IMG/VR virus record: IMGVR_UViG_3300037011_000606
Span: 31,098 to 95,097 of that record
Reading direction: 5' to 3' (one strand)
Source: a virus
Length of the DNA: 64,000 nucleotides
This document shows, piece by piece, positions 1 to 64,000 of this stretch. The position numbers were made by a program, and so were the translations under genes. Within the stretch, counting starts at the first letter, position 1, and the number at the start of each line of letters is the position of its first letter. The notes beneath the pieces were generated by a model. It was not told the origin of the DNA and made no database searches. It saw only the letters and a program-made list of their open reading frames with translations.

Positions 1-71
1 TCAAGGTAGATAAGGGTGTAGAGAATAACACCGTGGAGATAAGATCAAAGCCAAAGAGAGTGGATTTATGA
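1..71 (+). CDS. 3' end of an unidentified gene
   Basis: The window opens inside an open frame (first full codon at base 3) that encodes about 22 residues ending in ...SKPKRVDL and stops with TGA at 69-71. This stop overlaps the ATG at 68 of the next gene (ATGA), which is the coupling seen throughout this genome, so it is very likely a real gene end in the queC operon. Too little remains to identify a family. Confidence 0.55.
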   Translation, partial: KVDKGVENNTVEIRSKPKRVDL

Positions 72-226
72 GTTCGGCGAACCTAGTCCAAAGCTGTATG
101 GGCTGCCCATACTTCTATGTGGATATGATAGTTGCATCTAATTTCACGGCTATACCTTACTGCCACTTACCCATCGGTACAATGTGTCCGAAGGTCACTC
201 TCATATATAAGGAGGATGGAATATGA
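68..226 (+). CDS. Small cysteine-rich protein upstream of queC
   Basis: This is a 52-residue protein that starts at ATG 68, overlapping the previous stop, and ends in TGA at 224-226, overlapping the queC ATG at 223. It carries a CMGC pair near residues 10-13 and further cysteines near 32 and 41, which suggests a small zinc- or metal-binding fold. I recognise no family. Its position between an unknown gene and queC, coupled to both, suggests a role in the same process (7-deazaguanine metabolism or nucleic-acid modification), but that is inference from context only. Confidence 0.6.
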   Translation: MSSANLVQSCMGCPYFYVDMIVASNFTAIPYCHLPIGTMCPKVTLIYKEDGI

Positions 227-939
227 AACCAAAGAGCAAGATAAGCAGTGCAATATGTCTTATATCTGGTGGGCTGGATTCCGCGACCGTTTTAGGGATA
301 CTGTTAGAACAAGGGTACAAGGTCTACCCGCGGACTTTCGATTACGGCCAGCTTCACAAGAGAGAGATTCAAAGTGCAAAGAACATAGTATCATACTACA
401 AAGACAAGTATCCTGGTCACCTGTTGCCTGTGGGGGTAGTAGAGCTGGGCGTCCTCAAGACGATCGGCGGATCGGCGCTCACTAACCACAACATAACCGT
501 CCCTACCCAAAGAGACAATAGCGAGATGTCTTCCCATATTCCAGTGACCTACGTCCCAGGACGCAACACCATCCTATTATCCATAGCATTGTCCATCGCC
601 GAAACAGTAGACGCTGACCTTGTGGGCATAGGTGTTAACCATCTCGACTACTCCGGCTACCCAGACTGTCGCCCAGAGTATATAGAAGCGTTTAACAACT
701 TAGCTAGACTGTCGAGCAAGCGCGCTGTAGAAGGTCATCCAATTAGAATCTACGCACCCTTACTCAAGCTCACAAAATCCGAAATTATAAAAAGGGGCAC
801 GGAGATCGGAGTTCCTTACCACCTGACGTGGTCCTGTTATCAGGGAGGAGGTAAACCCTGTGGAGTGTGCGACTCCTGTATACTCCGTGCCCAGGGCTTC
901 AAAGAGGCAGGACTTGAAGACCCCGCAATTCGACCTTAA
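223..939 (+). CDS. queC: 7-cyano-7-deazaguanine (preQ0) synthase QueC
   Basis: The 238-residue protein has the PP-loop ATP pyrophosphatase signature SGGLDS (residues 15-20), the conserved VPGRN segment (111-115), and the C-terminal zinc site formed by Cys205, Cys213, Cys216 and Cys219 in the CGVCDSC context. The family converts 7-carboxy-7-deazaguanine to preQ0 using ATP and ammonia. In archaea preQ0 feeds archaeosine in tRNA. Several tailed viruses use it to put 7-deazaguanines into their DNA and escape host nucleases. The start has a strong GGAGGAT site 5-10 bases upstream. Other deazaguanine genes (folE, queD, queE, a DpdA/TGT-like transferase) are not in this window and may lie to the left. 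The length is normal for the family. Confidence 0.95.
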   Translation: MKPKSKISSAICLISGGLDSATVLGILLEQGYKVYPRTFDYGQLHKREIQSAKNIVSYYKDKYPGHLLPVGVVELGVLKTIGGSALTNHNITVPTQRDNSEMSSHIPVTYVPGRNTILLSIALSIAETVDADLVGIGVNHLDYSGYPDCRPEYIEAFNNLARLSSKRAVEGHPIRIYAPLLKLTKSEIIKRGTEIGVPYHLTWSCYQGGGKPCGVCDSCILRAQGFKEAGLEDPAIRP

Positions 940-995
940 ACCAGTGAAACATACCAAACTTCCATCCCTCTTCGGTTTGTACTATCGGGCCTAAC

Positions 996-1274
996 TCATC
1001 CGCCATTTATCGTGCGGGCAAGTTCTTCAGGTGTTGGGGGTTCATCAACATACTCCCAATACCTTCCATATGCGGTATGTGGCGGATTCTTATGACTAAC
1101 GCTGTTAGCTCGTTCAATCTGGCGACCGAACGAATCAGTCTTTGCTAAGTCCAAACTAACATATACCAGATTAATACAAGCAAATCTATCGTCACCATGA
1201 ACCGCTGTAACGATAGCATTATTGCTCTTACTATATTCATCCACATATATTACCGCATCTCCGATTTTTGGCAT
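996..1274 (-). CDS. Small conserved phage-type protein at the end of the late operon
   Basis: The start is taken at the ATG at 1274 because GGAGGTGG lies just upstream, giving 92 residues. The sequence begins MPKIGDAVIYVD, followed by NNAIVTAVHGDDRFACINLVYV and a GRQIERANSVSHK segment. This has the look of small SH3-like proteins found in many tailed phages, whose role is unknown. It is the last gene of the leftward structural operon, directly after baseplate J, and converges with queC across a 56-bp gap. The function is not established. Confidence 0.75.
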   Translation of the reverse strand: MPKIGDAVIYVDEYSKSNNAIVTAVHGDDRFACINLVYVSLDLAKTDSFGRQIERANSVSHKNPPHTAYGRYWEYVDEPPTPEELARTINGG

Positions 1275-1300
1275 GTTCCACCTCCTGTCCATTAAGGACC

Positions 1301-2416
1301 TTAAACCGGCGTCAACGTCAATGCCACATTAGCCACGCTACCAGAGGCCTTCTCCGCGACCCCCATAGCTATGTTCGACGTACCAGTGGGTGGACTCACT
1401 ATCCCAATCTTCAAATTAGTGATATCCACCATCCACCCACCACTAACCCCATCGGTCTCTTCAGCATCATAGATACTATCTATGACCTTCATATACAATA
1501 CATCATCTCCAGCAGACAAACTGTTCAAATACGCTACTATCGAACTCTTTATCAAGTTCGCTGCATCTGCAGGTACTCCTGAATTTACAGTCACCGTCAA
1601 TAGAACATATACCACTACGCCAGATACTCCATACCAAGTGACCGCAATCCCCGCGGGCCTAACATCATCGATCGCATCATCTACAACAGTATCCGGAGGA
1701 GTCTTCCCATCTATATAGGCTGTAACTGTGTGCAAAGTAGTATTCTCAGTTACCACACATCCCAATACTCCCACCACATCTAATATGGCTGCCCTTATCG
1801 CAGCTAACGTTCCGCCTGCAGTCTCTGTCAATCTATTCTTAGCTCTAATCCTATACGCTCCATCCTCTTCAATATCCTCGCCATCTTCAGCTGCAGCGAT
1901 ATTCGTTATGCTATTCACCCCAACAATGGGCACCTTAACCACGGTAATAGTCCCTGCTCCCACATTGCCAAACTCCCCATATACTGTGCAGGTACAATCA
2001 ATATCTATATACCCCCCTCCAGGTATTATTCCGCCATCATCCGTGGTAAACATCACTGGATCATCGCCAGATGTCTGAACTACAGTATCCTCAGGTATAC
2101 TTGTTGCAGCAACTCCAGTGAATCTGACAACTACTGTTGCCACAGCGGCTGGGTGTCTAGTCACTCCTAGCAAAGCGCAAACACTATCGAGTGAGTTCCC
2201 TGTGGCGAAGTCCACATACCCATTATAATAGATAGCTTCAGCCATCTCCCATAGTTCCGCTTCTTCCAAAGCCTGAACTTCTAATAGCTTGAGCAAAGGC
2301 GAGGTCTCAGTCAAATCAACACTACTTCCAAAAAGCTCCATGGCTCTATTCTTCTTATCATTCAAAATCGCATCGTACGGTTTCGGATTAAAACCAGTCT
2401 GCACTATTCCATACAT
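1301..2416 (-). CDS. Baseplate J-like protein (baseplate wedge)
   Basis: This 371-residue protein has the baseplate J layout: an N-terminal helical part that sorts the protein into the wedge (SPLLKLLEVQALEEAELWEMAEAIY style), then a segment with GVAATSIPEDTVVQTSGDD (the 'fixed to be non-zero' beta-strand part), GAGTI, and the RIRAKNRLTETAGGTLAAIRAAILDVVGV motif typical of the family. The wedge protein joins the tail hub to the receptor-binding parts in contractile tails. GGAGGTG precedes the ATG. It follows the gp25-like gene, the usual order in contractile-tail operons. Confidence 0.9.
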   Translation of the reverse strand: MYGIVQTGFNPKPYDAILNDKKNRAMELFGSSVDLTETSPLLKLLEVQALEEAELWEMAEAIYYNGYVDFATGNSLDSVCALLGVTRHPAAVATVVVRFTGVAATSIPEDTVVQTSGDDPVMFTTDDGGIIPGGGYIDIDCTCTVYGEFGNVGAGTITVVKVPIVGVNSITNIAAAEDGEDIEEDGAYRIRAKNRLTETAGGTLAAIRAAILDVVGVLGCVVTENTTLHTVTAYIDGKTPPDTVVDDAIDDVRPAGIAVTWYGVSGVVVYVLLTVTVNSGVPADAANLIKSSIVAYLNSLSAGDDVLYMKVIDSIYDAEETDGVSGGWMVDITNLKIGIVSPPTGTSNIAMGVAEKASGSVANVALTLTPV

Positions 2417-3394
2417 CTAAACACCTCCAAACTTCATCTGAATTTCTTCTCCACTCAACAACGTTATACTCAAATCCCAATATAACATCCTATCTTCCAT
2501 CCTATTATACTTCCCACTAACATACTTTGTAAACCTATACATCATGATCGCAGTCTGTATATTCTTAGCTATTAAGCTAGGCTCGGTACTTTGCATAGCG
2601 CTCTCTGCGTCGAACCCAAATGCCAAATGAAAGATGTCATCCCCTAACCCAGTTCTCATTAACACCTCAATATCCTGCTTCACCTTATCCACACCATACA
2701 TCATCATTAACCTATTCGATCCATCAAAGACCAAATCCATCTTGGTATCCAGCTTCAACGTCTTTCCGTATATCCCCTCATCTACCACCCTATCACCAAT
2801 TGGCAGATCGGGCATGTTATAAGTAACCTCAAGAATAGGCTCTTGTCCGGGTACTGAAGGATTTCCCAAAGTCACATACTCATCGTTACCAAAGACAGGA
2901 GCGTCGCCAGAGATATCCCTGCTAGACATAATACATAGCTTAGTCCAACCACCTTTATTAATCCAGCTAATCCCCGTAGCATTCAACACAATATCATTAT
3001 ACACACCAATATTAACAGCCGCGGCACTCAATGAGCCGCCATTGCCAGAATACAACGTCCTATCATAGTCTCCCAATACCACCGGATCATGTGGATAGTC
3101 TGGCTGCCCATTTAACACCACAACATTAAACCCAGCTCCTATCATGGCAGCTTGACCTAACAATTGAAGCTTAACCCCAGATATAATTGCGCCGGTAGGA
3201 ATCGTTGAAGTATCAAATATCAACTCTCCACGATAAGTATAATACATCGGTGCGATAGTTACATATTGACCCACTTGAATATTCGCATAGATAGCCCATC
3301 CCAATGCTGCAGTTCTGCAAGTTGGATAGTCCATATCTCTATTACAAAGAGTCTTACCCTTGCTCAAATTATCCTTAACAATTAATACGGTCAT
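2417..3394 (-). CDS. gp25-like baseplate wedge protein fused to an N-terminal beta-sandwich
   Basis: The last ~115 of 325 residues match the gp25/GPW pattern: DIEVLMRTGLGDDIFHLAFGFD, then an amphipathic helix and a tyrosine-rich end with YWDLSITLLSGEEI. Members of this family are normally about 110-140 residues. Here about 200 extra residues precede it: a beta-rich domain with YRGELIFDTSTIPTGAIISGVKLQLLG and a closing EPILEVTY, which resembles the DNRLRE/disaggregatase-repeat type of carbohydrate-associated module. The ATG at 3394 has GAGGTGAT upstream and overlaps the previous stop. The fusion implies a sugar-binding or decorative module on the wedge, which is inference from fold resemblance. 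Confidence 0.8.
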   Translation of the reverse strand: MTVLIVKDNLSKGKTLCNRDMDYPTCRTAALGWAIYANIQVGQYVTIAPMYYTYRGELIFDTSTIPTGAIISGVKLQLLGQAAMIGAGFNVVVLNGQPDYPHDPVVLGDYDRTLYSGNGGSLSAAAVNIGVYNDIVLNATGISWINKGGWTKLCIMSSRDISGDAPVFGNDEYVTLGNPSVPGQEPILEVTYNMPDLPIGDRVVDEGIYGKTLKLDTKMDLVFDGSNRLMMMYGVDKVKQDIEVLMRTGLGDDIFHLAFGFDAESAMQSTEPSLIAKNIQTAIMMYRFTKYVSGKYNRMEDRMLYWDLSITLLSGEEIQMKFGGV

Positions 3395-5523
3395 TACATC
3401 ACCTCTATCGCAATTAGCCTCGCCGACATAGATCCACCTGCAGAAGATAAATACTCAAACTCCCCAGCTATATCCTCTACAATCGGAGTTGAAGTACCAC
3501 TCGCAACTAAATAAACCTTCACCTTAACATTCAAATTGGCTGTTACCGCGAGCCCATTATCAAAGTTACTATTAGTTAATATCGTAATTCCATTCGTAGT
3601 TATATTTCCGCTATATGTAGTTAGCACACTATCATCACTCGCTTTCAACACCTCTATCTTATCTACATAGTCATTCACAGAGCACCCCGACGTCGTGATA
3701 GCTAGACTCTTTAGCTTAGCCCCAGCGGTCATCGTCTGAGATGCTGATTTCCAATCCCCAGAGGTGTTATACGGTAACACAGTCATATTCGTAAAGTCAA
3801 CATTACAACTGCTTCCTAAAGTCCCCGCGATATTATTTAAGTGAGCTGTAGGATATCCTGGCAAGAGTGTAACTCCCATACCATATATTATATATGCCGG
3901 CGCCCCAGAGAACCCAGCTGGTCTAGCTCTAGTATCTATCTGCGTCCAAGATGTACCATTAGTACCATAATAACTCGTTATATTACTCGCATCCAATACC
4001 ACTTTGTAATAATACCAAGTTCCAGTAGTTGGGCTTCCAGTCATAGTCCCAGAGAAAGCTCCAGCTATATTTCTCACATTCTCATGCTTCAACCCACCGT
4101 TAGTACCAATGCCCGCGCCATAGTAATTACTCGTATCCCAATATAAACATACCTGTGGCAACCAGCTATTACCAACAGCCACATCGGTCTTCATTCTTCC
4201 AATAATGGTTACATTATCTACTGCCCAAGTTCTTTGAAAGTGACAATACCAATACAAATCACTATTTATCCTAACATATCCCGTGTTATCAGTAATCGTA
4301 GAAGTTGAATATTTATCATCCGTCCAACCAGCTATTCTACTTCCTCCGCTGACCCTATCACAAAGTAACGGTGCGCTGCCGATAGCATCCGCAGCTATTA
4401 AATAATTATCCGTAACCGTTTCCGTATTACTCTTACTCCCACTATCAAAGTCCGCCGTAGTTGTTATTACAAATCCGCCAGGTCCACTTACCCAACCATC
4501 TAATGCTTCTAATATAATAGACGATGAATTATCCCCAACAAAGTAAACCTTCAACTTAACATCAACATTATAAGTGCAATCGAATCCATTATCAAAATTC
4601 GCGGAATATAATGATGTAGTCCCACTCGAAGTTATATTCCCACTGTAAGTAGATAATACTACACTGTCGCTAGCCCTTAAAACTTCCACCTTATCAATAT
4701 AATTATTAGCATCTGCCGAACTCACAGTAAAGTCCAACTTGTACAACTTCTTTCCAGACATGCGTATTGTAGCAGACGCCCAATTACCTGTGGTATTATA
4801 TGGTAGCAAGGTCAAATCAGACATCCTCCATTCATAGGAGGTTGAGCTACCCGCATCGCTATTTAAATGATACCCAGTATATGTGGGTAGTAGAGAAACT
4901 CCACTCCCCCATATTACATAAGCTGGCGCCCCGGAAAACCCAGCTGGCCTAGAACCCCAGGCCTGTATCAACGTCCAAGAACTTCCATCACTACTATAAT
5001 ACCCCTTAACATCCCCAGCAGATAACACAATCTTATAATAGTAGTATGTGCTATAAGAAGGTGTTCCAGTCATAGTAGTAGCCCAAGCGCCAGCTACAAC
5101 ATGATTACACTCATGCTTTAAATTAGTACTCCCACCATCGGCTCCAAGCCCACACCCCCACCAATTATCCCTATCCCAATATAACGCCACCAATGGAAAC
5201 CAGCTATTCCCTATCAAATTAAGCATCACATTAATCTTACCTATAATAGTCACATTATCAGTACTATTGCTTCTTTGTACATGCATATACTTATATCTAT
5301 CGGTGGAAAAGTACAAATTATCAGTATCATCCACTATAGTATTACTTCCACTTACATCGACCGTCCACCCACTCTTTCTAGCCCCACCACTTATCCTATC
5401 ACATACCAAAGGAGCTAATCCTATAGCATTCGCGGCTATCAAGTAATTGTCAGTCACTGTCTCTGTATCAGACTTTGACCCATTGTCAAAATCCGCGGTA
5501 GATGTAAACGAAAAATCAGCCAT
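3394..5523 (-). CDS. Tail protein with two tandem lectin-like modules
   Basis: This 709-residue protein is a tandem duplication. Each half opens with TADFD(N/S)GSKS(D/N)TETVTDNYLIAA(N/D)AIG (split here only for description), continues through GWT, TYYYYKIVL/TWYYYKVVL and RPAGFSGAPAY(V/I)I, and closes with a second beta domain containing IDKVEVL(R/K)ASD and TYSGNIT. The first part of each unit looks like a concanavalin/LamG-type jelly roll and the second like an Ig-type sandwich. That suggests a glycan-binding baseplate or fibre component, placed between wedge genes. The ATG has GAGGT upstream and the gene overlaps the preceding stop by 8 bases. Function is inferred. Confidence 0.75.
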   Translation of the reverse strand: MADFSFTSTADFDNGSKSDTETVTDNYLIAANAIGLAPLVCDRISGGARKSGWTVDVSGSNTIVDDTDNLYFSTDRYKYMHVQRSNSTDNVTIIGKINVMLNLIGNSWFPLVALYWDRDNWWGCGLGADGGSTNLKHECNHVVAGAWATTMTGTPSYSTYYYYKIVLSAGDVKGYYSSDGSSWTLIQAWGSRPAGFSGAPAYVIWGSGVSLLPTYTGYHLNSDAGSSTSYEWRMSDLTLLPYNTTGNWASATIRMSGKKLYKLDFTVSSADANNYIDKVEVLRASDSVVLSTYSGNITSSGTTSLYSANFDNGFDCTYNVDVKLKVYFVGDNSSSIILEALDGWVSGPGGFVITTTADFDSGSKSNTETVTDNYLIAADAIGSAPLLCDRVSGGSRIAGWTDDKYSTSTITDNTGYVRINSDLYWYCHFQRTWAVDNVTIIGRMKTDVAVGNSWLPQVCLYWDTSNYYGAGIGTNGGLKHENVRNIAGAFSGTMTGSPTTGTWYYYKVVLDASNITSYYGTNGTSWTQIDTRARPAGFSGAPAYIIYGMGVTLLPGYPTAHLNNIAGTLGSSCNVDFTNMTVLPYNTSGDWKSASQTMTAGAKLKSLAITTSGCSVNDYVDKIEVLKASDDSVLTTYSGNITTNGITILTNSNFDNGLAVTANLNVKVKVYLVASGTSTPIVEDIAGEFEYLSSAGGSMSARLIAIEVM

Positions 5524-5797
5524 CTGTAACCTCTATAACTATATCCCCACCACTCCTTTCGTAAGCTGCAACTACCACCCCAGCAGCTTTATTCTTAGCC
5601 TTGCCATCCTCTCCCAACAGTTTGGTATCAACTACCTTGTCCACCCTCTCTAGCGGAGTAACTGTAATTATGACCTTATCATCCTTAATCACCTGACTAA
5701 CACTGTAATCAGTGACATGAACGTCCGCCGCCACCATAGCTTCGTGTACTAAATTTAAAGCGTTAGCCTTCTCCTTCCACCCCTTAATAACTACCAT
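5516..5797 (-). CDS. Small baseplate-region protein
   Basis: This 93-residue protein starts at an ATG with GGTGAGGAG just upstream. It is lysine- and valine-rich, with alternating predicted strands (KVIITVTPLERV, GVVVAAYERSGGDIVIEVTDG) after an N-terminal helix. No family is recognised. Its position between the baseplate spike region and the lectin-like protein suggests a small wedge or assembly factor. Confidence 0.7.
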   Translation of the reverse strand: MVVIKGWKEKANALNLVHEAMVAADVHVTDYSVSQVIKDDKVIITVTPLERVDKVVDTKLLGEDGKAKNKAAGVVVAAYERSGGDIVIEVTDG

Positions 5798-5801
5798 CTC
5801 C

Positions 5802-6269
5802 TCACCCCAGATAAAATCTCAACCCAACCTTAACATCATGAAGCAACAAACTATCATAATCAGTCAGGGCATTTGTCCACTGAAACTCATAAGTTGCATC
5901 CTCCGCATCCACAGTAGACTTAACATCTATCGACCCAACTATAGCATCTCCAGGCCCATCTGAAGAACCCCCAACCTTCAGCTCATCGTCTACGAACTTA
6001 ATAGCATTAGTTAAGGATCCTCCACTCTTCTTCACCTGTATGTATTGAGTCCCGCTGAGCTTATTCGTACTACTATTGCTATTCTCCACCTTTCTAAACA
6101 TTACAATAGCTTCAACCCTCTTCAACACCAATCCCGTGGGAAAGAAGCCAGGAAGCACAACTACAGAGGGCAAGGTCGGATCCAAACTACCAGAGGTTGT
6201 TAGAGTTACTGTAGCCTGAGGTTCAGAGAACTGCGTCAATACTACTTGCTTCTTCATATACGTCGTCAA
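5802..6269 (-). CDS. Baseplate/tail protein, unknown
   Basis: This protein of up to 155 residues is rich in beta strands, including FPTGLVLKRVEAIVMFRKVENSN, and ends LLLHDVKVGLRFYLG. The first possible start is TTG 6269 in a TTGA overlap with the previous stop. ATG 6257 is the alternative (151 residues), and the sequence does not decide between them. It lies directly downstream of the gp138-like spike gene, so a structural role at the tail tip is likely. I do not recognise the family. Confidence 0.65.
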   Translation of the reverse strand: MTTYMKKQVVLTQFSEPQATVTLTTSGSLDPTLPSVVVLPGFFPTGLVLKRVEAIVMFRKVENSNSSTNKLSGTQYIQVKKSGGSLTNAIKFVDDELKVGGSSDGPGDAIVGSIDVKSTVDAEDATYEFQWTNALTDYDSLLLHDVKVGLRFYLG

Positions 6270-7465
6270 GTATACACCACCATTATAATAATTGAAAAGT
6301 CCGAGGGTAATAAAGCTGCATCATCCGACACCGCATCCGTATCTACAGTTAACCTATCATTCTGCGCCAAGGAAACTATGTCAGGTATTCCACTAGCCGC
6401 ATAAGCTTCTCCCCCACCGGCTGTCGCAGTAATCGTCGGCCTATTAGCTTGAGTAGTAAATATAGTAACACCATTTTTATTCACATCCCAAATACTACTA
6501 GTCACCCCTCCCCCATTCTTTCCTCTCTCTTTAACATCAGCTACCACTCTAGAGATTGTACATGCAGCTGGAGCTATCCAAGCACCATCAACCCTAGTAT
6601 CTATAATAAACTCTCCAGTGCCCACAAACCTAATAGTCTCCTGTGGTGAAGCACCCGCTGGAGCAGCTGGGGTACCATGAGTATGATCTCCTTTTGAGAA
6701 TGTAGCCGCTGTTCCTGCATTTGAAGCTTGTCCAAATGAAGTCTCAGTAGTCACCGTTGTAGCTGCCACCGGAATAGTAGGTGCAGCGGGTGTTCCATGA
6801 GTATGATCGCCCCTAGAGAAGGCAGTGGCTACCCCTGCACTTGGAGCCTGGCCAAATGCTATCTCACTAACTACCGTACCTGATGGCGAAGATCCAGAAC
6901 CACTACTCAACTCTATAGTAACCCCATTAACCCTAACCTTAATCTTAGTCCCATTCCTCCAGATCATCCCATCTACAGGGGTCGTAGGATCCGCACTAAG
7001 GTCCTGTAAAGCTAACTCCTTCTCTACCCCCACCCTTCCAGTTAACATCATCTGTCCAACTGGCCAATTAATATTGGTCTCATTAGCTAACACAAACCCC
7101 GCTAAAACTATAGCATACTCCCTATTGAAATACTCCTCACTATCAATATCCCTTTGAACCACCTGAGTATTAGTAATAAGCGTATCTAGGTTAAACTTCG
7201 AAAATCCGACCAATACCACATCGCCCACAGCTACAGGCAACAACACCATCGATGTTCCCCCTCTGGGAAACACCATTGGCACATCTTCCAACTCCAAATA
7301 AGGGTTGTCAATCCTTTCAATCTTAATCTTAACCCCAACGGTCATCCCACTGTTAACCTTAGTGATAACCCCCGGACACAAAGTCCAGACCCCTCTAACC
7401 AACTCCAATATCATATTGCGAGTGTGGTCAGGAATGCTGACTGGCTCGTCATTAACTGCTTGCAT
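6266..7465 (-). CDS. Baseplate spike/puncturing protein, gp138-like N-terminal domain with GDHTHGTP repeats
   Basis: Residues ~25-105 (CPGVITKVNSGMTVGVKIKIE ... VGDVVLVGF, split here) match the OB-like N-terminal domain of gp138-type cell-puncturing proteins. Residues ~200-266 hold two copies of an FGQAxxAGxAxxFSxGDHTHGTPAAP unit, with GDHTHGTP at 219-226 and 259-266. HxH motifs of this type bind a metal along the axis of trimeric spikes and fibres. The C-terminal ~120 residues form a beta-rich domain with a QANRPTITATAGGG segment, typical of trimeric tips. The gene overlaps both neighbours, following the hub gene as in other contractile-tail operons. Confidence 0.8.
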   Translation of the reverse strand: MQAVNDEPVSIPDHTRNMILELVRGVWTLCPGVITKVNSGMTVGVKIKIERIDNPYLELEDVPMVFPRGGTSMVLLPVAVGDVVLVGFSKFNLDTLITNTQVVQRDIDSEEYFNREYAIVLAGFVLANETNINWPVGQMMLTGRVGVEKELALQDLSADPTTPVDGMIWRNGTKIKVRVNGVTIELSSGSGSSPSGTVVSEIAFGQAPSAGVATAFSRGDHTHGTPAAPTIPVAATTVTTETSFGQASNAGTAATFSKGDHTHGTPAAPAGASPQETIRFVGTGEFIIDTRVDGAWIAPAACTISRVVADVKERGKNGGGVTSSIWDVNKNGVTIFTTQANRPTITATAGGGEAYAASGIPDIVSLAQNDRLTVDTDAVSDDAALLPSDFSIIIMVVYT

Positions 7466-8655
7466 TATCCACTCTCCGGTGGGAACAAACTTTCATCATA
7501 TCCATACTCATACTCATTCTCCAAATCTCCCTCCAAACTAACATCCTCAGAGGGCAATACTAATATAGGCTCGGAGTTTATAACACTCTGTGTAGCTTTT
7601 AGCAATCTGCAGTTCATCTCAACATAATGATCAGATGCACTGCTTACAAACCTAACATCATCAGCTATGTAATACCTCACATGTTGGCGATATTCTACCT
7701 GTATAACCGAACTCCTAAACATGCGCCAATCCAACAGTACTTTAATAGTATACTTAGAATCAGAGGTATTCCCCTTATCATCTCTACTCTGTTCAACAGA
7801 CATCAATCCTGTCTTCTCATTAAACACTAGCCCAGTTGGCATGCCCAAATTCTTCCTCATACAATAAAATCTGCCTTGCCTCATGAACCAGTGCATTGGA
7901 TATTGTACTCTCTTCCCTTCAGTGGGAGATGTTGTAGAGGTCGATACCCATACCCCCTGATGAAAAGCCCGATCAACAATCTCCGATAACCAATACTTAA
8001 AAGTGTGGTCAGTGTTTAGTGCAAAATTCTGCAACATACACTCATCTAAAACTTCCTTATCCAAAAACCCAATTACAACATTAGTTAACTGCAACATATC
8101 TTCAATAACCGTAGTGTACTTTGTTCCCTTTATCCATCGCTGACTACCAACCCTCTGTAGAAACGTCGTTTGATCTTCTACACATTCCAAAGTCAAACAA
8201 TCATCATTATCTGACCTACTCCAGGACATAGATTGCACTTTGCCTAAGAAAATAACCCCATAGTTCGACAACCTACCTGCCATAACAGAAACATATGACC
8301 CCTTGCCATACTGCTTCAATAATCCAAAATGATTAACATTATACAACTTCACTGTACAATCACTTGGTTGAACATTCTTCCCATATTTAATATCAATATC
8401 TATATCCACCCCTTTTACCCACCTACCACCCTCATGCCTCCCCGTATGATATTTCGCCCCATACTTCCCTATCTCCTCCTCAGATTTTCCTTCCTTCGCC
8501 CAAGCTTCTACCTGAGCTTTAATACTACCCAAAGCACTTACTATACTTGGGGCTGGAGCTATAGCTACCTCTATATATTTACAATCAAAAGGCTTAGCTA
8601 AGTTCAACTCCTGAATACTTTTTAACGGGGGTATTGTAGGTGGAATTACGACCAT
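7465..8655 (-). CDS. Baseplate hub protein (gpD/gp27-like)
   Basis: This 396-residue protein sits between the small plug-like protein and the spike, the usual place for the hub. Seen features are VKGVDIDIDIKYG and SDCTVKLYNVNHFGLLKQYGKGSYVSVMAG, which fit the first hub barrel, then GKVQSMSWSRSDNDDCLTLECVEDQTTF, and a later barrel (KYTIKVLLDWRMFRSSVIQVEYRQ, split for description). The C-terminus is strongly acidic. The role, linking tube and spike, is inferred from pattern and order. Its ATG lies 10 bases inside the preceding gene. Confidence 0.75.
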   Translation of the reverse strand: MVVIPPTIPPLKSIQELNLAKPFDCKYIEVAIAPAPSIVSALGSIKAQVEAWAKEGKSEEEIGKYGAKYHTGRHEGGRWVKGVDIDIDIKYGKNVQPSDCTVKLYNVNHFGLLKQYGKGSYVSVMAGRLSNYGVIFLGKVQSMSWSRSDNDDCLTLECVEDQTTFLQRVGSQRWIKGTKYTTVIEDMLQLTNVVIGFLDKEVLDECMLQNFALNTDHTFKYWLSEIVDRAFHQGVWVSTSTTSPTEGKRVQYPMHWFMRQGRFYCMRKNLGMPTGLVFNEKTGLMSVEQSRDDKGNTSDSKYTIKVLLDWRMFRSSVIQVEYRQHVRYYIADDVRFVSSASDHYVEMNCRLLKATQSVINSEPILVLPSEDVSLEGDLENEYEYGYDESLFPPESG

Positions 8656-8966
8656 GGGATAAACAACCTAATATCTACATTATCTTCACTTATCTCTTCC
8701 GCGGTTAATAGACCTATCTCTATGCCATTGGTAGGACTCTTTATCGGAATGAAACACCCCTCGCTTAACCTCCCTTGAAAAACAACTGTACCATCACCCA
8801 TCTTCCAAGTGAGTATTAACGAATCATCATAGGAGTTAAACCTATAGGTAAAGCTAAACAACATCTTATCAATCTCTGCAAATACTATCTGCGGAAACCC
8901 AGCTAGATAATTCACAGGAAATGCTACATAATCCATACTTGTCATATTCTCACTTCCAATATTCAT
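8646..8966 (-). CDS. Baseplate plug-like small protein
   Basis: This 106-residue beta-rich protein has a YRFNSYDDSLILTWKMGDG core and GRLSEGCFIPI, similar in style to the small plug proteins found just before the hub gene in contractile-tail operons. Its start overlaps the preceding gene by 17 bases, and a second methionine at residue 8 is an alternative start. The assignment rests mainly on order, size and beta pattern. Confidence 0.65.
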   Translation of the reverse strand: MNIGSENMTSMDYVAFPVNYLAGFPQIVFAEIDKMLFSFTYRFNSYDDSLILTWKMGDGTVVFQGRLSEGCFIPIKSPTNGIEIGLLTAEEISEDNVDIRLFIPWS

Positions 8967-9576
8967 TCCAACCTTTAACCAAAGGTCTATCTGCTAACCA
9001 ATCATAAGATGCTTCCCACCACTCCTTATTCTTCGAAGTGGTTGCCGGTTTAATCAAGGTCACCTTATCATAATCTCCAACTGGCGTAAGTCCAATCACC
9101 GTGCCATCAGAGTCCACAATATATTGAAAGGTCGCTGCTTCAAAACTCACAACATTCAGTTGCTTAATCGATAGGGATGCTTCAAAAGATGACTTCGAAG
9201 CACTAGATTCTTTAGTACTCAACCCAGTGATTATCATATTTTCAAATGAACCCAAATCACAGACAAACTTAAACATCATCTTATTGTCCCAGAGCCAAGC
9301 CAAATAGTTATACTGCTCAACTCTATTAAATACACCTTTTGCACTATAATTCCCACCTATAGGATAAGCTTCATCAGAACTCTGATAATTAGGATTAGTC
9401 ACATCTTCATAGAAGGTTATATCCAACTCAAAAGCCACTGGATCATTTGTTATATGAAAATCAACATATACGCCCTCTTCAAGAGCCGCCTGAGTAGTGC
9501 TGGCAGACAGATTGAGCGTAACCGACTTGCACCCCTTATATGTATACGTTCCTATTCTAACATTAGTATTCTTCAT
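8950..9576 (-). CDS. Tail/baseplate protein downstream of the tape measure (Dit-like position)
   Basis: This 208-residue protein starts at an ATG preceded by GGTGGG. It has a beta-rich body (GTYTYKGCKSVTLNLSAS, VAFELDITFYEDV) with an inserted FEASLSIKQLNVVSFEA segment and a tryptophan-rich tail. It follows the tape measure gene, where distal-tail or hub-assembly proteins sit. Family membership is not certain. Confidence 0.7.
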   Translation of the reverse strand: MKNTNVRIGTYTYKGCKSVTLNLSASTTQAALEEGVYVDFHITNDPVAFELDITFYEDVTNPNYQSSDEAYPIGGNYSAKGVFNRVEQYNYLAWLWDNKMMFKFVCDLGSFENMIITGLSTKESSASKSSFEASLSIKQLNVVSFEAATFQYIVDSDGTVIGLTPVGDYDKVTLIKPATTSKNKEWWEASYDWLADRPLVKGWNEYWK

Positions 9577-12159
9577 TTAACCCACCGAGCCTCTATACTG
9601 ATTGCTCAACCTCTTCATAGACTCATCGGCAGCATCCACAATAGTGCTCTTTAACTTCCTCTCTGACATAGCACCATGTATCTGTGTTCCAGACACATTA
9701 ACATTAACCACTGGAGCAAAAGCTCTCCCACTCCTCGCATTAACACTCCCTTCAAAAGAACTCCTAACACCAAATCCAACCCTTCCTTTTCCCCCTCTCA
9801 AATTGTTAATCCCCTCACCTAGAGAGTTAACGGAATCTAGAGCAGCCTCAGAATCTAACTGCATATCATGGAAGAAGGGCGAATGAGATCCACTGTTCTC
9901 ATAACTATCTCCAGTTGCCCCAAAAGCTTGAGCCAGCGAGGCCAAAGCACCAACAACTACCATTATCGAAGCGGCAATCAATATCAGAGGGTTAGCCCAT
10001 AAGGCAGCATTCAACGCCCACATTACTATAATCACTCCACCAATTATCGAAGCCAACCATCCAAGCCCACTAGCCACCAACATAATTAAGCTTGCAAACA
10101 GCATCAATGGACTTATTCTCATAACAAAGTTCATAATTCTCTGGGCATTCGAAACTGCATTAGTCGCAAACAAATACACCCAAAGTTTTTGTGCGGCTAA
10201 TACTAAAGCATCTCCATGACCCTTTAGACTAATTGCTGAAGCCCATGACCAAAATGCATGCATTTTATCAGCTGCCGCCGCAGCCCAAGCAGCAGCAGCC
10301 TTTTTAGTAAACCCAGCAGCAACCAGCTTCGACCTCACCCACAATAAGAACAATGCTGAGGCTAATATCATTACCGTAGTAGCTAATATCTTCATAGCTG
10401 TATTACCAGTATGATAAGCCTTAATCAATAGGATAAACGACGCAAACATCAATGTGAAGTATATAGTGCATATCATTAAGGGAGCTACAACTCTCCACAA
10501 TGAAGCCGCCAACATATTGGCAGACTTAGCCAACAACTTATAACTCTCTTTCATAAGAGAAGCATTATTTATCATCGCTTGCCTTCCCAATATAGCATTT
10601 GTCGATTCAATCTGAGTATTCACGACTGATTGTGCTGCTGCAACCAACACCAATGTACCTACGAAGGTCATTAGCTGACCGCCCACTTTAGCAAGAGTAG
10701 AACCCACTAACAACGAAACAGCCACCACTTGCTTAAATGCAGGAGGCAACTGATTAACTAACTTAACCAACTCCGTTAACAGACTATTCATATCCTTAAA
10801 CATGGGAGCCAAACTCTCGCCAAAGGACGCATACAATGTATTAATAGTTGCATTCAATATATCTGTCGTCCCTTTCAACGTCTTTAATCTCTCATCTACT
10901 ATCTCCCCAGCCACCGAAGCTTGTTTAACAACATCTATCCACTTCTCAGAGGTACTAGTCAACACCTTAATAATATTCTCCACACTATCTGCAGAAATAC
11001 CCATCTGCCCTAACTGTATTCTCAGATCATTAATGTCCACAGTTCTATTTTTTAGCTGCTCCTTCCACCCCATTAACACCTTAGTAACATCCCCGCCGAA
11101 CTTAACCATCAATGCTTCCTTCGCTCCTACTGCCGCGAGCCCCAACTCTGTATCTCTCAAATCCTTAACATTTGAGCTATAGAGCGCTGACCATAAGGTC
11201 AAAGCTTCAGTTCCAAATATAGATTGCAAAGCAGCATTCCTCTGAACAGTAGACAGATCCTTTAGCTTATCCTGCAACTCCTCTACTATATCAGCCATCC
11301 CTTTGAGCGACCCATCTGTTTTAAGAATCTCTAACCCATACATCTTAACAGTAGCCGCTCCACCAGCTATTGTTCCCTGAGATGCTGCAGCAATCTTCTG
11401 CAAATTGACCAATGAAATTCTTAACGCCCTACCTGCTATGCCCGCCCTAATCATATTATCTCCAGCGGTCATCAATACGGTCATAGTCTCTTCGAATGAC
11501 CAATGTGCCAAATCAGCAGCAGCTGCTACATACTTAAATGCCTCTCCCAGACTCTGAACCGTAACCACCGAAGAATTTGCAGCATATGCCAACTCTCCAG
11601 TTATGCCAGACATAGTCTGCATAATACTATTAGCATCTCTCGCTTTCATCGAAAACCCATTAAATACACCTACCGCAAGGTCAGTGGCCTCTTGAACACT
11701 AATCATGCCAACTCTGGCCAAATCCAAAACACCCTTCGTCGCAGCCATCGTCTCAGTGAGATTAAAGCCTGCCATAGCTAAGGACTGCATAGCCTGGCCA
11801 ACTTCCTTAGCAGTAAATCCAGTCTGTACGCTAAGGGCCAACATCTCCTCAGTTACCTTCCTAGTCTGTTCAGCAGTAGCCCCCAATACAGTCCCTACTA
11901 TAGAAGCTTGATACTCCACATCTGAAAATGCACTAGTCATCTGACTAACTACTTTCCCAACCGTATTCCCAATCCTATTTAAAACTCCACCCGCTGCCAT
12001 TAATCCAAAAGCCATATAAAGAAACGTGGTTCTCGACTGACTCATCTTAACGCCAGTCTCATCAAGTACATTACCAACCTGTTTAAATTGTTGCTGAGCC
12101 TGCGAGGTATTAGATGTGACTAATATATGGGCGTGCCCTGTAACACTGCTATCTGCCAT
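9577..12159 (-). CDS. Tail tape measure protein
   Basis: The protein is about 860 residues from ATG 12159, and this start codon forms a TGATG overlap with the frameshifted chaperone frame. It has the usual tape-measure plan: a helical N-terminus, a conserved region with FTAKEVGQAMQSLAMAGFN and TMSGITGELAYAANSSVVTVQSLGEAFKY, several hydrophobic segments at roughly residues 470-760, and a C-terminal VVNVNVSG strand. The family sets tail length and leaves the tail during DNA entry. The hydrophobic block probably acts in membrane passage. Length, order and motifs agree well. Confidence 0.93.
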   Translation of the reverse strand: MADSSVTGHAHILVTSNTSQAQQQFKQVGNVLDETGVKMSQSRTTFLYMAFGLMAAGGVLNRIGNTVGKVVSQMTSAFSDVEYQASIVGTVLGATAEQTRKVTEEMLALSVQTGFTAKEVGQAMQSLAMAGFNLTETMAATKGVLDLARVGMISVQEATDLAVGVFNGFSMKARDANSIMQTMSGITGELAYAANSSVVTVQSLGEAFKYVAAAADLAHWSFEETMTVLMTAGDNMIRAGIAGRALRISLVNLQKIAAASQGTIAGGAATVKMYGLEILKTDGSLKGMADIVEELQDKLKDLSTVQRNAALQSIFGTEALTLWSALYSSNVKDLRDTELGLAAVGAKEALMVKFGGDVTKVLMGWKEQLKNRTVDINDLRIQLGQMGISADSVENIIKVLTSTSEKWIDVVKQASVAGEIVDERLKTLKGTTDILNATINTLYASFGESLAPMFKDMNSLLTELVKLVNQLPPAFKQVVAVSLLVGSTLAKVGGQLMTFVGTLVLVAAAQSVVNTQIESTNAILGRQAMINNASLMKESYKLLAKSANMLAASLWRVVAPLMICTIYFTLMFASFILLIKAYHTGNTAMKILATTVMILASALFLLWVRSKLVAAGFTKKAAAAWAAAAADKMHAFWSWASAISLKGHGDALVLAAQKLWVYLFATNAVSNAQRIMNFVMRISPLMLFASLIMLVASGLGWLASIIGGVIIVMWALNAALWANPLILIAASIMVVVGALASLAQAFGATGDSYENSGSHSPFFHDMQLDSEAALDSVNSLGEGINNLRGGKGRVGFGVRSSFEGSVNARSGRAFAPVVNVNVSGTQIHGAMSERKLKSTIVDAADESMKRLSNQYRGSVG

Positions 12160-12700
12160 CAATCCATCTCCATAAATTGAAACCTGTTAAGATGATTACC
12201 GTGAGAACCACTCATTTGTTTAAACTGTCCTGACTGCATCTCATACCATTTGGTTAAGGCCAAAGCATACCTCATTGTCTTTCTTATGGGCCATGCTCTG
12301 ACCTCTTCCACATCTTTATTAAACTCTTTTGCTATGAGATAGAAGTCGTATTCATCTTCTACCTCTAACTCTGCTTTTTTCGAGCCATCTCCGTCAGGCC
12401 GAGTAACTCCTCGACTTCACCAACGAGAGTAATCCTAACCACTCCTCTCAGATCTCTCGACCAGTCAATCTTTGGCTCGATAATAACCGCCTTGAGCAAC
12501 TCCTTAGCATAAGTCTCTTGATCCATCTTTCCATCCTTATCTGTTGCTGACCTAGTCAATGCGAATATTTCCGCGCCGCCTATGTCTCTGCACTTAAACT
12601 GTATACCGAAGGCCTCGAAGGTAAAAAATTCCTCCTTATAATACAGCTTCTCGAGATCGGGCTTCGATCCCTCTGCCTCTGGGGTTTTCCCAACTACCAT
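12159..12700 (-). CDS. Tail assembly chaperone, long form made by -1 ribosomal frameshift (GT-type)
   Basis: In the -1 frame the reading continues past the short-form stop for 73 more codons (AELEVEDEYDFYLIAKEF ... RFQFMEMD) until TGA at 12161-12159. The open frame starts exactly at the slippery heptamer A AAA AAG (12380-12374 on the - strand) and has no good start codon of its own. It ends overlapping the tape measure start. The predicted fusion is about 180 residues. This is the classical G/GT arrangement of lambda-like and many other tailed phages, where the T part recruits tail tube subunits. The frameshift is inferred from sequence but fits a textbook site. Confidence 0.85.
12365..12700 (-). 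CDS. Tail assembly chaperone, short form (G-type)
   Basis: This 111-residue protein starts at an ATG preceded by GGAGGAAGG. It contains EFFTFEAFGIQFKCRDIGGAE and a helical C-terminal half, and ends MARKKQS-stop. It lies between the tail tube and tape measure genes, the standard place for the tail chaperone. The ending KKQS coincides with the slippery A AAA AAG, so most ribosomes should stop here and a minority continue into the long form. It coats the tape measure during tail assembly and is not expected in the virion. Confidence 0.85.
   Translation of the reverse strand: MVVGKTPEAEGSKPDLEKLYYKEEFFTFEAFGIQFKCRDIGGAEIFALTRSATDKDGKMDQETYAKELLKAVIIEPKIDWSRDLRGVVRITLVGEVEELLGLTEMARKKQS
12374..12380 (-). 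promoter_or_regulatory. Programmed -1 frameshift site A AAA AAG
   Basis: On the - strand the zero-frame codons are CGA AAA AAG CAG AGT TAG, so the heptamer A AAA AAG is in the correct phase for a tandem -1 slip. The -1 frame is open for 73 codons beyond it. The zero-frame stop follows only two codons later. The same heptamer drives known -1 frameshifts such as dnaX. I did not define a downstream stimulator. Confidence 0.85.
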
Positions 12701-12727
12701 ATTCCTTCCTCCTAATTATTGAGCGTG

Positions 12728-12774
12728 AAAAAAGAAAAAAGATACTACGAGATTAATTCGTATTCTCGTAGTAT
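12728..12774 (-). terminator. Strong intrinsic terminator after the tail tube gene
   Basis: On the - strand a perfect 11-bp stem ATACTACGAGA/TCTCGTAGTAT (12774-12764 with 12752-12742) is followed by CTTTTTTCTTTTTT. The 5' arm lies in the last codons of the tube gene. It probably ends most transcripts after sheath and tube, so that the chaperone and tape measure are made at lower level. Confidence 0.85.
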
Positions 12775-13190
12775 CCATATCCCGAAAACTTATACACGTA
12801 CACCGGAGCGTTCTTCTTGTCGGTCTTGAACTCTGGGAAGCCCTGCGGCATCGCAAAGTGCATACCCTTTACTTTGAAGCCATACGCTTTTTCAAAGTCG
12901 CTCTCTACAGAGATGACAAACGTCACCGGAGTCAACGATCCTTCCTTTGCCTGTTCTATCAATCCTCTCAGGTAATCATTCTCAGGCGAAGAAGCGTTCA
13001 GTGCGATTGTTGCCTCGGCCTTAGTAGAGGTATCAACGTTGAACCCCACTTCACTGACCAATCCATCAATCACAGAGGACTCGCTCGCTGGAGTTATTCC
13101 GAAACCCTCAGGAGCCACTCCCGTCATAGGTTTGCCACCTATCGTGCACTTTACCTTCTTTATGTTGAACACTTGCGCTGTATCAGCCAT
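12753..13190 (-). CDS. Tail tube protein
   Basis: This 145-residue protein begins directly after the sheath gene with GAGGTGAT before ATG. It has the tube-like pattern FNIKKVKCTIGGKPMTGVAPEGFG, VSEVGFNVDTSTKAEATIALNASS and FEKAYGFKVKGM, with alternating beta strands. The order sheath-tube-chaperone-tape measure is diagnostic. The tube forms the inner conduit of the contractile tail. It is followed by a strong terminator, which fits its high copy number. Confidence 0.85.
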   Translation of the reverse strand: MADTAQVFNIKKVKCTIGGKPMTGVAPEGFGITPASESSVIDGLVSEVGFNVDTSTKAEATIALNASSPENDYLRGLIEQAKEGSLTPVTFVISVESDFEKAYGFKVKGMHFAMPQGFPEFKTDKKNAPVYVYKFSGYGYYENTN

Positions 13191-13200
13191 TTACATCACC

Positions 13201-14523
13201 TCACACCGAGATCGCCAAGTTAATGGTGATCGACTCTATATGCCCAGTCAGATATACGGTGACATAGATGTTGTCCAGCAACCTCGCGGTCTTATCTCCC
13301 GCGGTAATATCATCGTAGTCAGGCATATTGACAACGAACCCCTTTCTGAATGTTCCATTATCCATAAAGGGCTGTTTCAGGGCGCCCAACTCGACCGCAT
13401 TCTGCAAGGTCTGCTCTATGCAAGCCTTAACCGTATCTATTCCGGACTTGTCAAACGGCACAGGGTTGTTCGCTATCAGCGTCTCCAAATCCCAGATGAT
13501 ATTCTCCTCGAGGTAGTATCTCGTTCTCGTCACATCTATGAACTTGTACGCCGATGACCCACCAGCCATCGACAAACCATCTGACGGTCTCCACATGCTC
13601 TGCTTCAGGATAAGTGCATTCTCGGATGCGGCTTCGAATGCGGTTACCTGAGACTTTGTGAACTGACTGATGCTAGCATCATGCAATCCAAGCAAGGTCT
13701 TCCACATTATCTTATCCCAAGGTTCTGTCACAGCTATCCTACCAGCCAATACCGCACCTACATCATCAGCCGCATTCGTATCCAGGTGCGCTATAGTTAT
13801 GACATTCCTCGAAGTGTAGGACAGCTTGGCATCCGTCTTAAGATCCTTCAGCTGCGTTGCCGCAACTTCATCTCCCCTGCCGCATATGGGCATTATCCAC
13901 GCATAGGTGTCCGCAATGTCCGCTATATTGGCGAGTATTCCCCAATCCTGAGGACCAGCTCCACCGTTGCCTCCAGTGCCATCAGTATACGCGCAAAAGT
14001 AGATGATATCTACTAATCGCTCGTAGTCCTTAACGGCTGTTATAAACGTAGACATAACATAGTAGTCGTAGGCAACATCTTTGGCGACAGCACCATTGAT
14101 AAATATCTGAGTTCCCTCAGTACCTATCTGTGCCTTGCTTGCTCCTGGATCCTCCGGCGGGCCTTTGTAGTCATACTCTATGGTAAAGGCAGCAATTGCC
14201 ACCGTTCCACCTTTCACAGGTCCGAAGTCCAGCGTGTGTGCAGCCCCAGCAGCAGTGTTCTCAACAGCCACCGTGGTCTTGTTTATCTTAACCGCATAGA
14301 AGTAATCTACCCCTTGTGCGATCAGATTCACGGCTGCCTTGTACACCTTGCTAGAGTTCAGGAAGTCCGTTGCTAGGTCCGCGAGGTTAGTATATCGGGT
14401 GACAGTATTCACACCCAATACCCCGCCCTCATTCTCACCTACCAGGAGAACACTCCCCCAGCTTGGCTGAACTTCTCCAGCTGCCAGAATCGTCGTATCA
14501 ACAGTTATTGGATCAACCGGCAT
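13201..14523 (-). CDS. Contractile tail sheath protein
   Basis: This 440-residue protein has the sheath organisation of small contractile-tail phages: an N-terminal arm with SWGSVLLVGENEGGVLG, a central alpha/beta domain with YERLVDIIYFCAYTD and ITIAHLDTNAADDVGAVLAGRIAV, and a C-terminal sheath domain with KFIDVTRTRYYLEENIIWDLETLIANN and a final strand SITINLAISV that can be donated to a neighbour. It is the strongest evidence for a myovirus morphology. GGTGATT precedes ATG. Codon use is more GC-rich than in neighbouring genes, as in the capsid gene, consistent with strong expression. Confidence 0.9.
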   Translation of the reverse strand: MPVDPITVDTTILAAGEVQPSWGSVLLVGENEGGVLGVNTVTRYTNLADLATDFLNSSKVYKAAVNLIAQGVDYFYAVKINKTTVAVENTAAGAAHTLDFGPVKGGTVAIAAFTIEYDYKGPPEDPGASKAQIGTEGTQIFINGAVAKDVAYDYYVMSTFITAVKDYERLVDIIYFCAYTDGTGGNGGAGPQDWGILANIADIADTYAWIMPICGRGDEVAATQLKDLKTDAKLSYTSRNVITIAHLDTNAADDVGAVLAGRIAVTEPWDKIMWKTLLGLHDASISQFTKSQVTAFEAASENALILKQSMWRPSDGLSMAGGSSAYKFIDVTRTRYYLEENIIWDLETLIANNPVPFDKSGIDTVKACIEQTLQNAVELGALKQPFMDNGTFRKGFVVNMPDYDDITAGDKTARLLDNIYVTVYLTGHIESITINLAISV

Positions 14524-14528
14524 CTAAA

Positions 14529-14882
14529 TCACCCCAGCTTAGGAGACTCTACTTTCGGCGTTCCATTCCTCTTCTGATCTACAAGCTTCTTCAGCTCGGC
14601 CGCGGACAACTTCAAGTAGTCTTTTATGCCTAGGTTTTTGGCCGCCATTCTCAGCTTCATGTCCGTAGCGTCGGGCTTGCTAGCCTCAACACTCGGAACC
14701 GACGGCTTATCTCCTTCCTTAGGCTCGACGTACTCCTTGTAGTCTATTAGGCCGATCCTCATAGCCTTCTTCATCTCATCCGTTTCCTTGTCGACAATGC
14801 ACGACTCCCCAGACATCAAGATTTTCTTTCCTGAGTTGAGCAGCTGTACATTTCGCTTCGCTGTTATTTCATACCTAACCAT
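14529..14882 (-). CDS. Small protein with C-terminal SAP/Rho-N-like helix-extended-helix
   Basis: The start is taken at ATG 14882 because GAGGTG lies 5 bases upstream, giving 117 residues. The N-terminal half is beta-rich (VRYEITAKRNVQLLNSGKK), followed by an acidic, proline-rich linker. The last ~45 residues, with KLRMAAKNLGIKDYLKLSAAELKKLVDQK, look like the helix-extended-helix motif seen in Rho N-terminal and SAP-like domains. Such proteins commonly sit between neck genes and sheath in tailed phages. The exact role is unknown. Confidence 0.75.
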   Translation of the reverse strand: MVRYEITAKRNVQLLNSGKKILMSGESCIVDKETDEMKKAMRIGLIDYKEYVEPKEGDKPSVPSVEASKPDATDMKLRMAAKNLGIKDYLKLSAAELKKLVDQKRNGTPKVESPKLG

Positions 14883-14895
14883 TTCAAACACCTCA

Positions 14896-15681
14896 CTAAT
14901 TCATCGTCATATCTTCAACTACTATTGTCTCTATTGCTTCCTTCTCTGTCAGTTCGAACAACTCTGTATACCAAACATCCATAGTGATTTGGCGTCGCCT
15001 AACCTCCTCCCCAACCACCTGAAAGTCCAAATCAGCAATATTAGATATACCTACCAGAGCAAACAAACAACCTGTAATATCTTCAGCATTATACTTGAAG
15101 AACTTCCACACATCCATAGCCAGCTGATCAGCTATTAATATCCCATTTAATTGAGCTTTAGGCAATGGTGTGCTTGACTCTGTATCCTTCGTCCAAATAT
15201 TAACTACTAATGTATCAGAGAACATCCCACCGACGTATCTCCTAACCCATGCGTGGTGATAAGTGACACTAACATCTGTATTAGTATCTGGATATGTGGG
15301 CCCTAGAAACTTAATACTCGTATGATATGGATGAGTTCCACCTGCCAACTCATACCATATTGGGTTAAGTGTAGTTACCACTCCACCTACCAACCCAACT
15401 ACCTCATCTATTTCCATTGCATAATCCATTTCTAAAACATAGGTTGAAGTTCCAGTCAAGTAGTGAACGATGCTTGTAGAATGATCTACGTGCTTAAAAT
15501 TATTATCCAAAGTTCCAGGCTTCTCCACCTGATGATTAGTATATTCTAGCGTAATCGCCGGAAATTGTTCATAGGTATACTGATTAACATACCTCTTAAC
15601 TACAGTCAGCGTCTTACCGCTAACCACGACTGAGGTTGGCAACCCCTGATATATTATCCTTTTCTGTGCTGCACTTAACAT
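14896..15681 (-). CDS. Neck/tail terminator protein
   Basis: This 261-residue beta-rich protein lies between a head-closure candidate and the sheath. It opens MLSAAQKRIIYQGLP and includes QYTYEQFPAITLEYTNHQ and a VVNIWTKDTESSTPLPKAQLNGILIADQLA helix, resembling tail terminator or tail-completion proteins in pattern and position. The last gene before the sheath module usually caps the tail at the neck. Its first codon overlaps the stop of the preceding gene. Function inferred from context. Confidence 0.65.
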   Translation of the reverse strand: MLSAAQKRIIYQGLPTSVVVSGKTLTVVKRYVNQYTYEQFPAITLEYTNHQVEKPGTLDNNFKHVDHSTSIVHYLTGTSTYVLEMDYAMEIDEVVGLVGGVVTTLNPIWYELAGGTHPYHTSIKFLGPTYPDTNTDVSVTYHHAWVRRYVGGMFSDTLVVNIWTKDTESSTPLPKAQLNGILIADQLAMDVWKFFKYNAEDITGCLFALVGISNIADLDFQVVGEEVRRRQITMDVWYTELFELTEKEAIETIVVEDMTMN

Positions 15682-16064
15682 TAATCCACCTTCGACACAC
15701 CATATAACATAACATTGAAGCTAGAATATTCCTCAATGCTATGTATCTTCCAAATTATTCCAGCAGCATCTCTCACTTTATCCCCTATCTTAAACGTTGG
15801 CAAATCATCTCCATCCTCATCTGTTTGCCCCAGCCTATAATACAATACCGAATCTCCAGTATACTTCATTCCATTTGTGCCCAAAGTCAAATTCTGGTTA
15901 AATTGAGCCACGCCAAGGGGCGTTTGGAATGAAGCTTTGAAATCTACTTCAGTCGCGGGATCCTTAACCACATACCCATCAGCATCTACAGTATCAGGGT
16001 CGTCTATTATCAAAGTGAAATCCTTTTCGAAAGGAATGAATGCGCTGCCCATATCTCCAAACAT
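15681..16064 (-). CDS. Head closure (stopper) protein
   Basis: This 127-residue protein has the compact beta-barrel pattern of head-tail stoppers: DFTLIIDDPDTVDADGYVVKDPATEV, GMKYTGDSVLYYR, and FKIGDKVRDAAGIIWKIHSIEEY. Stoppers close the packaged head and join it to the tail. Its position between the connector gene and the tail terminator supports this. GATGATTA lies before the ATG. Confidence 0.7.
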   Translation of the reverse strand: MFGDMGSAFIPFEKDFTLIIDDPDTVDADGYVVKDPATEVDFKASFQTPLGVAQFNQNLTLGTNGMKYTGDSVLYYRLGQTDEDGDDLPTFKIGDKVRDAAGIIWKIHSIEEYSSFNVMLYGVSKVD

Positions 16065-16075
16065 TTAATCATCCT

Positions 16076-17134
16076 CTAATATTCTCTCCAGCCATACTCA
16101 TGAAATGCTGGATTAGTCATATTAAACCCGCGGCTTGGATTATAAGAATGTCCCACATCCTGTAGATAGTTCATCTTCGAAGTATTCACCCACTTCTGAT
16201 AATCCATCATACTCCACTCGCCGGTCTTAAGCTTAACATCAGCTGCTTTAGACCTTATAGATTGCAGCACATAAGCTGGCTCGCGTCTATAACCTCTATC
16301 TCTATTCATTATTGCGCATTCTTTCTCCCACTCTTTAATTATAGAAGGCAATACCTTATCTAACTCCTTCATAATGGCCCCTATAATAGGCCTTCTAGGA
16401 ATATGAATCCACTTCTTCTCCATAGCTATATGCCATCCAATACTATGCAGAAAATTCCTCATCTTCGGAGTAACACCTATATCCATACCATTCTCATGTA
16501 TGCATACTAAGTCGGGCCTATTAAACACAACGTCAAATGCGGGTTCACTCCCCTCTACACCGACAATCGTTGGAGGAGTAGACAACCCACCCGATTGTAC
16601 CAACACATGACTCATACTCTCTACATTCTTACCGAAGTTATAATCAGCAACCTCATTCGGATCAGCATACGCCCAAACAGCTCTCGCCCAAGGTTTCGGG
16701 AAAGGATTCTGATACATACTATCACTATGTTCCCCTCTGCCCTTAGGTCGCAAGTTTCTATCGGGCAGATTAGTAAGGGCATACTCTAAAGTACCAACAT
16801 TCGACAACTCAATCCTTTGAGATTTAATAGATATCGTTACCCTACACAACCTATCCCACTGTGTATCTCCTAACCTTCCATCCTTAAACAAATCTATATG
16901 CATTCGGCGAATTCTATCAGCTATCTTATACAACAACCCCTTCACATTATCGAAGGTATTCTCATCAACCAAAGGTTTCTTATCAGCCGGCTTATCAGCA
17001 TGATCTGTTGAAACGAAACCATTAATCAAATCGTAGAAAAATCCGGTCCTGGTCAAACTATCTACAGTTTCAACATTGCCTGTAGTGTATACTTGCGTTG
17101 ACCATGATGCGGTACCTAGCATTGCGCCAGCCAT
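16076..17134 (-). CDS. Neck-region protein, unknown
   Basis: This 352-residue protein has an alpha/beta composition with WDRLCRVTISIKSQRIELSNVGTLEYAL, a tryptophan-rich centre, and a helical segment IGAIMKELDKVLPSIIKEWEKECAIM. No family is recognised. It sits between the adaptor and stopper genes, so a neck or tail-completion role is plausible. It is larger than most neck proteins. The ATG is preceded by GAGGGAT. Confidence 0.65.
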   Translation of the reverse strand: MAGAMLGTASWSTQVYTTGNVETVDSLTRTGFFYDLINGFVSTDHADKPADKKPLVDENTFDNVKGLLYKIADRIRRMHIDLFKDGRLGDTQWDRLCRVTISIKSQRIELSNVGTLEYALTNLPDRNLRPKGRGEHSDSMYQNPFPKPWARAVWAYADPNEVADYNFGKNVESMSHVLVQSGGLSTPPTIVGVEGSEPAFDVVFNRPDLVCIHENGMDIGVTPKMRNFLHSIGWHIAMEKKWIHIPRRPIIGAIMKELDKVLPSIIKEWEKECAIMNRDRGYRREPAYVLQSIRSKAADVKLKTGEWSMMDYQKWVNTSKMNYLQDVGHSYNPSRGFNMTNPAFHEYGWREY

Positions 17135-17168
17135 TTGGCATCCCTCGAGGGTATTCCTCTCGGAATAA

Positions 17169-17567
17169 CTACTCTAGATTATCATCTTCTCCACTTTCTA
17201 TCGGATCTTCTGGCCTATCATCAAACATAGGCGTTGAAGTACTTATAAAGACGCCACTTCCAATTATTTCGGCCCATGCGTCATCAGCGTCAGCTTTTAA
17301 CTCATTCAACTTCAATTCCCACTCATTCTTAACCTGCAAGTCACCCTGCTTTAACATTGAATACGTCTTACTTATTGCAAAAGATCGCAAGGCGGCCGTT
17401 GCCCTAATAAAACGACGAGCTCCTCTAGAAGTAACCTCATATCCCTGATCTTCCATCCAACCTTGTACATCTTCTATCTTCTGTAGGATGGTATCGTCAG
17501 TTACCTCTCCAGTACTAATGTTGTTGAGAGCAACTCTCACTTCGTTTATTGTTACATCGGTCGCCAT
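17169..17567 (-). CDS. Head-tail adaptor (gp6-like connector)
   Basis: This 132-residue protein is mostly helical: INEVRVALNNISTGEVTDDTILQKIEDVQGWMEDQGY followed by RRFIRATAALRSFAISKTYSMLKQGDLQVK (both split for description). This is the pattern of gp6/gp15-type adaptors, which bind under the portal. It is the first gene after the capsid gene and is separated from it by a terminator. The C-terminus is acidic. Confidence 0.75.
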   Translation of the reverse strand: MATDVTINEVRVALNNISTGEVTDDTILQKIEDVQGWMEDQGYEVTSRGARRFIRATAALRSFAISKTYSMLKQGDLQVKNEWELKLNELKADADDAWAEIIGSGVFISTSTPMFDDRPEDPIESGEDDNLE

Positions 17568-17581
17568 GCAAGCACCAAAAT

Positions 17582-17608
17582 AAAAAATAAGAGGACTAGT
17601 GAGTCCCC
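17582..17608 (-). terminator. Terminator after the major capsid gene
   Basis: On the - strand GGGGACT (17608-17602), loop CACT, AGTCCTC (17597-17591), then TTATTTTTTATTTT. The stem follows the capsid stop codon directly. It separates the highly expressed capsid cassette from the adaptor gene. Confidence 0.8.
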
Positions 17609-18427
17609 TTACGTCAGCAGTCCAGTCAATTCCCTGCCCGCAGCTGAAACTCCCAGCAGCGGCTGCTGGAACTTCGCGACGGCATAGCCCTTGTTGAACT
17701 TGGCTCCACCATCGTACTGGCTCACTATGGTCGGCCCATCCGCGAGCGTAACGAAAGACGCCTTCCTATCTCCGATGATTGCCGTTGCGGCAACCAACGC
17801 TGCATCTCTCATTATCTCGAGATCGCCAATCATAGTTATGGCACCCGGCAGCACAGTCCTTCCTTCAGGATACGCGCCCCTCACATATGTGTTCGCAAGG
17901 AAGCTCGCATATACCGAGGACTGCATGCATATGACATCAGGCGAGTAACCAAGCTCTTCGAGCGTAGCCACCACCGGCATGATATCATCCATCGGGTTCG
18001 TGGCCGAAGCCTTCCAATTGCCGCCAGACACATCGATCAGTCCAACGAGTACCTCTCCTATCTGCTTGTTCTCCATCCTAGCGAGATCCCTGGCACCATC
18101 AGATACCTGAACCTGCATCAGATTAAACTTCGACTTGAGCGAAGCCTCATCCGACATGACTATGTGGATGACATTCTTCCAGCACTCGAAGTCCAGATCA
18201 GTGAAAGCAGCTGCATTGATTGCCCCTTCCACATTCTCAGGCACCTTCTCCTGACCAGCCATTACAGTCCCAATCGGGATGTGTGCTATGATCTCATTAC
18301 CAAGGTCAAAGACCCGGCAGAGCTTCCTCAGGTTGTACTGTGGCCTGGCCAATCCCAAGATCTCCTCTACGAAGACCTGGGCCTTCATCGCATCCGTAAC
18401 ATTATCCTTAATAATTATACCAGCCAT
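17609..18427 (-). CDS. Major capsid protein (HK97-fold)
   Basis: The start is set at ATG 18427 because GAGGTGAT lies four bases upstream, giving 272 residues. The layout fits a short HK97-fold capsid protein: helical N-arm (DAMKAQVFVEEILGLARPQYNLRKLCRVFDLG), a strand region IAHIPIG, an E-loop-like EKVPENVEGAINAAAFTDLDFECWKNV, spine helix with VSDGARDLARMENKQIGEVLVGLID, an A-domain with LEELGYSPDVICMQSSVYASFLANT, and a final P-domain strand. The gene follows scaffold and decoration genes, has the GC-richer codon choice of the sheath gene, and is followed by a terminator. Fold assignment is inferred from order and pattern. Confidence 0.85.
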   Translation of the reverse strand: MAGIIIKDNVTDAMKAQVFVEEILGLARPQYNLRKLCRVFDLGNEIIAHIPIGTVMAGQEKVPENVEGAINAAAFTDLDFECWKNVIHIVMSDEASLKSKFNLMQVQVSDGARDLARMENKQIGEVLVGLIDVSGGNWKASATNPMDDIMPVVATLEELGYSPDVICMQSSVYASFLANTYVRGAYPEGRTVLPGAITMIGDLEIMRDAALVAATAIIGDRKASFVTLADGPTIVSQYDGGAKFNKGYAVAKFQQPLLGVSAAGRELTGLLT

Positions 18428-18437
18428 GTGTATCACC

Positions 18438-18827
18438 TCACTGCAGAAGCAGTACCTCAGTCTCTGTCGCGGCCTTCACCGCATCCACCATAACGGTTCC
18501 TACAATGCTCATCAGGGTATCCTTATCCTGAGTAAGCAGAGCAGCAGCCGTTGCATTCCACTTGACGGACTGTCCCTGGAGCTGTATCTCGTTAGCCTTG
18601 GCGATTATGACACATCCCCTCAGCATAACGCGCAGCTCAACCTGTCCGGCACCTGTAGCTGCGTTCATTGCAACCCCATGGGGCCCAACGCCAGCATCAC
18701 CACAGACATTCCATCCATCAGTATCGAAGATGACAACTTGTCCCTTCGTTACAGTCACACCGGTCTTCGTAAGACCCTTCACGATCAAATACGGAAATCC
18801 ATCTCTTGTTATTTCACCTACTGCCAT
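18438..18827 (-). CDS. Capsid decoration/stabilising protein
   Basis: This 129-residue beta-rich protein, with VTKGQVVIFDTDGWNVCGDAGVGPHGVAMNAATGAGQVELRVMLRG (split for description), closely follows the pattern of small capsid-decorating proteins in which a 'VTKGDVV...AVGVAL' strand set is typical. It lies between scaffold and major capsid genes, as in many phages. GAGGTGAT precedes the ATG. It probably binds the outer shell. Confidence 0.75.
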   Translation of the reverse strand: MAVGEITRDGFPYLIVKGLTKTGVTVTKGQVVIFDTDGWNVCGDAGVGPHGVAMNAATGAGQVELRVMLRGCVIIAKANEIQLQGQSVKWNATAAALLTQDKDTLMSIVGTVMVDAVKAATETEVLLLQ

Positions 18828-18838
18828 TCAAATCACCT

Positions 18839-19333
18839 CTACTTGAGAGCATCCTCATGCCCAAAGTATTCCTTTCGGATAGTGCGCCTCTTCGCTTCCA
18901 TCTCAGAGAGGTTTCTCTCCGCTTCTGTCGGCTGAACTCCAGCAGTCTTCGGCTTGGGGTCGCCAACCGGAGGCTGAACAGACAGCTTCTCAATATCTTC
19001 CTTGAGAACTGTAAGCTCGGTCTTCGAAAGCTTAGTAAGTCGCTCTATATCCTTGGTCTTATCCTCCACTTTGGAGAGTCCCTTCGCAATGCGACCATCA
19101 ACAATGGAATTGAGGAGCTTATCCACTTCCATCTTGTCGATAGCTGCAAGCTGCTTGGACAACTCGTCCACTTTCTGCATAAGGGACGCCTTCTCCTTCT
19201 CCAAAGTCGCCTTCTCCGCCTTTAGAGAATCTATCTCCTGGGCAAGAGTCGCCAACTTCGGGTCGGGCTGCGACCCTGCAGTTGCCGGAGGATACGCTGC
19301 ATTATCAACCTTCTTTTCATCTGTTTCCGGCAT
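18839..19333 (-). CDS. Scaffolding-like coiled-coil protein
   Basis: The start is taken at ATG 19333, giving 164 residues. The region ~30-75 (EIDSLKAEKATLEKEKASLMQKVDELSKQLAAID) is an almost perfect heptad coiled coil and the whole protein is charged and helical, with a short basic C-terminus containing EAKRRTIRKEYFG. This is the usual form of a capsid scaffold, whose basic C-terminus binds the capsid protein. It is the first gene behind the 19.37 kb promoter. The leader is only about 12 bases and no strong ribosome site is seen. Confidence 0.8.
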   Translation of the reverse strand: MPETDEKKVDNAAYPPATAGSQPDPKLATLAQEIDSLKAEKATLEKEKASLMQKVDELSKQLAAIDKMEVDKLLNSIVDGRIAKGLSKVEDKTKDIERLTKLSKTELTVLKEDIEKLSVQPPVGDPKPKTAGVQPTEAERNLSEMEAKRRTIRKEYFGHEDALK

Positions 19334-19344
19334 TGAATTACACC

Positions 19345-19398
19345 TATATATATATATCTCGTACAAAGAATATATACAGGCAGGGAGGGGTATTGACT
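19345..19398 (-). promoter_or_regulatory. Late promoter of the capsid module with shared upstream element
   Basis: On the - strand the order is AGTCAATACCCCTCCC (19398-19383), then TATA-like GTATATATTC (19376-19367), CGAGATATATATA (19361-19349) and the scaffold ATG at 19333. The 16-base element occurs identically at 43748-43733 before the first late gene. A virus-coded activator probably binds there. It lies directly after the stop of the upstream gene. Confidence 0.75.
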
Positions 19399-19399
19399 C

Positions 19400-19807
19400 T
19401 CAATTTTCCATGAGCAGCTGAATAATCTCCTCAGTGGATATTCTTAGCTTACTATTCTTTGGGTATGGCCTACTTTGTAATATAGCCAACACCCCTTTCT
19501 TAGTCAAATGTTCCCCATTCTTAAACCTAACCATCACTTCTAAAAACCATTTCTTATCGATGAACCTAGTCATCGTAGAACAATTCTCTATACCATTTAT
19601 TCTTACAAACTCTGGCCTAATGGCACAAGTTACACTAATCTCCAATAAGTCCTCTTGTAATCTTCTCAATTGATAAAACCCTCCCCTCACCTCACAGTAA
19701 GGGCAGAGTCTTATCTTCCTCCCTCTTTTGGAGACCTGCACTCCACATATAACCCTATCTAACAACACCATACTACTATGCGATATTGTCAATTCTACAT
19801 ACCTCAC
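19400..19807 (-). CDS. Possible zinc-binding protein between protease and scaffold genes
   Basis: This frame of up to 135 residues contains VICGVQVSKRGRKIRLCPYCEVRGGFYQLRRL, with a CPYC pair and further cysteines that may bind zinc, and a basic lysine-rich C-terminal half ending in a helix (TEEIIQLLMEN). The frame opens at GTG 19807, overlapping the previous gene by 32 bases. ATG 19771 is an alternative start and neither has a good ribosome site. No family recognised. A nucleic-acid-binding role is possible. Confidence 0.6.
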   Translation of the reverse strand: MRYVELTISHSSMVLLDRVICGVQVSKRGRKIRLCPYCEVRGGFYQLRRLQEDLLEISVTCAIRPEFVRINGIENCSTMTRFIDKKWFLEVMVRFKNGEHLTKKGVLAILQSRPYPKNSKLRISTEEIIQLLMEN

Positions 19808-22601
19808 AGGCAGGATTCGCTACTATATTCACTCTATCATATTTCAATATCTTCTTAATTATACTCCGGACAGAGTCCACCAGTACCTCTATCTCAACCG
19901 AGAACCCCACATACGTCCCTTCCTCGATCTCTTTCTGCTTATCAACATTTGTAATAACCGTATCTATCATTATGGTATCATTCACAAAGTTAACACTAGC
20001 TACACTCCCATCCATATCCTCAAGATAATGGGGCCCCACACATACAGATATACCCATCATCCTTTCGGGCCTGTCCCTAACAACCTCTGGTGAGAACCAT
20101 TCTCCATTCCACACTCCATAGGAGAAAGCGGCCCCTCCCACATGGAAAAGACCATCTGGCCCCTTACCAAACTTACTAACGCTCATCATCATCCTACTCT
20201 TAACAATCTGCTCCCCCTTCTCCAAAGATAACTTGGACACTTCTACCTTACTCCACTTCCAATAATTAACCTCAGGAGAACTTCTCACCGCTTCATAAGT
20301 CCCCTGCAGTACTCCACCCAGGAAGTTATACCTCTTACACAAGGGCGTATCATCCAACACTATTACTTTTCCTGAATCCTTACGCTCAGTCCAAGACATC
20401 ATATCCTTGGTCTTATTACCAGGCGACCCCGGAGGTAAGAACTCAGGCCCTTCCTTACCCCTTTGAGAGAAGTCCTTGGCATAAGGCTTCCTAATAGCTC
20501 CCTCTGACTTACCCACAGGATCCTCAGTCAGCACCATCATATTATCCTCTATAAACAAATCCCAATGCTTGGTGCTCTCCTTCCACCAGTGGTAACTCAG
20601 TACAAACTCTCTAACCTCACATCCAACCTTCTCCAAGTGGCTAATCTCTAAGAAGCTAAGCTGTTTAGCATCCTCCTTAGATGTCACTGCGAAGTAATGC
20701 TTGCCAAACCTTTCAACCAAATAAGACCTCTTATCATACTTTGACACCACCGTAAAGATGGTATCTAGAGCATAAACATACTTATCCCTGATCTCCATCC
20801 TTTTATCCTTATTCTCGAACTCCCAATATCTATACTCCTTAGGAATAGTATCCTTAACTCTCTGAGGTAAGGCGCTAATCCCCATCTGTGGTATATATTC
20901 ACTCTTCTTCAGAACAAGGGGTCTGTCCTCAGTGCTCTTAGTAACCCATTTTCCATCCAGCTTTTTCATCTCGAACATCTGAGGATATCCTTCTAACCAA
21001 AACTCCTTATAATCTTCCAATTGAGCGCCCCACTCTACTATTCCTTGTTCTGAAAGCTGCGCAACACCCTCAATATCCTCGCTACCATTTTCTCCGTCCA
21101 CGGTCAACACCCCATTATTAACCCTATACTGATACACTCTTTCCACAGTATCATTCATCTTAAAATACATACCAGGTATCTTCCTAGCACTCTCCAAAAT
21201 ACTCTTGAGCCTATCTACCTCATCCTTACATACTCTACCAACACTCAACCCCACCATCCTTACCTTCTCACCATACTGATATACCCTGCGGGCTGTTAAC
21301 TCTACACCATCTCCCACAGCCAACTTCAACCCACTATTAACCTTCCCTATAAATACAAACACACCATCAAATACATCCTCTTTAGGAGTATCTATTCTTG
21401 CATCTCCACCCAACCCCACATAATACTCATTATTTCCTAACTCTTTAACCACCATTCCAACAAATTCCAACGTATTACTATAGACAAAGTACCCCTTCCC
21501 CTCAATCTCTCTTATCAATACGGGCCTAGTCTCCTTCATCAAATATCTCTCTAGGGTTAGCTCATCATCTATATAAGTCGTCCATCCGGCCATACAGCAA
21601 GGATAACCTTCAAATTGACGCTCGACTCGACTAATCCTCTCATTAAACACCATACTGCTAAGGTTCTCATCCCACCAATGGACATCTGTCAATTGCACCT
21701 GATACTTGAGATCCTCTCCCTTAACTAGAGTACTTGCCCCTCTTAAGAATCCTTCTACCCTCATCTCAGGATCCTTAGAAACAATAATACCCTCCAGCAT
21801 TATCTCCTTGACATCTTTTGCTTTGAGCATGCCGGTAAAACAAGGAAGCCTTCTAGACACATCCATCCCATTGTCCATTATCACAAACACTTCGCCATCT
21901 ACCTTATGCACCTGCACTCTCACTCCTTTAGAAAGCCGTTGTACCGAAACAGGGAATTTCAACAACTGTCCAGCTAGAGAGCTCAGCCCGTATAGGACAG
22001 TTGAAACTTCCTTAGGCTTAAAGTACTTCCCTGGTCTCGTGATGCCTTTATCCGACACCATAAACATCGGGTTAGGACTCTCTGATATATAGTTGGAGCT
22101 ATACACAGGTATATAACTCCCATCAGGCTGAGCAGTATGCAAAACCACTCTACTCGCATACTTCCCCATCAACTCATTTATATTACCTTCAGGCCCCTTA
22201 ACCACAATATCTATATTTCCTTTAGTCCTTCCCTTAGTTACAATCTCTCCAGTTAGAGATAAGGACCCACTCACATTAAATGGTAGCAGAAGCTCTAGAG
22301 CCTTCGTCAGAGTAATCTCTTCATTGGAGCTCTCTTCCATCTTCTTAGTATCCTCTACCCTTCCTAACGTTAACCTATCCAATTCATCCTTGATTCCATG
22401 ATCCAGCCCCAACTCTTTCAACCTCTCAACAAGGAGTTTATGTGTATTGTAGAAATCCTCCTTCGTCCAAACATACCCATCGGTAACAAACTCTCCACTT
22501 TTCCACTGGGCGAAAGCCTCATGCAATTTATGATGTATCATTAACACCTCACTCTCACCCAGCTTACCGACAGTCTCCACTAATCCCATATTTAACTTCA
22601 T
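19776..22601 (-). CDS. Prohead-protease-like protein fused to degenerate DNA-ligase-like and nucleotidyltransferase-like regions
   Basis: This 941-residue protein lies between portal and scaffold, where the capsid maturation protease is expected. The last ~90 residues fit an XkdF/HK97-type serine protease, with candidate His858 (VGPHYLED) and Ser901 (YVGFSVEIE), ending VANPACEVC. Residues ~105-175 hold LSLTGEIVTKGRTKGNIDIVV, resembling a nucleotidyltransferase G...DxD site with Asn in place of the first Asp. Residues ~190-480 follow an ATP-dependent DNA ligase: VSVQRLSKGVRVQVHKVDGEV where active ligases have K-x-D-G-x-R, then IMDNGMDVSRRLP (motif III-like) and EIMLEGIIV (motif IV-like). The nucleophilic lysine and the following Asp are replaced by Leu223 and Lys225. 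It is therefore probably a non-catalytic ligase fold. Starts in an ATGA overlap with portal. Confidence 0.75.
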   Translation of the reverse strand: MKLNMGLVETVGKLGESEVLMIHHKLHEAFAQWKSGEFVTDGYVWTKEDFYNTHKLLVERLKELGLDHGIKDELDRLTLGRVEDTKKMEESSNEEITLTKALELLLPFNVSGSLSLTGEIVTKGRTKGNIDIVVKGPEGNINELMGKYASRVVLHTAQPDGSYIPVYSSNYISESPNPMFMVSDKGITRPGKYFKPKEVSTVLYGLSSLAGQLLKFPVSVQRLSKGVRVQVHKVDGEVFVIMDNGMDVSRRLPCFTGMLKAKDVKEIMLEGIIVSKDPEMRVEGFLRGASTLVKGEDLKYQVQLTDVHWWDENLSSMVFNERISRVERQFEGYPCCMAGWTTYIDDELTLERYLMKETRPVLIREIEGKGYFVYSNTLEFVGMVVKELGNNEYYVGLGGDARIDTPKEDVFDGVFVFIGKVNSGLKLAVGDGVELTARRVYQYGEKVRMVGLSVGRVCKDEVDRLKSILESARKIPGMYFKMNDTVERVYQYRVNNGVLTVDGENGSEDIEGVAQLSEQGIVEWGAQLEDYKEFWLEGYPQMFEMKKLDGKWVTKSTEDRPLVLKKSEYIPQMGISALPQRVKDTIPKEYRYWEFENKDKRMEIRDKYVYALDTIFTVVSKYDKRSYLVERFGKHYFAVTSKEDAKQLSFLEISHLEKVGCEVREFVLSYHWWKESTKHWDLFIEDNMMVLTEDPVGKSEGAIRKPYAKDFSQRGKEGPEFLPPGSPGNKTKDMMSWTERKDSGKVIVLDDTPLCKRYNFLGGVLQGTYEAVRSSPEVNYWKWSKVEVSKLSLEKGEQIVKSRMMMSVSKFGKGPDGLFHVGGAAFSYGVWNGEWFSPEVVRDRPERMMGISVCVGPHYLEDMDGSVASVNFVNDTIMIDTVITNVDKQKEIEEGTYVGFSVEIEVLVDSVRSIIKKILKYDRVNIVANPACEVCRIDNIA

Positions 22602-23917
22602 TGAGACTCCTCCTCATCATCTGTATCATCTGTAGAACCCCCAGGTTCATCATCCACAGGCCCAGCCGGAGTTTTATCCGTACTCGGTAATCCGCCTTCC
22701 GGAGTTCCTGGCATTGCTCCGCCACCAGTCTTCGGAGGCATTATCTGTGCATCCAACATATACTGTTCAATATCCAAGATCCTGAACATCTCGCGCTTGG
22801 TCATGGTACCATTTGCCACCGCATATGTACAAGCTCTTAACAGCTGATAGTCTATTGGCGCAGCCTCAACCCACTGGTGCTTCACCCTGTAAACAAATGG
22901 GTCCTGCCCCATCGACCTAACAATGTTATCATACCACTGCTTCTCCAAATTCCTTCTCATAAACAACTGTTCCCAACCAACTGGGCCTTGATACAACGCT
23001 AGTAAAGCCGCATCCAAAGTGGCCCTTGTCGTAGTCTTCTCCCTACCTAGCAAAGTCTTAGGTATCCCCCAATTGCCTATGATCTCTTCATCACACTTCT
23101 CAATCGAACGGATAATCGCCATCAAATCTGGCTTAAGATCAATGACCTTCGCCTCAATCTTCTTATTATATATAACCGACTGCCCGGGCTTCAACTGATC
23201 CCTAAAAGAATTCATTGCTGTCGCTTTTTCTGCCTGTCCTCTAATATCTGACGTGTCCATGCAGAACAGTCCTATCGGCGCCCAATGCCTCTTGGAAGAC
23301 TCTTTGAGATCCCTCTCATACAACAACTTCGACTTGATGGGGCTCATGACCGTTGCTATCGAAGAAATACCCGTCTTATCTACTTCCATTGAGTCTAGAG
23401 CGAAGTACAACACCTCATTAGGTTTTAATATTCTCTCCCCACCAACTGTTCTATATATATAATAATTAATCTCCAGAGTCTTCTCATTAACCACTGGAGT
23501 AATATTACTGGAGATTAACGGAACCAAACTAGCTATATTCCCTTCACTATCTTTGGCTATCTCCCAGCCACAAGCACCATAAATATGTCGCTTAATAACA
23601 GTGGTATACAGCGCATTATCCATATTAACCAATCTATTAATCAGATCCACCTTTTCTTTGATCTTCTTACATATATCTGCACTAGGCCCCGTTACCGAGG
23701 TTCTAAAACCCTTCCTCACAGTATAATACCCAACAGAGTTAATGCTCCTCCTAACAATAGACACCTTCTTATAACCATCATATAACGTATTAACCGTAAT
23801 ATCATCATTTTCAATCGTGAGCATGCTCTCCACATTCCAGATAGTAGACAATGCCCTACCATTATCTGGATACTTTCCCGTCAATCTCTGCCCTAGCGTT
23901 CTCCTTACAGCTTCCAT
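22598..23917 (-). CDS. Portal protein
   Basis: This 439-residue protein lies directly downstream of TerL and has HK97/SPP1-type portal features: YKKVSIVRRSINSVGYYTVRKGF, a wing domain with PNEVLYFALDS and the clip-proximal GISSIATVMSPIKSKLLYERDLKESSKRH, GQSVIYNKKIEAKVIDLKPD, and WGIPKTLLGREKTTTRATLDAALLALYQ. The C-terminus is a flexible, acidic Pro/Gly tail. The portal is the DNA gateway and terminase docking ring. GAGGTG precedes the ATG. Confidence 0.93.
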   Translation of the reverse strand: MEAVRRTLGQRLTGKYPDNGRALSTIWNVESMLTIENDDITVNTLYDGYKKVSIVRRSINSVGYYTVRKGFRTSVTGPSADICKKIKEKVDLINRLVNMDNALYTTVIKRHIYGACGWEIAKDSEGNIASLVPLISSNITPVVNEKTLEINYYIYRTVGGERILKPNEVLYFALDSMEVDKTGISSIATVMSPIKSKLLYERDLKESSKRHWAPIGLFCMDTSDIRGQAEKATAMNSFRDQLKPGQSVIYNKKIEAKVIDLKPDLMAIIRSIEKCDEEIIGNWGIPKTLLGREKTTTRATLDAALLALYQGPVGWEQLFMRRNLEKQWYDNIVRSMGQDPFVYRVKHQWVEAAPIDYQLLRACTYAVANGTMTKREMFRILDIEQYMLDAQIMPPKTGGGAMPGTPEGGLPSTDKTPAGPVDDEPGGSTDDTDDEEESQ

Positions 23918-23928
23918 TTTAACACCTC

Positions 23929-25392
23929 TTAAAACGTTACGTATACTGGCACTTCTCTAACACCCTCAAGTGTATTCTCCGGCTTTAAATGCCAAACCAA
24001 ATTAACAACTGCATCAGCTACATCCTTAGATCCAGTTTTAGGATGATCTATCTTCTGCCCTCTGATCAATTCCACGGACTTTAACTCTTCTAACAACTTC
24101 TCGTAGTTCACAAACTCTAACTTACCACTGTAAGCAGATTCCTTAAAGGATGTATACTCCTTAACAGTAACATGATTCTGTATTATCTCTACTCCCTTTT
24201 CTCTGATAGATTGCAACGTCTCTGGATAGTTCCATATATCAGTTACAAAGATATCCAACTCACATCTCGTTGTCAAGTCAAATATAAAATCGGCAACCTC
24301 TTTAGCATCAATCTCTTTAATCTCATCAACATTTTTGAAAGGCTTGAACTCATGTATTATATCCACTATCGGTATATCTTTGTTCGGATCCAAATGACCA
24401 ACAGCAAGACCAAAACTATCATTCTTAACTGCGGGGTCACCAGCGGCAAAGTACTTTACCCCCGGCAACCCCCTCCAATCCGGATTAATTCTCCACCGAC
24501 CATCCGTTCCCTCATACGTTGGATTTTTAGCTCTTGAAATACAATTATCCAGCTTATACCCTTCCTTAAAGAACGTCTCAATAGCCGCGCTAGGTATAGC
24601 TCCCCAGTCCCTCCAAGCTGTTTCTGGATCCTTATCAAACTCATCTTCTAACATCTCAAACGTAATATTGGGATTCATCTCCCAAGTCGGCCAGCGCTTA
24701 CAATACCATCCAGGCTTGCCCTTGAACTGATTATATAACTCCATCGCATAGTCCTTTACATACATTGGCGAGGTGATAATAACCTTCCTACCATCCTTTC
24801 CAAATGTCTTAACACTCCTGGACAGAGTATCATAGACCATCGCCGCCGAAGAATTGCCACCAGTATCCTTAAACCTAGACAACTCATCGAAACTAACGCA
24901 GATGATAGTCTTCCCTGCTAGAGAGGCGCTATTACTATGCTCACTTCGAAGTATAACTTTGCCATCCCTCGTCGGGAAGATATACTCATTATAATGTTCT
25001 ATGTACTTCTGCTCCTGGAACCAAGGGCTATTAGCTATTCTCGCTTTAACATGGGCGAAAACAGTATCCTTCGCCTGTCTATCAGACGTAGCTACATTAA
25101 TAATAAAGATTTCGGTCCCTGCAGGCAACCCATAGTACTTGCATGGAGTCCCTCTAGATATCATCTTAAAAGCCTCATAGCAGGTTATTATAGAGGCCGT
25201 AGTAGTTTTGCCACTCCTCATCCCACATATTAACACGGTGTTCTGAATTCCTGGTTTGTAAAACTCAGTCAATACTTCTATTTGCTTTGGCCAAAGCCAT
25301 CCAATTCCCAGGTGCTTCTTGACGAAATATAAAACGTCATCGTACGCCTTCATATCATCAATCATCCGCCCTGAGAGAGGATTATCCATCAT
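23929..25392 (-). CDS. terL: Terminase large subunit
   Basis: This 487-residue packaging motor has a Walker A GMRSGKTT (57-64), Walker B ICVSFDE (164-170) with the catalytic Glu after Asp, a coupling motif IITSP (205-209), and an RNase H-like nuclease domain with Asp319 (AAGDPAVKN), Asp385 (FVTDIWN) and Asp457/Asp460 (SKDVADA). All key residues are present, so it should be active. The ATG overlaps the stop of the tailspike gene. The tailspike gene sits directly upstream, while the candidate small subunit is about 18 kb upstream at the operon head, an unusual separation. Confidence 0.97.
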   Translation of the reverse strand: MMDNPLSGRMIDDMKAYDDVLYFVKKHLGIGWLWPKQIEVLTEFYKPGIQNTVLICGMRSGKTTTASIITCYEAFKMISRGTPCKYYGLPAGTEIFIINVATSDRQAKDTVFAHVKARIANSPWFQEQKYIEHYNEYIFPTRDGKVILRSEHSNSASLAGKTIICVSFDELSRFKDTGGNSSAAMVYDTLSRSVKTFGKDGRKVIITSPMYVKDYAMELYNQFKGKPGWYCKRWPTWEMNPNITFEMLEDEFDKDPETAWRDWGAIPSAAIETFFKEGYKLDNCISRAKNPTYEGTDGRWRINPDWRGLPGVKYFAAGDPAVKNDSFGLAVGHLDPNKDIPIVDIIHEFKPFKNVDEIKEIDAKEVADFIFDLTTRCELDIFVTDIWNYPETLQSIREKGVEIIQNHVTVKEYTSFKESAYSGKLEFVNYEKLLEELKSVELIRGQKIDHPKTGSKDVADAVVNLVWHLKPENTLEGVREVPVYVTF

Positions 25393-26672
25393 TACACCGT
25401 ACCAGTATTCGCACTATCCTGTGAGCCAGCCCCAGTCTTATTTATAGTATTTGTCCCCGCGCCATGGGAAGTATTCCCTACTATATGGTTCTTCGAACCA
25501 GATTCATCGACAGCATACTTATGTACAGTTGCTCCAGAGGCTGTTACATGGTTACCAGTCGCTGAACAATATGTACAAGTATTCATATTTATACCACTAT
25601 ATGTATTGCTAGCATCTTGGCTGCAATCCACTATAGAATTACCACTAATCAATACCTCATTCGACGTTGCCAAGTTTATACCATGCGCCCCTACCTTCTC
25701 GATATGATTACCTGTGATAACACCATTCCCTGTAGATGCATTAATCCCCAGATTATCCGCATTGTATATCTCATTACCAGAGACCACAAACCTTTCCACT
25801 ACAGATATGCCATTATAACAAGTATTAATCACATTTCCCTTTACAACAGTATCAAACCACTTGGCCCATATAGCAGACAACACCCCAGTGTGATTATTTA
25901 TACCATTCCCAGATATCACACAATTAGATGGAGAATTAGTCGTCCATATTACAGCAATAGCTACGCTGGTAGAAGCAGACATATCTATCTGATTACCATT
26001 CACAAACGCATATCCACACGAAGTATTCCTACAATCTATAACCACTCCGGAATACCCCTGACCGTTCATCTCATTATCAGTAATATGCACATTCACTATA
26101 TCATTAGTGGAATAGTACAAGTACACACAGTGCTGATTCGCGTTATAGAAGTAATTATCCTCTATCCACACATTCTTCGAGTCATAGTCACCGTTACCAA
26201 TAGCATTCAGATATGCATCATAGAAGTAACAGTTGCTAATAACTAAATCATTAGCACTAACTATCTTTAGATCCTCAGTTCCACCAGTCTGATTAGCTTT
26301 GTTTCCATCGAAGGATATACCTCTAATTACTATATGATTCCGTTGAGTAGCCACTTCTCCTATATCCAATACACTATCATCAAGGCCATTCGCTTTCTTT
26401 ACAATGGCTCCTTTCTCTCCGACCAACGCGATATTATGTCCTTGAATAGTCCAACTAGCAGCTACGGTATAAGTACCTGCCATAAGGAAGACAGTTCCTC
26501 CACCATCAGCCTCGCACTGATCTATTGCAGCTTGTACCGTAGTAAAATCACCATAAAGACCAGCCGGATCCACATGGTAAACCCTACCCCTAATTCCTTG
26601 TTCCATCCGGTTCATATCTTCATCGGTTATTATTTCGGCTGCCCATGTCTTAAACGAATAATTCGCTACCAT
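25392..26672 (-). CDS. Tailspike-like right-handed beta-helix protein (pectate-lyase type)
   Basis: After a short N-terminal part (EDMNRMEQGIRGRVYHV), residues from ~35 show the entry to a parallel beta-helix: YGDFTTVQAAIDQCEADGGGTVFLMAGTYTV, then many repeats of the type ISGNxIxN, VTGNHI and ITDNEM, each one rung. Such proteins bind or cleave surface polysaccharide. Catalytic residues cannot be picked from sequence alone. The position directly before TerL, away from the other fibres, is unusual. The extreme C-terminus (GAGSQDSANTGTV) is typical of beta-helix trailing ends. Confidence 0.85.
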   Translation of the reverse strand: MVANYSFKTWAAEIITDEDMNRMEQGIRGRVYHVDPAGLYGDFTTVQAAIDQCEADGGGTVFLMAGTYTVAASWTIQGHNIALVGEKGAIVKKANGLDDSVLDIGEVATQRNHIVIRGISFDGNKANQTGGTEDLKIVSANDLVISNCYFYDAYLNAIGNGDYDSKNVWIEDNYFYNANQHCVYLYYSTNDIVNVHITDNEMNGQGYSGVVIDCRNTSCGYAFVNGNQIDMSASTSVAIAVIWTTNSPSNCVISGNGINNHTGVLSAIWAKWFDTVVKGNVINTCYNGISVVERFVVSGNEIYNADNLGINASTGNGVITGNHIEKVGAHGINLATSNEVLISGNSIVDCSQDASNTYSGINMNTCTYCSATGNHVTASGATVHKYAVDESGSKNHIVGNTSHGAGTNTINKTGAGSQDSANTGTV

Positions 26673-27125
26673 TTACACCACCTCGAAATCGAAATCCCAT
26701 ATTATATGAAGCGCATCTGGCGCTCCTTTAACTATTGGCCCTATTACTACCCTCGCGGCGCACTTCCTCGCCCCCTTCACAGCGTTTTTATCTGCTATTA
26801 CAGACTCCTTGATCGTCCCGGTACCTACTCCTGCACCAAATTCAAAATAGCAACGGCATCTATGACCTACTCTTGCATTAGTACAAGATCCTCTAGCCAT
26901 CTCCGCACCTTGTAGATCTGTTTGAGAGATATCAACTGCTGTATCGCTATCCCCAATAGATATGCATTTCAGATTGGTCGGAACGCCTATCCCACCCAAT
27001 CTATCTATTATAATCTCATACCCATCTTCCAAGAGTAAATTGTGACGTTCCCCACTATCAATTACCTTACCATCTCGACGCAGTTCCCAAATTACATTAG
27101 CCTTAACACCAATCTTCATTTCCAT
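26673..27125 (-). CDS. Tail fibre-associated protein
   Basis: This 150-residue protein has the pattern KANVIWELRRDGKVIDSGERHNLLLEDGYEIIIDRLGG, found in small tail-tip proteins in which an RDG..VI..GE.HN..T..G strand is common. The later part is beta-rich. The start may be ATG 27125 or ATG 27119, the latter in an ATGA overlap with the previous stop. It follows the baseplate-like gene and precedes the tailspike, so it may connect the two. Role inferred. Confidence 0.7.
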   Translation of the reverse strand: MEMKIGVKANVIWELRRDGKVIDSGERHNLLLEDGYEIIIDRLGGIGVPTNLKCISIGDSDTAVDISQTDLQGAEMARGSCTNARVGHRCRCYFEFGAGVGTGTIKESVIADKNAVKGARKCAARVVIGPIVKGAPDALHIIWDFDFEVV

Positions 27126-27841
27126 GTTTGCGCCCCCGTTGTTACATTCAGCGACTCCGTTTTAGTTATTCCAGTAACATGAAAGTTACCACCTATACAA
27201 TCTACAGTGATATCATTCTCTAACTGGTTAGAAAACCCATCAAACATAACTCCAGCTGCCTTCTTTTCATTTACTGTAGTGACAGCCAAATCCCACCTCT
27301 CATCGGATATTAATGTAGCATCATGATTAATCACACACGCATTGAAATGACCATAAGCTGCATCTCTAAGATAACCATCATTTATCTGGAGCTCTGCTTC
27401 CACAATCCCCAATATTGATGCGAGAGCTTGCCTCAACGCGGGAATAGTTCCTCCACCATAGAGTGTTGGTACTATATTCTTAATTCGTAATCTAAATGAG
27501 GTGTCCGTCTCATCAGTCATCCTATAGCAACCTACCAAACTGCCTATATTTTCTAACCCAACCCCTTCAGCATCATCCACCCAATGCTGCTCCTCTATAA
27601 CCCCTATCATACTTTGAATTAGGCACAATTGCTCCGCCTCAATCCCCACCACCTTATAAATATTACCATCGCTATCTAGATAATACAACCAAGGAAACCT
27701 ATCAAGTATCCTCTCTCTAATAGAGCAGGGTGAAAATAGAGAATTAACCCTTAGTATTGGGAGTTGGTGACCTATTCCTATCACACTATGAAACTTCGAG
27801 AGATGTACTCCATCTCCACTGATCAGCTTATACGGTATCAA
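27116..27841 (-). CDS. Baseplate wedge/tail protein (gpI-like position)
   Basis: This 241-residue protein starts at TTG 27841 with GGAG eight bases upstream. The N-terminal half contains RERILDRFPWLYYLDSDGNIYKVVGIEAEQLCLIQ and VDDAEGVGLENIGSLVGCYRMTDETDTSFRLRIKNIVP, the helical arrangement and 'D..LRxRI' style of wedge proteins that follow baseplate J (gpI/YmfQ-like). The TALREAL-like PALRQALASILGIVEAE supports this. It is far from the main baseplate cluster, so it may be specific to the host-range module. A 12-bp inverted repeat brackets its 5' end. Confidence 0.7.
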   Translation of the reverse strand: MIPYKLISGDGVHLSKFHSVIGIGHQLPILRVNSLFSPCSIRERILDRFPWLYYLDSDGNIYKVVGIEAEQLCLIQSMIGVIEEQHWVDDAEGVGLENIGSLVGCYRMTDETDTSFRLRIKNIVPTLYGGGTIPALRQALASILGIVEAELQINDGYLRDAAYGHFNACVINHDATLISDERWDLAVTTVNEKKAAGVMFDGFSNQLENDITVDCIGGNFHVTGITKTESLNVTTGAQTWK

Positions 27842-27853
27842 GTCACCAACTCC
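27760..27853. repeat. 12-bp inverted repeat flanking the 5' end of the gpI-like gene
   Basis: GGAGTTGGTGAC at 27760-27771 and its exact complement GTCACCAACTCC at 27842-27853 are 70 bases apart. The right arm contains the ribosome site of the TTG-started gene and the left arm lies in codons ~24-27. In mRNA they could pair and hide the ribosome site. As DNA, they could be recombination arms. Confidence 0.7.
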
Positions 27854-27861
27854 TGTTTGAT

Positions 27862-28176
27862 CTACTTCGGCTTCTCCCCTTCTTTCTTATCTACTTCCTC
27901 TGGCGTCTTTGTATCCAAAGGCTTAACATCTTCATCATCTTTCTCTTCTACTTTCTCTTCCTTCGGCGGGATCGCCTTCTCTATATACAGATATAGCACC
28001 CCACATACTATGCCCACGATCAGCATACCCAAGCCCTCTGCCCAAGCCACCATATCTGCCGACCCGATATTATCTTTCAACACGCTCACACCCAAAGGTA
28101 TCATCACAACTGCTATCATCAGCAGAAGTGCTTCTACCTTCTTAATTCCTTCATCATCCCTAAACTGTACTTTCAT
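27862..28176 (-). CDS. Holin-like two-helix membrane protein
   Basis: The start is taken at ATG 28176 because GAGGTGAAAG lies upstream, giving 104 residues. Two hydrophobic helices, KKVEALLLMIAVVMIPLGVSVL and WAEGLGMLIVGIVCGVLYLYI (split for description), are joined by a short polar turn, and the C-terminus is highly charged (KEEKVEEKDDEDVKPLD...). This is the usual topology of small holins. It lies next to a second membrane protein of XhlA type. No peptidoglycan hydrolase is present nearby, consistent with an archaeal host. Confidence 0.7.
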   Translation of the reverse strand: MKVQFRDDEGIKKVEALLLMIAVVMIPLGVSVLKDNIGSADMVAWAEGLGMLIVGIVCGVLYLYIEKAIPPKEEKVEEKDDEDVKPLDTKTPEEVDKKEGEKPK

Positions 28177-28181
28177 ATCTT

Positions 28182-28451
28182 TCACCTCACAAACAACGCT
28201 ATCAACGCACTTATCGCAGTTATAATCAATCCCCATATAGCTATCTTGGTATTCACACTATCCTTACTGTCATCTTTCTGCTTTTCGTAATTCTCTATCC
28301 AATTTTGCACTTTAGATGTTGCCATTTCCGCAGCATTCAATCTCTTGAATATCTCACTAGAGTCAGTTGAGAACTTCTCCACATTCTCTCTTATTACGGA
28401 CAGGCACCCTTTGATCTCCCCAATTTCCCTGTCAATACTTTCCTTTGCCAC
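28182..28451 (-). CDS. XhlA-like membrane protein
   Basis: This 89-residue protein has an N-terminal amphipathic coiled-coil helix (EIGEIKGCLSVIRENVEKFSTDSSEIFKRLNAAE), a charged linker, and one C-terminal membrane helix IAIWGLIITAISALIALFV ending in Arg. This is the layout of XhlA/haemolysin-type proteins encoded next to holins. Together with the two-helix neighbour it probably forms the lysis or membrane-lesion module. Its start lies inside a short upstream frame. Confidence 0.7.
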   Translation of the reverse strand: MAKESIDREIGEIKGCLSVIRENVEKFSTDSSEIFKRLNAAEMATSKVQNWIENYEKQKDDSKDSVNTKIAIWGLIITAISALIALFVR

Positions 28452-28561
28452 TTTTCAACCTCCTCAGTGTCAACATCAGCTATCCCACCATTATGATTAG
28501 CATACTCTATCTTCTTAATATTCCTTTCAATTATATCCAAGCAATCTGTGATTAAGCACAT
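28394..28561 (-). CDS. Possible 55-residue protein overlapping the XhlA-like gene
   Basis: An ATG at 28561 with GGAGG three bases upstream opens a frame of 55 codons (MCLITDCLDIIERNIKKIEYANHNGG ... GRSKGACP, split). It fills the otherwise empty gap between two genes and overlaps the XhlA-like gene by 58 bases in another frame. The strong ribosome site is the main support. No family recognised. Confidence 0.5.
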   Translation of the reverse strand: MCLITDCLDIIERNIKKIEYANHNGGIADVDTEEVEKWQRKVLTGKLGRSKGACP

Positions 28562-28570
28562 CGTCCTCCC

Positions 28571-28882
28571 TCACAGGATATTCTCCCAAACTCTAAATGA
28601 GCCAATCTCCGTCTTCCAAGATCCTCCAGTAATGGCTATCTTCGCTTGAATCTTCCACATGCCCTCTATATCAAGATCACCTGCGGCAGAAGTTGTCCAA
28701 TAGATCTTCCCATCCGTACCATCAGTCTCGAAGGAAGCGGTCTTAGTCAGCGTAGTACCATCCGGCTTCTCAAAGTATATCTCCTTAACCGTCGCGGATG
28801 ATATATCAACAACAACACCGTCATTCTTAACGGTGATAAGGAACTTAGTTCCAACATCCCCGATATGTATCTCTTCTGTCAT
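28571..28882 (-). CDS. BppU-like N-terminal domain protein
   Basis: This 103-residue protein (IGDVGTKFLITVKNDGVVVDISSATVKEIYFEKPDGTTLTKTASF, split here) has the pattern of the N-terminal domain of BppU-type baseplate upper proteins, an Ig-like module that attaches receptor-binding proteins. Here it stands alone. It starts in an ATGA overlap with the 833-residue gene upstream, suggesting that the two products act together as adaptor and receptor-binding protein. Confidence 0.75.
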   Translation of the reverse strand: MTEEIHIGDVGTKFLITVKNDGVVVDISSATVKEIYFEKPDGTTLTKTASFETDGTDGKIYWTTSAAGDLDIEGMWKIQAKIAITGGSWKTEIGSFRVWENIL

Positions 28883-31380
28883 AGTTCAAATTCCTCCGTA
28901 TCTTCCTCTTCAATATTAAGCGCAAATTCTACTTTGTGCGGAATTAAGGTTACTGTACCTTGCAATACGTAGAATGGTATATCAGTTCCAGCAGGCGTTG
29001 TATCGTACCAAACACCGTTATATTTATAGAGAGAACTTCCTAACAAATATCCATTTCCACCATATGCTATCCTTCCAGCCCCCACAGGATCATCAGTCCC
29101 CATTATGACTATATACATATTACCAGGAACTAATGCTGGACATCCTGTTAAATTGAATATTGCCCAGTTACCATTATCCGAAAGTCCAGCCTTTCCGAAG
29201 GTTTCCTTGAATATAGGCGGTTCAACGGGCGCGCCGCCACTTGTTTCATATATCTCTATAAACTCAGATACAGGATCAATATACCCAACTCTCTTTTTCA
29301 CATACATTTTAACCCTAGCAACTGGGTCAGCAGTCACCGCTATAAATCTCTGCCCCCATTTTAAATTAGATGCAAACCAACTCCAAGAACAACCAGTTAT
29401 CGTTAGATATGATATAACAGTTCCTGAAGTTTGTAGTTCACCCATTGCTACATCCAACTCTATAGAAGCATCCTTACAGATAACTCCATTATTTCTTATC
29501 ATCTTCGAATTAGCATCAGCTTGCCATATATGTATCTTCTTTAAACATTCACTATACCCCGACCATGTAAGACCTTGATTAGTTGATCTAGTTTCTGTAC
29601 CATGATGATAATAACATGGCTGTACATTATGATGCCAATAATTATAGTTACTCTGACTAGGAGCAACGGATGTAACTACAAAGCCATATCTTACATCAGG
29701 CATTAGCCAACCCTTTGTAGTGAATTCGAAAGTTCTCCATTTATCAGACCATCCACCACTACCATATGGTATATCATCCTTTGTGAGTTCCCTTCTAGCT
29801 ATAACAACATTCAAATCGGGAGTATCGTCTGGTTTCAACGGGCATATCATAACTACGAGAGGCGTGACTGGAGGTCTACTATCACTTGTAACAGCCACAT
29901 TTGTTTCAAACCACTGTGCTTCAAATATATGTTCTACTTCAAATCGTTGACACCACCAGCTGTTTAACCATATAGCAGAGCCCCCACCCATACCTGTAGT
30001 TCTATACCAATACTCTCCTCTTACACCTTCTGCTATCTCTCCTAACTCCAAGTCAATCTCCCTTAGAGAGTCGACATCTAACCCAATCTCATGGATATCT
30101 GGCGCAACACTCTCGTCTATTAACTCCAGCTCAAATTCCTTTGTAACTCCTATCTCAGAGACCAGCCACTCCTCGAAAAGAGCATCCCAAGTATACAAAA
30201 ACTTCCAACTCCCACCAGTATACTCACAAGCTCTCCCTCCAAGATATGGACCGGTGGCATTCATCTTCCAACTACGGTTGCCACTAACTTGTACCTCACT
30301 TACAAACGCATACATTGTTCCAGCTTGTAATACAGCAACCTCACCATTGAAATTGACATAATGATCAGGAGCTTCCCAACCCCTAGTATAATTAGTATAC
30401 ACCCAGGAAGATATACGAGTGTTTGGTAGCCCACCCACCGTATTATATATAGCCCATCTTATATAATTAGGCGCGCTGTAATTCCACGCACCACCCATAT
30501 TCATTCTCCATAACCCACCTGTAATCGATGGAGTAAAGGTTTGTGCGAGCATAAGCCCAGTACTCGAAATCGAAGGTGGAGGATGAATCATTTGTTGCTG
30601 ATCTATGCCTCCAACAGCTACCATATGAACATTGTCCAAATCCAAATTAACCAGCTGAGTCTTCTCCCTATCAAGTATAAATCTCTCAACACCCTGCAAT
30701 ATATTAGACTCGACAATAAATCCGAAAGGTAAGTCATATTGAGTAATCTTCCTCCAAACAGGTGGTGACCTATTCGAATACACAAACTCTCCGCCAGGAT
30801 AGCTCGCAGGATACAAATGGTTTAAGCTTATCTTCCACTTACTAGCGATCTCATCGGACCTATACATAAACCCATACTTTACCCCAACTGTCAACACCAA
30901 GGGGCTAGCGAAGTCATAAATCTCCCAAGTATCCACTGTTGATGGTGCATCAGCCGGGTCAATTAATATTTGAGCTAAGGTCGCGCCAGTTGGCCAGCCC
31001 AATCCATCTAGCTCCTTTATCTCTATAATAAAGGGCAATGTTGGCGGATTTGCAACATTCTTATATATAGGAACATTCACCCCAGTTATGATAACCGGAT
31101 CAGTGAGAGTAAACTGCTGACACCAAAGGTATATACCCCCACAATCCATTCCATAACCTATACCCGGAGGATAGTATCCAACTCTAACATCCCTCTTCTC
31201 CAAATCAGCTTCCAACTCAAAATCTACTACATTCTCGAAGCTCGACTCCAGTTCAAATGGAGCTAGGTTCTCAGTCTCCAACTCAATATTCACTATCTCA
31301 TGAGTTACATCTCCATCAGTATACCCATAACCCAATGTTACCAGGGCGCCTTCCCCAAAGCCATGTGTAACTATCGTCAT
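28879..31380 (-). CDS. Large modular tail protein with four beta-sandwich modules and acidic linkers
   Basis: This 833-residue protein contains about four related modules of ~150 residues. Each has a 'W(C)QxF...' start (LWCQQFTLTD, LMLAQTFTPS, SWWCQRFEVE, LKWGQRFIAV), a central DGLGWPTG/GGLPNT-type loop, and a closing strand with G(V/T)KYGFM, GTMYAFV, DVRYGFVV or GNMYIVI. Between modules are acidic strands such as LETENLAPFELES and EFELELIDES, and the last residues are EEDTEEFEL. The modules look like carbohydrate-binding sandwiches. A receptor-binding role is inferred. The ATGA overlap couples it to the BppU-like gene. Confidence 0.7.
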   Translation of the reverse strand: MTIVTHGFGEGALVTLGYGYTDGDVTHEIVNIELETENLAPFELESSFENVVDFELEADLEKRDVRVGYYPPGIGYGMDCGGIYLWCQQFTLTDPVIITGVNVPIYKNVANPPTLPFIIEIKELDGLGWPTGATLAQILIDPADAPSTVDTWEIYDFASPLVLTVGVKYGFMYRSDEIASKWKISLNHLYPASYPGGEFVYSNRSPPVWRKITQYDLPFGFIVESNILQGVERFILDREKTQLVNLDLDNVHMVAVGGIDQQQMIHPPPSISSTGLMLAQTFTPSITGGLWRMNMGGAWNYSAPNYIRWAIYNTVGGLPNTRISSWVYTNYTRGWEAPDHYVNFNGEVAVLQAGTMYAFVSEVQVSGNRSWKMNATGPYLGGRACEYTGGSWKFLYTWDALFEEWLVSEIGVTKEFELELIDESVAPDIHEIGLDVDSLREIDLELGEIAEGVRGEYWYRTTGMGGGSAIWLNSWWCQRFEVEHIFEAQWFETNVAVTSDSRPPVTPLVVMICPLKPDDTPDLNVVIARRELTKDDIPYGSGGWSDKWRTFEFTTKGWLMPDVRYGFVVTSVAPSQSNYNYWHHNVQPCYYHHGTETRSTNQGLTWSGYSECLKKIHIWQADANSKMIRNNGVICKDASIELDVAMGELQTSGTVISYLTITGCSWSWFASNLKWGQRFIAVTADPVARVKMYVKKRVGYIDPVSEFIEIYETSGGAPVEPPIFKETFGKAGLSDNGNWAIFNLTGCPALVPGNMYIVIMGTDDPVGAGRIAYGGNGYLLGSSLYKYNGVWYDTTPAGTDIPFYVLQGTVTLIPHKVEFALNIEEEDTEEFEL

Positions 31381-31931
31381 ACCACTCTATTCCTTTGAGC
31401 TATTGCCCCTGCAGATAACACCACAGGATTATCGAACTTATCCATAATAACCATATTATACAACACTGCATCCCCAGCATCATTCCAAATCTGATAGCGA
31501 CTGTTTAACTCATCCCAGGTCATTTTATTAGTCAAGAACCTTTTCATAAAGGTTAAGTCATCAGCACTTACGCCTATCATTGTCGCCGAAGACGATTGCG
31601 ATATCACTGTATTTGTATAAGCGGCCGGATATATCGGATCATAAGTTGCTACCAGATTCCCACCTCTAACATAACAATTCGTCCAGGTAGGTCCAGCTCT
31701 ATCTGCAAATTTCAACTTCCAGCCATACCTAAACTCTAACGTTATCCCTACGTAAGATCCCGCGCCCAACCCTTGCTTACCACTGGGCAGGATAAAATCC
31801 TCAATATCCAAGTTATCTTGTTCATCCTGCCAATCTCTAACAGCATCCACAATCTGCTGTATAGTAACCTCCTCGGTAGGTAAATCTACCACAAGCCACT
31901 TATTAACTTCATCAAATGTGAAGGTTACCAT
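31377..31931 (-). CDS. Tail fibre region protein, beta-rich
   Basis: This 184-residue protein begins with a strand-helix unit, FDEVNKWLVVDLPTEEVTIQQIVDAVRDWQDEQDN, followed by YVGITLEFRYGWKLKFADRAGPTWTNCYVRGGNLVA, a pattern often seen in phage proteins next to fibres. It ends in a helix-turn part with MTWDELNSRYQIWN. It lies between two modular fibre proteins and overlaps the next start. Family unknown. A structural adaptor role is plausible. Confidence 0.65.
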   Translation of the reverse strand: MVTFTFDEVNKWLVVDLPTEEVTIQQIVDAVRDWQDEQDNLDIEDFILPSGKQGLGAGSYVGITLEFRYGWKLKFADRAGPTWTNCYVRGGNLVATYDPIYPAAYTNTVISQSSSATMIGVSADDLTFMKRFLTNKMTWDELNSRYQIWNDAGDAVLYNMVIMDKFDNPVVLSAGAIAQRNRVV

Positions 31932-31940
31932 ACATCCACC

Positions 31941-34316
31941 CTACGTTACTATTGTATCAGTGGTCCTAATCGCAGACACAGATAAGCCGGTAGTAACCAC
32001 CTGTCCAGTCGTCTCAAAGGGTATAATCCCTTTCTTCCTAACCCTTATCAACACATCTCTATCACTGGCATATACTACTATAACAGATACACTGGTGCTT
32101 ATAGCCTCCTCATCTATAAACGGAACATAAGCTTTATCTGTTCCATCATAAGTCCTATCCAGAGTTCCAACCAGTGTAAATATCTTACCCGTCCAAGATG
32201 AATACTCATAGCGCTGTTCCGTCGCCGTAGACGTATCCACAGTTCTTAAGAAGCCAGTATCTGGTGTATCTGAATCTATATTAGCTTGCACTTCGAAAGT
32301 CCCACTGCCCAATGTATTATTAGTTGCATGTGAGGTGTAGGTCGCCTTATCTATAACTCCAACTAACGTTCTATACACGCCTACCCGATCTCCAGCAACA
32401 ACACTGCTTATAGTTATAGTTGATACTGTGGGCGGGTCCCTGGTAGTTCCGCTAGAGTCTATAAGCTGATAACTCATCGCATCATCTACATCCATATCCT
32501 CTAGCCATATACCTTGAGCCCCGAAGAATATACCACCAGCAAAACTACCGAAAGGTGCTGCCTTAATTGGCGTATACCCAGTGTATGCTATCTGGTAACA
32601 ATTACCAGTCAACACTGTTATTACCCCACCAACCACAGTGTACATATTATAAGCAGATCCGGACCTAGCCACAAACTTCAAATACTCATAGACTTGTGAC
32701 ACAGTCCTGCCATCACAATCCACAACTACATCATAGTCGTGTGTTACTGGATCCCTAGGGAATGCCTTAGGTGTAGTGTGGGCAGATACCAAATCCGCAG
32801 AAGCTACGGTAGTAGCACCAGAAACACTTCCCAATATGGTTTTAGTATTAATCAACGTAGAGGAACAATTGCCCAAAGTCATAGTCCCCGACGTCTCCTT
32901 AATGAACACCCCAGACTTAGTTCCGCCATCCCATGTGACAATCTCATTATCTGTAAATGTTCCGGTTATGGCTCCATGAGTAACCGTACCATTAACAAAA
33001 GCCACAACAATATTACTCCATCCAGATATTATCGTAGTTGAGTTACCATTCGCGAGAGCTGCTCCAGTCACCGGATCAGTTATCGCTTCATTATTAGCAT
33101 AGGCCAAATAGTCAGCCGTAGTCGGGGATCCTCTCACTTTTAAGTTAAGCTTACCAGTCACTCCATCATCCTGTAACCCAACTATATTTCTCTTCGCACC
33201 AGAAGTCCCACCAGTCAACACCTGGCCAACAGTGAAATCCCCACCCTCTGCATCATATAGTAGGTAAGTATCTCCCAGGGTCCCATTTACAACGGCATTA
33301 CCATCCACACTTCCAGTTATCCCCTCATTATTAGTGAATGTGCCTTGTACATCTACCAGAGTCAGCACACCTTCTGTTCCCCAGTCAGTTGCAGCTATCA
33401 ACTCTGCCTTTGCTCCAGAGGTCCCACCAGTTACTATCTGGTGCATCGTAGAGAATGCTGCTACTTCAGCATCGTAGAACAGATAATACTCTCCAGTTCC
33501 ATTATTTAGATCATTCGCCGTGGACAGAGGTACTGCATTTCTACCACCTGCGCTCAAATCAATTTCAAAATTATCAAAGAGTGTCGTCTCCTGTCTGGCG
33601 AACACATTAACTACGCCCAACGATATAAGAACACCTACTTCCTTAACCTTCACCAATATATCTATATGCCCCCTATCCCAATTGGTCAACGTCGACCATT
33701 CAGCTATCTTAGCACCGCTCTGGAAGATATATATCTGGGGGTATGGAGTCGAAGAGATGGTACCTAGGGTATACAAGTTAGAGTAGAGTTCTTCTCCCGT
33801 GCCTGAAGCTCCAGCAGTCGTACCTCCTCCAGTACCTCCCGTTATAGTTATAGCTTCCACCTGATCAAAATTATCATCAGTGGCATCGGACCTAACCCAC
33901 CACTTTCTAGTCGTATTGTTGTACGCAAGCAACTTACCAGAATCAGTAGTTACGGCTCCCACCACAGGCAGGCCCCTATCGCCAGGAACACAAGAGACAT
34001 ATCCACCAGCGGCGAAAGTCAACACCCTAATGCCAGTCGGGCTATCAGGTGCCACTCCCTGCTTATAACCACTCGTTTCAATAGCCCCACCATACAGATA
34101 CTTAACGGATTCATCATCTATATGCCAACCATTAATCATAGTGTATGCTGTGGGAGTCTGAGCAGACATCGGAACGGAGTCGTCTAGCTGCCCCTGCTCA
34201 TCGAAGGTATCCATCAGATAAGAGTATAGAGCATTTACACTATATACAGTTGTTCCAGCATCATGATAAACCCTCTTATTGTTATAATCAATCAAAAACT
34301 CAGTGTCTATTCCCAT
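31941..34316 (-). CDS. Modular tail fibre protein sharing repeats with the giant fibre
   Basis: This 791-residue protein carries one copy of the AGGYVSCVPGD...LAYNNTTRKWWV...ITGGTGGG module found 12 times in the giant protein encoded just upstream. It also has two copies of a second module with YYLFYDAE/TYLLYDAE, (IV)TGGTSGAK and G.LTLVDVQGTF/GKLNLKVRG. The last part contains SYQLIDSSGTTRDPPTVSTITI and the ending VLIRVRKKGIIPFETTGQVVTTGLSVSAIRT (split), like the giant protein's own C-terminal VRKSSASVKYIPFEIVGSYN. A common C-terminal domain suggests that both attach or trimerise in the same way. Confidence 0.75.
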   Translation of the reverse strand: MGIDTEFLIDYNNKRVYHDAGTTVYSVNALYSYLMDTFDEQGQLDDSVPMSAQTPTAYTMINGWHIDDESVKYLYGGAIETSGYKQGVAPDSPTGIRVLTFAAGGYVSCVPGDRGLPVVGAVTTDSGKLLAYNNTTRKWWVRSDATDDNFDQVEAITITGGTGGGTTAGASGTGEELYSNLYTLGTISSTPYPQIYIFQSGAKIAEWSTLTNWDRGHIDILVKVKEVGVLISLGVVNVFARQETTLFDNFEIDLSAGGRNAVPLSTANDLNNGTGEYYLFYDAEVAAFSTMHQIVTGGTSGAKAELIAATDWGTEGVLTLVDVQGTFTNNEGITGSVDGNAVVNGTLGDTYLLYDAEGGDFTVGQVLTGGTSGAKRNIVGLQDDGVTGKLNLKVRGSPTTADYLAYANNEAITDPVTGAALANGNSTTIISGWSNIVVAFVNGTVTHGAITGTFTDNEIVTWDGGTKSGVFIKETSGTMTLGNCSSTLINTKTILGSVSGATTVASADLVSAHTTPKAFPRDPVTHDYDVVVDCDGRTVSQVYEYLKFVARSGSAYNMYTVVGGVITVLTGNCYQIAYTGYTPIKAAPFGSFAGGIFFGAQGIWLEDMDVDDAMSYQLIDSSGTTRDPPTVSTITISSVVAGDRVGVYRTLVGVIDKATYTSHATNNTLGSGTFEVQANIDSDTPDTGFLRTVDTSTATEQRYEYSSWTGKIFTLVGTLDRTYDGTDKAYVPFIDEEAISTSVSVIVVYASDRDVLIRVRKKGIIPFETTGQVVTTGLSVSAIRTTDTIVT

Positions 34317-34327
34317 TCATCTCACCC

Positions 34328-37300
34328 CTATGCAAACGGATCCACTATCTGTGATACATATACTATTGTGCCATCTTCATTATACGAACCAACTATCTCA
34401 AATGGAATATACTTAACCGACGCACTCGATTTTCTAACCCTAGTTAATATAGCCACACTACTACCATCGAAATCGTAAGGCGCTAAAACTGTTACATCTC
34501 CACCTGGCGCTGTTCCAGTTGCTATCAGCCTACTGTTAGTTGTATCATACACCCAGTAAACCGAACCCGCTATAATATTCTTCAATAATACATTCACATA
34601 CCCGACTGGATAATCAGGTACACTATCATTCCTCTCTGTGAATATCATCAACCCGCCAATATTAGATGTTCCACGAGGCATGAAGCCGGATGTTGCATCA
34701 TTGACAGTGGCATATGTAACTCCACCAATCTGAATTGCATTATTATCAGTAGGTGTACCTGCTACACCAGACAATACTAACGTTCCAGTACGACCTTCTT
34801 TTTCATAATCAACTATAGTTCCAGTTGCACCAGACACCGTCAAGGTGACAGCAGAACCAATAAACCCAGTGAATCCCCATATAAGAGCGGAACCATTAAC
34901 CTCAGTGTCGTACTTCACACAACTCCTCTGAGTTAATCTAATTCTAAGATAGAACCCGCTAGTCGCAGACACTGACTCAGCAGACAAATTCTCCGGAGTC
35001 ATTTCTTTATAAGCCGGCCATGTTGTTCCATCTGTACTTATCGAATATTCTTTCAGTATAGAGAACAGGGTATTAACGTTATTCCCACAATCTACACCAA
35101 CGAATTGAGGCCTTAAATTAGTGAAAGACGACACCCCATATATCTTATACGGCCACTGGTACCAAATCTGGTCTCCAGCAGTCTTCATAAATAGCGCGCC
35201 ATTATTGTCAAATGTTGGAGTTCCTGCGCTTACAGTATAAGGTGGTGTTGTTTGAGCTGAAGCATTAAACTGAAGGAATAACGCCCCCTTAGTTGTACTA
35301 AATCTCAACTCAGCAAATATCTGGTCATATAACGCCTTGTTACTTGCCGCAACTACCGTCTGGCCATAAGTAGTATTCGCCCATGGAGTTGCTGGAAAAT
35401 TCCAATAAGGATTCAACCCATCATCTGCATATAGATAGCCAGTACCCGTGCCACCTGATAATGTAAGAGCTTCTCCTTGTGTAACTCCATTAACCATGGC
35501 CTTCCAATTAGTCTGCAACGTTCTTATATGCCATATGGGACAAGGCACTCCAGCAGTGATACTATTTTCAAACGCAACCAATACACCTCTATTTGTGGAC
35601 GTAGATCCAATAACCGTTCTTGTTAAATCAGCAGCCACAGCTGCAGTATATCCAACGGCAGTTGTTCCTACAGTTCCTGAACCTGTACCCCCACCTATAG
35701 TACAAACATCATTTACTTGGAAAGCGGAAGTGCCAGATGCTAACTGCCACACCCTAGTAGTATTATTATAAGCTACTAATATACCCGTATTACCAGACAA
35801 ACTACCGGTAACCGTTCTTCCTATATCACCGGCTACGCAGCTAACATATCCCCCCGCGTTCATAGTTAAAGTTCTGGTGGCCAATCTAAACTTCCGAACC
35901 ATATGCATTACTGGTTGTGCAGCTGTAACATTCTTTATCAAGCAATTCTGCCAATAATTCAATATCGGAATCTTCCCCACATTACCTTTGATATTAGAAA
36001 CAGTTATAGGCCCCGAGTTATTATTGCATACACAAAGATAGCCTGTTGCAACTAAATTGCGTATGCCTCCGATATTCCACTTAGAGAACGTATTGTTATT
36101 AGATTCATTCGATGCATTAATCAATCCGAAAGTAGCACCGGGCTGATTGTAATTGAGATCGTACGTGTAGTTCAAGAACTTGCTATTCGTCGTTGTTAGA
36201 TGATATTGGAAGTAGCTGCATCCCAACCCACCATATCCCTCTTTGGTGATATTGCGAAATAAGAGAGAGTCACATAGATTGGTCTGGAAAAGAGGCGTAT
36301 CCCAAACAAGCGTAGATGCTACAAGATTAGCACGAGATGGTGTGAAGCTAGGATCTGTCCCCATAAACACATCACTCCACATTACACTCGCGGGTACAGC
36401 ACTTAAGGTGAATGAGATGCCAGTTCCACCATCTGCACTCCAACCAGTTATATTATTTATTTCCTGATATGCACACGCTTGAACTGTAGCTGCGGCTGTC
36501 GTAATTGGATTATTCTTAACATTAGATTTCTCAAGCTGTGCCAATGCTACGTAAATTCTCTGAGCGATTGTAGTTACTGTTGTTACAGTACCAGCTCCAG
36601 TCCCACCAGTTATTGATAAAACATCCGTAGCAATATATGTCTGTGCCGTTTGAACTGTCCAAATTCTCGTTGTGTTATCATAATTTATCAAAGTCCCAGT
36701 ATGTCCAGATACGCTACCAACTACTGGTTTTCCGATATCGGTAAGTACACAAGAAACATATCCACCTGCCTGAGAAGTCAGTGTCCTGAATCCAGCACTA
36801 TTGATATTAGCGCGAATACTGACATCCACAAGTGGTAGTGATGATGTTAATGCCGTTCCGCCAGTAGAACCAGTGCCACCAGTAACAACATAGCTATCTG
36901 TCGCTACCATAGCCGTAGCAGATAGAACAGTCCAAAGTCTATTGGTATTATCGAATGCTATTAATGTACCCGTATTTCCTGATGGGGCACCCGTGACCGT
37001 TCTACCAATATCAGTATTCACACAGTTTACGTACCCAGTTGCCGAGCAAGTCAACAATCGTTTACCTTTCGTCACTGGGTTTACAGTTGCTGAAAATCTC
37101 TGCCACTTCTGATTCAAAACACAATTAGTTGTGGTCGGATTCACAGAGTCAGTTAATCTAATATCAACATCTGCTCCAGAACAAAATCTCGAGAGCATAT
37201 ACGCAGAGAATGTAAGAGGCTGAGGACCAAGTGGAGTTGCATCAGTCACGGATATTGTTTGCATTATGGTATCATTTGCAGATACGAAGTCCAGAGAATC

Positions 37301-40300
37301 CGCGGTAGCCGTTGCATTAATCGCTTCTATCGGGCCTTTAACCAAATCTGCTGTAGCTGTAGTATTGGCAGTATTAGTAGCTACAACACCACTCGCTCCG
37401 GATACAGAGTTGGGTATTGTAACTGTCTCCGCGACTGTGAAGTTTGAAGCTGAGGCAATCCACCAGTACCTCGTAGTATTGTCATATGCGACGAGAATGC
37501 CTTGAACATTTGAAGTTCCACCCACAACTCCTTTTCCAATATCTGCGGCCGCGCAGTTAACATAGCCTCCAGCGTTCATGGTCAGCATCCTAGTGCCAAC
37601 CCAAGCAGCTGTTAGGTTCGTACTCCTCAGACAAAGGTTCGTAGTACCGCTAGTTGCCGCAGGAAGACCAAGCCAGCTCGGATACACTGGATCGAAGCTA
37701 GGTACGGCCACTATTGTTTGCTGACTATCTGTATATTTCACACTCGCACCGGATAGTGAGTTAAAATCATACTTCCTGAGTGTGTAATAATAAGTGGTTC
37801 CATTAACTAGACCTGTTGCCGTAGCTGTAACTGCAAGAACTCCAGCACCCGTACCGCCGGAGATTGTAACATTTTCTCCTACCGTACCAAACGCTTGATT
37901 TGTTGATACTATCCAAACTCTTGCCGCATTATCATAAGATATTAAAATTCCAATATGCTTCGACGTCCCACCAATAACCACTTTACCTATATCACCTGCA
38001 ACACAATTCGTGTAGCCAGCCCACGTCATTACGAGCCTTCTCTGTGTAGCCACTGTTGTGCCACATTCTGCAAATCCAGTTCCACCAACGACCGTAAGAA
38101 TATCGCCTGCTGCGAATGTAACAGCCGTGTTAAGTCTCCAAATCCGATTGGTGTTATCGTAACCCACTAGAGTTCCGATATAAGTGTTAGATGTGCTACC
38201 CCAAACAGGTTTACCGATATCACCAGCAACGCAGTTGATATATTCGTCACAAGCGTTGGTATATGCGGTCACAGCTGTGATTAAAGAGCCGCCCGAAGAA
38301 CCAGTTCCTGCTGTAACCACTACAGAATCGGTCGTTAAGAAAGTTCCTGTTAGCACTGCAACAGTCCAAATCTGAGTCCCAGTGGATCCCCCATTATCAT
38401 ACCCAATAAGAAGTCCAGTTGCACCTGATGGAGATGCCGTAACAACTCTGGTAGTATCCGCTGCTACACAAGCAACGTAGTTAACCAAAGGTAATGTGAG
38501 ATGAATCAATGTTGTGATTGTGCCTACTCCAGTGCCACCACCGATTGTACAAGCATCAGTAGTTTGGAAGGTTTGAATTGTCGCAACTGTCCAAATTCTC
38601 TTAGTGTTATCATATGCAACTAATAGTCCAGTGTGTCCGGAAACACTACCTGTAACCGTCCTACCAATATCACCCGCAACACAGTTTACATAACCTGCTG
38701 CCTTCATTATAAGGTTCCTTTGATTCTGTACCGATGTGACTGTACCAACACCCGTTCCACCAGTTATAGTACAAGCATCTGCCGCAACGAATACTTGAGT
38801 TCCTTCAACGGTCCAATATCTGTTTGTATTATCGTAAGCAACAAGGATACCAATACTTCCAGAACCTACGGCTACTACTGGCTTACCGAGATCACCCGCG
38901 ACGGCATTAATATAACCGCCAGCCTGATGAACTAAAATTGACTGCTTACAAGACAGATTTCTCAGAGCATTGGTATCCGTATAGGTTACTGTTGTAGCTG
39001 TTGCTTGTGTCCAGATTGATGCCCCAAGAACTCCAGCAGTTTCACTTCTAAATAATTCATAGCACTTCACACCATCTACTGGAAGCGACCCGTTGGCAGC
39101 AGCATTGACGTTAGCCCAGTTAGTGATGCATTGCCACATTGGAGTTGCTGATACACATAGATATCCACCATAGAAATATGGATGATTCTGCAGAAGCCCA
39201 TCATGCCCCGAGTACTGCACCGAGGAATACACCACAGGATTGTCCACATAATCTGTCGGATCATAGAAATTGTAATAAGAGCGAACCTTGAAGTAATATG
39301 GCGTATTATTAACTAGATTAGCCCCAGTAGCTGGATTTTTTGCTATTCTCATAGGTGTAGCCCAAGAGGTCGTATCATGAAACATACTTCCCGAATGCAC
39401 AACCCCATCAATAAGGTTATTAACGCAATTAGTAAAGTAAACTCCGCCATTATAGCACTTGATATTAGATATAAAGCATCCTGATAGATTTGTTATATGC
39501 AGGCAGTCGTGAGCATAGGTTAGGATAGTACCTCTCGCTACCTTATTCAACGCGTAGAATGTGAAATCACTTAGACTAGCGCCAGTAGTATTAGATATTG
39601 TTAAGATGCCACCTAAAGTGTTAGCTGTAGTAGAACACCCATAAGCCGCCATCCAAACTTTCTGTATTGAGGCGTTATTGAGGTAATTCCAAGTACCTAC
39701 TGTCCAACGATATTCTGTTCCTGCATTCTCCATAAGTCCGCCACGACTTACCCAATGCTTAGACCCTGTATTGTAGAAGTAACGAACTATCGGATCCACA
39801 GTAATGCCCATTCTGTTAATAGTCAAGCTCTTATTTTCAGAAAACAACGGCATTATTTTAAAGCCGACATCCGTTAGCTGAGCCACAGCTGCTTGGCTAA
39901 AATCACAATACGATTCACTGAAGAGACAAGTTGTTAGATAGATTCTGGGTGCATTTGTACAAGTCAGATTCGCGCTTTGTGTTCTTGTCGCAAGCTGCTG
40001 TGTAGTAGAATAATAGTCTCCCCTCGTCTCGTCCGTGATGATGATATTTGGAATACGAACATTACATCCATTAGTAATCTTATTATCAAACTCCCCGAAC
40101 TTTAACATAGAGGTGAACTGCGTAGATATTGGATTAGCTACGCCAGTTTCCTTCTCGATAGTAGTGGCAGCAGAGGGAACCCCTCTATCTCCTGTGATTC
40201 CATAAGGTTCTGCATTGGCCGTCTGTCGGAAGAACTTGCTGCGGTTAGCGCCAGCAGCTATACCCAATCCAAATTCAAGATTGCCACGCTGATATGGAGA

Positions 40301-41188
40301 ACCTTGACCATATTCTCCAGTTAAATTAAGCCAAATCTCATATACCCCACTTCCGGGCGAGGTCTCGACCCATACACAGGGGATGAAGTCGAAGCCGGTG
40401 CCCTCAGCCACAGCACTTAGAGTTCCGGCTCCGGTGCCCGCTGTTATCGTTATAGCCTCACCGCTTACATGCGGTTGTGTTGTATGTGCTATCTGCCAGA
40501 TACGATTAACATTATCGTAAGATATAAGTAGACCCGATGTTCCTGAAGTTCCACCTACAACCGCCTTACCAATATCAGTCGATATACAAGCAACATACCC
40601 ACCCGCTTGGAAGGTTATCGCTCTCGTGGAGGCAAAGAAAGGTGAAGTGAAATCTTGAGCTGCGCCATTCCCCGTACCAAGGTTTATCCAGTCACCAGTA
40701 ACAGTAACATTTCCCAAACCCGACAGGGGGTTGATTTGATTAGCGCCAGCAGCGCCAGCGTTCCTACCCATCAAGAACCTAATACCTTTATCTGCCGATG
40801 CAGATAACGTGCCTGTACCAGTTCCCGTCGTTATAGATATTACATCTCCAACGGTGAACTGTTGTGATGATCTAACAATCCAAACTCTTAAAACATTATC
40901 ATAAGCAACCAATGTTCCTGAATGGGCGTGTGTATCTACCACGGTCTTAGAGATATCACCAGCAATACAATTAACATACCCACCAGCTTGCATGGTGAGC
41001 ATTCTCATTCCAGGATTATTAATGAGAAGAGTTCCACCACCAGTTAAAGATGTATTAATAGTAGTCCAGAACTTTGCCTGATTAGTATTGACTGTAATTA
41101 CATTACCATTCTGTATATTCAAAAGGTCGCCCTGAGCCCATGTCAACGCATCGACATTCGCATCTCCTGTAGTGTTAACCGTTGCCAT
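34328..41188 (-). CDS. Giant 2286-residue tail fibre with about 12 diverged repeats
   Basis: The N-terminal region has YDN/GTG modules, then a beta-helix-like stretch (~residues 380-620) with many N-rich rungs. The rest is dominated by a ~65-75-residue unit: AGGYVNCVAGDIGK.V.G..SG..G.LVAYDNT.R.WTV......T.D..TITGGTG.GT. I count about 12 copies, some degenerate. The final ~300 residues form a different domain ending VRKSSASVKYIPFEIVG...QIVDPFA. It is the largest gene of the window and is very likely the main host-contact fibre. Repeat number could change by recombination. ATG 41188 has a GGTCAT-type leader only, so translation may be coupled to the small TTG-started gene just upstream. Confidence 0.85.
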   Translation of the reverse strand: MATVNTTGDANVDALTWAQGDLLNIQNGNVITVNTNQAKFWTTINTSLTGGGTLLINNPGMRMLTMQAGGYVNCIAGDISKTVVDTHAHSGTLVAYDNVLRVWIVRSSQQFTVGDVISITTGTGTGTLSASADKGIRFLMGRNAGAAGANQINPLSGLGNVTVTGDWINLGTGNGAAQDFTSPFFASTRAITFQAGGYVACISTDIGKAVVGGTSGTSGLLISYDNVNRIWQIAHTTQPHVSGEAITITAGTGAGTLSAVAEGTGFDFIPCVWVETSPGSGVYEIWLNLTGEYGQGSPYQRGNLEFGLGIAAGANRSKFFRQTANAEPYGITGDRGVPSAATTIEKETGVANPISTQFTSMLKFGEFDNKITNGCNVRIPNIIITDETRGDYYSTTQQLATRTQSANLTCTNAPRIYLTTCLFSESYCDFSQAAVAQLTDVGFKIMPLFSENKSLTINRMGITVDPIVRYFYNTGSKHWVSRGGLMENAGTEYRWTVGTWNYLNNASIQKVWMAAYGCSTTANTLGGILTISNTTGASLSDFTFYALNKVARGTILTYAHDCLHITNLSGCFISNIKCYNGGVYFTNCVNNLIDGVVHSGSMFHDTTSWATPMRIAKNPATGANLVNNTPYYFKVRSYYNFYDPTDYVDNPVVYSSVQYSGHDGLLQNHPYFYGGYLCVSATPMWQCITNWANVNAAANGSLPVDGVKCYELFRSETAGVLGASIWTQATATTVTYTDTNALRNLSCKQSILVHQAGGYINAVAGDLGKPVVAVGSGSIGILVAYDNTNRYWTVEGTQVFVAADACTITGGTGVGTVTSVQNQRNLIMKAAGYVNCVAGDIGRTVTGSVSGHTGLLVAYDNTKRIWTVATIQTFQTTDACTIGGGTGVGTITTLIHLTLPLVNYVACVAADTTRVVTASPSGATGLLIGYDNGGSTGTQIWTVAVLTGTFLTTDSVVVTAGTGSSGGSLITAVTAYTNACDEYINCVAGDIGKPVWGSTSNTYIGTLVGYDNTNRIWRLNTAVTFAAGDILTVVGGTGFAECGTTVATQRRLVMTWAGYTNCVAGDIGKVVIGGTSKHIGILISYDNAARVWIVSTNQAFGTVGENVTISGGTGAGVLAVTATATGLVNGTTYYYTLRKYDFNSLSGASVKYTDSQQTIVAVPSFDPVYPSWLGLPAATSGTTNLCLRSTNLTAAWVGTRMLTMNAGGYVNCAAADIGKGVVGGTSNVQGILVAYDNTTRYWWIASASNFTVAETVTIPNSVSGASGVVATNTANTTATADLVKGPIEAINATATADSLDFVSANDTIMQTISVTDATPLGPQPLTFSAYMLSRFCSGADVDIRLTDSVNPTTTNCVLNQKWQRFSATVNPVTKGKRLLTCSATGYVNCVNTDIGRTVTGAPSGNTGTLIAFDNTNRLWTVLSATAMVATDSYVVTGGTGSTGGTALTSSLPLVDVSIRANINSAGFRTLTSQAGGYVSCVLTDIGKPVVGSVSGHTGTLINYDNTTRIWTVQTAQTYIATDVLSITGGTGAGTVTTVTTIAQRIYVALAQLEKSNVKNNPITTAAATVQACAYQEINNITGWSADGGTGISFTLSAVPASVMWSDVFMGTDPSFTPSRANLVASTLVWDTPLFQTNLCDSLLFRNITKEGYGGLGCSYFQYHLTTTNSKFLNYTYDLNYNQPGATFGLINASNESNNNTFSKWNIGGIRNLVATGYLCVCNNNSGPITVSNIKGNVGKIPILNYWQNCLIKNVTAAQPVMHMVRKFRLATRTLTMNAGGYVSCVAGDIGRTVTGSLSGNTGILVAYNNTTRVWQLASGTSAFQVNDVCTIGGGTGSGTVGTTAVGYTAAVAADLTRTVIGSTSTNRGVLVAFENSITAGVPCPIWHIRTLQTNWKAMVNGVTQGEALTLSGGTGTGYLYADDGLNPYWNFPATPWANTTYGQTVVAASNKALYDQIFAELRFSTTKGALFLQFNASAQTTPPYTVSAGTPTFDNNGALFMKTAGDQIWYQWPYKIYGVSSFTNLRPQFVGVDCGNNVNTLFSILKEYSISTDGTTWPAYKEMTPENLSAESVSATSGFYLRIRLTQRSCVKYDTEVNGSALIWGFTGFIGSAVTLTVSGATGTIVDYEKEGRTGTLVLSGVAGTPTDNNAIQIGGVTYATVNDATSGFMPRGTSNIGGLMIFTERNDSVPDYPVGYVNVLLKNIIAGSVYWVYDTTNSRLIATGTAPGGDVTVLAPYDFDGSSVAILTRVRKSSASVKYIPFEIVGSYNEDGTIVYVSQIVDPFA
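34650..41100 (-). repeat. Tandem and dispersed AGGYVNC...YDNTxRxW...GGTGxGT modules
   Basis: At the protein level about 12 copies of one module recur along the giant fibre, and one more lies in the neighbouring 791-residue protein. At the DNA level copies share short conserved blocks for 'YDNTxRxWTV' and 'GGTGxGT', read on the - strand, but are strongly diverged elsewhere, so the array is old rather than a recent slippage product. Confidence 0.75.
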
Positions 41189-41189
41189 C

Positions 41190-41393
41190 TTATATGACCA
41201 CCATAGGATTATTTCTTAAAAATTCAGCTAGAGGCCACCATTCAACCCACGTTCTTAAATTGCCAGATATTATAACTTCCGCGTATTCCATTGATATCAT
41301 TTTATTATCTTTGTCCACAACCATATGAACTATCTTCTTAACAGATTGCACAGTTCGCTTATTTCCATTTATATCACTTACGATCAAAGACAA
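41190..41393 (-). CDS. Small 67-residue protein before the giant fibre
   Basis: The gene starts at TTG 41393, preceded by GGTGATTA. The protein is basic with a tryptophan-rich end (GNLRTWVEWWPLAEFLRNNPMVV) and a strand pair KKIVHMVVDKDNKMISMEYAEVII. It ends one base before the giant fibre ATG, so the two are translationally coupled. Function unknown; a fibre assembly helper is possible. Confidence 0.7.
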   Translation of the reverse strand: MSLIVSDINGNKRTVQSVKKIVHMVVDKDNKMISMEYAEVIISGNLRTWVEWWPLAEFLRNNPMVVI

Positions 41394-41921
41394 CTAATCA
41401 CCGACGTTTATCCGTTGAGCAACCCAAAACTCATAATCGTGTCCTGCATTAGGAACAGTAGTGGGTCGTACAGTTGAGTTGACCAAATCCACAGTTCCAT
41501 TAGCTTCGTAAGCATTATCAACAGAAGTTCTGATTAGCGCATCCATACTTCCTCTCTTGCAGGGTAGCCCTAATCCCAACCCTGTTTGTACATTCACTGT
41601 ACCACCTATCATCGCTACATCTAGATTTCTTATTCTAGTAACTACTGCAAAAGGTATTACGCCTTCTACCGTGCCTAATGCTGCAGCTATAACATCTATA
41701 GCAGGATCCCCACCAACATCTATTCCAGTAACCTCTATATCTCCACCATCCCAACCCCCACCAAACACACATCTGATGGTTCTAGGTCTAGCAGGCTGTG
41801 TCGTAATAACATTCACATCAAAATTGGTGAGCTTCTGCGCAATAAGATTAACACCAGCTGCTGCTGGGTCAATCATCGTGATGACACTAACATTCTTAGG
41901 AGGCGAGCTGCCGGCATCCAT
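41394..41921 (-). CDS. Structural protein, fibre cluster
   Basis: This 175-residue protein starts at ATG 41921 after GGGGTGAAT. It contains VITTQPARPRTIRCVFGGGWDGGDIEVTGIDVGGDPAIDVIAAALGTVEGVIPFAVVTRIRNLD (split), a beta-sandwich pattern resembling phage proteins that present a 'GxDxxGxxxxE' strand set, and ends YEFWVAQRINVGD. It belongs to the first group of late genes. I cannot name a family. A tail or head accessory role is inferred. Confidence 0.65.
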   Translation of the reverse strand: MDAGSSPPKNVSVITMIDPAAAGVNLIAQKLTNFDVNVITTQPARPRTIRCVFGGGWDGGDIEVTGIDVGGDPAIDVIAAALGTVEGVIPFAVVTRIRNLDVAMIGGTVNVQTGLGLGLPCKRGSMDALIRTSVDNAYEANGTVDLVNSTVRPTTVPNAGHDYEFWVAQRINVGD

Positions 41922-41925
41922 ATAT

Positions 41926-42354
41926 TCACCCCTCTACAGCTAACATCACAACTACTTCGCCGGGAACCCCTGCCGTCTTAGCAACGCCACTTCTATTGGC
42001 GAGAGCTATATGCAACTCTCCAGACACATCCTTATCACTGTATGGCAAATGCACATCCCCAGAGTCATAGCGATAGAGACCAGCCCCAGCTATCCTCCTT
42101 CCATCCCCTGCGGAGAATATCTTAGAGCATAGGTATTGATCTGTATCTGGGCTGGCAGTATCAAATGTATCTTTACCGAACAGCATAACTTCCCAAGCCA
42201 GATTCTCCTTGCTTATCACAACAACCCTTCTCACTACAAAATTGGGTCCGCTAGCAGCCAATCCAGTTATATTCTCATTCTCTTTATCATCCGCTGGTAT
42301 TGCCGAAGTGAAGTGCGTTCCCATAACCGACCTTATCCAAGTATAACCACTCAT
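41926..42354 (-). CDS. Structural protein, fibre cluster
   Basis: This 142-residue protein starts at ATG 42354 directly behind GGTGAT. It shows strands such as FVVRRVVVISKENLAWEVMLFGKD, a loop with GRRIAGAGLYRYDSGDVHLPYSDKDVSGELHIALANRSG, and ends EVVVMLAVEG. The pattern (W-E-V-x-L-F..., then '...G.LH..L.NRS...K..G..G.V.v...') is common in phage head- or tail-associated proteins. Family unknown. Confidence 0.65.
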   Translation of the reverse strand: MSGYTWIRSVMGTHFTSAIPADDKENENITGLAASGPNFVVRRVVVISKENLAWEVMLFGKDTFDTASPDTDQYLCSKIFSAGDGRRIAGAGLYRYDSGDVHLPYSDKDVSGELHIALANRSGVAKTAGVPGEVVVMLAVEG

Positions 42355-42365
42355 ATCACCATCTC

Positions 42366-43025
42366 CTAGTTATCCATTACCACATTATAGTAGTACGGCA
42401 CAACTCTATCTCCAACTAGACCCGCATCTACTTGCATTGTTATCTTGTAGCCCACACCAATATACCTAGCAGTGGGGCTCCATCCCCTCTCAACAGAATC
42501 ATGATTTAACACTGTTACTGTTAACAATGTCCAATCTACTCCATTGAGCATGACATATTCTCTAATTGTTATATGTGGGCCAATACCATCCTTCTGTACT
42601 GCATTCATATTAAAGTACGTTGCTCTATGATGCCTAGTATTGCTATAAATCCCAGACCAAGGTGTAGTGAACTCATCAGTCACATCAATCTCAGTCACAT
42701 CACTATCAGGATACTCAAAATCATCATTCTCTTCTATAAATCCCAATACCTTAACAACCTCTCCGCCAGAGACTAGCGCAGTTACTGAAAGTGACTTCCA
42801 ATGAACTTTGTAAAGACCTATCAGATCTGGTGTGAAAGATGCTTTGTACAAGCCAGGAGTGTTAACCGCATCCACTTCAGATGGGGCTGGCGAAGCATGA
42901 ACATTTTCCGATTCATCTAGCACCTTGCAAGATAAATTTGCAGAAGCCCCAGTTACCGGAGTTCCATTTGTATCAATAAGCCAAGCATACGAAGTATATG
43001 CCACATTCGCAAGTATCTCTATCAT
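42366..43025 (-). CDS. Beta-rich protein, second gene of the late operon
   Basis: This 219-residue protein starts in an ATGA overlap with the operon's first gene. Residues ~1-95 look like an Ig-type domain used to decorate virions (YAWLIDTNGTPVTGASANLSCKVLDES ... PGLYKASFTPDLIGLYKVHWKS, split). The second half has NGVDWTLLTVTVLNHDSVERGWSPTARYIGVGYKITMQVDAGLVGDRVVPYYYN (split), also beta-rich. It may be a head or tail surface protein. Confidence 0.65.
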   Translation of the reverse strand: MIEILANVAYTSYAWLIDTNGTPVTGASANLSCKVLDESENVHASPAPSEVDAVNTPGLYKASFTPDLIGLYKVHWKSLSVTALVSGGEVVKVLGFIEENDDFEYPDSDVTEIDVTDEFTTPWSGIYSNTRHHRATYFNMNAVQKDGIGPHITIREYVMLNGVDWTLLTVTVLNHDSVERGWSPTARYIGVGYKITMQVDAGLVGDRVVPYYYNVVMDN

Positions 43026-43699
43026 AAACCCACCTTTGTCAAATCTATTGTCTGCATCGCCTTTTCTGTCCTAGAGAGTTCTTCAATGACCTTCGCTCTA
43101 CACTCAGGACACAACATTCCTATAACTACATTTCTCAAATCTATATACATATTCAATGTATATGTACTCTCGGTCTTCAACTCCCCTTCCAGATTAGAGA
43201 GAGTCTCGGCCAACTTCCTAATTTCCTCAGTCATCTTGATAATCTGACTGGTGTCACTCGGCTCGAACTTATCGTTGGCCATAAAAGCATCTAAACGCTC
43301 CTTGAGCTGAATAAAGGACGTCATCAGCACGTCCTTCTTATCATAGAGCTGGCGGAGCATCTTCGGCTTGTCGTTAACTGTCATCAGAGGCCCAGTAGTG
43401 AAGTGATTCATCATATGGTTGTAGACATCATCTACAGTGCACTCCAAGTCCTCTGCAACAATCTTCTTAGTTAACTCACCCTTTGCTATCTGCTCTTCTA
43501 ACTTCTTCCTCTGAGGGTGTCTACACAAAACACAATTCATTCGCTGCTTGCCCACCGGCTTATCCTCACCCAGATTCGAAGGTACTATAATTGCCCTCGG
43601 AGTGATAGCCTCGCCATCCTCATCCATCGACTTCCCCTCCTTCATCCGGTCTGCATCGATTGGCAAGTTGGCACTCTCTACTATATATATCTCGCTCAT
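43022..43699 (-). CDS. Small-terminase-like DNA-binding protein, first late gene
   Basis: The open frame allows ATG 43699 (225 residues) or ATG 43625-43627 (201 residues). The latter has GGAGG eight bases upstream and lies about 50 bases behind the predicted start of transcription, so it may be the true start. A CVLCRHPQRKKLEEQIAKGELTKKIVAEDLECTVDDVYNHMMNH segment (split) combines a CxxC pair with a helix-turn-helix and HxxxH ending, a pattern seen in small-terminase-like phage proteins. A coiled coil follows, and MLCPECR near the end gives another zinc pair. Its role as TerS is inferred. It would lie unusually far from terL. Confidence 0.65.
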   Translation of the reverse strand: MSEIYIVESANLPIDADRMKEGKSMDEDGEAITPRAIIVPSNLGEDKPVGKQRMNCVLCRHPQRKKLEEQIAKGELTKKIVAEDLECTVDDVYNHMMNHFTTGPLMTVNDKPKMLRQLYDKKDVLMTSFIQLKERLDAFMANDKFEPSDTSQIIKMTEEIRKLAETLSNLEGELKTESTYTLNMYIDLRNVVIGMLCPECRAKVIEELSRTEKAMQTIDLTKVGL

Positions 43700-43748
43700 A
43701 CTATATAAACTGTTCGGACTGTCGGACCACAAGGGAGGGGTATTGACT
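43679..43748 (-). promoter_or_regulatory. Late operon promoter with shared upstream element
   Basis: On the - strand AGTCAATACCCCTCCC (43748-43733), then GTTTATATAG (TATA-like, 43711-43702), CGAGATATATATA (43694-43682). Element and AT block match the capsid-module promoter at 19.37 kb, though the spacing between them is 38 bases here and 21 there. Transcription should start near 43679. Confidence 0.7.
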
Positions 43749-43797
43749 TCTTGTTCTACTGAGCGGTGAGCCAGCCAGATTATTAAAGACTTATTAT

Positions 43798-43812
43798 CCC
43801 CCCCCCCCCCCC
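43798..43812. repeat. 15-C homopolymer
   Basis: Fifteen C in a row on the + strand (G on the - strand) lie between the late promoter and the cytosine-free region. A frame open from ATG 43864 on the - strand runs through it in phase with the first late gene, and a TATA-like GTATAAAAAT lies just upstream of that ATG. Length changes here would switch such an extended N-terminus on or off. Confidence 0.8.
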
Positions 43813-43902
43813 AGAAAGCTATGAACCTCAAAGATTGGGGGGCGACCTTTCTTTCTATGAGCATCGCGGATTGGGAGCTGGCCGTTATTTTTATACGTGC
43901 CC

Positions 43903-44890
43903 TAATAGTAATTATAATATATATAAATGTTTAATTAAGTATTATTATTTAATTATATGTAGAGAGTATAATTAATATAATATTATAATAATAATAATAT
44001 AGTAATGGGTAATAGATATAATAGAATAGTATATGTAGAGAGGTGTTGTGAGTAGTAATTATATAATAGGTTAGTTATATGATATAGTAGATAGTTGTTA
44101 ATATTATTAGTTTAAGAGAAGAGGTGGTGGTGTTGTTTAGATGGGTTTAGTTGTTGAAGATAGGTTAATGTTATAATGGGTTAGTTGTTAGTATTAATTG
44201 TTTAGAGTAAGAGTTTATAATATATGTTAGTTGTTATAATATAGTAGTGTTGGTAATGTATATAGGTATAGTTGGGTATTTGTATGTTGTAGAGGTTGAA
44301 GAGAATGTTGAGAGTGGTTAGTAGTATGTAGTTATAATTTTTTGAAGTTTGGGATTGGAGATATGATTATAGTTTTTTAAGTATATGATTATAGATTTTT
44401 GGATAGGTAGTTATTGTTATTGGTGGTGGAGGTTATTGTTAAGGGGGAGAGAGAGGAGAGTGTTTGTGAAGTTGGTTATGTATAGTAGATGGGTTTGGAT
44501 GTTTGTTTGGAATTTATTTTTAATATATAAAATTAATTTTTTAATTTAGATAAAAATAATATTATATATTAAAAATAAATTGGTTAAAATAATTAATTAT
44601 TTATTGGTTAAATTTTTTTAATATTTAAATATTTTTATAATTTATTATAAAATTGGTGATTTATAAAAATAATTAAATATTAATATTTGTTAGTTGTAGA
44701 TTGGTTATTGGTGAGTAATAAAAATTTTTGTGAAAATAATTAATTATTTTAAAGGTTAGATGGTTTAATTTGGTAAATGTGTTAGAATTGTTTAGAGTTT
44801 AAAATTGGTTAAATATAGAAAATTATATTGGTGAGAATTGTAGATGGAGTTGGATAAATTTTTATTTTAATTTTATGAAAATAAAAATTT
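43903..44890. other. Repeat-rich, origin-like intergenic region between divergent operons
   Basis: No gene is seen here. Direct repeats include TTAGTTGTT at 44147, 44181 and 44227, ATATGATTATAG at 44361 and 44383 (22-base period), and ATTGGTTA four times in the same direction at 44579, 44603, 44700 and 44804. An 18-bp palindrome AAAATAATTAATTATTTT lies at 44733-44750 and its 16-bp core recurs at 44587-44602. A purine block GGGGGAGAGAGAGGAGAG ends the G-containing part near 44460. Iteron-like repeats, AT-rich DNA and the divergence point all fit a replication origin and promoters of the rightward operon. This is inference. Confidence 0.65.
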
Positions 44891-44901
44891 AGGTGATTGA
44901 T

Positions 44902-45699
44902 ATGTGTATGAATATGAAGGATGGAGAGATGTGTATGAAGGTTGAATGTAATAATGAGATTGTGGATAAGGTAAGAGATTTGATAGTTGGGTTTGAGATT
45001 AGGAAGGATGAAGAAAGGATTGAGATGGATAGGAATAATAATGATAGTTTGAGAATGTGGAAGGAGAAGAGGAAGAATGAGATGTTATTGGTTAAGTATG
45101 GTAAGGTGATTAATGAGGTAAGGAAGAATTTGAGGATTGTTGAAGAGTTGGGGGTTGTTAAGGGGAATGGTTGGGAATTTTGGAAGAATGAGGTGAGTGG
45201 TGGGAGAGAGATTGAGATTGTGAGTTTTGGGAATAAGGTTAAGGAAGTTGTTGAAGGTTATAAGGTGATAGTTGAGAGAAAGAATGTTTGTGAGAATTGT
45301 GGATTGAGTGTATGTAGATTGGATTGGGTGATGGATGAGAAGATGGTTAAGAAGAGTGGAAGAGGATTTGTTGGAAAGATGTTGGTTGGGAATTGTGGGT
45401 TGAAGTGGAATTGTGAGTTGAAGAATGATGAGTTTGGTGTTGATGTTGTTGAGGGTGTATTGGAAGGAGTTTGGAGTGAGGTTATAGATGGAGATAGGAT
45501 GGAAAGGAAAGTTGAGAGTGATTTGAGATATGAGAATTTTGTTAAGGATTGGAATAATGGAGTGTTTTTGAGAAAGTGGAAAGTTAATAAGATGAGAGAG
45601 TTGGATGAGAAGGTAAAGAATAAGGGAAGGTTGATTGTTGAGAGATTGAATAGGATGTTGAATGAGAAGAAGGTAGTTGATGGAGTGGTGATAGAGTGA
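44902..45699 (+). CDS. Cytosine-free gene: 265-residue protein made of 15 amino acids
   Basis: Start chosen at ATG 44902 because AGGTGAT lies four bases upstream (a GTG at 44893 inside that site is the alternative). The coding strand has no C, so only 24 sense codons exist. The protein uses exactly the 15 amino acids they encode and lacks Ala, His, Pro, Gln and Thr. With three of the 27 C-free codons being stops, 265 open codons cannot be chance, so the gene is real and selected. It is rich in Lys, Glu, Val and Asn, and has VCENCGLSVC and NCGLKWNC, which could form a four- or five-cysteine zinc site, flanked by charged helices. No family can be recognised because of the biased composition. 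It may be the first early gene. Confidence 0.9.
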   Translation: MCMNMKDGEMCMKVECNNEIVDKVRDLIVGFEIRKDEERIEMDRNNNDSLRMWKEKRKNEMLLVKYGKVINEVRKNLRIVEELGVVKGNGWEFWKNEVSGGREIEIVSFGNKVKEVVEGYKVIVERKNVCENCGLSVCRLDWVMDEKMVKKSGRGFVGKMLVGNCGLKWNCELKNDEFGVDVVEGVLEGVWSEVIDGDRMERKVESDLRYENFVKDWNNGVFLRKWKVNKMRELDEKVKNKGRLIVERLNRMLNEKKVVDGVVIE

Positions 45700-45786
45700 T
45701 TATATTTTTTAAAGATTTGAGATTTTTGTTTATGTTATTGAGAATGAATGGGTTTGGATTTTGAATGGTTTTTGTTGGTGATGGTG

Positions 45787-45900
45787 ATGGATTGGGATGT
45801 TGTTATGGATAGGATGGTTAAATATAAGGACGTTGATAAGGATATTATAAGGAGATGGGATTTTAAAGTAATGGTTAGAATGTTAGGTGAGGTGATTTGA
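45787..45900 (+). CDS. Possible 37-residue protein in the C-poor region
   Basis: ATG 45787 follows TTGGTGATGGTG and opens 37 codons (MDWDVVMDRMVKYKDVDKDI ... GEVI). Only one C occurs in the gene (45831). It is charged and probably helical. The ribosome site and the purine-rich codon pattern support it, but it is short. Confidence 0.5.
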   Translation: MDWDVVMDRMVKYKDVDKDIIRRWDFKVMVRMLGEVI

Positions 45901-45942
45901 TATGGTAAATTTATGTAAGGAGAATGTTGGAGGTGGTTTAAA

Positions 45943-46083
45943 ATGGTAGAGAATGTTAAGTTGAAGTTTGTAAGGATAGAGGAAAAGGACTTAGTTGAAT
46001 TTGATAGGATAATGGCGATGGATATTGATATTAAGGTGAAGAGGGCGTTTGTGGAATTGGTGAAGGAATTGGTGGAGTTATGA
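45943..46083 (+). CDS. 46-residue helical protein
   Basis: The gene starts at ATG 45943 after GGAGGTGG and ends in TGA that overlaps the next ATG (ATGA at 46080-46083). The sequence MVENVKLKFVRIEEKDLVEFD ... ELVKELVEL suggests two helices with acidic and basic faces. Alanine reappears here, encoded by GCG. Unknown function. Confidence 0.65.
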   Translation: MVENVKLKFVRIEEKDLVEFDRIMAMDIDIKVKRAFVELVKELVEL

Positions 46084-46238
46084 TTATTGATTTAAATGAG
46101 GATGAGATAGTGGATATTATAATGGCGTTAAATATTATGGACGATGGATTTGATAAGATATTCGCTGGAAAGATAATAAAAGAAGATGTTAAAAAGTTGA
46201 AGGAAAAGTTTAGAGATATGTTGGAGAAGGTGATGTAG
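46080..46238 (+). CDS. 52-residue helical protein
   Basis: Coupled to the previous gene by ATGA and to the next by TAG directly followed by ATG. The protein (MIIDLNEDEIVDIIMALNIM ... KEKFRDMLEKVM) is acidic at the start and basic near the end, all helical. It may bind a partner or nucleic acid, but no family is recognised. Confidence 0.7.
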   Translation: MIIDLNEDEIVDIIMALNIMDDGFDKIFAGKIIKEDVKKLKEKFRDMLEKVM

Positions 46239-46433
46239 ATGGACGTAAAGGCAAATGTGGAGCAGTACATGCGTGAGAGGAAATATGAATGTTTTTTCTA
46301 TAAGAAGCTCTGCGCGATACTGAAAGTGAGCTTTGAGGTGATGCTGGAAACGTTGAGGGCTCTTGAGAAGGAAGGAAAGGTGCTGAGATATAAGAGCAAG
46401 AGCGGAGAGGTGAAGTGGTATATAGCGAGGTGA
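46239..46433 (+). CDS. Winged-helix protein
   Basis: This 64-residue protein, YKKLCAILKVSFEVMLETLRALEKEGKVLRYKSKSGEVKWYIAR (split), is a compact winged helix-turn-helix: helix, recognition helix with MLETLRALEKEG, and a beta wing ending in YIAR. It starts right after the previous stop (TAG ATG). It is one of at least eight winged-helix proteins in this arm and is probably a viral transcription regulator. Confidence 0.75.
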   Translation: MDVKANVEQYMRERKYECFFYKKLCAILKVSFEVMLETLRALEKEGKVLRYKSKSGEVKWYIAR

Positions 46434-46437
46434 AAGT

Positions 46438-46650
46438 ATGGTGTCTGAGAAAGATGTGAGAAAGAGAAGGGTAATGAGATGGATGGAAGAGAATGGAGCT
46501 ATGAAAGGAACGGAAGTGGATTATAATAAGGCTATAAGAGTGATCGATGTTGCAAAGGCTCTGAATATGTATCCGGGTGATGTGAGAGATGCGTTGGATG
46601 AGCTGGAAGGTATGGATGAAATAAATAAGGAGACGTTGTATTGGCTGTGA
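46438..46650 (+). CDS. Winged-helix protein
   Basis: This 70-residue protein starts behind GAGGTGAAAGT. After a basic N-terminus (KDVRKRRVMRWMEENGAMKG) it shows AIRVIDVAKALNMYPGDVRDALDELEGMDEI, a winged helix with recognition helix, ending KETLYWL as the wing strand. Likely a DNA-binding regulator. Confidence 0.75.
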   Translation: MVSEKDVRKRRVMRWMEENGAMKGTEVDYNKAIRVIDVAKALNMYPGDVRDALDELEGMDEINKETLYWL

Positions 46651-46659
46651 GGTGATTAT

Positions 46660-46857
46660 ATGGATGTGCATGTTAAGGGAGATGAGGTGATAGCGATGAT
46701 GTCGAAGGAGGAAGCGAACTTCATTGCTGACATTCTTAAGGATGCGGTGAGCGTCTACGAGGATGGGATCAAATTCGGAACGTCTGAGAGAGAGAAGAAA
46801 GAGGCTGTAGATCTGTGCGAGAAGGTGAATGGGATCGCAGTGAAGTTAATGATATAG
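46660..46857 (+). CDS. 65-residue protein, unknown
   Basis: ATG 46660 follows GAGGTGATT. The sequence starts MDVHVKGDEVIAMMSKEEANFIADILKDAV and is helical after a short strand, ending VNGIAVKLMI. The 'L/SKEEA..I..IL' arrangement resembles small helical archaeal-virus proteins, but I do not recognise a family. Confidence 0.7.
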   Translation: MDVHVKGDEVIAMMSKEEANFIADILKDAVSVYEDGIKFGTSEREKKEAVDLCEKVNGIAVKLMI

Positions 46858-46865
46858 GTGATACG

Positions 46866-47282
46866 ATGAAGGTAACATTATACGCGAGCATACAGTGGAA
46901 TCATTGGAAAGAGAGAATGAGGTTTGAGGGAGTAAAGGCGGGAGAGGTGGAGGGGTGGACAGAGGATGGTAAGGTGACTGCAATATTGGTACAACATACA
47001 CCGTTTCCGCTAGGTTCGCTCGAAGATTGGAAGCAATATGTTATTGTGGAATTCGTAAAGGAGCTGAGTGAGATATTCGTCGATTATGATGATGATGTGG
47101 AGGCTATATCCTCGGGTGCTTTAGAAGAGGGCGCTATAACATATGAGAATTTTAAAGGGGATATAGATGAATATTGTTTGTTCGGAGCGTATGTAAAAGA
47201 GATAAGGGCAAATGAGATAGTTACAATTCACATAGGTGCTGAGAAAGATGGAAAGTATTATGTAGATGGTAAGGAGGAATAA
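46866..47282 (+). CDS. 138-residue protein, unknown
   Basis: Start set at ATG 46866 behind AGGTGATAC (an upstream frame overlapping the previous gene is ignored). The protein has strands at the start (MKVTLYASIQWNHW), an acidic helical centre (EFVKELSEIFVDYDDDVEAISSG), and an ending IVTIHIGAEKDGKYYVDGKEE. Unknown family. Confidence 0.7.
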   Translation: MKVTLYASIQWNHWKERMRFEGVKAGEVEGWTEDGKVTAILVQHTPFPLGSLEDWKQYVIVEFVKELSEIFVDYDDDVEAISSGALEEGAITYENFKGDIDEYCLFGAYVKEIRANEIVTIHIGAEKDGKYYVDGKEE

Positions 47283-47284
47283 AT

Positions 47285-47719
47285 ATGAAGTGGATAAATG
47301 GAAAAATAATCTTTGAGTCGGCGAAAGAGGCTGAGAATCTAGCGAACGAAATCGGAAACGCAGCAATCATCGTAGGAGGAATGTTCAACACGATGGTGGA
47401 ACTCGGCGATTGGTGGAAAGGTGAAGGCACTCATACTGCGAAGTATGCAAAAGAGTTAATGGAATATTTGAACAAGTTATCGAAAGGCATATTTGAGATG
47501 TCTGAGGAGATGAGTGAGAAGGCGAAGGGAGAGAAGGCGCATGGAATCGCAAATAAGAAAGCGAGGTATCTGACTGAAGAGGATCTAATAGAGATACTGA
47601 TAGCTGCCAGAGATAGGTGCGAGTTGACAGATGAGAGATGGAAGATGATACTCAAAGAGACGTTTGTGATACATAACTACATAGAGGATCAAGGAAGGAA
47701 GATGTTGTTCAGAAAGTAA
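47285..47719 (+). CDS. 144-residue helical protein, unknown
   Basis: Follows the previous gene by two bases with AAGGAGGAATAA as ribosome site. It is almost wholly helical: SAKEAENLANEIGNAAIIVGG, YAKELMEYLNKLSKGIFEMSEEMSEKAKGEK (split), and a second domain LTEEDLIEILIAARDRCELTDERWKMIL. Not recognised. Confidence 0.7.
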   Translation: MKWINGKIIFESAKEAENLANEIGNAAIIVGGMFNTMVELGDWWKGEGTHTAKYAKELMEYLNKLSKGIFEMSEEMSEKAKGEKAHGIANKKARYLTEEDLIEILIAARDRCELTDERWKMILKETFVIHNYIEDQGRKMLFRK

Positions 47720-47756
47720 GGCCCTAGACCTGACTTGTCAAAAGGATAGTGATGAT

Positions 47757-47891
47757 ATGGTGGATTGCAGGAAGTGCGGAGGAGGTATATGGTACGGGGC
47801 CGTATACGTGAAGAACCAGCATGGAGTGTTCCACCGAGAATGTTACGATAAAGAGGAGTGGAAGAAGAAAAAGAAGAATAGAAGGAGGTAA
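47757..47891 (+). CDS. 44-residue zinc-finger miniprotein
   Basis: MVDCRKCGGGIWYGAVYV followed by FHRECYDKEEWKKKKKNRRR. The CxxC and HxxC pairs about 20 residues apart form a likely zinc site with a strongly basic tail that can bind nucleic acid. The ATG follows GTGATGAT. TAA at 47889-47891 lies in the ribosome site of the next gene. Confidence 0.7.
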   Translation: MVDCRKCGGGIWYGAVYVKNQHGVFHRECYDKEEWKKKKKNRRR

Positions 47892-47896
47892 AAGAA

Positions 47897-48259
47897 ATGC
47901 CAGTATCGTTGAAGGAACTAGAGGAACGAGGAAAGCTGTGTCCTGAAGTAAGGCACTTGGGATTGTTTCAGCACGAGGTGTTGATGGTCCTGAGTACTGG
48001 AGACAACGCGAAGAGAGGGTTCCAGCAAAGGGAACTCGCCGTCGAGTTGACCAGGATACTTCGTGAGAAGAAACGGATCGGGAAGGAGAAGACAATAACT
48101 GAGCAAATGGTCCGCCAGTGTCTCATGAGGTTAGTGGAGAAGGGCCTTGTCGAAAGGTTTGAGATGCCACTTGAACGTGTGGTCAAGGATGGACATGGCA
48201 GCAAGACGAAAAGGGTTTACTATGGTATCTTCTATGCGGTAAGCAAGAAGGTACTATAG
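47897..48259 (+). CDS. Winged-helix regulator, related to two others downstream
   Basis: This 120-residue protein (start after AGGAGGTAAAAGAA) begins MPVSLKELEERGKLC, like the N-termini of the proteins at 49066 and 50946 (xxIxxLEExG). It then has a winged helix with RELAVELTRILREK ... MVRQCLMRLVEKGLVERFEMP and an aromatic wing ending KRVYYGIFYAVSKK. The GC-richer codon use differs from its neighbours and matches those two paralogues. Probable transcription regulator. Confidence 0.8.
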   Translation: MPVSLKELEERGKLCPEVRHLGLFQHEVLMVLSTGDNAKRGFQQRELAVELTRILREKKRIGKEKTITEQMVRQCLMRLVEKGLVERFEMPLERVVKDGHGSKTKRVYYGIFYAVSKKVL

Positions 48260-48274
48260 TTATTTATTTATGGG

Positions 48275-48697
48275 GTGGTGTTGGTGAAGGTAGATGATTG
48301 GGTGTGCTCAGAAGGCAAGATGTACAAAGTCGTCAAAGTGTACGATGGGAAAAATAGGGGTGTGTTGCTGCAGGAGTTTGTACCGAATATCAGTATGCCC
48401 AAGGAGTCGAAGGAAATTCTAAAGAAGACGGGATTCGATAGGATAAATTTCTATAAGGACAGAGCAGAAGTAATAAGAACACTGGAAGAGAATCAGAAAA
48501 AGATGAAGAAGGTTAAAAGGTTAAAGATGACGATTGAAGAGGTTGCTAGTAAGATGAAGAGTCTGTCAGTGGAGGACATGAAGCGAATGGCTGAGTCACT
48601 GGAGAACGCTGACACTGACCTCGGCCGGATGATAGATAGTATGAAGAATATGACGGAAGAGGAAATAGAACAGGTAATGGAGGGGCTGAGAGAATGA
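48275..48697 (+). CDS. 140-residue protein with SH3-like start and helical end
   Basis: GTG start at 48275 (or GTG 48284) behind a TTATTTATTTATGG stretch that may be a promoter. Residues 5-35 look like a small beta barrel (VDDWVCSEGKMYKVVKVYDGKNRGVLLQEFV, split) and residues ~65-140 form a long charged helix pair (KVKRLKMTIEEVASKMKSLS ... EEIEQVMEGLRE). Overlaps the next ATG. Unknown. Confidence 0.65.
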   Translation: MVLVKVDDWVCSEGKMYKVVKVYDGKNRGVLLQEFVPNISMPKESKEILKKTGFDRINFYKDRAEVIRTLEENQKKMKKVKRLKMTIEEVASKMKSLSVEDMKRMAESLENADTDLGRMIDSMKNMTEEEIEQVMEGLRE

Positions 48698-49062
48698 GCG
48701 GAATAATGAAGAAACTGGACTTTGTTGGCCAGACGAAACAGAGTGAGATAATAGTATTGATGGAGAGAGACATTGAGTATGGAGTAATGTACTCGTTGGC
48801 TATTATAAAGGATGCCGAAATGAAGATGAGGAATTCAATGGAGATGGAAAGAGAGATAGAGATGTTAAAGAAGATAGTAAGTGTAATGATAGAAAGAAAA
48901 ATAATGGAAGAGAAAGAGTTAGTAAAGGAATTTGATAATGCAGAGTTGCTGTTCAAAGGATTACATAGACTGTGGTTGGAGGGAATGGTGGAGATGAAAG
49001 AGATAAAGGGAAGAGTTTATTACTTACTCTCAGATGTGTCAGCACGACAGGAGGTGAAATGA
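48694..49062 (+). CDS. Helical protein with winged-helix-like C-terminus
   Basis: 122 residues, starting in an ATGA overlap. The middle is a long charged helix (KDAEMKMRNSMEMEREIEMLKK), and the C-terminal part MEEKELVKEFDNAELLFKGLHRLWLEGMVEMKEIKGRVYYLLSD (split) has the helix-helix-wing pattern with a YYLL wing strand. Likely DNA-binding. Confidence 0.7.
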   Translation: MSGIMKKLDFVGQTKQSEIIVLMERDIEYGVMYSLAIIKDAEMKMRNSMEMEREIEMLKKIVSVMIERKIMEEKELVKEFDNAELLFKGLHRLWLEGMVEMKEIKGRVYYLLSDVSARQEVK

Positions 49063-49065
49063 AAT

Positions 49066-49347
49066 ATGGCGCCGATTGACATAAAACAGCTGGAAGAGGA
49101 GGGCGAAGAGGTCGGAACTGGACCGCGGGAGAACCGTGCGTCTCAGGTCCTGGCATTCCTGAAGAAGAACGCAACTGCGGCATTCACACAGGCTGAAGTC
49201 GCGAAGGCGATCGGAATCGGGAAGACTCACGCAAACCAGGTGCTCAAGACGATGTGCGAGAACAAGCTTGTACACCGCAGGTTGGTCACCGGGGACAACG
49301 GGAGGCAGCTCATCTACTACAGCATTGTCTCGAAGAAGGACAAGTAG
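49066..49347 (+). CDS. Winged-helix regulator, paralogue of the 50946 gene
   Basis: 93 residues: IDIKQLEEEGEEVGTGPRENRASQVLAFLKKN, then AAFTQAEVAKAIGIGKTHANQVLKTMCENKLVHRRLV and the wing RQLIYYSIVSKK (pieces split). The recognition segment IGKTHANQVL is identical in the protein at 50946, with about half of all positions shared overall. GC-rich codons set it apart from neighbours. It is followed by its own terminator. Typical of archaeal wHTH repressors or activators. Confidence 0.85.
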   Translation: MAPIDIKQLEEEGEEVGTGPRENRASQVLAFLKKNATAAFTQAEVAKAIGIGKTHANQVLKTMCENKLVHRRLVTGDNGRQLIYYSIVSKKDK

Positions 49348-49367
49348 ATGAAGAAGGTAGTTAGTGG

Positions 49368-49400
49368 GGGCCGGACATACGGTTCGGTCCTCTTCTTTTA
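49368..49400 (+). terminator. Terminator after the winged-helix gene
   Basis: GGGCCGGAC (49368-49376) pairs with GTTCGGTCC (49382-49390) through seven Watson-Crick and two G-U pairs, with loop ATACG, followed by TCTTCTTTTA. It lies about 20 bases after the stop codon. Confidence 0.7.
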
Positions 49401-49442
49401 ATTTCTTATTTAAGGTCAAAGCGAATATCGAAGGTGGGTTAT

Positions 49443-49622
49443 ATGACGAGTTGGAATTTGAATGAGTATGGGCAGTTATTCATATACAATAAGATGGAAG
49501 ATGAGGTAGAATTAGTCGTAGAGATAGGAATGGATCACTATTATACAATGTCATCGACATACATGCCAAAGAAGTTTATGATGAAGGAGTTAGTATATAC
49601 GGAGAAGGTGGTGATGTTATGA
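49443..49622 (+). CDS. 59-residue protein, unknown
   Basis: ATG 49443 follows AAGGTGGGTTAT. The sequence MTSWNLNEYGQLFIYNKMEDEVELVVEIG then YTMSSTYMPKKFMMKELVYTEKVVML is beta-rich and aromatic. Its end overlaps the next ATG (ATGTTATGA). No family recognised. Confidence 0.65.
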   Translation: MTSWNLNEYGQLFIYNKMEDEVELVVEIGMDHYYTMSSTYMPKKFMMKELVYTEKVVML

Positions 49623-50038
49623 TTAGGAAATATAAGTCTGCGCGGGATAAGATAATAGACTTTCTGGAAAAGAATAAAGAGAGAGCTTACACAGCAAATG
49701 AGGTATCGAAAGCTGTGGGTGTTTCTCGTATACTCGCAAATACTATCTTGAGGAGAATGAAAGAAGGTGGGACTGTAAGAGCAAAACTCCTCAAAACAAA
49801 TAGAACACGCGGAAGGAATTTGATAATATATTACGCTTTTTATTCGTACAGGCAGCGCAATCATGACAAACTGAAAGGTAAATGCTTCATGGTGCGAGAA
49901 GTACTCAGAGAACTTGCCAAAGAACCGAAGTATCTGATGAAGGTACTAAGAGACATGGAGAAGAGGAGAAAGAAGAAAGACAAGTTACTAATGAAGGAGA
50001 TGATAAAGGAGTCGAATCCTCGCCGGAGGAGGAGGTGA
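49619..50038 (+). CDS. Winged-helix protein with basic C-terminal extension
   Basis: 139 residues. KSARDKIIDFLEKNKERAYTANEVSKAVGVSRILANTILRRMKEGGTVRAKLL ... NLIIYYAFYSY is a clear winged helix of the same type as the 49066 protein, here with AVGVSRILANTIL in the recognition helix. Residues ~85-139 form a highly basic, helical tail ending in ESNPRRRRR. A regulator or nucleoid-type binder. Confidence 0.8.
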   Translation: MIRKYKSARDKIIDFLEKNKERAYTANEVSKAVGVSRILANTILRRMKEGGTVRAKLLKTNRTRGRNLIIYYAFYSYRQRNHDKLKGKCFMVREVLRELAKEPKYLMKVLRDMEKRRKKKDKLLMKEMIKESNPRRRRR

Positions 50039-50039
50039 A

Positions 50040-50558
50040 ATGATGAAGGAAGAACTCAAAAGGCGAAAGGAAGAATTCGACAAGATGAAGGAACAACTGA
50101 AAGAGTATGAAGACAAGTACACGGCCGACCTCAGAGAAGAGGAGAAAATCTGGAGGAAGGACTTCGATGCCCGCCGAAAGCAGATATACAGGGCACACCT
50201 CGAGCCGTATAAGTGGACAGCCGCTTATAGGGGAGAGAGGATAAAACAGGTCTTGGTAGTGTGCTTCCAAGATACTGAAGAGTCCCTCAAAGAGATCCAG
50301 GAGTCAATGGACAAGTTCGGTCACTTCATGGGAGAGAGATACGATTCTCCCAGATGTGGAACCTTCGTGGTGTCGGATGGTAAAGTCATTACGATGTTAG
50401 GAGGAGGATGGTCGCTCCTGCGCCCACTCGTAGAGACTTCTTGGCCGAACGAGGACTTCGATGGAGTGGTGAAGAAACACCAGGAACGCATTCTCATGGT
50501 CGAGAAATGGCTGTCGACGAATCCCGCCAACGGGGTGGAAATCATGTGGATTGAGTAA
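50040..50558 (+). CDS. Coiled-coil plus globular domain protein, unknown
   Basis: 172 residues; the ATG follows GGAGGAGGTGAAAT. Residues 1-50 are a coiled coil (MKEELKRRKEEFDKMKEQLKEYEDKY, split). A compact domain then follows with RGERIKQVLVVCFQDTEESLKEIQESMDKFG, CGTFVVSDGKVITMLGGGWS and a final ILMVEKWLSTNPANGVEIMWIE. GC-richer codons than most neighbours. It ends before a T-rich stop signal (GGTCTTTTTTTCTTT). Not recognised. Confidence 0.7.
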   Translation: MMKEELKRRKEEFDKMKEQLKEYEDKYTADLREEEKIWRKDFDARRKQIYRAHLEPYKWTAAYRGERIKQVLVVCFQDTEESLKEIQESMDKFGHFMGERYDSPRCGTFVVSDGKVITMLGGGWSLLRPLVETSWPNEDFDGVVKKHQERILMVEKWLSTNPANGVEIMWIE

Positions 50559-50889
50559 GGTCTTTTTTTCTTTGGGCACCGCATCCAGCCGTCTGCTGCT
50601 TATGAACCCAGGTACGGACGTAGATATTGTAACATCCCGGGGGCCCCTCGTCCCGGGGCCGTTCATCAAGAGCATATTTGTACGGACGTGATTCCGTTGG
50701 GCCGGGCGTCCGGGCATCCCCTCCTGGCCGGGTACAAAACTCCCAGTTCATACCCTTCCTAAGGGACACAGTGCCGTAGAGCCCACTTCAAGAGGTTTGT
50801 GCCTCAAGAGACCTGGACAGGAGTTTCAGGGTCCAGATACGGGAGCAAAGTTCATTAGAGACGGTTCATACGAATAGGTCGTTAAGGAA
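50559..50889. other. GC-rich non-coding block 1
   Basis: No convincing gene. It begins with a T-tract that probably ends the upstream transcript. It holds a direct repeat GTACGGACGT (50612-50621 and 50680-50689), a self-complementary CCCGGGGGCCCC...CCCGGGG region near 50636-50658 able to form a strong hairpin, and the left copy of a 34-bp repeat shared with block 2 (50727-50760). A structured RNA or protein-binding locus is possible. Confidence 0.6.
50727..50760 (+). repeat. 34-bp dispersed repeat, copy 1
   Basis: GCCGGGTACAAAA, five variable bases, AGTTCATAC, then a C(C/T)TTCC ending. The copy at 51274 has the same two blocks at the same 18-base offset. Both lie in non-coding DNA downstream of a T-rich stop signal. 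Confidence 0.7.
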
Positions 50890-50938
50890 AAGTTTATATA
50901 GTTAGATGGGGATATATCATTAGAGTAAAAAACTCTAA
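50890..50938 (+). promoter_or_regulatory. Promoter and operator-like palindrome of the 50946 regulator
   Basis: AAAAGTTTATATAG (TATA box with upstream A-rich element, ~50888-50901) lies about 25 bases before TTAGAGT AAAAA ACTCTAA (50920-50938), an inverted repeat that would overlap the start of transcription. The downstream gene codes a winged-helix protein, so autoregulation is likely. Confidence 0.75.
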
Positions 50939-50945
50939 GGAAGGT

Positions 50946-51218
50946 ATGGGAATGTGTCCAATAGGAATTGAGGAGTTGGAGAAGAAGGGCCAGGAAGTAG
51001 GAACGTCGCCAAAGGAGTCCCGCGTGACCCAAGTATTGGCTGTTATGAGGAAAAACCCCAAGACCGCCTACACGCAGGCCGATATGGCGAAGGAGCTGAA
51101 GATCGGCAAGACCCATGCAAACCAGGTCCTGAGGGGACTGGTTGAGAAGGGAATTGCCCGGCGAGCCCAGGTGAGCGAGAGCGGGAAGACGCTGATATAC
51201 TACGCTCTGGTGAAGTAG
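50946..51218 (+). CDS. Winged-helix regulator, paralogue of the 49066 gene
   Basis: 90 residues from ATG 50946, behind AAGGAAGGT (ATG closer to the conserved start MCPIGIEELEKKG at 50952 is a GTG/ATG alternative two codons on). The pieces QEVGTSPKESRVTQVLAVMRKN, AYTQADMAKELKIGKTHANQVLRGLVEKGIARR and KTLIYYALVK parallel the 49066 protein throughout. GC-rich codons, own TATA promoter with palindromic operator, and own terminator make it a single-gene unit, the usual form for a viral master regulator. Confidence 0.88.
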   Translation: MGMCPIGIEELEKKGQEVGTSPKESRVTQVLAVMRKNPKTAYTQADMAKELKIGKTHANQVLRGLVEKGIARRAQVSESGKTLIYYALVK

Positions 51219-51231
51219 ATTCGTGACCTGG

Positions 51232-51264
51232 GGGACCGCGGATCGGTCCCTTTGGTCTTTTTTA
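51232..51264 (+). terminator. Intrinsic terminator after the 50946 gene
   Basis: Perfect stem GGGACCG (51232-51238), loop CGGAT, CGGTCCC (51244-51250), followed by TTTGGTCTTTTTTA. It lies 13 bases after the stop codon. Confidence 0.85.
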
Positions 51265-52302
51265 TTGGTACCAGCCGGGTACAAAAAGCTAAGTTCATAC
51301 CTTTCCAGTGGGCGGAGTATGCAAATGGCCACTGGGGCTCTTACATCACTGCGCACTTCCCCTAGAGAGCCGGCCGTTTTACATATCAGTTGTAGTTCGG
51401 GCGGGCCAATGGACCAAGTATTTAGTTTTGGATGGGGACAGCTGGATGGTGAGTGTAATTTTGGGCCTAAGCCGGTCGGGCCGCCATACAATCTTCATTC
51501 ATGCTTTCCTGACTCTCACATACGCTTTTCCTGACTCCGGACCGATGGGGACCAACGAAACGCCGCTCTCCATCCATTTTTTCCAAAAAAACAGGGGCAC
51601 CCAAGAGGACGAGCGGCTCTCCTATATAGCTCCTCCTCCGGATAAATGGGGCCCCTCAAGAAATTCCTTCCAGATAAAAAGAACTCAAGGCTCCCACTAT
51701 ATAAATACCTACGTATATCCGCATAGATTCTTACATTAAGCCCAGCATCGCCTCCAGTTTTGTTTGGGAGGACGAGCATCTCATTCGAGGTGGCCAAGTG
51801 GAATCCGCTCATAAGTACTTTCTTCCCCCCGGCCTTTTGTATAAAAGTACATTTGGGCGCGGTAATCTTGAGCCGATAGCACCCTTCCACCCACAGGTCA
51901 CTTCCTAAAACTTTCCCTTTGGCCACCCATAGAACTCTCCAGAACCCCTTCTAAGGTCTTATTATTATTGTGGACACGCTGCACTTCCAACTATTTTTAT
52001 ATGGATGAGCATCTCATCCCATAGAGACATGTAGGGTGGTGGGCAAGAACAGTGATATATATATACAGATTTAGTTTTAAATAGAAGTAGGCAGGCTCAA
52101 AGAACATGATATATATATATTGATTTATGTTTAAGAATAGGACCGGACTATCAAAGTGTGGGTTTTCCATAGTCCACAACCTTTAAATACTTGTAATGTG
52201 ATATTCATACTAAGAAGGAATGGAAATGACTAATGACCAATCATCAACTCATCATTCTTGGAAATTAGGAACGGCCTCGCCGTCTACGCGACATCTCCGT
52301 TA
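51265..52302. other. Non-coding block 2 with repeats, hairpins and promoter-like sites
   Basis: About 1 kb without a convincing gene. It holds the second copy of the 34-bp repeat (51274-51307), TATA-like boxes ACTATATAAATAC (~51696) and CCTTTAAATAC (~52188), GAGCATCTCAT at 51774 and again at 52007 inside the palindrome GATGAGCATCTCATC (52004-52018), and a diverged direct repeat AGAACA(G)TGATATATATATA at 52046 and 52101. A possible 27-codon frame at 52220-52303 (MEMTNDQSSTHHSWK...) follows the second box. On the - strand, 51926-51700 has a coding-like frame (MAKGKVLGSDLWVEGCYRLK...) that may be a decayed gene. Small RNAs or a second origin are possible. Confidence 0.5.
51274..51307 (+). repeat. 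34-bp dispersed repeat, copy 2
   Basis: GCCGGGTACAAAA at 51274-51286 and AGTTCATAC at 51292-51300, same offset as copy 1 at 50727. GTACC just upstream can pair with the GGTAC inside the repeat to form a small hairpin absent from copy 1. Confidence 0.7.
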
Positions 52303-52378
52303 ACAAAATATTTATATACTTATAAATTAATATATATATAATAAATTAAGAACAAAAAACAAGAAAAAGGAGGAAGGA
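52303..52378 (+). promoter_or_regulatory. Promoter of the 52.4 kb operon
   Basis: AAAATATTTATATACTTATAAATTA (TATA box ~52307-52318, written here with one extra flank) is followed by an AT-only leader and AAAAGGAGGAAGG directly before ATG 52381. It probably drives the long run of small genes to the right. Confidence 0.75.
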
Positions 52379-52380
52379 AA

Positions 52381-52992
52381 ATGAATGAAGGAGTAGTAAC
52401 GTTCAAAGAAAAAATGTACAGTTGTCCTGCTTGTGGAAACCTGAACAGAAGTTATGAAAGGGGAGGAGTGGAAATAGTCCCAGGAGTCGAAGTAAGTTGC
52501 ATTTATTGTGGTTTTGTTGGCGGGAAGTATGTTAGATTTGAAACTGAGAGACATGTGGTTAGACAGATAGGTGGAGTTCCTGGACAGTTACATGGAACAC
52601 TGGTATTCAAAGATAGAATGTTGAATAGAAGCAGGAGAGTAATGAGAATGACCAGAGAGATGAGGGTTAGGTTTCAAGTGCTCTATGGTATGTTTCACGA
52701 TTATCCGAATCTAGCATTCAATACTGAGGAAGTAGCAAAAGCTCTGAGATTAGAAGGACTTCGACCGAAATATGCGGGAGAAGTATTGGATTATTTGAAG
52801 GAGATGGGCATCATCAGAGTATATATGATGAATGATATAAGGTACTATAGGTACGGTGGTAAGAGTTTGAAGGAAGTAACCTATGTTGCCGAGCCCACAA
52901 TCGATGAGTCAGGATTAGTGGTATGGGAGAGGGAACATGGAGAGAGGGTGGAGAAGGTGGTAGAAAGGAGTGGGGAGAGGGGGGTGAACTGA
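52381..52992 (+). CDS. Zinc-ribbon plus winged-helix protein
   Basis: 203 residues. An N-terminal zinc ribbon, YSCPACGNLNRSYERGG then VSCIYCGFVGGKYV (two CxxC pairs), is followed by a winged helix with LAFNTEEVAKALRLEGLRPKYAGEVLDYLKEMGIIRVYMM and an aromatic wing IRYYRYGGKS. The combination resembles archaeal basal-factor-like regulators (TFE/TFB-type zinc ribbon plus wHTH), but identity is not shown. It heads an operon with a strong promoter and may control later genes. The last bases overlap the next ATG (TGATG). Confidence 0.8.
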   Translation: MNEGVVTFKEKMYSCPACGNLNRSYERGGVEIVPGVEVSCIYCGFVGGKYVRFETERHVVRQIGGVPGQLHGTLVFKDRMLNRSRRVMRMTREMRVRFQVLYGMFHDYPNLAFNTEEVAKALRLEGLRPKYAGEVLDYLKEMGIIRVYMMNDIRYYRYGGKSLKEVTYVAEPTIDESGLVVWEREHGERVEKVVERSGERGVN

Positions 52993-53777
52993 TGCCAATC
53001 AGTATGGATTCATTTGATAGCGGGAAGACGATGGCGCCCGATGAGATATATGTTAGAAAGGGGACTGGAAAGCCAAAGGTACCGAAAGGAAGTGGATTCA
53101 AGCAAACATGCCCCTGGTGCGATAAGTTGGTGACCGGATTGTATAGTCATCTGGAGCACACATGTACGAGTCTGTACATGATGTATAGGTTTGATAGATT
53201 GCCCGGTGAGTACAAGGATGGAGGAAAAATGGCGTGGAAACCTGAATGGGAGAGGAAGATCGAGGAGATCAAGAAGCAGGAAGAAATGATGAAGGTGGAG
53301 TTTGCTTATGAGAAGCAGAAGCCTTACTGCAGAGCATGCCGCAATGTTCTGAATGTATCGGATGTTGTGGAGGTGGGGATTGTTTGGAGATGCTGCTCTT
53401 GTGGAAAGAAGGTTACGGAGAGTGTGGATGGGAGGAGATGGAATGAGAAGAGCAAAGAGATTCTGCCCGATGAGTTTAAGCCGAATGACTCGTTGAAGTT
53501 TGCCAAAGGGTCGAATGTTGGCGTGCCAACATCTCATGAGGTTTTGAAGTCGCTTGACACTCTACTGAAGGAGTTCAATGATAAGTTGATAAGGGACGAG
53601 AAGTTAGTAAAAGAGGTTTACACTGAAGGAAATGATAGGGAGAAGTTTCTGGAGGATTACTTTAAGATGAATGAGGTCAGAGTTCACAGATTAAAGATGG
53701 CGGGGGCGGAAGAAAGGGTGGTAGTGGAATTTGAGATGAAGGTCAAGAAGTCAATGGAATTATATATGAAGAGGTGA
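52992..53777 (+). CDS. Protein with two zinc-binding sites and helical C-terminus
   Basis: Start at ATG 52992 (overlapping the previous stop, behind GGGGTGAAC), giving 261 residues. TCPWCDKLVTGLYSHLEHTC forms a C2HC finger near residue 40, and CRACRNVLNVSD ... WRCCSCGKKV a four-cysteine ribbon near 120. The C-terminal ~100 residues are helical and charged. Probably nucleic-acid-binding. No family recognised. Confidence 0.75.
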   Translation: MPISMDSFDSGKTMAPDEIYVRKGTGKPKVPKGSGFKQTCPWCDKLVTGLYSHLEHTCTSLYMMYRFDRLPGEYKDGGKMAWKPEWERKIEEIKKQEEMMKVEFAYEKQKPYCRACRNVLNVSDVVEVGIVWRCCSCGKKVTESVDGRRWNEKSKEILPDEFKPNDSLKFAKGSNVGVPTSHEVLKSLDTLLKEFNDKLIRDEKLVKEVYTEGNDREKFLEDYFKMNEVRVHRLKMAGAEERVVVEFEMKVKKSMELYMKR

Positions 53778-53781
53778 TTTG

Positions 53782-53970
53782 ATGGGACAGGCAGAAGAAG
53801 AAGTAACGACATATAAATGCGTTGGCTGCACTTCAAACTTGGAGGGGAGGATCTCTTGCCTGGATGGCAAGGATATTAATGGGAAGAGGTGTTCTGATAT
53901 GAATGCCCAGTGTTTACTGTTCTCAGGAATTGGAGAAGATGGAAAGGGATATACAAAAGATTGGAAGTGA
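53782..53970 (+). CDS. Cysteine-rich 62-residue protein
   Basis: ATG 53782 follows GAGGTGATTTG. TYKCVGCTSNLEGRISCLDG, RCSDMNAQC and LLFSG carry five cysteines, likely a zinc site. Reading is coupled to its neighbours with gaps under 10 bases. Unknown function. Confidence 0.7.
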   Translation: MGQAEEEVTTYKCVGCTSNLEGRISCLDGKDINGKRCSDMNAQCLLFSGIGEDGKGYTKDWK

Positions 53971-53979
53971 GGTAGTTGT

Positions 53980-54105
53980 ATGTCGATTGTTGAAGCTGCA
54001 AAGTGCAGGTGTGAAGAACCAGAGCCAATAGGAATACCAGATGTATTTGGCGCTGTTCAATGCAAGAAGTGCAAGAAGGTAGCTAATTGGAAGGAGTTGG
54101 AATGA
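53980..54105 (+). CDS. 41-residue zinc-ribbon miniprotein
   Basis: ATG 53980 follows GAGGTAG. AKCRCEEPEPIG then VQCKKCKKVANWKELE give two CxC/CxxC pairs spaced by about 17 residues, a minimal zinc ribbon with a short helix. Confidence 0.7.
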   Translation: MSIVEAAKCRCEEPEPIGIPDVFGAVQCKKCKKVANWKELE

Positions 54106-54106
54106 T

Positions 54107-54382
54107 ATGTTTACGAAGGAAGAGAGTGATAAGATAATTAGAGATGCAGCGAATGAATATTATGATGGGAGTAGGGTGGATGATATATTGGAGGATCTGC
54201 CCAAGAAGGTTTGGAAGAAAGCTGCATTGAAACAAGTTTGCTGCCTGTTAGAAGAATTAATAGATAAGTTGGAAGGTCCAAGAGATCCGAAAAAGATGAA
54301 GAGCCCGCCAGATGAGAAGGGTTCCACTAGATGGGCGCTAATATGGGCGAGAGATGTAGTAGAAGCAATATTGTCGAGGTGA
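54107..54382 (+). CDS. 91-residue protein, unknown
   Basis: Starts two bases after the previous stop (TGATATG). Sequence FTKEESDKIIRDAANEYYDG ... KKAALKQVCCLLEELIDKLEG ... RWALIWARDVVEAILSR is helical with a CC pair. Not recognised. Confidence 0.7.
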   Translation: MFTKEESDKIIRDAANEYYDGSRVDDILEDLPKKVWKKAALKQVCCLLEELIDKLEGPRDPKKMKSPPDEKGSTRWALIWARDVVEAILSR

Positions 54383-54387
54383 CCACA

Positions 54388-54627
54388 ATGAAGATATTAG
54401 ATGTTGAGATAGATAATCGGAACTTCGGTGAGACAGACTTGATAGTGAGCGATGGTAATAAGGTAGTCGGAAGAATACACACGAGAATAAGTTTCATCGG
54501 AAACTTGGTTAACAGTCACATAGCAAACTTACCAGATGTAGACCCCGTGACCGGAGAGAAGATACAGAAGGATGTTGTTTTCTGTGAGATTGTGCAGGAG
54601 ATACAGAAGCATGTACAGTTGGGGTGA
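54388..54627 (+). CDS. 79-residue protein, unknown
   Basis: ATG 54388 behind GAGGTGACCAC. MKILDVEIDNRNFGETDLIVSDG then IHTRISFIGNLVNSHIANLPDVD is beta-rich and ends in a short helix (CEIVQEIQKHVQLG). Unknown. Confidence 0.7.
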   Translation: MKILDVEIDNRNFGETDLIVSDGNKVVGRIHTRISFIGNLVNSHIANLPDVDPVTGEKIQKDVVFCEIVQEIQKHVQLG

Positions 54628-54631
54628 TCTG

Positions 54632-55087
54632 ATGGACGATGAGAAGAGGAAAGCTATAATATCTGATGCATTCTTGGCGAAGCTGATGGGAGGAGATTAT
54701 AAGACGATGTTTGATGATACGATGCTCGACCATCATAAAGTGTCTTATATCGAGATGAATGACTTTTTGCACGAAGTGATACCTTTCATTGATAATACGT
54801 ACGAGGCGTATGAGTTGAAGGTGTTTGAAGCTGCGGATAGCCTCTCGGAAGGAGTTTTATGTGATTTGCAGAAGCATAAAGATCATATGGGAATAATGTT
54901 AGAGAATTATACCAATGCCGTTAGGAGACAGGGTCATCTAAGAAAGTTGGATGTTGAGGAATTCATGAACCAGCAGAGAAGGTTTGAGAAACAGCTATTA
55001 GAAGCTGGTGTAAGTAGAGAGGAGATAGATAAAGCAGAGAAGAGAGGGAAAGAGCTGGCAAAGAAGGATAATGAGGTGGTTTTGTGA
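54632..55087 (+). CDS. 151-residue helical protein, unknown
   Basis: ATG 54632 behind GGGGTGATCTG. Almost wholly helical and acidic at first (MDDEKRKAIISDAFLAKLMGGDYKTMFDD), with a basic coiled region ENYTNAVRRQGHLRKLDVEEFMNQQRRFEKQLLEAG (split) near the end. Overlaps the next start (GTGA). Unknown. Confidence 0.7.
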   Translation: MDDEKRKAIISDAFLAKLMGGDYKTMFDDTMLDHHKVSYIEMNDFLHEVIPFIDNTYEAYELKVFEAADSLSEGVLCDLQKHKDHMGIMLENYTNAVRRQGHLRKLDVEEFMNQQRRFEKQLLEAGVSREEIDKAEKRGKELAKKDNEVVL

Positions 55088-55518
55088 AGATAAGGACGTT
55101 GGGAAGGGTTCATAGAATACTCTACGAGGCCTATCATAAGAGGGCGGGGGGGATAATGTCGAAGGAGCTTAGCGGGACGCAATTCTGCTCAGGGCATGTT
55201 GAATGGGCGCTAAAGAACGGGTTGCTGAACCATAAGCTCAGAGGGAAGTATCACATATCGAAGAAGGGAGTGGATGCTCTGATGGTCCTCGAGCAAGTGG
55301 ATGCTTATCCTATCAACTCGAAGTTGGTACCTGCAGAAGCTGGTGAGTTGACGAGAGATAATCGATTTCAAGCATTTCGAACGGATGCTCAAACGAACGA
55401 TACCAATCAGTTCTGGTCTCCTGGAATGATATCCGCGAAGAGGGGATATCATTTCGTGGAGGTTAAGGTGAGAAGGAGTAAGAAGTGGATGGAATATTTC
55501 AAAGGGAAGGTGTGGTAG
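55084..55518 (+). CDS. Winged-helix-like protein
   Basis: GTG start at 55084 in a GTGA overlap. Residues 1-70 (RVHRILYEAYHKRAGGIMSKELSG ... VEWALKNGLLNHKLRGKYHISKKGVDALMVLE, split) look like a winged helix in which YHISKKG is the wing, as in archaeal PadR/ArsR-like proteins. The C-terminal half is basic. Probably DNA-binding. Confidence 0.7.
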   Translation: MKIRTLGRVHRILYEAYHKRAGGIMSKELSGTQFCSGHVEWALKNGLLNHKLRGKYHISKKGVDALMVLEQVDAYPINSKLVPAEAGELTRDNRFQAFRTDAQTNDTNQFWSPGMISAKRGYHFVEVKVRRSKKWMEYFKGKVW

Positions 55519-55520
55519 GT

Positions 55521-55973
55521 ATGAGTGATTTGGTAAAGAGACCCAATGTCCGATCCATGTTGAACTTTGTGAGGGGTTGGGGATATTACGATAATATGCA
55601 ACATATGAAGTTTGTCAATGAGAATGATGAAAATTATGGACCGATTATAGTGTATAATGCCTCAGTGAGAATGTATCTGTATGAAGGTAAGGAGTGGAGG
55701 GAGGTGGATAGGTGGGGAGATGCTCCAATAATTGGAAGGAAACCAGAGGCTCTATTTCACGGTGACCTGTCGCCCAGAAGAATCAAAGCACTGATGATTA
55801 TAGCTAAAGAGCACCATTTGAAGGTTATGATATACTTTGAGCATAGAGACTTGGCATTCGAGTTCTCTAATGAGCCAGAAGGGAATCCAGTGTTTACTGG
55901 AGATGAGAGGATGATATCGTTCTTGCAGAGGTTCTACCCGACGATCGTTGAAGATTTGATGAAGGAGGGATAA
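55521..55973 (+). CDS. 150-residue protein, unknown
   Basis: ATG 55521 behind GTGGTAGGT, two bases after the previous stop. Alpha/beta protein with VNENDENYGPIIVYNASVRMYLYEGKEW, RRIKALMIIAKEHHLKVMIYFEHRDLAFEFS and a C-terminal helix. The central helix-strand unit could be a Rossmann-like half, but no family is recognised. Confidence 0.7.
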   Translation: MSDLVKRPNVRSMLNFVRGWGYYDNMQHMKFVNENDENYGPIIVYNASVRMYLYEGKEWREVDRWGDAPIIGRKPEALFHGDLSPRRIKALMIIAKEHHLKVMIYFEHRDLAFEFSNEPEGNPVFTGDERMISFLQRFYPTIVEDLMKEG

Positions 55974-55974
55974 T

Positions 55975-56214
55975 ATGGAAGTTGTATATAAATATCTGGT
56001 AGTGTGCCATGAAAACGGACATATTGTTGTGTGTCAGACCCTGGATGATGTTAAGAAGGGTTTGGCTGATGATAAGTTCTTAATGGGAGACTGGGTATAT
56101 AGGGTGCCTGCGGATTTGAAGATCGGTATAAGCGATATACCTCATGAGAGTGCTTTTATATACGAGGCACTAGATAATATGGGCTATAAGGCAACTTATA
56201 TGGAGGAATTATAA
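55975..56214 (+). CDS. 79-residue protein, unknown
   Basis: ATG 55975 behind AAGGAGGGATAAT. MEVVYKYLVVCHENGHIVVCQTLDDVKKGLADD is strand-helix, followed by MGDWVYRVPADLKIGIS. Stop TAA overlaps the next ATG (TAATG). Unknown. Confidence 0.7.
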   Translation: MEVVYKYLVVCHENGHIVVCQTLDDVKKGLADDKFLMGDWVYRVPADLKIGISDIPHESAFIYEALDNMGYKATYMEEL

Positions 56215-56363
56215 TGTCTTGGAGAGTAATTGATAGGATAGCGGAGCAATTGGACTATAATGAAGAGTTTGTGATGCGAGGGAAGCTAAGAGAGTATAGA
56301 AAGAAGGGAAAAGTGGTTATGAAGTTGATAAGAGAGATGGAGAAGCTGTTAAAGGAGGGGTAG
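56214..56363 (+). CDS. 49-residue basic helical protein
   Basis: ATG 56214 shares a base with the preceding TAA. MSWRVIDRIAEQLDYNEEFVMRG then KLREYRKKGKVVMKLIREMEKLLKEG; helical and basic, possibly RNA- or DNA-binding. The strong GGAGGGG at its end serves the next gene. Confidence 0.65.
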   Translation: MSWRVIDRIAEQLDYNEEFVMRGKLREYRKKGKVVMKLIREMEKLLKEG

Positions 56364-56364
56364 T

Positions 56365-56745
56365 ATGACGGAGTATGTTAAAGTGGTGGTGGATGGGGTG
56401 GATGTTAAGATAGATAGGTGTTTGTTAAATTTTAGGAAGAGGTTAGAATGGATGATGGAGGCTATCATAGATAATCGCGGATGGAAAGTGGGAGTTAATT
56501 TCGCAAATGATCTGTCTAAAGATGAGAGTTTGAGGATAACAAAAGCGGTAGTGACTGTTATTGGTGATGTGGACAACTGTCTTCAGATGATGTATGTGAT
56601 GGTTGTGCTGTTGCCCAACAATATGACCACAATGCTAGAGTTTGTGGAAGCTTCGGAGATGGAGTATAAGGTGGATGGGTTACCTTTCAGCAAGCCCAAC
56701 GAGCTAGCAAATTGGATAGAGGAGCGTATGAAAAGGGGGAATTAA
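56365..56745 (+). CDS. 126-residue protein, unknown
   Basis: ATG 56365 behind AAGGAGGGGTAGT. VKVVVDGVDVKIDRCLLNFRKRLEWMMEAIIDNRGWKVGVNFAND (split) suggests strand-helix repeats; the rest includes MMYVMVVLLPNNMTTMLEFVEASEME and an ending helix. Unknown. Confidence 0.7.
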   Translation: MTEYVKVVVDGVDVKIDRCLLNFRKRLEWMMEAIIDNRGWKVGVNFANDLSKDESLRITKAVVTVIGDVDNCLQMMYVMVVLLPNNMTTMLEFVEASEMEYKVDGLPFSKPNELANWIEERMKRGN

Positions 56746-56746
56746 G

Positions 56747-57136
56747 ATGCATTGTGTAGTATGTAAGAGAACAATAAAAGAGGACTGTGATGATTACGAA
56801 TATTTGAAAGAAGAGAATGCTGGAGTGCATAATAGATGCAAGCATTGTTTGAAGTGTCCAATCGTCAAGGAAGATTGCCTAACGAGAGAACGTTGTCCTG
56901 GGTGGAAAGAGTTGACTAGGAAGTTCAGTGAGAGAGATCAGCTGGACGATTACATGTATTTATTTGGTTTTATAGAACCGAAGGACTTCGCCCGGTGTGT
57001 AGCGGAAGGGGAAATCAGTCATCAGATGGCTATTCTAATAATGAGAAGATTGCATAGGGTGTATAATATTCCAGATATGATGGATAGGTATCTGGAAGAG
57101 TTGAAAAAATGGTCGAAAATGGAGGTGTTCTATTGA
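56747..57136 (+). CDS. Cysteine-rich N-terminus plus helical protein
   Basis: 129 residues. HCVVCKRTIKEDCDDYEYL, NRCKHCLKCPIVKEDCLTRERC hold eight or more cysteines in the first 55 residues, probably two zinc sites. The C-terminal half is helical (EGEISHQMAILIMRRLHRVYN). Likely nucleic-acid- or protein-binding. Confidence 0.7.
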   Translation: MHCVVCKRTIKEDCDDYEYLKEENAGVHNRCKHCLKCPIVKEDCLTRERCPGWKELTRKFSERDQLDDYMYLFGFIEPKDFARCVAEGEISHQMAILIMRRLHRVYNIPDMMDRYLEELKKWSKMEVFY

Positions 57137-57312
57137 AGGAAGAAGATGTAGAGAAGGTAATGACAATAATAGATGATAATCCGCTGGATGAATTCTGGGA
57201 GCCGCCGAAGGACCCACAAGATGGGGAACCTAACTCGTGTCTCTTCGAAGACATCTTGAAGATGCTGAACAACAAAGGATGGGATCTAGTGTTAGTGAAG
57301 AAGGTGAAGTAG
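57133..57312 (+). CDS. 59-residue acidic protein
   Basis: The TTG at 57133 is chosen as start because GGAGGTGTTC lies just upstream, overlapping the previous stop by four bases. KEEDVEKVMTIIDDNPLDEFWEPPKDPQDGEPN then a helix and LVLVKKVK. Stop TAG is followed at once by the next ATG. Confidence 0.6.
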   Translation: MKEEDVEKVMTIIDDNPLDEFWEPPKDPQDGEPNSCLFEDILKMLNNKGWDLVLVKKVK

Positions 57313-57741
57313 ATGGTGCACAAAAGCTATGGAAGAGGAGTCAGGAAAGGAACCGGAATGCCAGGAAAGCTAATTGTGAGCAGAGCCTCGCAGATGGCCA
57401 AATTCCGCGAGGAGATGAGGAAGGGAAAGGAGGTCGTAGTAATCACCCAACCATTGAATGGTATAACCAGCGTGGTCGAAGTACCCACAGATAACTCTAC
57501 GGTGACTTTCGACCAGAAGAAAATGGCTGAGATAGCAAGCAAAAGCGAGCAGCCGAAGTATGAAATAAGGACCATCGATCCTAATGGAAAGGATGTCAAG
57601 GTGAGGAGATACAGCCGAAGAGATGCTGAAGCAGAAGTCAACAGCATCAAGGGGAAGTTGACTGAAGGATGGAAGATCTTTCTCGGATGGTTCGATGGGA
57701 AGAAGAATGTAGTCAAGGAGATCGAAAGGAAGGATCAGTAA
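57313..57741 (+). CDS. 142-residue basic protein, unknown
   Basis: Starts directly after the previous TAG. A basic N-terminus with glycine (KSYGRGVRKGTGMPGKLIVSR), a strand region EVVVITQPLNGITSVVEVP, and a C-terminal alpha/beta part with KYEIRTIDPNGKDVKVRRYSRRDAEAEVNSIKGKL (split). GC-richer codons than neighbours. Possibly nucleic-acid-binding. Confidence 0.7.
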   Translation: MVHKSYGRGVRKGTGMPGKLIVSRASQMAKFREEMRKGKEVVVITQPLNGITSVVEVPTDNSTVTFDQKKMAEIASKSEQPKYEIRTIDPNGKDVKVRRYSRRDAEAEVNSIKGKLTEGWKIFLGWFDGKKNVVKEIERKDQ

Positions 57742-57781
57742 AGTGACTGGGTGGATGAGGTTTAAAACGAGGTGCTAATAG

Positions 57782-58138
57782 ATGAAGAGACTGATGCCCA
57801 GACACTTCTTTAGAAGTATGGGAAAGTATAATTGTAATAAGTGTGGAGGGGAGATCAATGGAGAGTATCATAGAGTGGATGGTCACGGTACCATCCACCG
57901 ATATTGTAAGCCGTGCTGGATTATGAAGATGAGTAAGTTAGAGAAGTGGCAGGCTCTATTGGAATGGTTAAAAGTACACAAAGAGTTTGTAACATGTAGA
58001 TTGCCCAAGGGGTTTCCTTTACATAAGAATGACATAGCTAACGCTTTTATCAGAATGAAGTTGAGTGGTGTGAAAGCTACAAGAGAAGATGTAATGGTGG
58101 ATGGTAAGAGAACTAGATGGTATAGGTTGGAGGGATAA
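57782..58138 (+). CDS. Zinc finger plus winged-helix-like protein
   Basis: 118 residues. YNCNKCGGEINGEYHRVDGHGTIHRYCKPCW forms a zinc site of the LIM/treble-clef type (CxxC ... HxxC-xx-C). The second half, KLEKWQALLEWLKVHKEFVTCRLPKGFPLHKNDIANAFIRMKLSG (split), resembles a helix-turn-helix with a short wing. Likely a regulator. Confidence 0.75.
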   Translation: MKRLMPRHFFRSMGKYNCNKCGGEINGEYHRVDGHGTIHRYCKPCWIMKMSKLEKWQALLEWLKVHKEFVTCRLPKGFPLHKNDIANAFIRMKLSGVKATREDVMVDGKRTRWYRLEG

Positions 58139-58139
58139 T

Positions 58140-58349
58140 ATGAAGAATATTGGAGTATGGTGGTTTGTATCTGGATCACGACCAGTGGGTGTAGTGCTGG
58201 CGGAAAATGAAATTAAGGAGAAGAAGCTCTACATAAAAGCTGTTGATGGAATGGATGAGAAGGCTGATATTCGAGAGGTAATGGATTATGGATCCAAGAT
58301 AACCGTTAAGATGCTCAAAGATATGATGATGGGATTAGGGGAGGAGTGA
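58140..58349 (+). CDS. 69-residue protein, unknown
   Basis: ATG 58140 behind GGAGGGATAAT. MKNIGVWWFVSGSRPVGVVLAENEIKEKKLYIKAVDG then a helical end. The first half is a beta hairpin of a type seen in small phage proteins. Unknown. Confidence 0.7.
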   Translation: MKNIGVWWFVSGSRPVGVVLAENEIKEKKLYIKAVDGMDEKADIREVMDYGSKITVKMLKDMMMGLGEE

Positions 58350-58350
58350 A

Positions 58351-58524
58351 ATGAAAGCGGTGTTGAGAAGGGGAGGGTTGTTCAGGCAATATATTTGCGA
58401 GATATCTGAACCGTGTCGCAGCTCTCACAATCCGACGTTTGCTAGGACTCTTAAAGATGCTCGCAGAAATCTAAAGTGTAATGATTGTAGATATAGAGAA
58501 ATATGCAAGATGAAGAGAAGGTGA
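58351..58524 (+). CDS. 57-residue basic zinc-finger protein
   Basis: ATG 58351 follows GGAGGAGTGAA. Cysteines at YICEISEPC and LKCNDCRYREIC form a likely zinc site, in a strongly basic protein (starts MKAVLRRGG, ends CKMKRR). Probably nucleic-acid-binding. Confidence 0.7.
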   Translation: MKAVLRRGGLFRQYICEISEPCRSSHNPTFARTLKDARRNLKCNDCRYREICKMKRR

Positions 58525-58528
58525 TATT

Positions 58529-58714
58529 ATGAAGGGTGATAGAGTTAGAGTACATACCGGAACAATAGACAGTGGACCGTTAAATAACTTTGCAGTAGGA
58601 AAAACCTACAAGGTGGTTGAAATTGATATTGAACAAGGACAAATGCTCTACAACCATGATGTCAGAGGTTACGTTCAAAATAAGATAGTGTTTGTAACAT
58701 TCGAGGAGGTGTAA
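58529..58714 (+). CDS. 61-residue SH3-like protein
   Basis: ATG 58529 behind AGGTGATATT. MKGDRVRVHTGTIDSGPLNNFAVGKTYKVVEIDIEQGQMLYN and VQNKIVFVTFEEV (split) have the strand order of small SH3/KOW-like barrels that bind RNA or proteins. Confidence 0.7.
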   Translation: MKGDRVRVHTGTIDSGPLNNFAVGKTYKVVEIDIEQGQMLYNHDVRGYVQNKIVFVTFEEV

Positions 58715-58716
58715 GT

Positions 58717-58890
58717 ATGGATATGAAAGAAAGGTATGATAAGATAATGGAGTTGAGGAAAAAGTATCCGAAGATGGAAGTGGCCATGGAACTAGGTTTT
58801 CATTATAACGCCTCGACGGTGATCTGGTCGACTGATATGGAATTCGCTGAACATCTCAAGGTGATGGAGAGATTAGCAAGTCAATTGTAA
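58717..58890 (+). CDS. 57-residue helical protein
   Basis: ATG 58717 behind GGAGGTGTAAGT. MDMKERYDKIMELRKKYPKM then EFAEHLKVMERLASQL; mostly helical with a short strand region. Unknown. Confidence 0.65.
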   Translation: MDMKERYDKIMELRKKYPKMEVAMELGFHYNASTVIWSTDMEFAEHLKVMERLASQL

Positions 58891-58902
58891 GGAGGAAGTA
58901 AT

Positions 58903-58992
58903 ATGGAAGATGAGACAAAGAGTTTGGTAATAGGATGGCTGTTCGGTGTGATACCCTTTGCACTATGCGTCATCCTCATGAAGTTGGTGTGA
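58903..58992 (+). CDS. 29-residue single-helix membrane microprotein
   Basis: MEDETKSLVIGWLFGVIPFA then LCVILMKLV: a charged start followed by one membrane helix. GGAGGAAGTAAT precedes the ATG. Small membrane proteins of this type often act in lysis control or superinfection exclusion, but no function can be assigned. Confidence 0.6.
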   Translation: MEDETKSLVIGWLFGVIPFALCVILMKLV

Positions 58993-59024
58993 ATAGAGAG
59001 GGGAACTAGTAAGGAGTGATAGAT

Positions 59025-59249
59025 GTGTCTATAGAGGTTAAGAAATTAGTGCTGGTAGTTGAATGCCCATCCTGTGGAAGTAGAGATGTAAGGGTTACGG
59101 ATGGCGAGACTCATAGGTGTGATGATGGCTTTATAGATATTGATACATGGGAATGTAATAGATGTGGTGAAGAGTTCAGCGTGACTACGTCAGCGAAGGG
59201 CAATAAGTACACAATGTTGGTTGAAATAAGCGATAGTAGGAAGGGGTAA
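59025..59249 (+). CDS. Zinc-ribbon protein
   Basis: GTG 59025 is taken as start because AAGGAGTGAT lies upstream (GTG 59016 lies within that site). 74 residues with VECPSCGSRDVRVTDG ... WECNRCGEEFSV, two CxxC pairs about 30 residues apart, like the zinc ribbons of transcription factors TFS/TFIIS and ribosomal proteins. Confidence 0.75.
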   Translation: MSIEVKKLVLVVECPSCGSRDVRVTDGETHRCDDGFIDIDTWECNRCGEEFSVTTSAKGNKYTMLVEISDSRKG

Positions 59250-59251
59250 AT

Positions 59252-59488
59252 ATGGTAGAGGTTTCTAGGGAGAGTTTGCAGGAGTATTGGACGGTAAAGA
59301 TGGATAAGGATGGCAAGGAGTATATCTTTGGAGTTTCTTATGTTGAAGGTCATGTGGTAGATGATGGTTATAATATTGAGAGGGTGGAGATTGATGGGGT
59401 GGAGGAGGAGGGGGATGTGGATGAGGAATTGACTGAAGAGGCTATTGAACTAGTGGAGAAGGAAAGAGAAAGGAGGGGAAATTTATGA
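59252..59488 (+). CDS. 78-residue acidic protein, unknown
   Basis: ATG 59252 behind AAGGGGTAAAT. Strands at first (EYWTVKMDKDGKEYIFGVSYVEG), then a very acidic stretch VEEEGDVDEELTEEAIELVEKERERR (split). Acidic tails of this type may mimic DNA. Unknown. Confidence 0.65.
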   Translation: MVEVSRESLQEYWTVKMDKDGKEYIFGVSYVEGHVVDDGYNIERVEIDGVEEEGDVDEELTEEAIELVEKERERRGNL

Positions 59489-59748
59489 GGTTGTTGGATG
59501 AGGTAAAAAATGTCTGGGAGCGTTGCGATCCATATGATAATGATGAGGAGGATCTGTCTGTCCCCTTTCAAAATGAGATGGATATGTTGGGGATTTCGTA
59601 TATGGATGAGAAGTCCTATATGGAGGAGAGTTACTCCTTAGAGAGGATAGTAGAGAGTGTAGTTGGTGATGCGGATGTGGTACACGAAGTTGAATGGTGT
59701 ATGCACCAAGGCATCATATTCTGGAGAAATAAGCCGAAGGAGGGATAA
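59485..59748 (+). CDS. 87-residue acidic protein, unknown
   Basis: Overlaps the previous stop (ATGA). VWERCDPYDNDEEDLSVPFQNEMDMLG ... SYSLERIVESVVGDADVVHEVEWCMHQG; acidic and helical. Unknown. Confidence 0.65.
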   Translation: MRLLDEVKNVWERCDPYDNDEEDLSVPFQNEMDMLGISYMDEKSYMEESYSLERIVESVVGDADVVHEVEWCMHQGIIFWRNKPKEG

Positions 59749-59750
59749 TT

Positions 59751-60068
59751 GTGGTAGTGGATATAATTCAAAGAGCTAAGAGAGATGGAAGGGATCTAAG
59801 GAAAGCTGGACTAACCTCTGTTGCAGATTTTGATAAGGCTGCGAAGAGGAATATGATAAGGGATAACTGTCATATGAGAACGATCTATGCTTGTGCTTGT
59901 GGTTCCAGAAAGTTCCACCTGGAGCAACAGCCCGATAACATAAAGGCGGTGTGTGCGAAGTGTGGAGATGTTAGGATAATCGCCTGGAACTCAGATGGTT
60001 CGATCATAAGGCTAGATACTATGGAATGGTTCGGGCCTGTGGTTGAAATAAAGATGAAATCGAAGTGA
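59751..60068 (+). CDS. Zinc-ribbon protein with basic N-terminus
   Basis: GTG 59751 behind AAGGAGGGATAATT. 105 residues. IIQRAKRDGRDLRKAGL at the start, then YACACGSRKFHLEQQPDNIKAVCAKCGDVRII, a four-cysteine ribbon, and a beta end. Likely nucleic-acid-binding. Confidence 0.7.
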   Translation: MVVDIIQRAKRDGRDLRKAGLTSVADFDKAAKRNMIRDNCHMRTIYACACGSRKFHLEQQPDNIKAVCAKCGDVRIIAWNSDGSIIRLDTMEWFGPVVEIKMKSK

Positions 60069-60072
60069 TAGT

Positions 60073-60213
60073 ATGGACTGTAGGAATTGTGATAATTGGT
60101 CGGAGGCTTATGGATGTACGCTCGAGAAGGATGAGGAGTGTACACCATCTCCGATAGAAGATAGCCCAAGCATAGAGGATAGATTAGGAAGGAGACCAAG
60201 GAGTGATTATTGA
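60073..60213 (+). CDS. 46-residue cysteine-rich miniprotein
   Basis: MDCRNCDNWSEAYGCTLEKDEECTPSP is a short four-cysteine motif of the type found in many phage miniproteins ('CxxC....GC......C'). Ends in TGA overlapping the next ATG (TGATG). Confidence 0.65.
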   Translation: MDCRNCDNWSEAYGCTLEKDEECTPSPIEDSPSIEDRLGRRPRSDY

Positions 60214-60404
60214 TGGATGAGGAAAAGATAGGTATGTTGGTAGGTATGACTATGGAGATGGACAGCTTCATTGGCGATTTGCCAACTAGGAGACAGAGAG
60301 ATGCTGCTAGAGCATCTGTTATGAGATACATGCTTAGAGAGTGCAGCGATAACGAACTGCACGAAGTTCTAACAACTCTCAGGAAGGATCTAAGAGCAAT
60401 TTAA
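60213..60404 (+). CDS. 63-residue helical protein
   Basis: ATG 60213 overlaps the previous stop. KIGMLVGMTMEMDSFIGDLP ... RDAARASVMRYMLRECSDNELHEVLTTLRKDL (split); helical, with a basic patch RRQRDAAR. Unknown. Confidence 0.65.
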   Translation: MDEEKIGMLVGMTMEMDSFIGDLPTRRQRDAARASVMRYMLRECSDNELHEVLTTLRKDLRAI

Positions 60405-60415
60405 GAGGTGAGGAA

Positions 60416-61057
60416 ATGTTGCCAAAGGTGTTAGATATTAAGGTGGAGTGGAATTTGGGGTGGGAGAATGGGCCTGACTTACAGGTATTACTTTCCAGGA
60501 TACCCAAACCCAACGAGTTAAAATATGAGAGGAATGCTGATGGGATATATATTGCAACCCTAGGGGATTACACTTCGTATTACTTTCACAGTGACCCGCC
60601 AGATAGACCTGATGAGGGTTTTGGAGGGAGGATCTATGAACTTGAGATGAAGACCGGTGAGATAGTTAGGCTTTGTGGACCTTGGTCTTCAAGAGCGGGG
60701 TGTGTGAATATGGATTTCGGCCCAGTAGTTGATGTTCACTTGACCGATGATCCTAAAACAATGGAAAGAGGATATACTTTCATGGGCGGCGCCATCACCC
60801 TCGAGGCTGTGAACTGGTGGATGTTAAAGAGAGTGAGGAAAGAGAGTTTCGATTGGATGATGGTCAAAATAATAGATAATCATGGAGAGGTTGTTTATGA
60901 GCCGCGGAGAATCGATGGGAAGTATTGTCCCACGTGTAAGGGGTTTGGAAAAATCCCTAAGATGATGGTTCATAGGGTAGGAGAAAATGATCTGGTGGAA
61001 TGTAAGAGGTGTGGAGGGGATGGCTTTTATGTTAAGAGAAAGGAGGTTGTTGTATGA
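60416..61057 (+). CDS. 213-residue protein with C-terminal DnaJ-type zinc motif
   Basis: ATG 60416 behind AAGAGGTGAGGAA. The main part is beta-rich (KVLDIKVEWNLGWENGPD ... DGIYIATLGDYTSYYFHSDPPDRP). The end has CPTCKGFGKIP and CKRCGGDGFYVKRK, two CxxCxGxG units as in DnaJ cysteine-rich domains, forming one zinc site. An enzyme or regulator of unknown type. No J domain is present. Confidence 0.7.
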   Translation: MLPKVLDIKVEWNLGWENGPDLQVLLSRIPKPNELKYERNADGIYIATLGDYTSYYFHSDPPDRPDEGFGGRIYELEMKTGEIVRLCGPWSSRAGCVNMDFGPVVDVHLTDDPKTMERGYTFMGGAITLEAVNWWMLKRVRKESFDWMMVKIIDNHGEVVYEPRRIDGKYCPTCKGFGKIPKMMVHRVGENDLVECKRCGGDGFYVKRKEVVV

Positions 61058-61392
61058 AAGAGTTTAAGGATATGAGTGCTGAGGAAAAGATGCAAAAGGT
61101 AGTGGTGTTATATAATGATAAGCCTTGGTTCGACGAATATATGAAAGAGAGGGATGTTAGAATAGGAACGTTTAAGAATGTTAGAGAGTTTCTGACAGAT
61201 GTTGTGGAGTACTTCTTTGAGAAGTATAGACATCCCAAGATAACGATGAAGAAGGAGGAGTTGTACTCCCCGGGACCAATACCACCAGCTATGCAGGATG
61301 AGAGTTTCTGTAATAGTTGTGAGGATAAGGATTGCGATCACACAGCAAGAGAGTGTTTGAAGAGGACTACCTTTGAGAGAAAGAAAGTGTGA
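61054..61392 (+). CDS. 112-residue protein with C-terminal zinc motif
   Basis: Starts in an ATGA overlap. Helical body (MSAEEKMQKVVVLYNDKPWFDEYMKERDVRIG, split), and FCNSCEDKDCDHTARECLKR near the end, a C/H-rich zinc motif. Unknown. Confidence 0.7.
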   Translation: MKEFKDMSAEEKMQKVVVLYNDKPWFDEYMKERDVRIGTFKNVREFLTDVVEYFFEKYRHPKITMKKEELYSPGPIPPAMQDESFCNSCEDKDCDHTARECLKRTTFERKKV

Positions 61393-61507
61393 GATCACTG
61401 GAAAGTGGGAAGTGTGCATGGGATGTACTAACTGTCCCATATATGTCGCTTATGCAAAGAGTTTGATAGAGGATCATAGGAGGAAGGAGAATGAGAGGAA
61501 GTGTTGA
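61373..61507 (+). CDS. Possible 44-residue cysteine-rich protein overlapping two genes
   Basis: A TTG at 61373 with GAGG seven bases upstream opens 44 codons containing RKCEITGKWEVCMGCTNC, a convincing zinc motif, and a helical basic end. It fills the gap between the genes at 61054 and 61491 and overlaps both. The TTG start and overlap make it uncertain. Confidence 0.5.
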   Translation: MRERKCEITGKWEVCMGCTNCPIYVAYAKSLIEDHRRKENERKC

Positions 61508-61673
61508 TTTCAGTAGGGTGAGAGTAGATAATAAGTGTTGTAGGTGTGGATTGCCTATAATGATTATGTTATTGCCTCACTTAACTAAGATGATGGAGGA
61601 GACCGATCAGGCGATATGTCACGATTGTGATAAGTTGAGCAAGTGGAAGAGGGTTACAGATGACACTCAATGA
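61491..61673 (+). CDS. 60-residue zinc-finger protein
   Basis: ATG 61491 behind AGGAGGAAGGAGA. NKCCRCGLPIMIML ... QAICHDCDKLSKWKR give two cysteine pairs about 25 residues apart. Overlaps the next gene by 14 bases. Confidence 0.7.
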   Translation: MRGSVDFSRVRVDNKCCRCGLPIMIMLLPHLTKMMEETDQAICHDCDKLSKWKRVTDDTQ

Positions 61674-61899
61674 ACATCTCTCATATATCCTGAAGGAGGC
61701 GGAATTCTACTTGCAGAGGAATGACCTAGCTAACACTCGAAATTTTATTAGGGCATTCTATAGTGTCTGGGATACCATGACAGAGGTAGAAAGGATCGAT
61801 TATAAAGAGAAGTGTCCCAAGGAATTTGCTAGAATAGAAAGGTTGAGAGAGAGGGTTAAAGGTGGAGACTCAATGTTAGATATATTTGACAGTCATTAA
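61660..61899 (+). CDS. 79-residue helical protein
   Basis: ATG 61660 lies inside the end of the previous gene. TLNEHLSYILKEAEFYLQRNDLANTRNFIRAFYSVWDTMTEVERIDYKEKC (split) is a helical-repeat-like chain. Followed by a promoter. Unknown. Confidence 0.65.
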   Translation: MTLNEHLSYILKEAEFYLQRNDLANTRNFIRAFYSVWDTMTEVERIDYKEKCPKEFARIERLRERVKGGDSMLDIFDSH

Positions 61900-61942
61900 T
61901 CTATATATAGTTTGAAGTATATACATATATAAGGAGGAGAAA
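61900..61942 (+). promoter_or_regulatory. Internal promoter before the 61945 gene
   Basis: CTATATATAG and TATATACATATATAAGG lie in a 45-base intergenic gap, followed by GGAGGAGAAAAA before ATG 61945. This is the clearest TATA-like spacer in the last 9 kb. Confidence 0.65.
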
Positions 61943-61944
61943 AA

Positions 61945-62208
61945 ATGAAGTTTGTGGAAGTAAAAGATGAAGATGTGCCAACGCGACATAGGACTACGTT
62001 GAAGACCATAAGGGAGTTTATGGAGAGCGGATTGAAATTGGCGAAGCTCGATCTCGAGGATCCTGAGCTAAAGGGCCGCGGGATTAATTCCATATACGTC
62101 TCGATGAAGATGGCATTGAAGGATGGCAAGTATCCTGTGAATGTTATCCAGAGCCGCGGAGAAATATATCTGAGGAGGACAGATAAAGATGGAAACGTTC
62201 CACAGTGA
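61945..62208 (+). CDS. 87-residue protein, unknown
   Basis: First gene behind the internal promoter. RTTLKTIREFMESGLKLAKLDLEDPELKGRGINSIYVSMKMALKDGKYPVNVIQSRGEIYLRRTD (split) is helix-helix-beta with a winged-helix-like ending, RGEIYLRR. It may be a DNA-binding regulator. Confidence 0.7.
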   Translation: MKFVEVKDEDVPTRHRTTLKTIREFMESGLKLAKLDLEDPELKGRGINSIYVSMKMALKDGKYPVNVIQSRGEIYLRRTDKDGNVPQ

Positions 62209-62428
62209 CGGAACAAAAGAATTTGAAGTATATTTGACGGGGGTGAGGTACTGTAAAGTATGTACCTCGTTAACAAGTTTGGAAGAAATAACCAACAGGG
62301 TGAATGTAGAGAATCCAACAGGGGTGGAGAATAAGTGGGAAGTGGCCAGGGAGAATCTGGAAGAGGAGAATCCTTCACCCTGTGTGAGTGAGTCGAAGAA
62401 TCATAAGCATTATATGTTTGTGTGGTGA
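62189..62428 (+). CDS. 79-residue protein, unknown
   Basis: Overlaps the previous gene by 20 bases without a clear ribosome site, so it probably depends on coupling. VYLTGVRYCKVCTSLTSLEEITNR has a CxxC pair and the C-terminus has Cys and several His (PCVSESKNHKHYMF), possibly one zinc site. Confidence 0.55.
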   Translation: METFHSDGTKEFEVYLTGVRYCKVCTSLTSLEEITNRVNVENPTGVENKWEVARENLEEENPSPCVSESKNHKHYMFVW

Positions 62429-62436
62429 TTGATGTG

Positions 62437-62703
62437 ATGAGTCATGTTAAAGCATATTGCCCATTTGGCGGAGGGTTATGTGATCATGGAGGATTGGATA
62501 GATGCGGAGTTGGGTTTTGTGGAGTTATGGAGTGCAAGACTCATTTTGAAGTTTATTGGAAGAAGGAGATAGATAGCGAGGCTGAAGAGAAGACCATACA
62601 GATGTTGGTTGATGGTATAGAGGATGCTGTAACTGAACTACCTGATATGCCTGGCGAGGCTCTCGCTAAATTGAAAGAGTTGTTGGAGAAGGCGAAGCAG
62701 TAA
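62437..62703 (+). CDS. Cysteine-rich protein with helical C-terminus
   Basis: ATG 62437 follows GTGGTGATTGATGTG. 88 residues: AYCPFGGGLCDHGGLDRCGVGFCGVMEC holds five cysteines and a histidine, probably one or two zinc ions, and the rest is an acidic helix pair. Confidence 0.65.
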   Translation: MSHVKAYCPFGGGLCDHGGLDRCGVGFCGVMECKTHFEVYWKKEIDSEAEEKTIQMLVDGIEDAVTELPDMPGEALAKLKELLEKAKQ

Positions 62704-62820
62704 CGGGCTGAGGGGGTTAGCGGTCGCTCGATTCGGCCAGAAGCGAGATAGCGTTCAAGGTGGTGAGGCAGGAGTGAATTTCAGGTAACGGAAAGAAAGT
62801 GAAATGTGTAGGTGATGACA

Positions 62821-62958
62821 ATGGAATGCTATTGGTGCAAGAGCAAAAATACGAACAGCTTCAATATGTACAACGGCGACGGATGGCAGATGTGCCAGTG
62901 CAAGGACTGCAAGATGATATTCTTCATACCACTGGAGAAAACAGTGGTCTCAAAGTGA
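62821..62958 (+). CDS. 45-residue zinc-ribbon miniprotein
   Basis: ATG 62821 behind AGGTGATGAC. MECYWCKSKNTNSF then WQMCQCKDCKMIFFIP is a compact four- or five-cysteine ribbon. Codons are richer in C than the genes to the left. The 97-base gap before it (62704-62800) holds GC-rich sequence with possible stems but no gene. Confidence 0.7.
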   Translation: MECYWCKSKNTNSFNMYNGDGWQMCQCKDCKMIFFIPLEKTVVSK

Positions 62959-62986
62959 AAAGAAACGGAAAAACATGGTGATAATA

Positions 62987-63205
62987 ATGTCAGAAGAACT
63001 AGATATGAAGGCAAGGCGGATAGTGCTGGAGTTCGAGGAACGCATAGTCATATTCGATGGGGAAGCGGCCAAGAAGTTATGGACAATTATCGAGGCGGCT
63101 ATGGCGAAGGCCGACTTGGACAGGGCCAATTACGGTGGGTTGCTCATCGCCCCTATGCCCACCCACATCTACGACGCCCGCGACAAGGCTGATTTCCCGA
63201 AATGA
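62987..63205 (+). CDS. 72-residue protein, unknown
   Basis: ATG 62987 behind GGTGATAATA. SEELDMKARRIVLEFEERIVIFDGEAAKKLWTIIEAAMAKADLDR (split) is strand-helix. Codons include many C-ending ones, unlike the central part of the arm. Unknown. Confidence 0.65.
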   Translation: MSEELDMKARRIVLEFEERIVIFDGEAAKKLWTIIEAAMAKADLDRANYGGLLIAPMPTHIYDARDKADFPK

Positions 63206-63233
63206 TGCAAAGTAGAAATCTATGGTGATGAAA

Positions 63234-63443
63234 ATGGACGAACATCCAGACAGAGAGGTACAGGCGGCGATAGTGCGACTGGCTGACGCCCTATGCTCAT
63301 TCGAGAGGGCAACGGGAATAGAATCCGTGGTCATCATCCGAGAGACAAGCGGATTCTGTGCCCGCTTCATGTCGGGGAAGCCCAACATACCAGATGACAT
63401 ACCTGATAATGTCCCCCTCAAAATCATCCAGAGCAAATCGTAA
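63234..63443 (+). CDS. 69-residue protein starting MDEHP
   Basis: ATG 63234 behind GGTGATGAAA. MDEHPDREVQAAIVRLADAL then IESVVIIRETSGFCARFMSG. The first ~20 bases and ribosome site nearly repeat before the next gene (MEEHP), suggesting a duplicated initiation segment. Unknown. Confidence 0.65.
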   Translation: MDEHPDREVQAAIVRLADALCSFERATGIESVVIIRETSGFCARFMSGKPNIPDDIPDNVPLKIIQSKS

Positions 63444-63477
63444 AGTGGGTGAAATCTGACAAACATGGGTGATGACG

Positions 63478-63645
63478 ATGGAAGAACATCCAAATTGGAA
63501 CAAAATGTATTCGACGATGGGGGCGCACCGGATAGGCCATTACTTCATGGATTATATGATGAAGCAAAAAACCTACCCGTGGAAGGGGACTCAGAACGGC
63601 GAGAGATGGGTTACCTTCGATGAATATTCAAAGGTCCATTTCTGA
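63478..63645 (+). CDS. 55-residue protein starting MEEHP, with in-frame continuation after TGA
   Basis: ATG 63478 behind GGTGATGACG. MEEHPNWNKMYSTMGAHRIG ... GERWVTFDEYSKVHF then TGA at 63643. The same frame stays open for another 23 codons (DWAMSVELPLDMWAEVFKEY...) to a second TGA at 63715-63717. An ATG at 63655 could start a 20-residue peptide instead. Unknown. Confidence 0.6.
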   Translation: MEEHPNWNKMYSTMGAHRIGHYFMDYMMKQKTYPWKGTQNGERWVTFDEYSKVHF

Positions 63646-63787
63646 GACTGGGCCATGTCGGTTGAGTTGCCTTTGGATATGTGGGCCGAGGTCTTTAAGG
63701 AATACATGGAGGACTGAAATCAGATAACATAAGTCAGAATCTTTGGTTAAACTTCGTTCGAGGTAATAATATAGGAGAGGTGAAATA

Positions 63788-63949
63788 ATGAAGTGGAAGA
63801 TGTATGAAAAGAATGGTAAGAAGACTTATGGTTCTACACACAACATATGTCATGGTTACAGCAGATACTGTGATAGAGGTTGTGTATGACTGAAGAAGGG
63901 CAAGCCTAGAAGTAATTGTCCGAAGGTTTATAGAGTTGGAGGCGTGTAG
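63788..63949 (+). CDS. Cysteine-rich protein interrupted by an in-frame TGA
   Basis: ATG 63788 behind GAGAGGTGAAATA. 33 codons to TGA at 63887-63889 give NICHGYSRYCDRGCV. The frame then continues LKKGKPRSNCPKVYRVGGV to TAG at 63947, one base before the next ATG. The fourth cysteine of a plausible zinc site lies after the TGA. Either the true product ends at residue 33, or the TGA is read through, or it is a nonsense mutation or read error. Confidence 0.55.
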
Positions 63950-64000
63950 ATGAAACATACATTGGCAGAGTTAGAAGAGTATATAAATGTGCTGAAAGCG
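63950..64000 (+). CDS. 5' end of a gene cut by the window
   Basis: ATG 63950 directly follows TAG and has GGAGGCG upstream. The first 17 codons are MKHTLAELEEYINVLKA, helical. It runs past the end of the window, so no identification is possible. Confidence 0.55.
   Translation, partial: MKHTLAELEEYINVLKA

What the first reader, a model, noticed from the sequence alone, without database searches (positions are those of the whole stretch)
19776..22601. Capsid protease fused to a degenerate DNA ligase and a nucleotidyltransferase-like region
The C-terminal ~90 residues fit a prohead protease (His858, Ser901). Residues ~190-480 follow ATP-dependent DNA ligase motifs I, III and IV, but the nucleophile lysine and the Asp of KxDGxR are changed (Leu223, Lys225). 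A G...NxD nucleotidyltransferase-like site precedes it. A dead ligase domain carried into the prohead could bind DNA ends or nicks, tether TerL or serve as an internal scaffold.
Basis: partly seen in the sequence, partly recalled or inferred. Interest (0 to 1): 0.72.

Follow-up and report, generated by a model that had tools for sequence, protein, structure and literature searches.

The report
Capsid protease fused to dead DNA-ligase
This viral gene makes a capsid-maturing protease attached to a worn-out DNA-repair enzyme, and it belongs to a widespread, apparently undescribed family in which viruses of archaea and some bacteria keep DNA ligase and DNA-end-cleaning enzymes inside their head-building gene cluster, often in the same protein as the protease.

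Summary
The gene is on the MINUS strand (19776-22601, 941 aa), directly after TerL and portal and before a coiled-coil protein, a decoration protein and the MCP. AlphaFold2 plus structural alignment finds three domains: an ATP-dependent DNA ligase adenylation domain (res. 182-359, Z 16.2), a LigD-type 3'-phosphoesterase (PE) domain (res. 797-929, Z 13.3, His858/Ser901). A remnant of a second PE and of a pol-beta-like NTase is also present. It is the degenerate member of a family I recovered from 58 viral and 9 MAG loci, mostly archaeal where a host is named. Relatives have intact ligase and PE catalytic residues. The ligase/PE genes lie between portal and MCP, with the protease fused (15 of 56 loci) or encoded just downstream (27 of 56). 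Here the ligase lysine, the NTase Asp and the PE1 active-site half are lost, while the protease pair is kept. Most likely, relatives package a DNA end-healing/sealing polyprotein with the genome; here the body survives as an inactive scaffold or targeting part of the protease. The family appears undescribed; only ANMV-1 carries an annotated member. Virion location and activity are inferred, not shown.

The parts
19776..22601 (-). The 941-aa fusion protein: N-terminal helical motif, NTase-like remnant, ligase adenylation and OB-like region, half PE1, conserved linker, PE2, capsid protease
   Evidence: ORF; domain HMMs; AlphaFold2 model; structural alignment
22347..22562 (-). Residues 14-85: small helical motif shared with the N-terminus of the gene upstream of the ligase in L003 (39% identity, E 1.6e-6)
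   Evidence: AF2 helices
22185..22331 (-). Residues 91-139: pol-beta-NTase-like motif remnant (G118-E119 ... N129-I-D131; relatives have GG ... D-I-D)
   Evidence: held-out HMM 18.9 bits; alignment A7
21525..22058 (-). Residues 182-359: ATP-dependent DNA ligase adenylation domain, degenerate (Leu223 for the nucleophile Lys, Lys225 for Asp, motif III Glu lost)
21237..21524 (-). Residues 360-455: OB-fold-like region following the adenylation domain (low model confidence)
   Evidence: VIA alignments of ligases extend to residue 421; alignment; inference
20769..21086 (-). Residues 506-611: C-terminal half of PE1 (LigD 3'-phosphoesterase-like) and the family's invariant linker GAQ...ALP...IPKEYRYW; the metal/phosphate-binding H-H-D-R half is absent
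   Evidence: held-out HMM 40.9 bits, model positions 114-242 only; conservation of the missing block
20238..20615 (-). Residues 663-788: PE2, second LigD-type phosphoesterase fold (HWW...HWDL; the Arg of H.D.R is not kept)
   Evidence: held-out HMM 56.8 bits; Z 15.0 to 3p43 and 14.4 to 3p4h
19791..20213 (-). Residues 797-937: capsid maturation protease (His858, Ser901; C-terminal NPACEVC)
   Evidence: 78.2 bits; hhalign to XkdF-type profile, 88% probability; T4 gp21, Z 13.3
23929..25392 (-). TerL, terminase large subunit
   Evidence: PHROG 6.9e-23
22598..23917 (-). Portal protein, overlapping the start of the fusion gene by 4 bases
   Evidence: Pfam PF04860 1.2e-12
18839..19366 (-). Coiled-coil protein, probable scaffold; its C-terminus (KRRTIRKEYFGHE) resembles that of the equivalent gene in L003 (KKKEIRKRLFGHE)
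   Evidence: read by eye
18438..18827 (-). Head decoration (cement) protein
   Evidence: PF09956 2.9e-6
17609..18436 (-). Major capsid protein
   Evidence: PHROG 1650 1.5e-12

Best explanation
The protein is a capsid-maturation protease carried at the C-terminus of a long polyprotein that descends from a head-associated DNA end-processing enzyme (NTase + ATP-dependent DNA ligase + LigD-type 3'-phosphoesterases). Shown: the domain anatomy, the family, the gene order portal / ligase / PE / protease / MCP, and the loss here of the ligase, PE1 and NTase catalytic residues with the protease His/Ser kept. Inferred, in order: (1) the body brings the protease into the procapsid next to the portal or scaffold; (2) on maturation the protease cuts itself and the scaffold free; (3) in active relatives the released ligase and PE stay in the head and enter the host with the DNA, where they clean 3' ends and seal nicks or ends so that the injected genome can be repaired or circularised; (4) in this virus that enzymatic role has been lost and the remaining fold serves as an inert targeting, scaffold or possibly DNA-binding segment.
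For: Three folds in one model, each at high Z: DNA ligase 16.2, LigD PE 15.0, T4 gp21 protease 13.3. Held-out HMMs far above 1000 shuffles. Family of 58 viral and 9 MAG loci. In 56 dereplicated loci the protease is fused in 15 and encoded within three genes downstream in 27; MCP is close downstream in 28 and portal upstream in 22, with many contigs truncated. Ligase Lys kept in 51 of 55 rows; PE1 H, H, D, R kept in nearly all rows that cover them. Pfam gives LigD_N (1.4e-5, below its curated cut-off) in L003 and Peptidase_S78_2 (1.7e-23 to 3.4e-32 in the best fused members). Two viruses (L060, L063) have a second, stand-alone ligase elsewhere, so the head-module ligase is not simply the replicative one. 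No other PF01068, PF14550, PF04586 or PF13298 match exists in this 95-kb record.
Against: No virion proteomics or biochemistry is known to me for any member, so packaging, cleavage and ejection are inferred from fusion and gene order. No Ku was found in 20 related records, so this is not a canonical NHEJ set. Many relatives encode ligase and PE as separate genes not tied to the protease. A purely structural use of an inactive domain cannot be told from neutral decay without close relatives, and none were found.
Confidence: 0.52

Rival explanations
1. The ligase/PE module works in the infected cell during packaging, not in the virion: it repairs nicks or blocked 3' ends of concatemeric DNA before or during translocation at the portal, and the fusion to the protease only ties it to the packaging vertex.
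For: Genes sit right after portal and TerL and before the MCP; ligase and PE are separate proteins in many relatives.
Against: In fused members a capsid protease is the C-terminal part; such proteases act inside the procapsid, so the fused enzymes would be enclosed. Two relatives keep a separate ligase for general use.
Confidence: 0.25
2. In this virus the N-terminal 790 residues are a decaying passenger with no function; only the protease matters.
For: Ligase, PE1 and NTase catalytic residues are lost and the branch is very long (2.03 against a median of 0.33).
Against: The ORF is still open over 941 codons; ligase, PE2 and linker folds are predicted with pLDDT mostly 80-93; the invariant linker IPKEYRYW is retained. 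Ligase decay is also seen in L034 (Lys to Arg) and L061 (no PF01068 match), both protease-fused, which suggests a tolerated stable state.
Confidence: 0.15
3. The dead ligase domain keeps DNA or nick binding and anchors genome ends, nicks or TerL in the procapsid.
For: The ligase core fold is preserved without its catalytic Lys; PE2 fold also present.
Confidence: 0.15

Closest known systems
ANMV-1 virus AJP62006.1, annotated 'ATP-dependent DNA ligase' (KP703175.1)
   Same: Colinear NTase-ligase-PE-PE architecture next to the portal gene; significant BLASTP (8e-12) and tblastn (1e-5) match
   Different: Ligase catalytic residues intact; no protease domain; the paper on ANMV-1 does not mention a ligase, capsid or portal in its text
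LigD of bacterial/archaeal end joining (PE domain PF13298; PDB 3p43, 3p4h) and ATP-dependent DNA ligase (PF01068)
   Same: The PE and ligase folds, and in relatives the PE H-H-D-R and ligase KxDG residues
   Different: Domain order and partners differ: LigD has a primase-polymerase and no capsid protease (own knowledge); no Ku in 20 related records; here the catalytic residues are lost
Capsid maturation proteases: T4 gp21 (5jbl), XkdF (PF14550), HK97/S78 (PF04586)
   Same: Fold, His/Ser pair, position between portal and MCP
   Different: Neither PF14550 nor PF04586 matches this protein; ~790 residues of DNA-repair-like domains precede it
Polyvalent phage proteins (Iyer et al. 2017, PMC5512222)
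   Same: Large multidomain phage proteins with nucleic-acid-acting domains, proposed to be packaged and injected; some fused to portal or MuF
   Different: The main text has no mention of XkdF, and its only mentions of 'ligase' concern RNA ligases
Mycobacteriophage Ku (Omega, Corndog), which uses host LigD to circularise the genome (own knowledge)
   Same: LigD-type chemistry used on phage genome ends
   Different: There Ku is the phage protein and LigD is the host's; here ligase and PE are viral and no Ku was found

Membership tests
ATP-dependent DNA ligase (PF01068) | Adenylation-domain fold | tested here: met
   Z 16.2 to 9dfa, 169 residues aligned, rmsd 2.6
ATP-dependent DNA ligase (PF01068) | Family score above curated cut-off | tested here: not met
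   15 bits against a cut-off of 26.2
ATP-dependent DNA ligase (PF01068) | Motif I nucleophile Lys in KxDG | tested here: not met
   Leu223 and Lys225; Lys kept in 51 of 55 family rows
ATP-dependent DNA ligase (PF01068) | Nick sealing activity | not testable with these tools
   Needs assay
LigD 3'-phosphoesterase (PF13298) | PE fold | tested here: met
   PE2 663-788: Z 15.0 to 3p43, 14.4 to 3p4h
LigD 3'-phosphoesterase (PF13298) | Active-site H...H-x-D-x-R | tested here: not met
   Block absent from PE1; PE2 has HWW...HWDL without the Arg
LigD 3'-phosphoesterase (PF13298) | Pfam PF13298 match in this record | tested here: not met
   No match at E 0.001
Capsid maturation protease (T4 gp21 / XkdF / S78) | Protease fold | tested here: met
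   Z 13.3 to 5jbl, 133 residues
Capsid maturation protease (T4 gp21 / XkdF / S78) | Catalytic His and Ser | tested here: met
   His858 and Ser901 aligned with the conserved His and Ser of L010, L012, L036; in register with XkdF-type members
Capsid maturation protease (T4 gp21 / XkdF / S78) | Pfam PF14550 or PF04586 match | tested here: not met
   No match at E 0.001; divergent subfamily linked by hhalign and structure
Capsid maturation protease (T4 gp21 / XkdF / S78) | Gene between portal and MCP | tested here: met
Pol-beta-type nucleotidyltransferase | hG[GS]...DxD motif | tested here: not met
   G118-E119 and Asn129-I-Asp131; relatives have GG and DID
Pol-beta-type nucleotidyltransferase | NTase fold | tested here: inconclusive
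   Model of the L069 domain has pLDDT 64; best matches are MNT/NTase structures but Z is 5.0 or less
Polyvalent (virion-injected multidomain) protein | Packaged in and ejected from the virion | not testable with these tools
   Needs virion proteomics

The most novel reading that the evidence does not exclude
Many archaeal and some bacterial tailed viruses build a DNA end-repair kit (3'-phosphoesterase, ATP-dependent ligase, sometimes NTase, metallo-beta-lactamase-fold protein, Dam methylase or a PAPS-reductase-like domain) as part of the procapsid, cut it loose with the attached capsid protease, and deliver it with the genome to heal and seal its ends without host enzymes or Ku. In some lineages, this virus among them, the enzyme died and its shell was kept as a capsid-assembly part.
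Probability: 0.33. Interest if true: 0.9.

Novelty: new variant of a known kind. Interest (0 to 1): 0.77.

Why it matters
It reveals a conserved portal - ligase - 3'-phosphoesterase - protease - MCP module across dozens of uncultured viruses, apparently undescribed and mislabelled or unlabelled in databases. It ties capsid maturation to DNA end repair. That makes a question testable: how do viruses of ANME, Archaeoglobales and other archaea protect, repair or circularise their injected linear genomes? It also offers a natural series from active to dead enzyme within one capsid protein.

Tried and rejected
Pfam, PHROGs and phmmer against PDB with the single sequence gave nothing significant for this protein, so family data were needed. 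Single-sequence scans of viral contigs found no relatives, nor did scans with portal and TerL; only the alignment of the conserved core did. 'DNA methyltransferase' labels on XkdF-type proteins of Pseudomonas phages: the PAK_P1 gene is a 156-aa protein, mostly the XkdF match itself, so not evidence of a methylase fusion. Canonical NHEJ: no Ku in 20 related records. Truncation or frameshift as the cause of the missing PE1 half: rejected, the ORF is continuous and homology resumes in frame on both sides. Portal labels in an early neighbour script drifted onto ligase proteins; redone with domain-restricted profiles. The PE profile against PDB sequences alone was not significant, although its two hits were LigD PEs; the structure comparison settled it. 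The NTase fold could not be confirmed by structure. phrog_14859 ('RNA ligase' whose C-terminal part matches XkdF) and BFVD A0A516LT18 (best viral structural match, unnamed) were not traced. Searches of open papers for a ligase/protease fusion found no report.

Full report
WHAT IS THERE. The finding lies on the minus strand of a 95,097-base linear virus record (window = bases 31098-95097). It is an uninterrupted 941-codon ORF. Upstream lie TerL (PHROG 6.9e-23) and portal (PF04860 1.2e-12). Downstream lie a coiled-coil protein, a decoration protein (PF09956) and the MCP (PHROG 1.5e-12). The protein itself matches nothing significantly in Pfam, PHROGs or PDB sequences.

THE FIRST LEAD. tblastn against 50,697 phage records gave one hit: ANMV-1, a virus of methane-seep archaea, in a gene annotated 'ATP-dependent DNA ligase' (E 1e-5). 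That protein scores 5.9e-17 for DNA_ligase_A_M, keeps KKFDGVHVR, and sits directly after a portal gene (PF06381 3.2e-22, annotated as a MutT-like hydrolase). The two proteins are colinear over NTase, ligase and following regions. Aligning both and scanning viral contigs with the conserved stretch gave four relatives. Re-scanning with an alignment of the conserved core gave 58 viral loci and 9 MAG loci: Methanosarcinales, Archaeoglobales (two), Thermoprotei, Geothermarchaeota, another Euryarchaeota MAG, and MAGs labelled Omnitrophota, Planctomycetota and unassigned bacterium. In 392 genomes of the phylum of the Methanosarcinales MAG, 9 had a match.

DOMAINS. Pfam on relatives identifies the parts: DNA_ligase_A_M (down to 1e-40), LigD_N, the 3'-phosphoesterase of LigD (1.4e-5 in L003, 1.8e-4 in L064, both under the curated cut-off), and Peptidase_S78_2/XkdF (1.7e-23 to 3.4e-32 in the best members, 7.4e-14 in L039). 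Additional domains vary: D12/Dam methylase (L013, L031, L054), PAPS-reductase (L037), metallo-beta-lactamase fold (L017, L076, L048, L054, L063, L049), DUF6884 (L003, L012), inteins or homing endonucleases (L023, L060, L063; L003 in the neighbouring gene). I built in-house profiles for ligase, PE1, PE2 and protease from the relatives only and tested them on the window protein against 1000 shuffles of it. Ligase 27.3 bits (best shuffle 5.0); PE1 40.9 bits (5.8), but only its C-terminal half; PE2 56.8 bits (4.0). A profile of the C-termini of L010 (= L003), L012 and L036 gives 78.2 bits (6.4). That C-terminal subfamily aligns to the XkdF-type profile at 88% probability, E 3e-6, with His and Ser in register, after removing shared members; the window sequence alone does not. 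NTase-like motif: 18.9 bits (5.5).

STRUCTURE. AlphaFold2 with 27 rows gives pLDDT mostly 80-93 for the ligase core, and mostly 70-93 for the PE1 half, PE2 and protease, with low values between residues 356 and 519. Foldseek's best PDB hits are archaeal DNA ligases (E 5e-9). VIA-align gives DNA ligase Z 16.2 (res. 182-359), LigD 3'-phosphoesterase 3p43 Z 15.0 and 3p4h Z 14.4 (res. 663-788), T4 capsid protease gp21 Z 13.3 (res. 797-929). A model of the NTase domain of L069 resembles MNT-type nucleotidyltransferases but only at Z 5.0 or less; inconclusive.

LOSS OF CATALYSIS. Over 55 ligase rows the nucleophile Lys is present in 51. The exceptions are this protein, L034 (Lys to Arg), L023 (an intein lies beside the motif) and L021 (contig edge). 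L061, also protease-fused, has no PF01068 match, though a motif-like stretch (QRIEKGLRC) is visible by eye. The PE1 residues H, G, S, H, D, R are nearly invariant where covered. In the window protein that whole block is missing, the ligase Lys and Asp are Leu223 and Lys225, the motif III Glu is lost, and the first NTase Asp is Asn129. His858 and Ser901 of the protease remain. The three clear dead ligases (this one, L034, L061) are all in protease-fused proteins. On the tree of the PE core the fused/separate state changes at least three times on well-supported branches, five by parsimony; this protein has a very long branch, so its place is unsure.

GENE ORDER. In 56 dereplicated loci the protease is in the same protein in 15 and encoded within three genes downstream in 27; an MCP follows within four genes in 28; a portal is found upstream in 22, though many contigs end early and the portal profile is not sensitive. 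Ligase and PE are fused or neighbouring genes. In the ANMV-1-like group the protease gene was not recognised by these profiles; a DUF2213 gene lies the second gene downstream in L069 and L027. In 20 records searched, 18 have a PF01068 match; the two without are L034 and L061. L060 and L063 have a second, stand-alone ligase elsewhere. None has Ku.

MECHANISM. Established knowledge: capsid proteases of the gp21/XkdF/S78 type act inside the procapsid on scaffold, MCP and themselves. A protein fused to one is therefore probably enclosed and cut free; T4 Alt and P1 DarB are known head-packaged enzymes (DarB cited in PMC5512222; Alt from own knowledge). LigD PE removes 3'-phosphates and ribonucleotides, giving a ligatable 3'-OH (own knowledge). 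PE plus ligase is thus a heal-and-seal pair. I infer that active relatives package it for use on the injected genome. In this virus the enzyme is dead by sequence, so what remains is a body that must serve assembly (targeting, scaffold, perhaps DNA binding) or is decaying. Not shown: packaging, cleavage, activity, DNA binding.

NOVELTY. Only ANMV-1 among the deposited phage genomes searched has this core. The polyvalent-protein survey does not mention XkdF, and mentions ligases only as RNA ligases. Open-access full-text searches found no report of a ligase/capsid-protease fusion; subscription papers and preprints could not be searched. The parts are known; the combination and its conserved place in the head module appear new.

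Noticed in passing
window 223-939; L078 18545-19330; L079 7270-9699 (record bases 18545-32036): The virus carries what look like 7-deazaguanine genes by sequence: QueC, QueD-, QueE- and FolE2-like genes and a TGT/DpdA-like protein, suggesting modified guanine in its DNA. In L003 a TGT-like protein (PHROG 887, 2.6e-8) lies directly before the ligase/protease gene and DUF6884 is fused to it.
   Followed up: partly
L023:4620-9827 (+), near residue 740; L003:1816-4014; L048, L054, L060, L063: Inteins or LAGLIDADG endonucleases inserted in ligase and NTase genes of this module; in L023 the intein ends beside the ligase active-site motif.
   Followed up: partly
L013, L031, L026, L041, L054: Dam-type (D12) DNA adenine methylase built into the head-module polyprotein, in L026 and L041 (read by eye) apparently in place of the ligase.
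   Followed up: partly
L037:5280-9404 residues 115-286: PAPS-reductase domain (2.7e-24) fused to the ligase-PE protein; DndC of DNA phosphorothioation belongs to the same superfamily (own knowledge).
   Followed up: no
L036:4575-10319: A 1914-aa protein with two ligase domains, NTase motif, PE1, PE2 and protease, encoded directly after the portal.
   Followed up: partly
L004:4987-8099 and L011: Near-copy of the L003 gene whose reading frame is broken after the linker (frameshift or assembly error).
   Followed up: no
window 22347-22562 and L003, L012, L026, L028, L041: A short helical motif (LHxx...NLHxLVVxEM..RG..H) recurs near the N-termini of these proteins; in L003 it weakly matches the Pyr_excise profile.
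   Followed up: no
Pseudomonas phage PAK_P1 and relatives: XkdF-type capsid protease genes are widely annotated as 'DNA methyltransferase' in phage records; PHROG 1530 carries that name over an XkdF domain.
   Followed up: partly
KP703175.1 1913-3193: ANMV-1 gene annotated 'MutT-like phage hydrolase' is a portal protein (PF06381, 3.2e-22).
   Followed up: yes

What the first reader, a model, noticed from the sequence alone, without database searches (positions are those of the whole stretch)
43903..45830. 1928 bases without a single cytosine on one strand
Every base from 43903 to 45830 on the + strand is A, G or T. Even at a local C frequency of 8 percent the chance of such a run is about e to the minus 160. 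It spans about 1 kb of non-coding DNA and a complete gene, so coding bias cannot be the cause. The left edge is sharp and the right edge is graded. Possible causes are a strand-specific C-to-T process (a deaminase acting on DNA kept single-stranded at an origin or R-loop), selection for a G-free opposite strand, or selection for CTP-independent transcription. I know of no described viral system that does this.
Basis: seen in the sequence. Interest (0 to 1): 0.96.

Follow-up and report, generated by a model that had tools for sequence, protein, structure and literature searches.

The report
Cytosine-free control region in archaeal-type virus
A circularly assembled tailed virus, probably of archaea, has a 1.9-kb stretch with no cytosine on one strand that still holds a working-looking gene and repeat signals, as if that strand were repeatedly exposed and every C turned to T, or as if C were forbidden in its RNA.

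Summary
Confirmed: + strand 43903-45830 (1928 nt) has no C. The next longest C-free run away from this locus is 104 nt, and 48 other tailed-virus records (mostly bacterial or metagenomic) have none of 159 nt. The record is a circular map (ends overlap) of an archaeal-type tailed virus; the tract lies at the junction of divergent late and early gene blocks. It is neither a repeat nor decayed DNA: it holds seven ATTGGT[TG]A iterons, two strong A/T-only hairpins, and an intact 265-codon ORF with strong codon periodicity that uses no Ala, Pro, Thr, Gln or His. Converting every C to T in neighbouring genes makes about 6 stops per such length, so the state is old and inherited, not a read-out artefact. 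The edge is abrupt on the left; on the right C goes from 0 to 2% (408 nt) to about 11%. A circularly assembled relative (major capsid protein 42% identical) has a repeat-rich junction there with normal C, so the trait is lineage-specific. Most likely the + strand here is recurrently single-stranded (R-loop or D-loop at an early promoter/origin) and C-to-T has run to completion. Selection for C-free RNA is the main rival. No deaminase gene was found. Cause unproven.

The parts
43903..45830 (+). C-free tract (A, G, T only), 1928 nt
45831..46238 (+). transition zone, 8 C in 408 nt (2%), 6 of 8 in CpG; then normal C (about 10.7%)
43903..44892 (+). 990-nt part with no codon periodicity (non-coding): AT-rich 43903-44040, G-richer 44041-44500, AT-rich 44501-44892
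44579..44834 (+). seven direct repeats (iterons) ATTGGT[TG]A at 44579, 44603, 44652, 44700, 44707, 44804, 44827; 0.12 expected in shuffles of 44500-44892, maximum 2 in 5000
44511..44581 (.). A/T-only inverted repeat, 30-nt arms, 93% complementary
   Evidence: 44500-44700 folds at -40.2 against -25.6 +/- 3.1 kcal/mol in shuffles
44618..44683 (.). second A/T-only inverted repeat, 23-nt arms, 96% complementary
44902..45699 (+). intact C-free ORF, 265 aa from ATG (GGTGAT motif at 44892-44897); no Ala, Pro, Thr, Gln, His; two Cys-rich (zinc-ribbon-like) stretches; no detectable homologue
45705..45727 (+). two oligo-T runs (45705-45710, 45723-45727) just after the ORF, candidate archaeal-type terminator
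   Evidence: assignment as a terminator is inference
43888..43895 (+). candidate rightward TATA box TTTTTATA (1 mismatch to TTTAWATA), 7 nt left of the C-free edge
   Evidence: inference
43920..43927 (-). candidate leftward TATA box TTTATATA (exact); would place the late-block transcription start near the tract's left edge
   Evidence: inference
43798..43812 (+). C15 homopolymer (G15 in the presumed leftward leader), the only C or G run of 8 or more in the window

Best explanation
The tract is the early control region, probably an origin-like region with its adjacent regulator or initiator gene, of a tailed archaeal-type virus. The + strand there is recurrently held single-stranded to the right of a fixed point near 43903, most simply as the non-template strand of an R-loop formed by a rightward transcript that starts near the left edge and ends near the oligo-T runs after the ORF, or as the displaced strand of a D-loop started there. 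Exposed C deaminates to U and is copied as T. Repeated over many generations with little reversal (at most 0.4% C among C+T, so the bias is above about 240:1), every C has gone, while purifying selection kept the iterons, the hairpins and the ORF in a three-letter alphabet. Shown: the tract, its sharp edge and three zones, its position, the iterons and hairpins, the intact ORF, and its absence in a relative. Inferred: single-strandedness, C-to-T as the path, and the promoter, terminator and origin assignments.
For: Zero C over 1928 nt across both non-coding and coding DNA. An abrupt edge within about 30 nt of candidate TATA boxes, and loss of C that relaxes just past oligo-T runs. Location at the divergent late/early junction, with iterons and A/T-only hairpins typical of an origin or regulator-binding region. 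Coding-strand C is low in both gene blocks and in relative G012. The skew follows gene orientation, including an oppositely oriented gene pair at record 13.7-15.6 kb, which links C loss to transcription. Val, the product of Ala C-to-T, is raised to 14.7% against 8.6%, near the 13.5% expected from conversion. Residual C in the flank shows a context trend with distance (CpG share falls, pyrimidine-preceded share rises, permutation p 0.008 and 0.003). The virus carries a family-4 UDG and a dUTPase-like protein, compatible with uracil being a problem for it. Precedents: T4 R-loop origins (PMC3016281, abstract), R-loop deamination by APOBEC3B (PMC10562255, abstract), and T7 RNA polymerase-deaminase fusions that make mainly coding-strand C-to-T between promoter and terminator with more leakage downstream than upstream (PMC10250238).
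Against: No deaminase found. The virus encodes a UDG, which should oppose C-to-T. A viral UDG and similar skew also occur in relative G012, which has no such tract. The residual-C contexts rest on 8-9 sites, and in normal early genes GAC before G is the rarer form, the opposite of the residual pattern. Full loss of C also at amino-acid-changing sites needs mutation to overpower selection. A recent survey finds strand-specific mutation weak in archaeal chromosomes (PMC12999951, abstract).
Confidence: 0.48

Rival explanations
1. Selection for a C-free RNA: the tract is one transcription unit whose RNA must contain no C, so that it can be made when CTP is scarce or poisoned (for example by a viperin-type ddhCTP defence) or so that it escapes a C-specific RNA-directed activity. 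The ORF would be an immediate-early protein expressed under that condition.
For: The C-free interval encloses a whole ORF from upstream of its ribosome-binding motif to 131 nt past its stop codon, with oligo-T runs in between. Coding-strand C is low throughout, and lower in early than in late genes of the relative G012. Archaeal and bacterial viperins make ddhCTP, a chain terminator of RNA synthesis (PMC10732462).
Against: It must explain why 990 nt of non-coding sequence upstream are also C-free, which needs a long C-free leader. No transcript is known. The following early genes have 10-12% C. A few C in a 2-kb RNA would be a weak liability, so selection against the last one would have to be strong. 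Prokaryotic viperins also make ddhUTP and ddhGTP.
Confidence: 0.27
2. Selection at the DNA level for a G-free - strand or a deamination-proof + strand: for example, the preQ0-type guanine modification implied by FolE2, QueD, QueE and QueC would leave the - strand unmodified here, or C is purged because U in a long-lived single strand would stall the family-B polymerase or be cut by UDG.
For: QueD, QueE, FolE2 and QueC genes, family-4 UDG, dUTPase-like protein and PolB are present.
Against: G012 shares most of this set (FolE2, QueE, UDG and PolB homologues) without a C-free tract. No DNA guanine transglycosylase was identified. The G-modification version has no reason for the abrupt left edge.
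Confidence: 0.12
3. An assembly, sequencing or chemical artefact, or a single recent conversion event.
For: One metagenomic record only; raw reads could not be examined; no close relative covers the locus.
Against: An intact 265-codon ORF (P about 0.002 if C-to-T were applied once to a typical early gene), strong codon periodicity, an amino-acid make-up that differs from one-shot conversion (p 1e-5), conserved iterons and hairpins, and a circular map.
Confidence: 0.05

Closest known systems
Phage T4 R-loop replication origins
   Same: Virus origin region with an early promoter and an RNA-DNA hybrid that leaves the non-template strand single-stranded (PMC3016281, abstract); here also an AT-rich junction with hairpins and iterons.
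   Different: No base is missing from T4 origins as far as I know; no R-loop or origin activity is shown here.
Transcription-targeted deamination (AID somatic hypermutation, APOBEC3B at R-loops, engineered MutaT7)
   Same: C-to-T on the coding strand, bounded by promoter and terminator with downstream leakage (PMC10250238; PMC10562255, abstract).
   Different: No deaminase found here; fixation over 1.9 kb is far beyond what those systems leave, and the gene stays intact.
Strand-asymmetric composition of mitochondrial control regions and of prokaryotic genomes
   Same: Strand bias attributed to C deamination in exposed single strands (PMC4182315, PMC2031905, abstracts).
   Different: Those are partial skews; here C is absent and the edge is abrupt.
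Iteron plasmid/phage replicons (repeats beside a rep gene)
   Same: Tandemly oriented short repeats directly upstream of a possible DNA-binding protein gene.
   Different: The ORF has no detectable Rep homology; function untested.

Membership tests
R-loop or D-loop type origin | single-stranded displaced strand or RNA-DNA hybrid at the locus | not testable with these tools
   needs footprinting in infected cells
R-loop or D-loop type origin | AT-rich, repeat- and hairpin-rich intergenic region at a divergent junction | tested here: met
   same junction repeat-rich in G012
R-loop or D-loop type origin | replication-directed GC-skew switch | tested here: inconclusive
   skew switches at the tract but follows gene orientation, including an oppositely oriented gene pair elsewhere
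Targeted cytidine-deaminase hypermutation system | a cytidine deaminase in or acting on the genome | tested here: not met
   no HxE...PCxxC motif in any ORF of 50 aa or more and no Pfam deaminase among the proteins scanned; a host enzyme is not excluded
Targeted cytidine-deaminase hypermutation system | sequence-context preference of the affected C | tested here: inconclusive
   residual C mostly in CpG (6 of 8, p 0.004 against 25%; p 0.02 against the TpG share), small numbers
Iteron replicon | three or more directly repeated short boxes beside the gene of their binding protein | tested here: inconclusive
   seven repeats upstream of the ORF; no Rep domain found and binding untested
Tailed archaeal virus (Caudoviricetes) | HK97-type capsid, terminase, portal, tail genes, with archaeal-type nearest relatives | tested here: met
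   host not identified

The most novel reading that the evidence does not exclude
A virus has evolved a C-free transcription unit so that its first gene can be expressed without CTP, a composition-level counter to a nucleotide-poisoning or CTP-depleting host defence.
Probability: 0.22. Interest if true: 0.95.

Novelty: new variant of a known kind. Interest (0 to 1): 0.86.

Why it matters
I know of no natural complex sequence of this length, including a whole protein gene, that lacks one base on one strand, and the limited literature search found none. If a mutational ratchet did it, the tract is a fossil record of which strand is exposed, from where and for how long, and so points to an origin or early promoter readable from sequence alone; it would also show strand-specific C-to-T in an archaeal virus, where strand-specific mutation is said to be weak. 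If selection did it, it would be a gene written to need no CTP. Either way, a three-letter gene using 15 amino acids is a natural test of how far coding can adapt to a missing base.

Tried and rejected
Relatives of the C-free protein: none in viral contigs, genome contigs, phages, Pfam, PHROGs, NCBIfam; PDB gave only chance-level hits; its single-sequence AlphaFold model is useless (mean pLDDT 29.6). Structural RNA or tRNA in the tract: none. Recently destroyed gene in 43903-44892: no codon periodicity. Virus-encoded deaminase: not found. Close relatives covering the locus: the contigs related by terminase or capsid (G001-G011) cover other parts of the genome or are too distant or partial to show this junction; only G012 covers it. 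Contigs G001-G011 hold no C-free run above 95 nt. Replication-fork direction as the cause of genome-wide skew: rejected, because the skew follows gene orientation in an oppositely oriented gene pair. A long smooth gradient on the right: replaced by three zones.

Full report
Observation. The + strand from 43903 to 45830 contains no C. The longest C-free run elsewhere in the window is 104 nt, and elsewhere in the 95,097-nt record 74 nt. Even if the local C frequency were only 2% the chance would be 1e-17. Forty-eight other virus records, mostly tailed viruses found through their terminases and including haloarchaeal and methanogen viruses, contain no C-free run of 159 nt. The left edge is abrupt: the last C is at 43902 and the 200 nt to its left have 25.5% C. 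On the right there are three zones: 0 C to 45830, 8 C in 408 nt, then about 10.7%.

Genome. The record's ends overlap by about 125 nt, so it is a circular map. It encodes tailed-virus structural proteins, a family-B DNA polymerase, ribonucleotide reductase, an ERCC4-type nuclease, a dUTPase-like protein, a family-4 uracil-DNA glycosylase and QueD, QueE, FolE2 and QueC. Nearest named matches of the baseplate, polymerase and capsid proteins include haloarchaeal and methanogen viruses; the host is unknown. The late genes run leftward from about 43.7 kb and the early genes rightward from about 44.9 kb, so the tract lies at a divergent junction.

Anatomy of the tract. 43903-44892 has no codon periodicity. 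Within it, 44579-44834 carries seven direct repeats ATTGGT[TG]A (0.12 expected, maximum 2 in 5000 shuffles), and 44500-44700 carries two A/T-only hairpins, folding far better than shuffles (-40.2 against -25.6 +/- 3.1 kcal/mol). An ORF of 265 codons starts at 44902 behind a GGTGAT motif and shows strong codon periodicity (chi-square 76 against a null of 4.2 +/- 2.9). Two oligo-T runs follow it. Candidate TATA boxes flank the left edge on both strands. These promoter, terminator and origin labels are inference.

Age and reality. Turning every C to T in 28 neighbouring early genes makes 2.3% of codons stops, so an ORF of this length would survive a single conversion with P about 0.002. Its amino-acid make-up also differs from a one-shot conversion (p 1e-5): Val matches the expected rise from Ala, but Phe, Ile and Tyr are lower and Asn higher than conversion alone would give. 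The gene has therefore lived with a three-letter alphabet long enough to adapt. Together with the conserved repeats this argues against an assembly or chemistry artefact, though raw reads could not be checked.

Relatives. Contigs with terminase or major capsid proteins 35-77% identical were found. Only G012, an 88.9-kb record whose ends also overlap (major capsid 42% identical), contains the same junction, recognised by a homologue of the first leftward gene (41% identity). There, 14.7-17.3 kb of L125 is an AT-rich, repeat- and palindrome-rich region with normal C, and the longest C-free run in the record is 92 nt. So the junction keeps its character in the relative, while the loss of C is derived in this lineage. 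G012 does show a strong general avoidance of C on the coding strand of its early genes (6-12%).

Mechanism. Coding-strand C is depleted in both gene blocks, and in an oppositely oriented pair at record 13.7-15.6 kb the skew turns with the genes, so the general bias goes with transcription rather than fork direction. The tract looks like the extreme of that bias at a place where the + strand may stay open. The bias there must exceed about 240:1 (no C among 735 T, upper limit 0.4%), a jump of about 100-fold across a few nucleotides at the left edge, which suggests a physical start point such as a transcription start or primer site. Residual C to the right shift in context with distance (CpG share down, pyrimidine-preceded share up; permutation p 0.008 and 0.003), but the nearest zone has only 8-9 C and the direction does not match the genome-wide CpG avoidance at Asp codons, so I do not claim an enzyme signature. 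My best reading is an R-loop or D-loop region with a C-to-T ratchet (confidence 0.48). Selection for a C-free RNA is the serious rival (0.27), DNA-level selection less likely (0.12), artefact unlikely (0.05).

Known systems. T4 R-loop origins (PMC3016281), APOBEC3B at R-loops (PMC10562255) and T7 polymerase-deaminase fusions, which give mainly coding-strand C-to-T between promoter and terminator with more leakage downstream (PMC10250238), are analogies, not family assignments. A survey of archaeal skews reports weak strand-specific mutation in archaeal chromosomes (PMC12999951), which makes this case more unusual. Viperins of archaea and bacteria make ddhCTP among other chain terminators (PMC10732462), which motivates the rival.

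Noticed in passing
43798-43812: C15 homopolymer 90 nt left of the C-free edge, the only C or G run of 8 or more in the window; it would be G15 in the presumed leftward leader RNA and could be length-variable or form a G-quadruplex or hybrid.
   Followed up: partly
L009:13703-15553 (record 13.7-15.6 kb): An ERCC4-nuclease gene and its neighbour (387 aa) lie opposite to the surrounding early genes, whereas their homologues in G012 run with them; base skew has turned with the genes.
   Followed up: partly
window about 50600-52300: A second long stretch without convincing genes in the early block, with normal C, GC about 0.5 and no skew; function unknown.
   Followed up: partly
L010:11371-14398 and a QueC among the early ORFs: QueD, QueE, FolE2 and QueC suggest 7-deazaguanine synthesis, perhaps for DNA modification; no DNA guanine transglycosylase identified.
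   Followed up: no
L010:13709-14398: Virus-encoded family-4 (thermophile/archaeal-type) uracil-DNA glycosylase, also found in relatives G003, G008 and G012.
   Followed up: partly
L125:15699-15932 and 16961-17001 (G012): GTTACA...TGTAAT repeat arrays and palindromes at the late/early junction of the relative, a candidate origin or operator.
   Followed up: no
L125:4001-5000 (G012): Early genes with only 6% C on the coding strand, the lowest non-tract value in the family.
   Followed up: no

What the first reader, a model, noticed from the sequence alone, without database searches (positions are those of the whole stretch)
45831..46260. Graded return of C, mostly as CpG
The first ten C after the C-free tract are at 45831, 45990, 46016, 46046, 46126, 46142, 46163, 46165, 46244 and 46252. 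Seven are followed by G, although the DNA is AT-rich. This looks like the edge of a process that acts with declining strength and spares CpG, as a deaminase with context preference or protection by CpG methylation would. An alternative is that GCG is simply the last Ala codon kept.
Basis: partly seen in the sequence, partly recalled or inferred. Interest (0 to 1): 0.78.

Follow-up and report, generated by a model that had tools for sequence, protein, structure and literature searches.

The report
Graded edge of a cytosine-free zone
A 95-kb tailed-virus genome has a 1.9-kb stretch with no C at all on one strand, and at its right end C returns gradually, which looks like the fading edge of a strand-specific C-to-T process; the apparent preference for CpG among the first returning Cs is mostly small-number chance and not evidence of a CpG-sparing enzyme.

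Summary
Confirmed: the ten C positions are exact, seven are CpG, and they follow a 1,928-base C-free tract (43903-45830) in a 95-kb tailed-virus genome with terminal repeats. The left edge is sharp to the base (C/(C+T) falls from 0.53 to 0 at 43903). The right edge is truly graded: at synonymous sites and at all pyrimidine sites a gradient beats a single step by 9 to 18 log-likelihood units. Not confirmed: CpG sparing. If the same number of Cs is dropped at random on pyrimidine sites, the first ten give 3.8 CpG (7 seen, P 0.03), but by 46400 it is 9.8 expected against 11 seen, and by 47300 42.1 against 43. The CpG share falls outward because the body of the genome avoids CpG, not because the edge spares it. 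No C5 methylase or cytidine deaminase was found in the virus, and there is no TpG/CpA excess. Best reading: a long-lasting, strand-specific C-to-T pressure on the rightward non-template strand, anchored at about 43.9 kb and fading over about 0.2-2 kb, probably deamination while single-stranded. A gene of about 265 codons lies inside without Ala, Thr, Pro, His or Gln. Enzyme, host and relatives with this region were not found.

The parts
43903..45830 (+). C-free tract (1,928 bases, 0 C)
   Evidence: with 735 T and 0 C the 95% upper bound on C/(C+T) is 0.4%, against about 31% synonymous C in the distal right arm
43888..43903 (+). Sharp left edge: TTTTTATA at 43888-43895 (archaeal TATA-like, one mismatch), last C at 43902
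   Evidence: promoter inferred, not shown
43903..44890 (+). C-free non-coding part (T 0.44, A 0.35, G 0.21)
44511..44752 (.). AT-rich inverted repeats (30-nt arms 93%, 23-nt arms 96%, 19-nt arms 100%), candidate origin or regulatory region
   Evidence: function inferred
44902..45699 (+). C-free gene of about 265 codons (AGGTGA upstream; the listed ORF starts at GTG 44893) with no Ala, Thr, Pro, His or Gln; no family found
45831..46260 (+). Graded return: the ten Cs of the finding
45831..47300 (+). Full extent of the graded edge (C share recovers; small genes of 46-70 codons, then one of 137)

Best explanation
The ten Cs mark the outer, fading edge of a persistent strand-specific C-to-T pressure on the + strand, which is the coding (non-template) strand of the rightward genes. 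The pressure is anchored at a fixed point near 43.9 kb, is total for about 1.9 kb, then fades over roughly 0.2-2 kb depending on the model. Most likely cytosines are deaminated while this strand is repeatedly single-stranded (displaced by a transcript or at a replication start), with a fixed left start and a variable right end. Shown: the tract, the sharp and the graded edge, the C-to-T direction, the absence of net CpG sparing. Inferred: single-strandedness, deamination, and whether an enzyme (host or an unrecognised viral one) or spontaneous decay does it. The CpG look of the first ten Cs is chance plus base composition and Ala codons.
For: A gradient beats a step by 9-18 log units. Left edge sharp to the base. 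Non-coding and coding DNA are both C-free, so the force ignores coding. Only C is missing; T is raised (0.44 non-coding; Val+Gly third position T 0.476 against T+C 0.31-0.34). Val 14.9% against 8.6%, as Ala-to-Val by C-to-T would give. The gene of about 265 codons is open although C-to-T turns CAA, CAG and CGA into stops, so the state is long-lasting, not one burst. CpG in the edge equals random placement. A TATA-like box lies just before the sharp edge.
Against: No cytidine deaminase domain (PF00383) in the virus. No single-strand or transcript data. GC skew follows gene direction genome-wide (the inverted gene block near record 14-16 kb flips it), so skew is no independent evidence for an origin here. 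Asn, Lys and Glu also rise in the C-free gene, which C-to-T alone does not give. G-runs, expected for stable RNA:DNA hybrids, are not enriched in the non-coding tract. No relative with this region was found.
Confidence: 0.5

Rival explanations
1. Selection, not mutation, keeps the transcript C-free (equivalently, the template strand G-free): for example so that the first transcript escapes chain terminators of the ddhCTP kind or CTP depletion, or so that the host polymerase meets no modified guanine on the template, since the virus encodes the preQ0 (7-deazaguanine) pathway. The need fades after the first gene.
For: The absolute zone covers a leader plus the first gene and ends 131 bases after its stop codon. 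Viral QueC, QueD (PTPS), QueE-like and FolE2 genes. Amino-acid replacement is accepted at high cost, and Asn/Lys/Glu rise as well as Val.
Against: Four-fold sites went to T beyond the share expected for mere avoidance of C (0.476 against 0.17-0.28 T among A, G and T elsewhere). A DpdA-type inserting enzyme is only a motif-level guess. Nothing is known of the host.
Confidence: 0.2
2. A CpG-sparing deaminase, or CpG methylation that protects C, leaves CpG as the last cytosines.
For: 7 of the first 10 C are CpG; random placement gives 3.8 (P 0.034). At third codon positions the odds ratio for C before G is 1.1-1.8 in the edge against about 0.5-0.6 far out.
Against: Only 4 of the next 16 Cs are CpG; 43 of 106 against 42.1 expected to 47300. 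No single edge bin is significant. No C5 methylase in the virus; TpG/CpA not raised.
Confidence: 0.06
3. The gradient is codon and amino-acid constraint alone at the end of a compositionally odd foreign insert.
For: Five of the ten Cs sit in Ala codons. The tract sits between the tail-gene block and the early genes.
Against: The gradient is seen at synonymous third positions (0/116, then 14, 16, 28, 50%). An insert predicts a sharp right edge.
Confidence: 0.1
4. Assembly or sequencing artefact (chimera or chemically converted DNA).
For: No second genome with this region was found.
Against: The record closes with a 125-bp direct terminal repeat, flanks are normal, the C-free DNA holds an open frame of about 265 codons that chance would not give, and the edge is graded across several open small genes.
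Confidence: 0.04

Closest known systems
Mitochondrial DNA strand-displacement deamination gradient (PMC8565317)
   Same: Strand-specific transitions whose intensity changes gradually along the DNA and shape base composition
   Different: There the shift is moderate and genome-wide; here C is completely absent over 1.9 kb, with a sharp start, in a dsDNA tailed virus, and the A-to-G partner signal is absent in the non-coding part
AID-type somatic hypermutation (PMC4703863, abstract only, and general knowledge)
   Same: Transcription-linked, non-template strand, starts near the promoter and decays over 1-2 kb (shape only)
   Different: No such enzyme found here; no hot-spot context shown; total and fixed rather than somatic
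7-deazaguanine DNA modification of phages and haloviruses (PMC6884629)
   Same: The virus encodes FolE2, QueD, QueE-like and QueC, as such viruses do
   Different: Concerns guanine modification, not loss of cytosine; insertion enzyme not confirmed; link to the tract is speculation

Membership tests
CpG-sparing / CpG-methylation-protected deamination | CpG over-represented among surviving C beyond base composition | tested here: not met
   43 against 42.1 expected over the edge; nominal only in the first ten
CpG-sparing / CpG-methylation-protected deamination | C5 cytosine methylase present | tested here: not met
   PF00145 absent from the virus; host unknown
CpG-sparing / CpG-methylation-protected deamination | TpG/CpA excess from methyl-C decay | tested here: not met
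   1.05
AID/APOBEC-type enzymatic deamination | Cytidine deaminase domain in the genome | tested here: not met
   PF00383 absent; motif scan found only one match, on the strand opposite the genes there; host enzyme not testable
AID/APOBEC-type enzymatic deamination | Sequence context preference of the removed C | tested here: inconclusive
   contexts vary between bins and are confounded by codons
Strand-displacement (single-strand) deamination | Loss of C on one strand only with T gain | tested here: met
Strand-displacement (single-strand) deamination | Intensity gradient from a fixed point | tested here: met
Strand-displacement (single-strand) deamination | Partner A-to-G signal | tested here: inconclusive
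   A low at third positions of the C-free gene (AAA:AAG 2:30), but A 0.35 in the non-coding part
Strand-displacement (single-strand) deamination | Single-stranded intermediate | not testable with these tools
   needs strand mapping

The most novel reading that the evidence does not exclude
A dsDNA tailed virus maintains a locus, started at a fixed point and fading downstream, in which every cytosine of one strand is removed generation after generation by a dedicated or host-directed strand-specific process, so that an early gene has evolved to work with 15 amino acids.
Probability: 0.3. Interest if true: 0.88.

Novelty: new variant of a known kind. Interest (0 to 1): 0.6.

Why it matters
Gradual strand-specific C-to-T gradients are known from mitochondria and antibody genes, but complete removal of a base over 1.9 kb, through coding DNA, is far beyond any case I know or found in the paper library. 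The graded edge gives a handle on the mechanism: it allows the rate, direction and context to be measured. It also gives a natural protein of about 265 residues built without Ala, Thr, Pro, His and Gln.

Tried and rejected
Relatives of the tract: the C-free gene, two nearby left-arm proteins and an early protein found nothing in the viral collection. The DNA polymerase and baseplate J protein found short contigs of a sister virus (L004, L005, L065) that do not reach this region. C-free tracts in 398 archaeal genomes: G153 and G361 have many, short and apparently non-coding, but these nearly lack A as well, so they look like a different thing; G359 and G371 gave only simple repeats, and G093 one short tract that was not studied. 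Host by DNA match to 398 genomes: only chance-level hits, none in CRISPR-like arrays. Structure of the C-free protein and of the DpdA candidate: no confident model. Paper searches found no description of cytosine-free virus tracts. GC-skew flip as proof of an origin: rejected, because skew follows gene direction. Thermophile origin of the deamination: IVYWREL 0.398 points to a mesophile (the formula is from general knowledge).

Full report
What was checked. The window is bases 31098-95097 of a 95,097-base virus record that closes with a 125-bp direct terminal repeat. It encodes terminase, portal, baseplate J, Dit-like and minor tail proteins on the left (- strand) arm, and family B DNA polymerase, ribonucleotide reductase, a dUTPase-family protein, FolE2, QueD, a QueE-like radical SAM protein and QueC outside the window. 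It is a tailed dsDNA virus, probably of archaea: by query coverage its polymerase's best matches among phage records are haloarchaeal tailed viruses at 23-24% identity and among genomes archaeal polymerases at 29%. The host is unknown.

The observation. All ten C positions are exact and seven are CpG. The preceding C-free run is 1,928 bases. With 735 T and no C, the C share of pyrimidines is below 0.4% at 95% confidence. Both halves are C-free: about 990 non-coding bases and a gene of about 265 codons that consequently has no Ala, Thr, Pro, His or Gln. In such T-, A- and G-only DNA the chance stop frequency is about one in ten codons, so a frame of this length is a real gene (estimate from the base composition).

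The two edges. On the left, C/(C+T) is 0.41-0.53 up to 43902 and zero from 43903. A TATA-like TTTTTATA lies at 43888-43895; a rightward promoter is inferred. On the right, synonymous C (codons ending in C or T) rises from 0 of 116 to about 14, 16, 28 and 50%. Exponential recovery fits these sites better than one step with the same number of parameters (negative log-likelihood 317.3 against 330.7; a sigmoid gives 321.4). Over all pyrimidine sites recovery with a 0.94-kb constant from 45.78 kb (1001.1), or a sigmoid centred at 46.3 kb with 160-base e-folding (1005.5), both beat a step (1019.4). The graded return is therefore real and is not an amino-acid effect.

CpG. The fair null is to place the same number of Cs at random on the sites that are C or T. 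For 45831-46260 this gives 3.76 CpG against 7 (P 0.034). Extending to 46400: 9.8 against 11. To 46700: 18.8 against 19. To 47300: 42.1 against 43. So CpG is neither spared nor avoided across the edge. Farther out CpG is strongly avoided (103 against 151, 169 against 266), and genome-wide CpG is 0.65 of expectation with no TpG/CpA excess. This is why the CpG share of C declines outward (0.42 for the first 100 C, median 0.19). Cs that return at random, without the usual CpG avoidance, would fit either recent T-to-C back-mutation into formerly C-free DNA, or a removal that shifts the remaining Cs towards composition; the data do not separate these. A residual weak CpG effect is not excluded: third-position odds ratios are 1.1-1.8 in the edge and 0.5-0.6 far out, none of the edge bins significant alone. 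The virus has no PF00145 methylase and no PF00383 deaminase.

Direction. In the C-free gene the third position of Val and Gly codons is T in 47.6%, more than T+C elsewhere (34% distal, 31% nearer), and Val is 14.9% against 8.6%. Both fit C-to-T, including Ala-to-Val. Asn, Lys and Glu also rise, so selection has reshaped the protein. A is low at third positions of this gene (AAA:AAG 2:30 against 68:195 distal) but not in the non-coding part (0.354).

Mechanism. I favour deamination of the + strand while single-stranded, started at a fixed point near 43.9 kb and with a variable right end. Shape precedents are the mitochondrial strand-displacement gradient (PMC8565317) and promoter-anchored antibody hypermutation (general knowledge). 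The AT-rich inverted repeats at 44511-44752 would suit a replication start, but GC skew follows gene direction in this genome, so skew is not independent support. The main rival is selection for a C-free transcript or G-free template; the preQ0 pathway makes a modified-guanine version possible, but the base-inserting enzyme is unconfirmed.

Relatives. No sequence covering this region was found in any other genome, so whether the edge is graded elsewhere remains open. This is the largest gap in the argument.

Noticed in passing
G153 (L042-L060, L035), e.g. G153:C31:10445-10967; G361 (L061-L063): Two archaeal genomes of 398 hold many 120-360-bp, apparently non-coding tracts without C and almost without A on one strand (e.g. 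A 0.01, C 0, G 0.49, T 0.50), the composition that complete C-to-T plus A-to-G conversion of the flanking DNA would give.
   Followed up: partly
window 43801-43815: A run of about 14-15 C lies about 90 bases left of the sharp edge, followed by a run of six G at about 43837.
   Followed up: no
window 44902-45699, codon third positions: A is strongly depleted at third positions of the C-free gene (AAA:AAG 2:30, TTA:TTG 1:17), not in the adjacent C-free non-coding DNA.
   Followed up: partly
L003:7270-12036 and L002:18566-19330: preQ0 (7-deazaguanine) gene set FolE2, QueD, QueE-like, QueC, plus a DNGAYEFG-motif protein that may be a DpdA-type transglycosylase; no profile or fold confirmed the latter.
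   Followed up: partly
window 47300-50560: Synonymous C share overshoots to about 0.5, above the 0.31 of the distal right arm.
   Followed up: no
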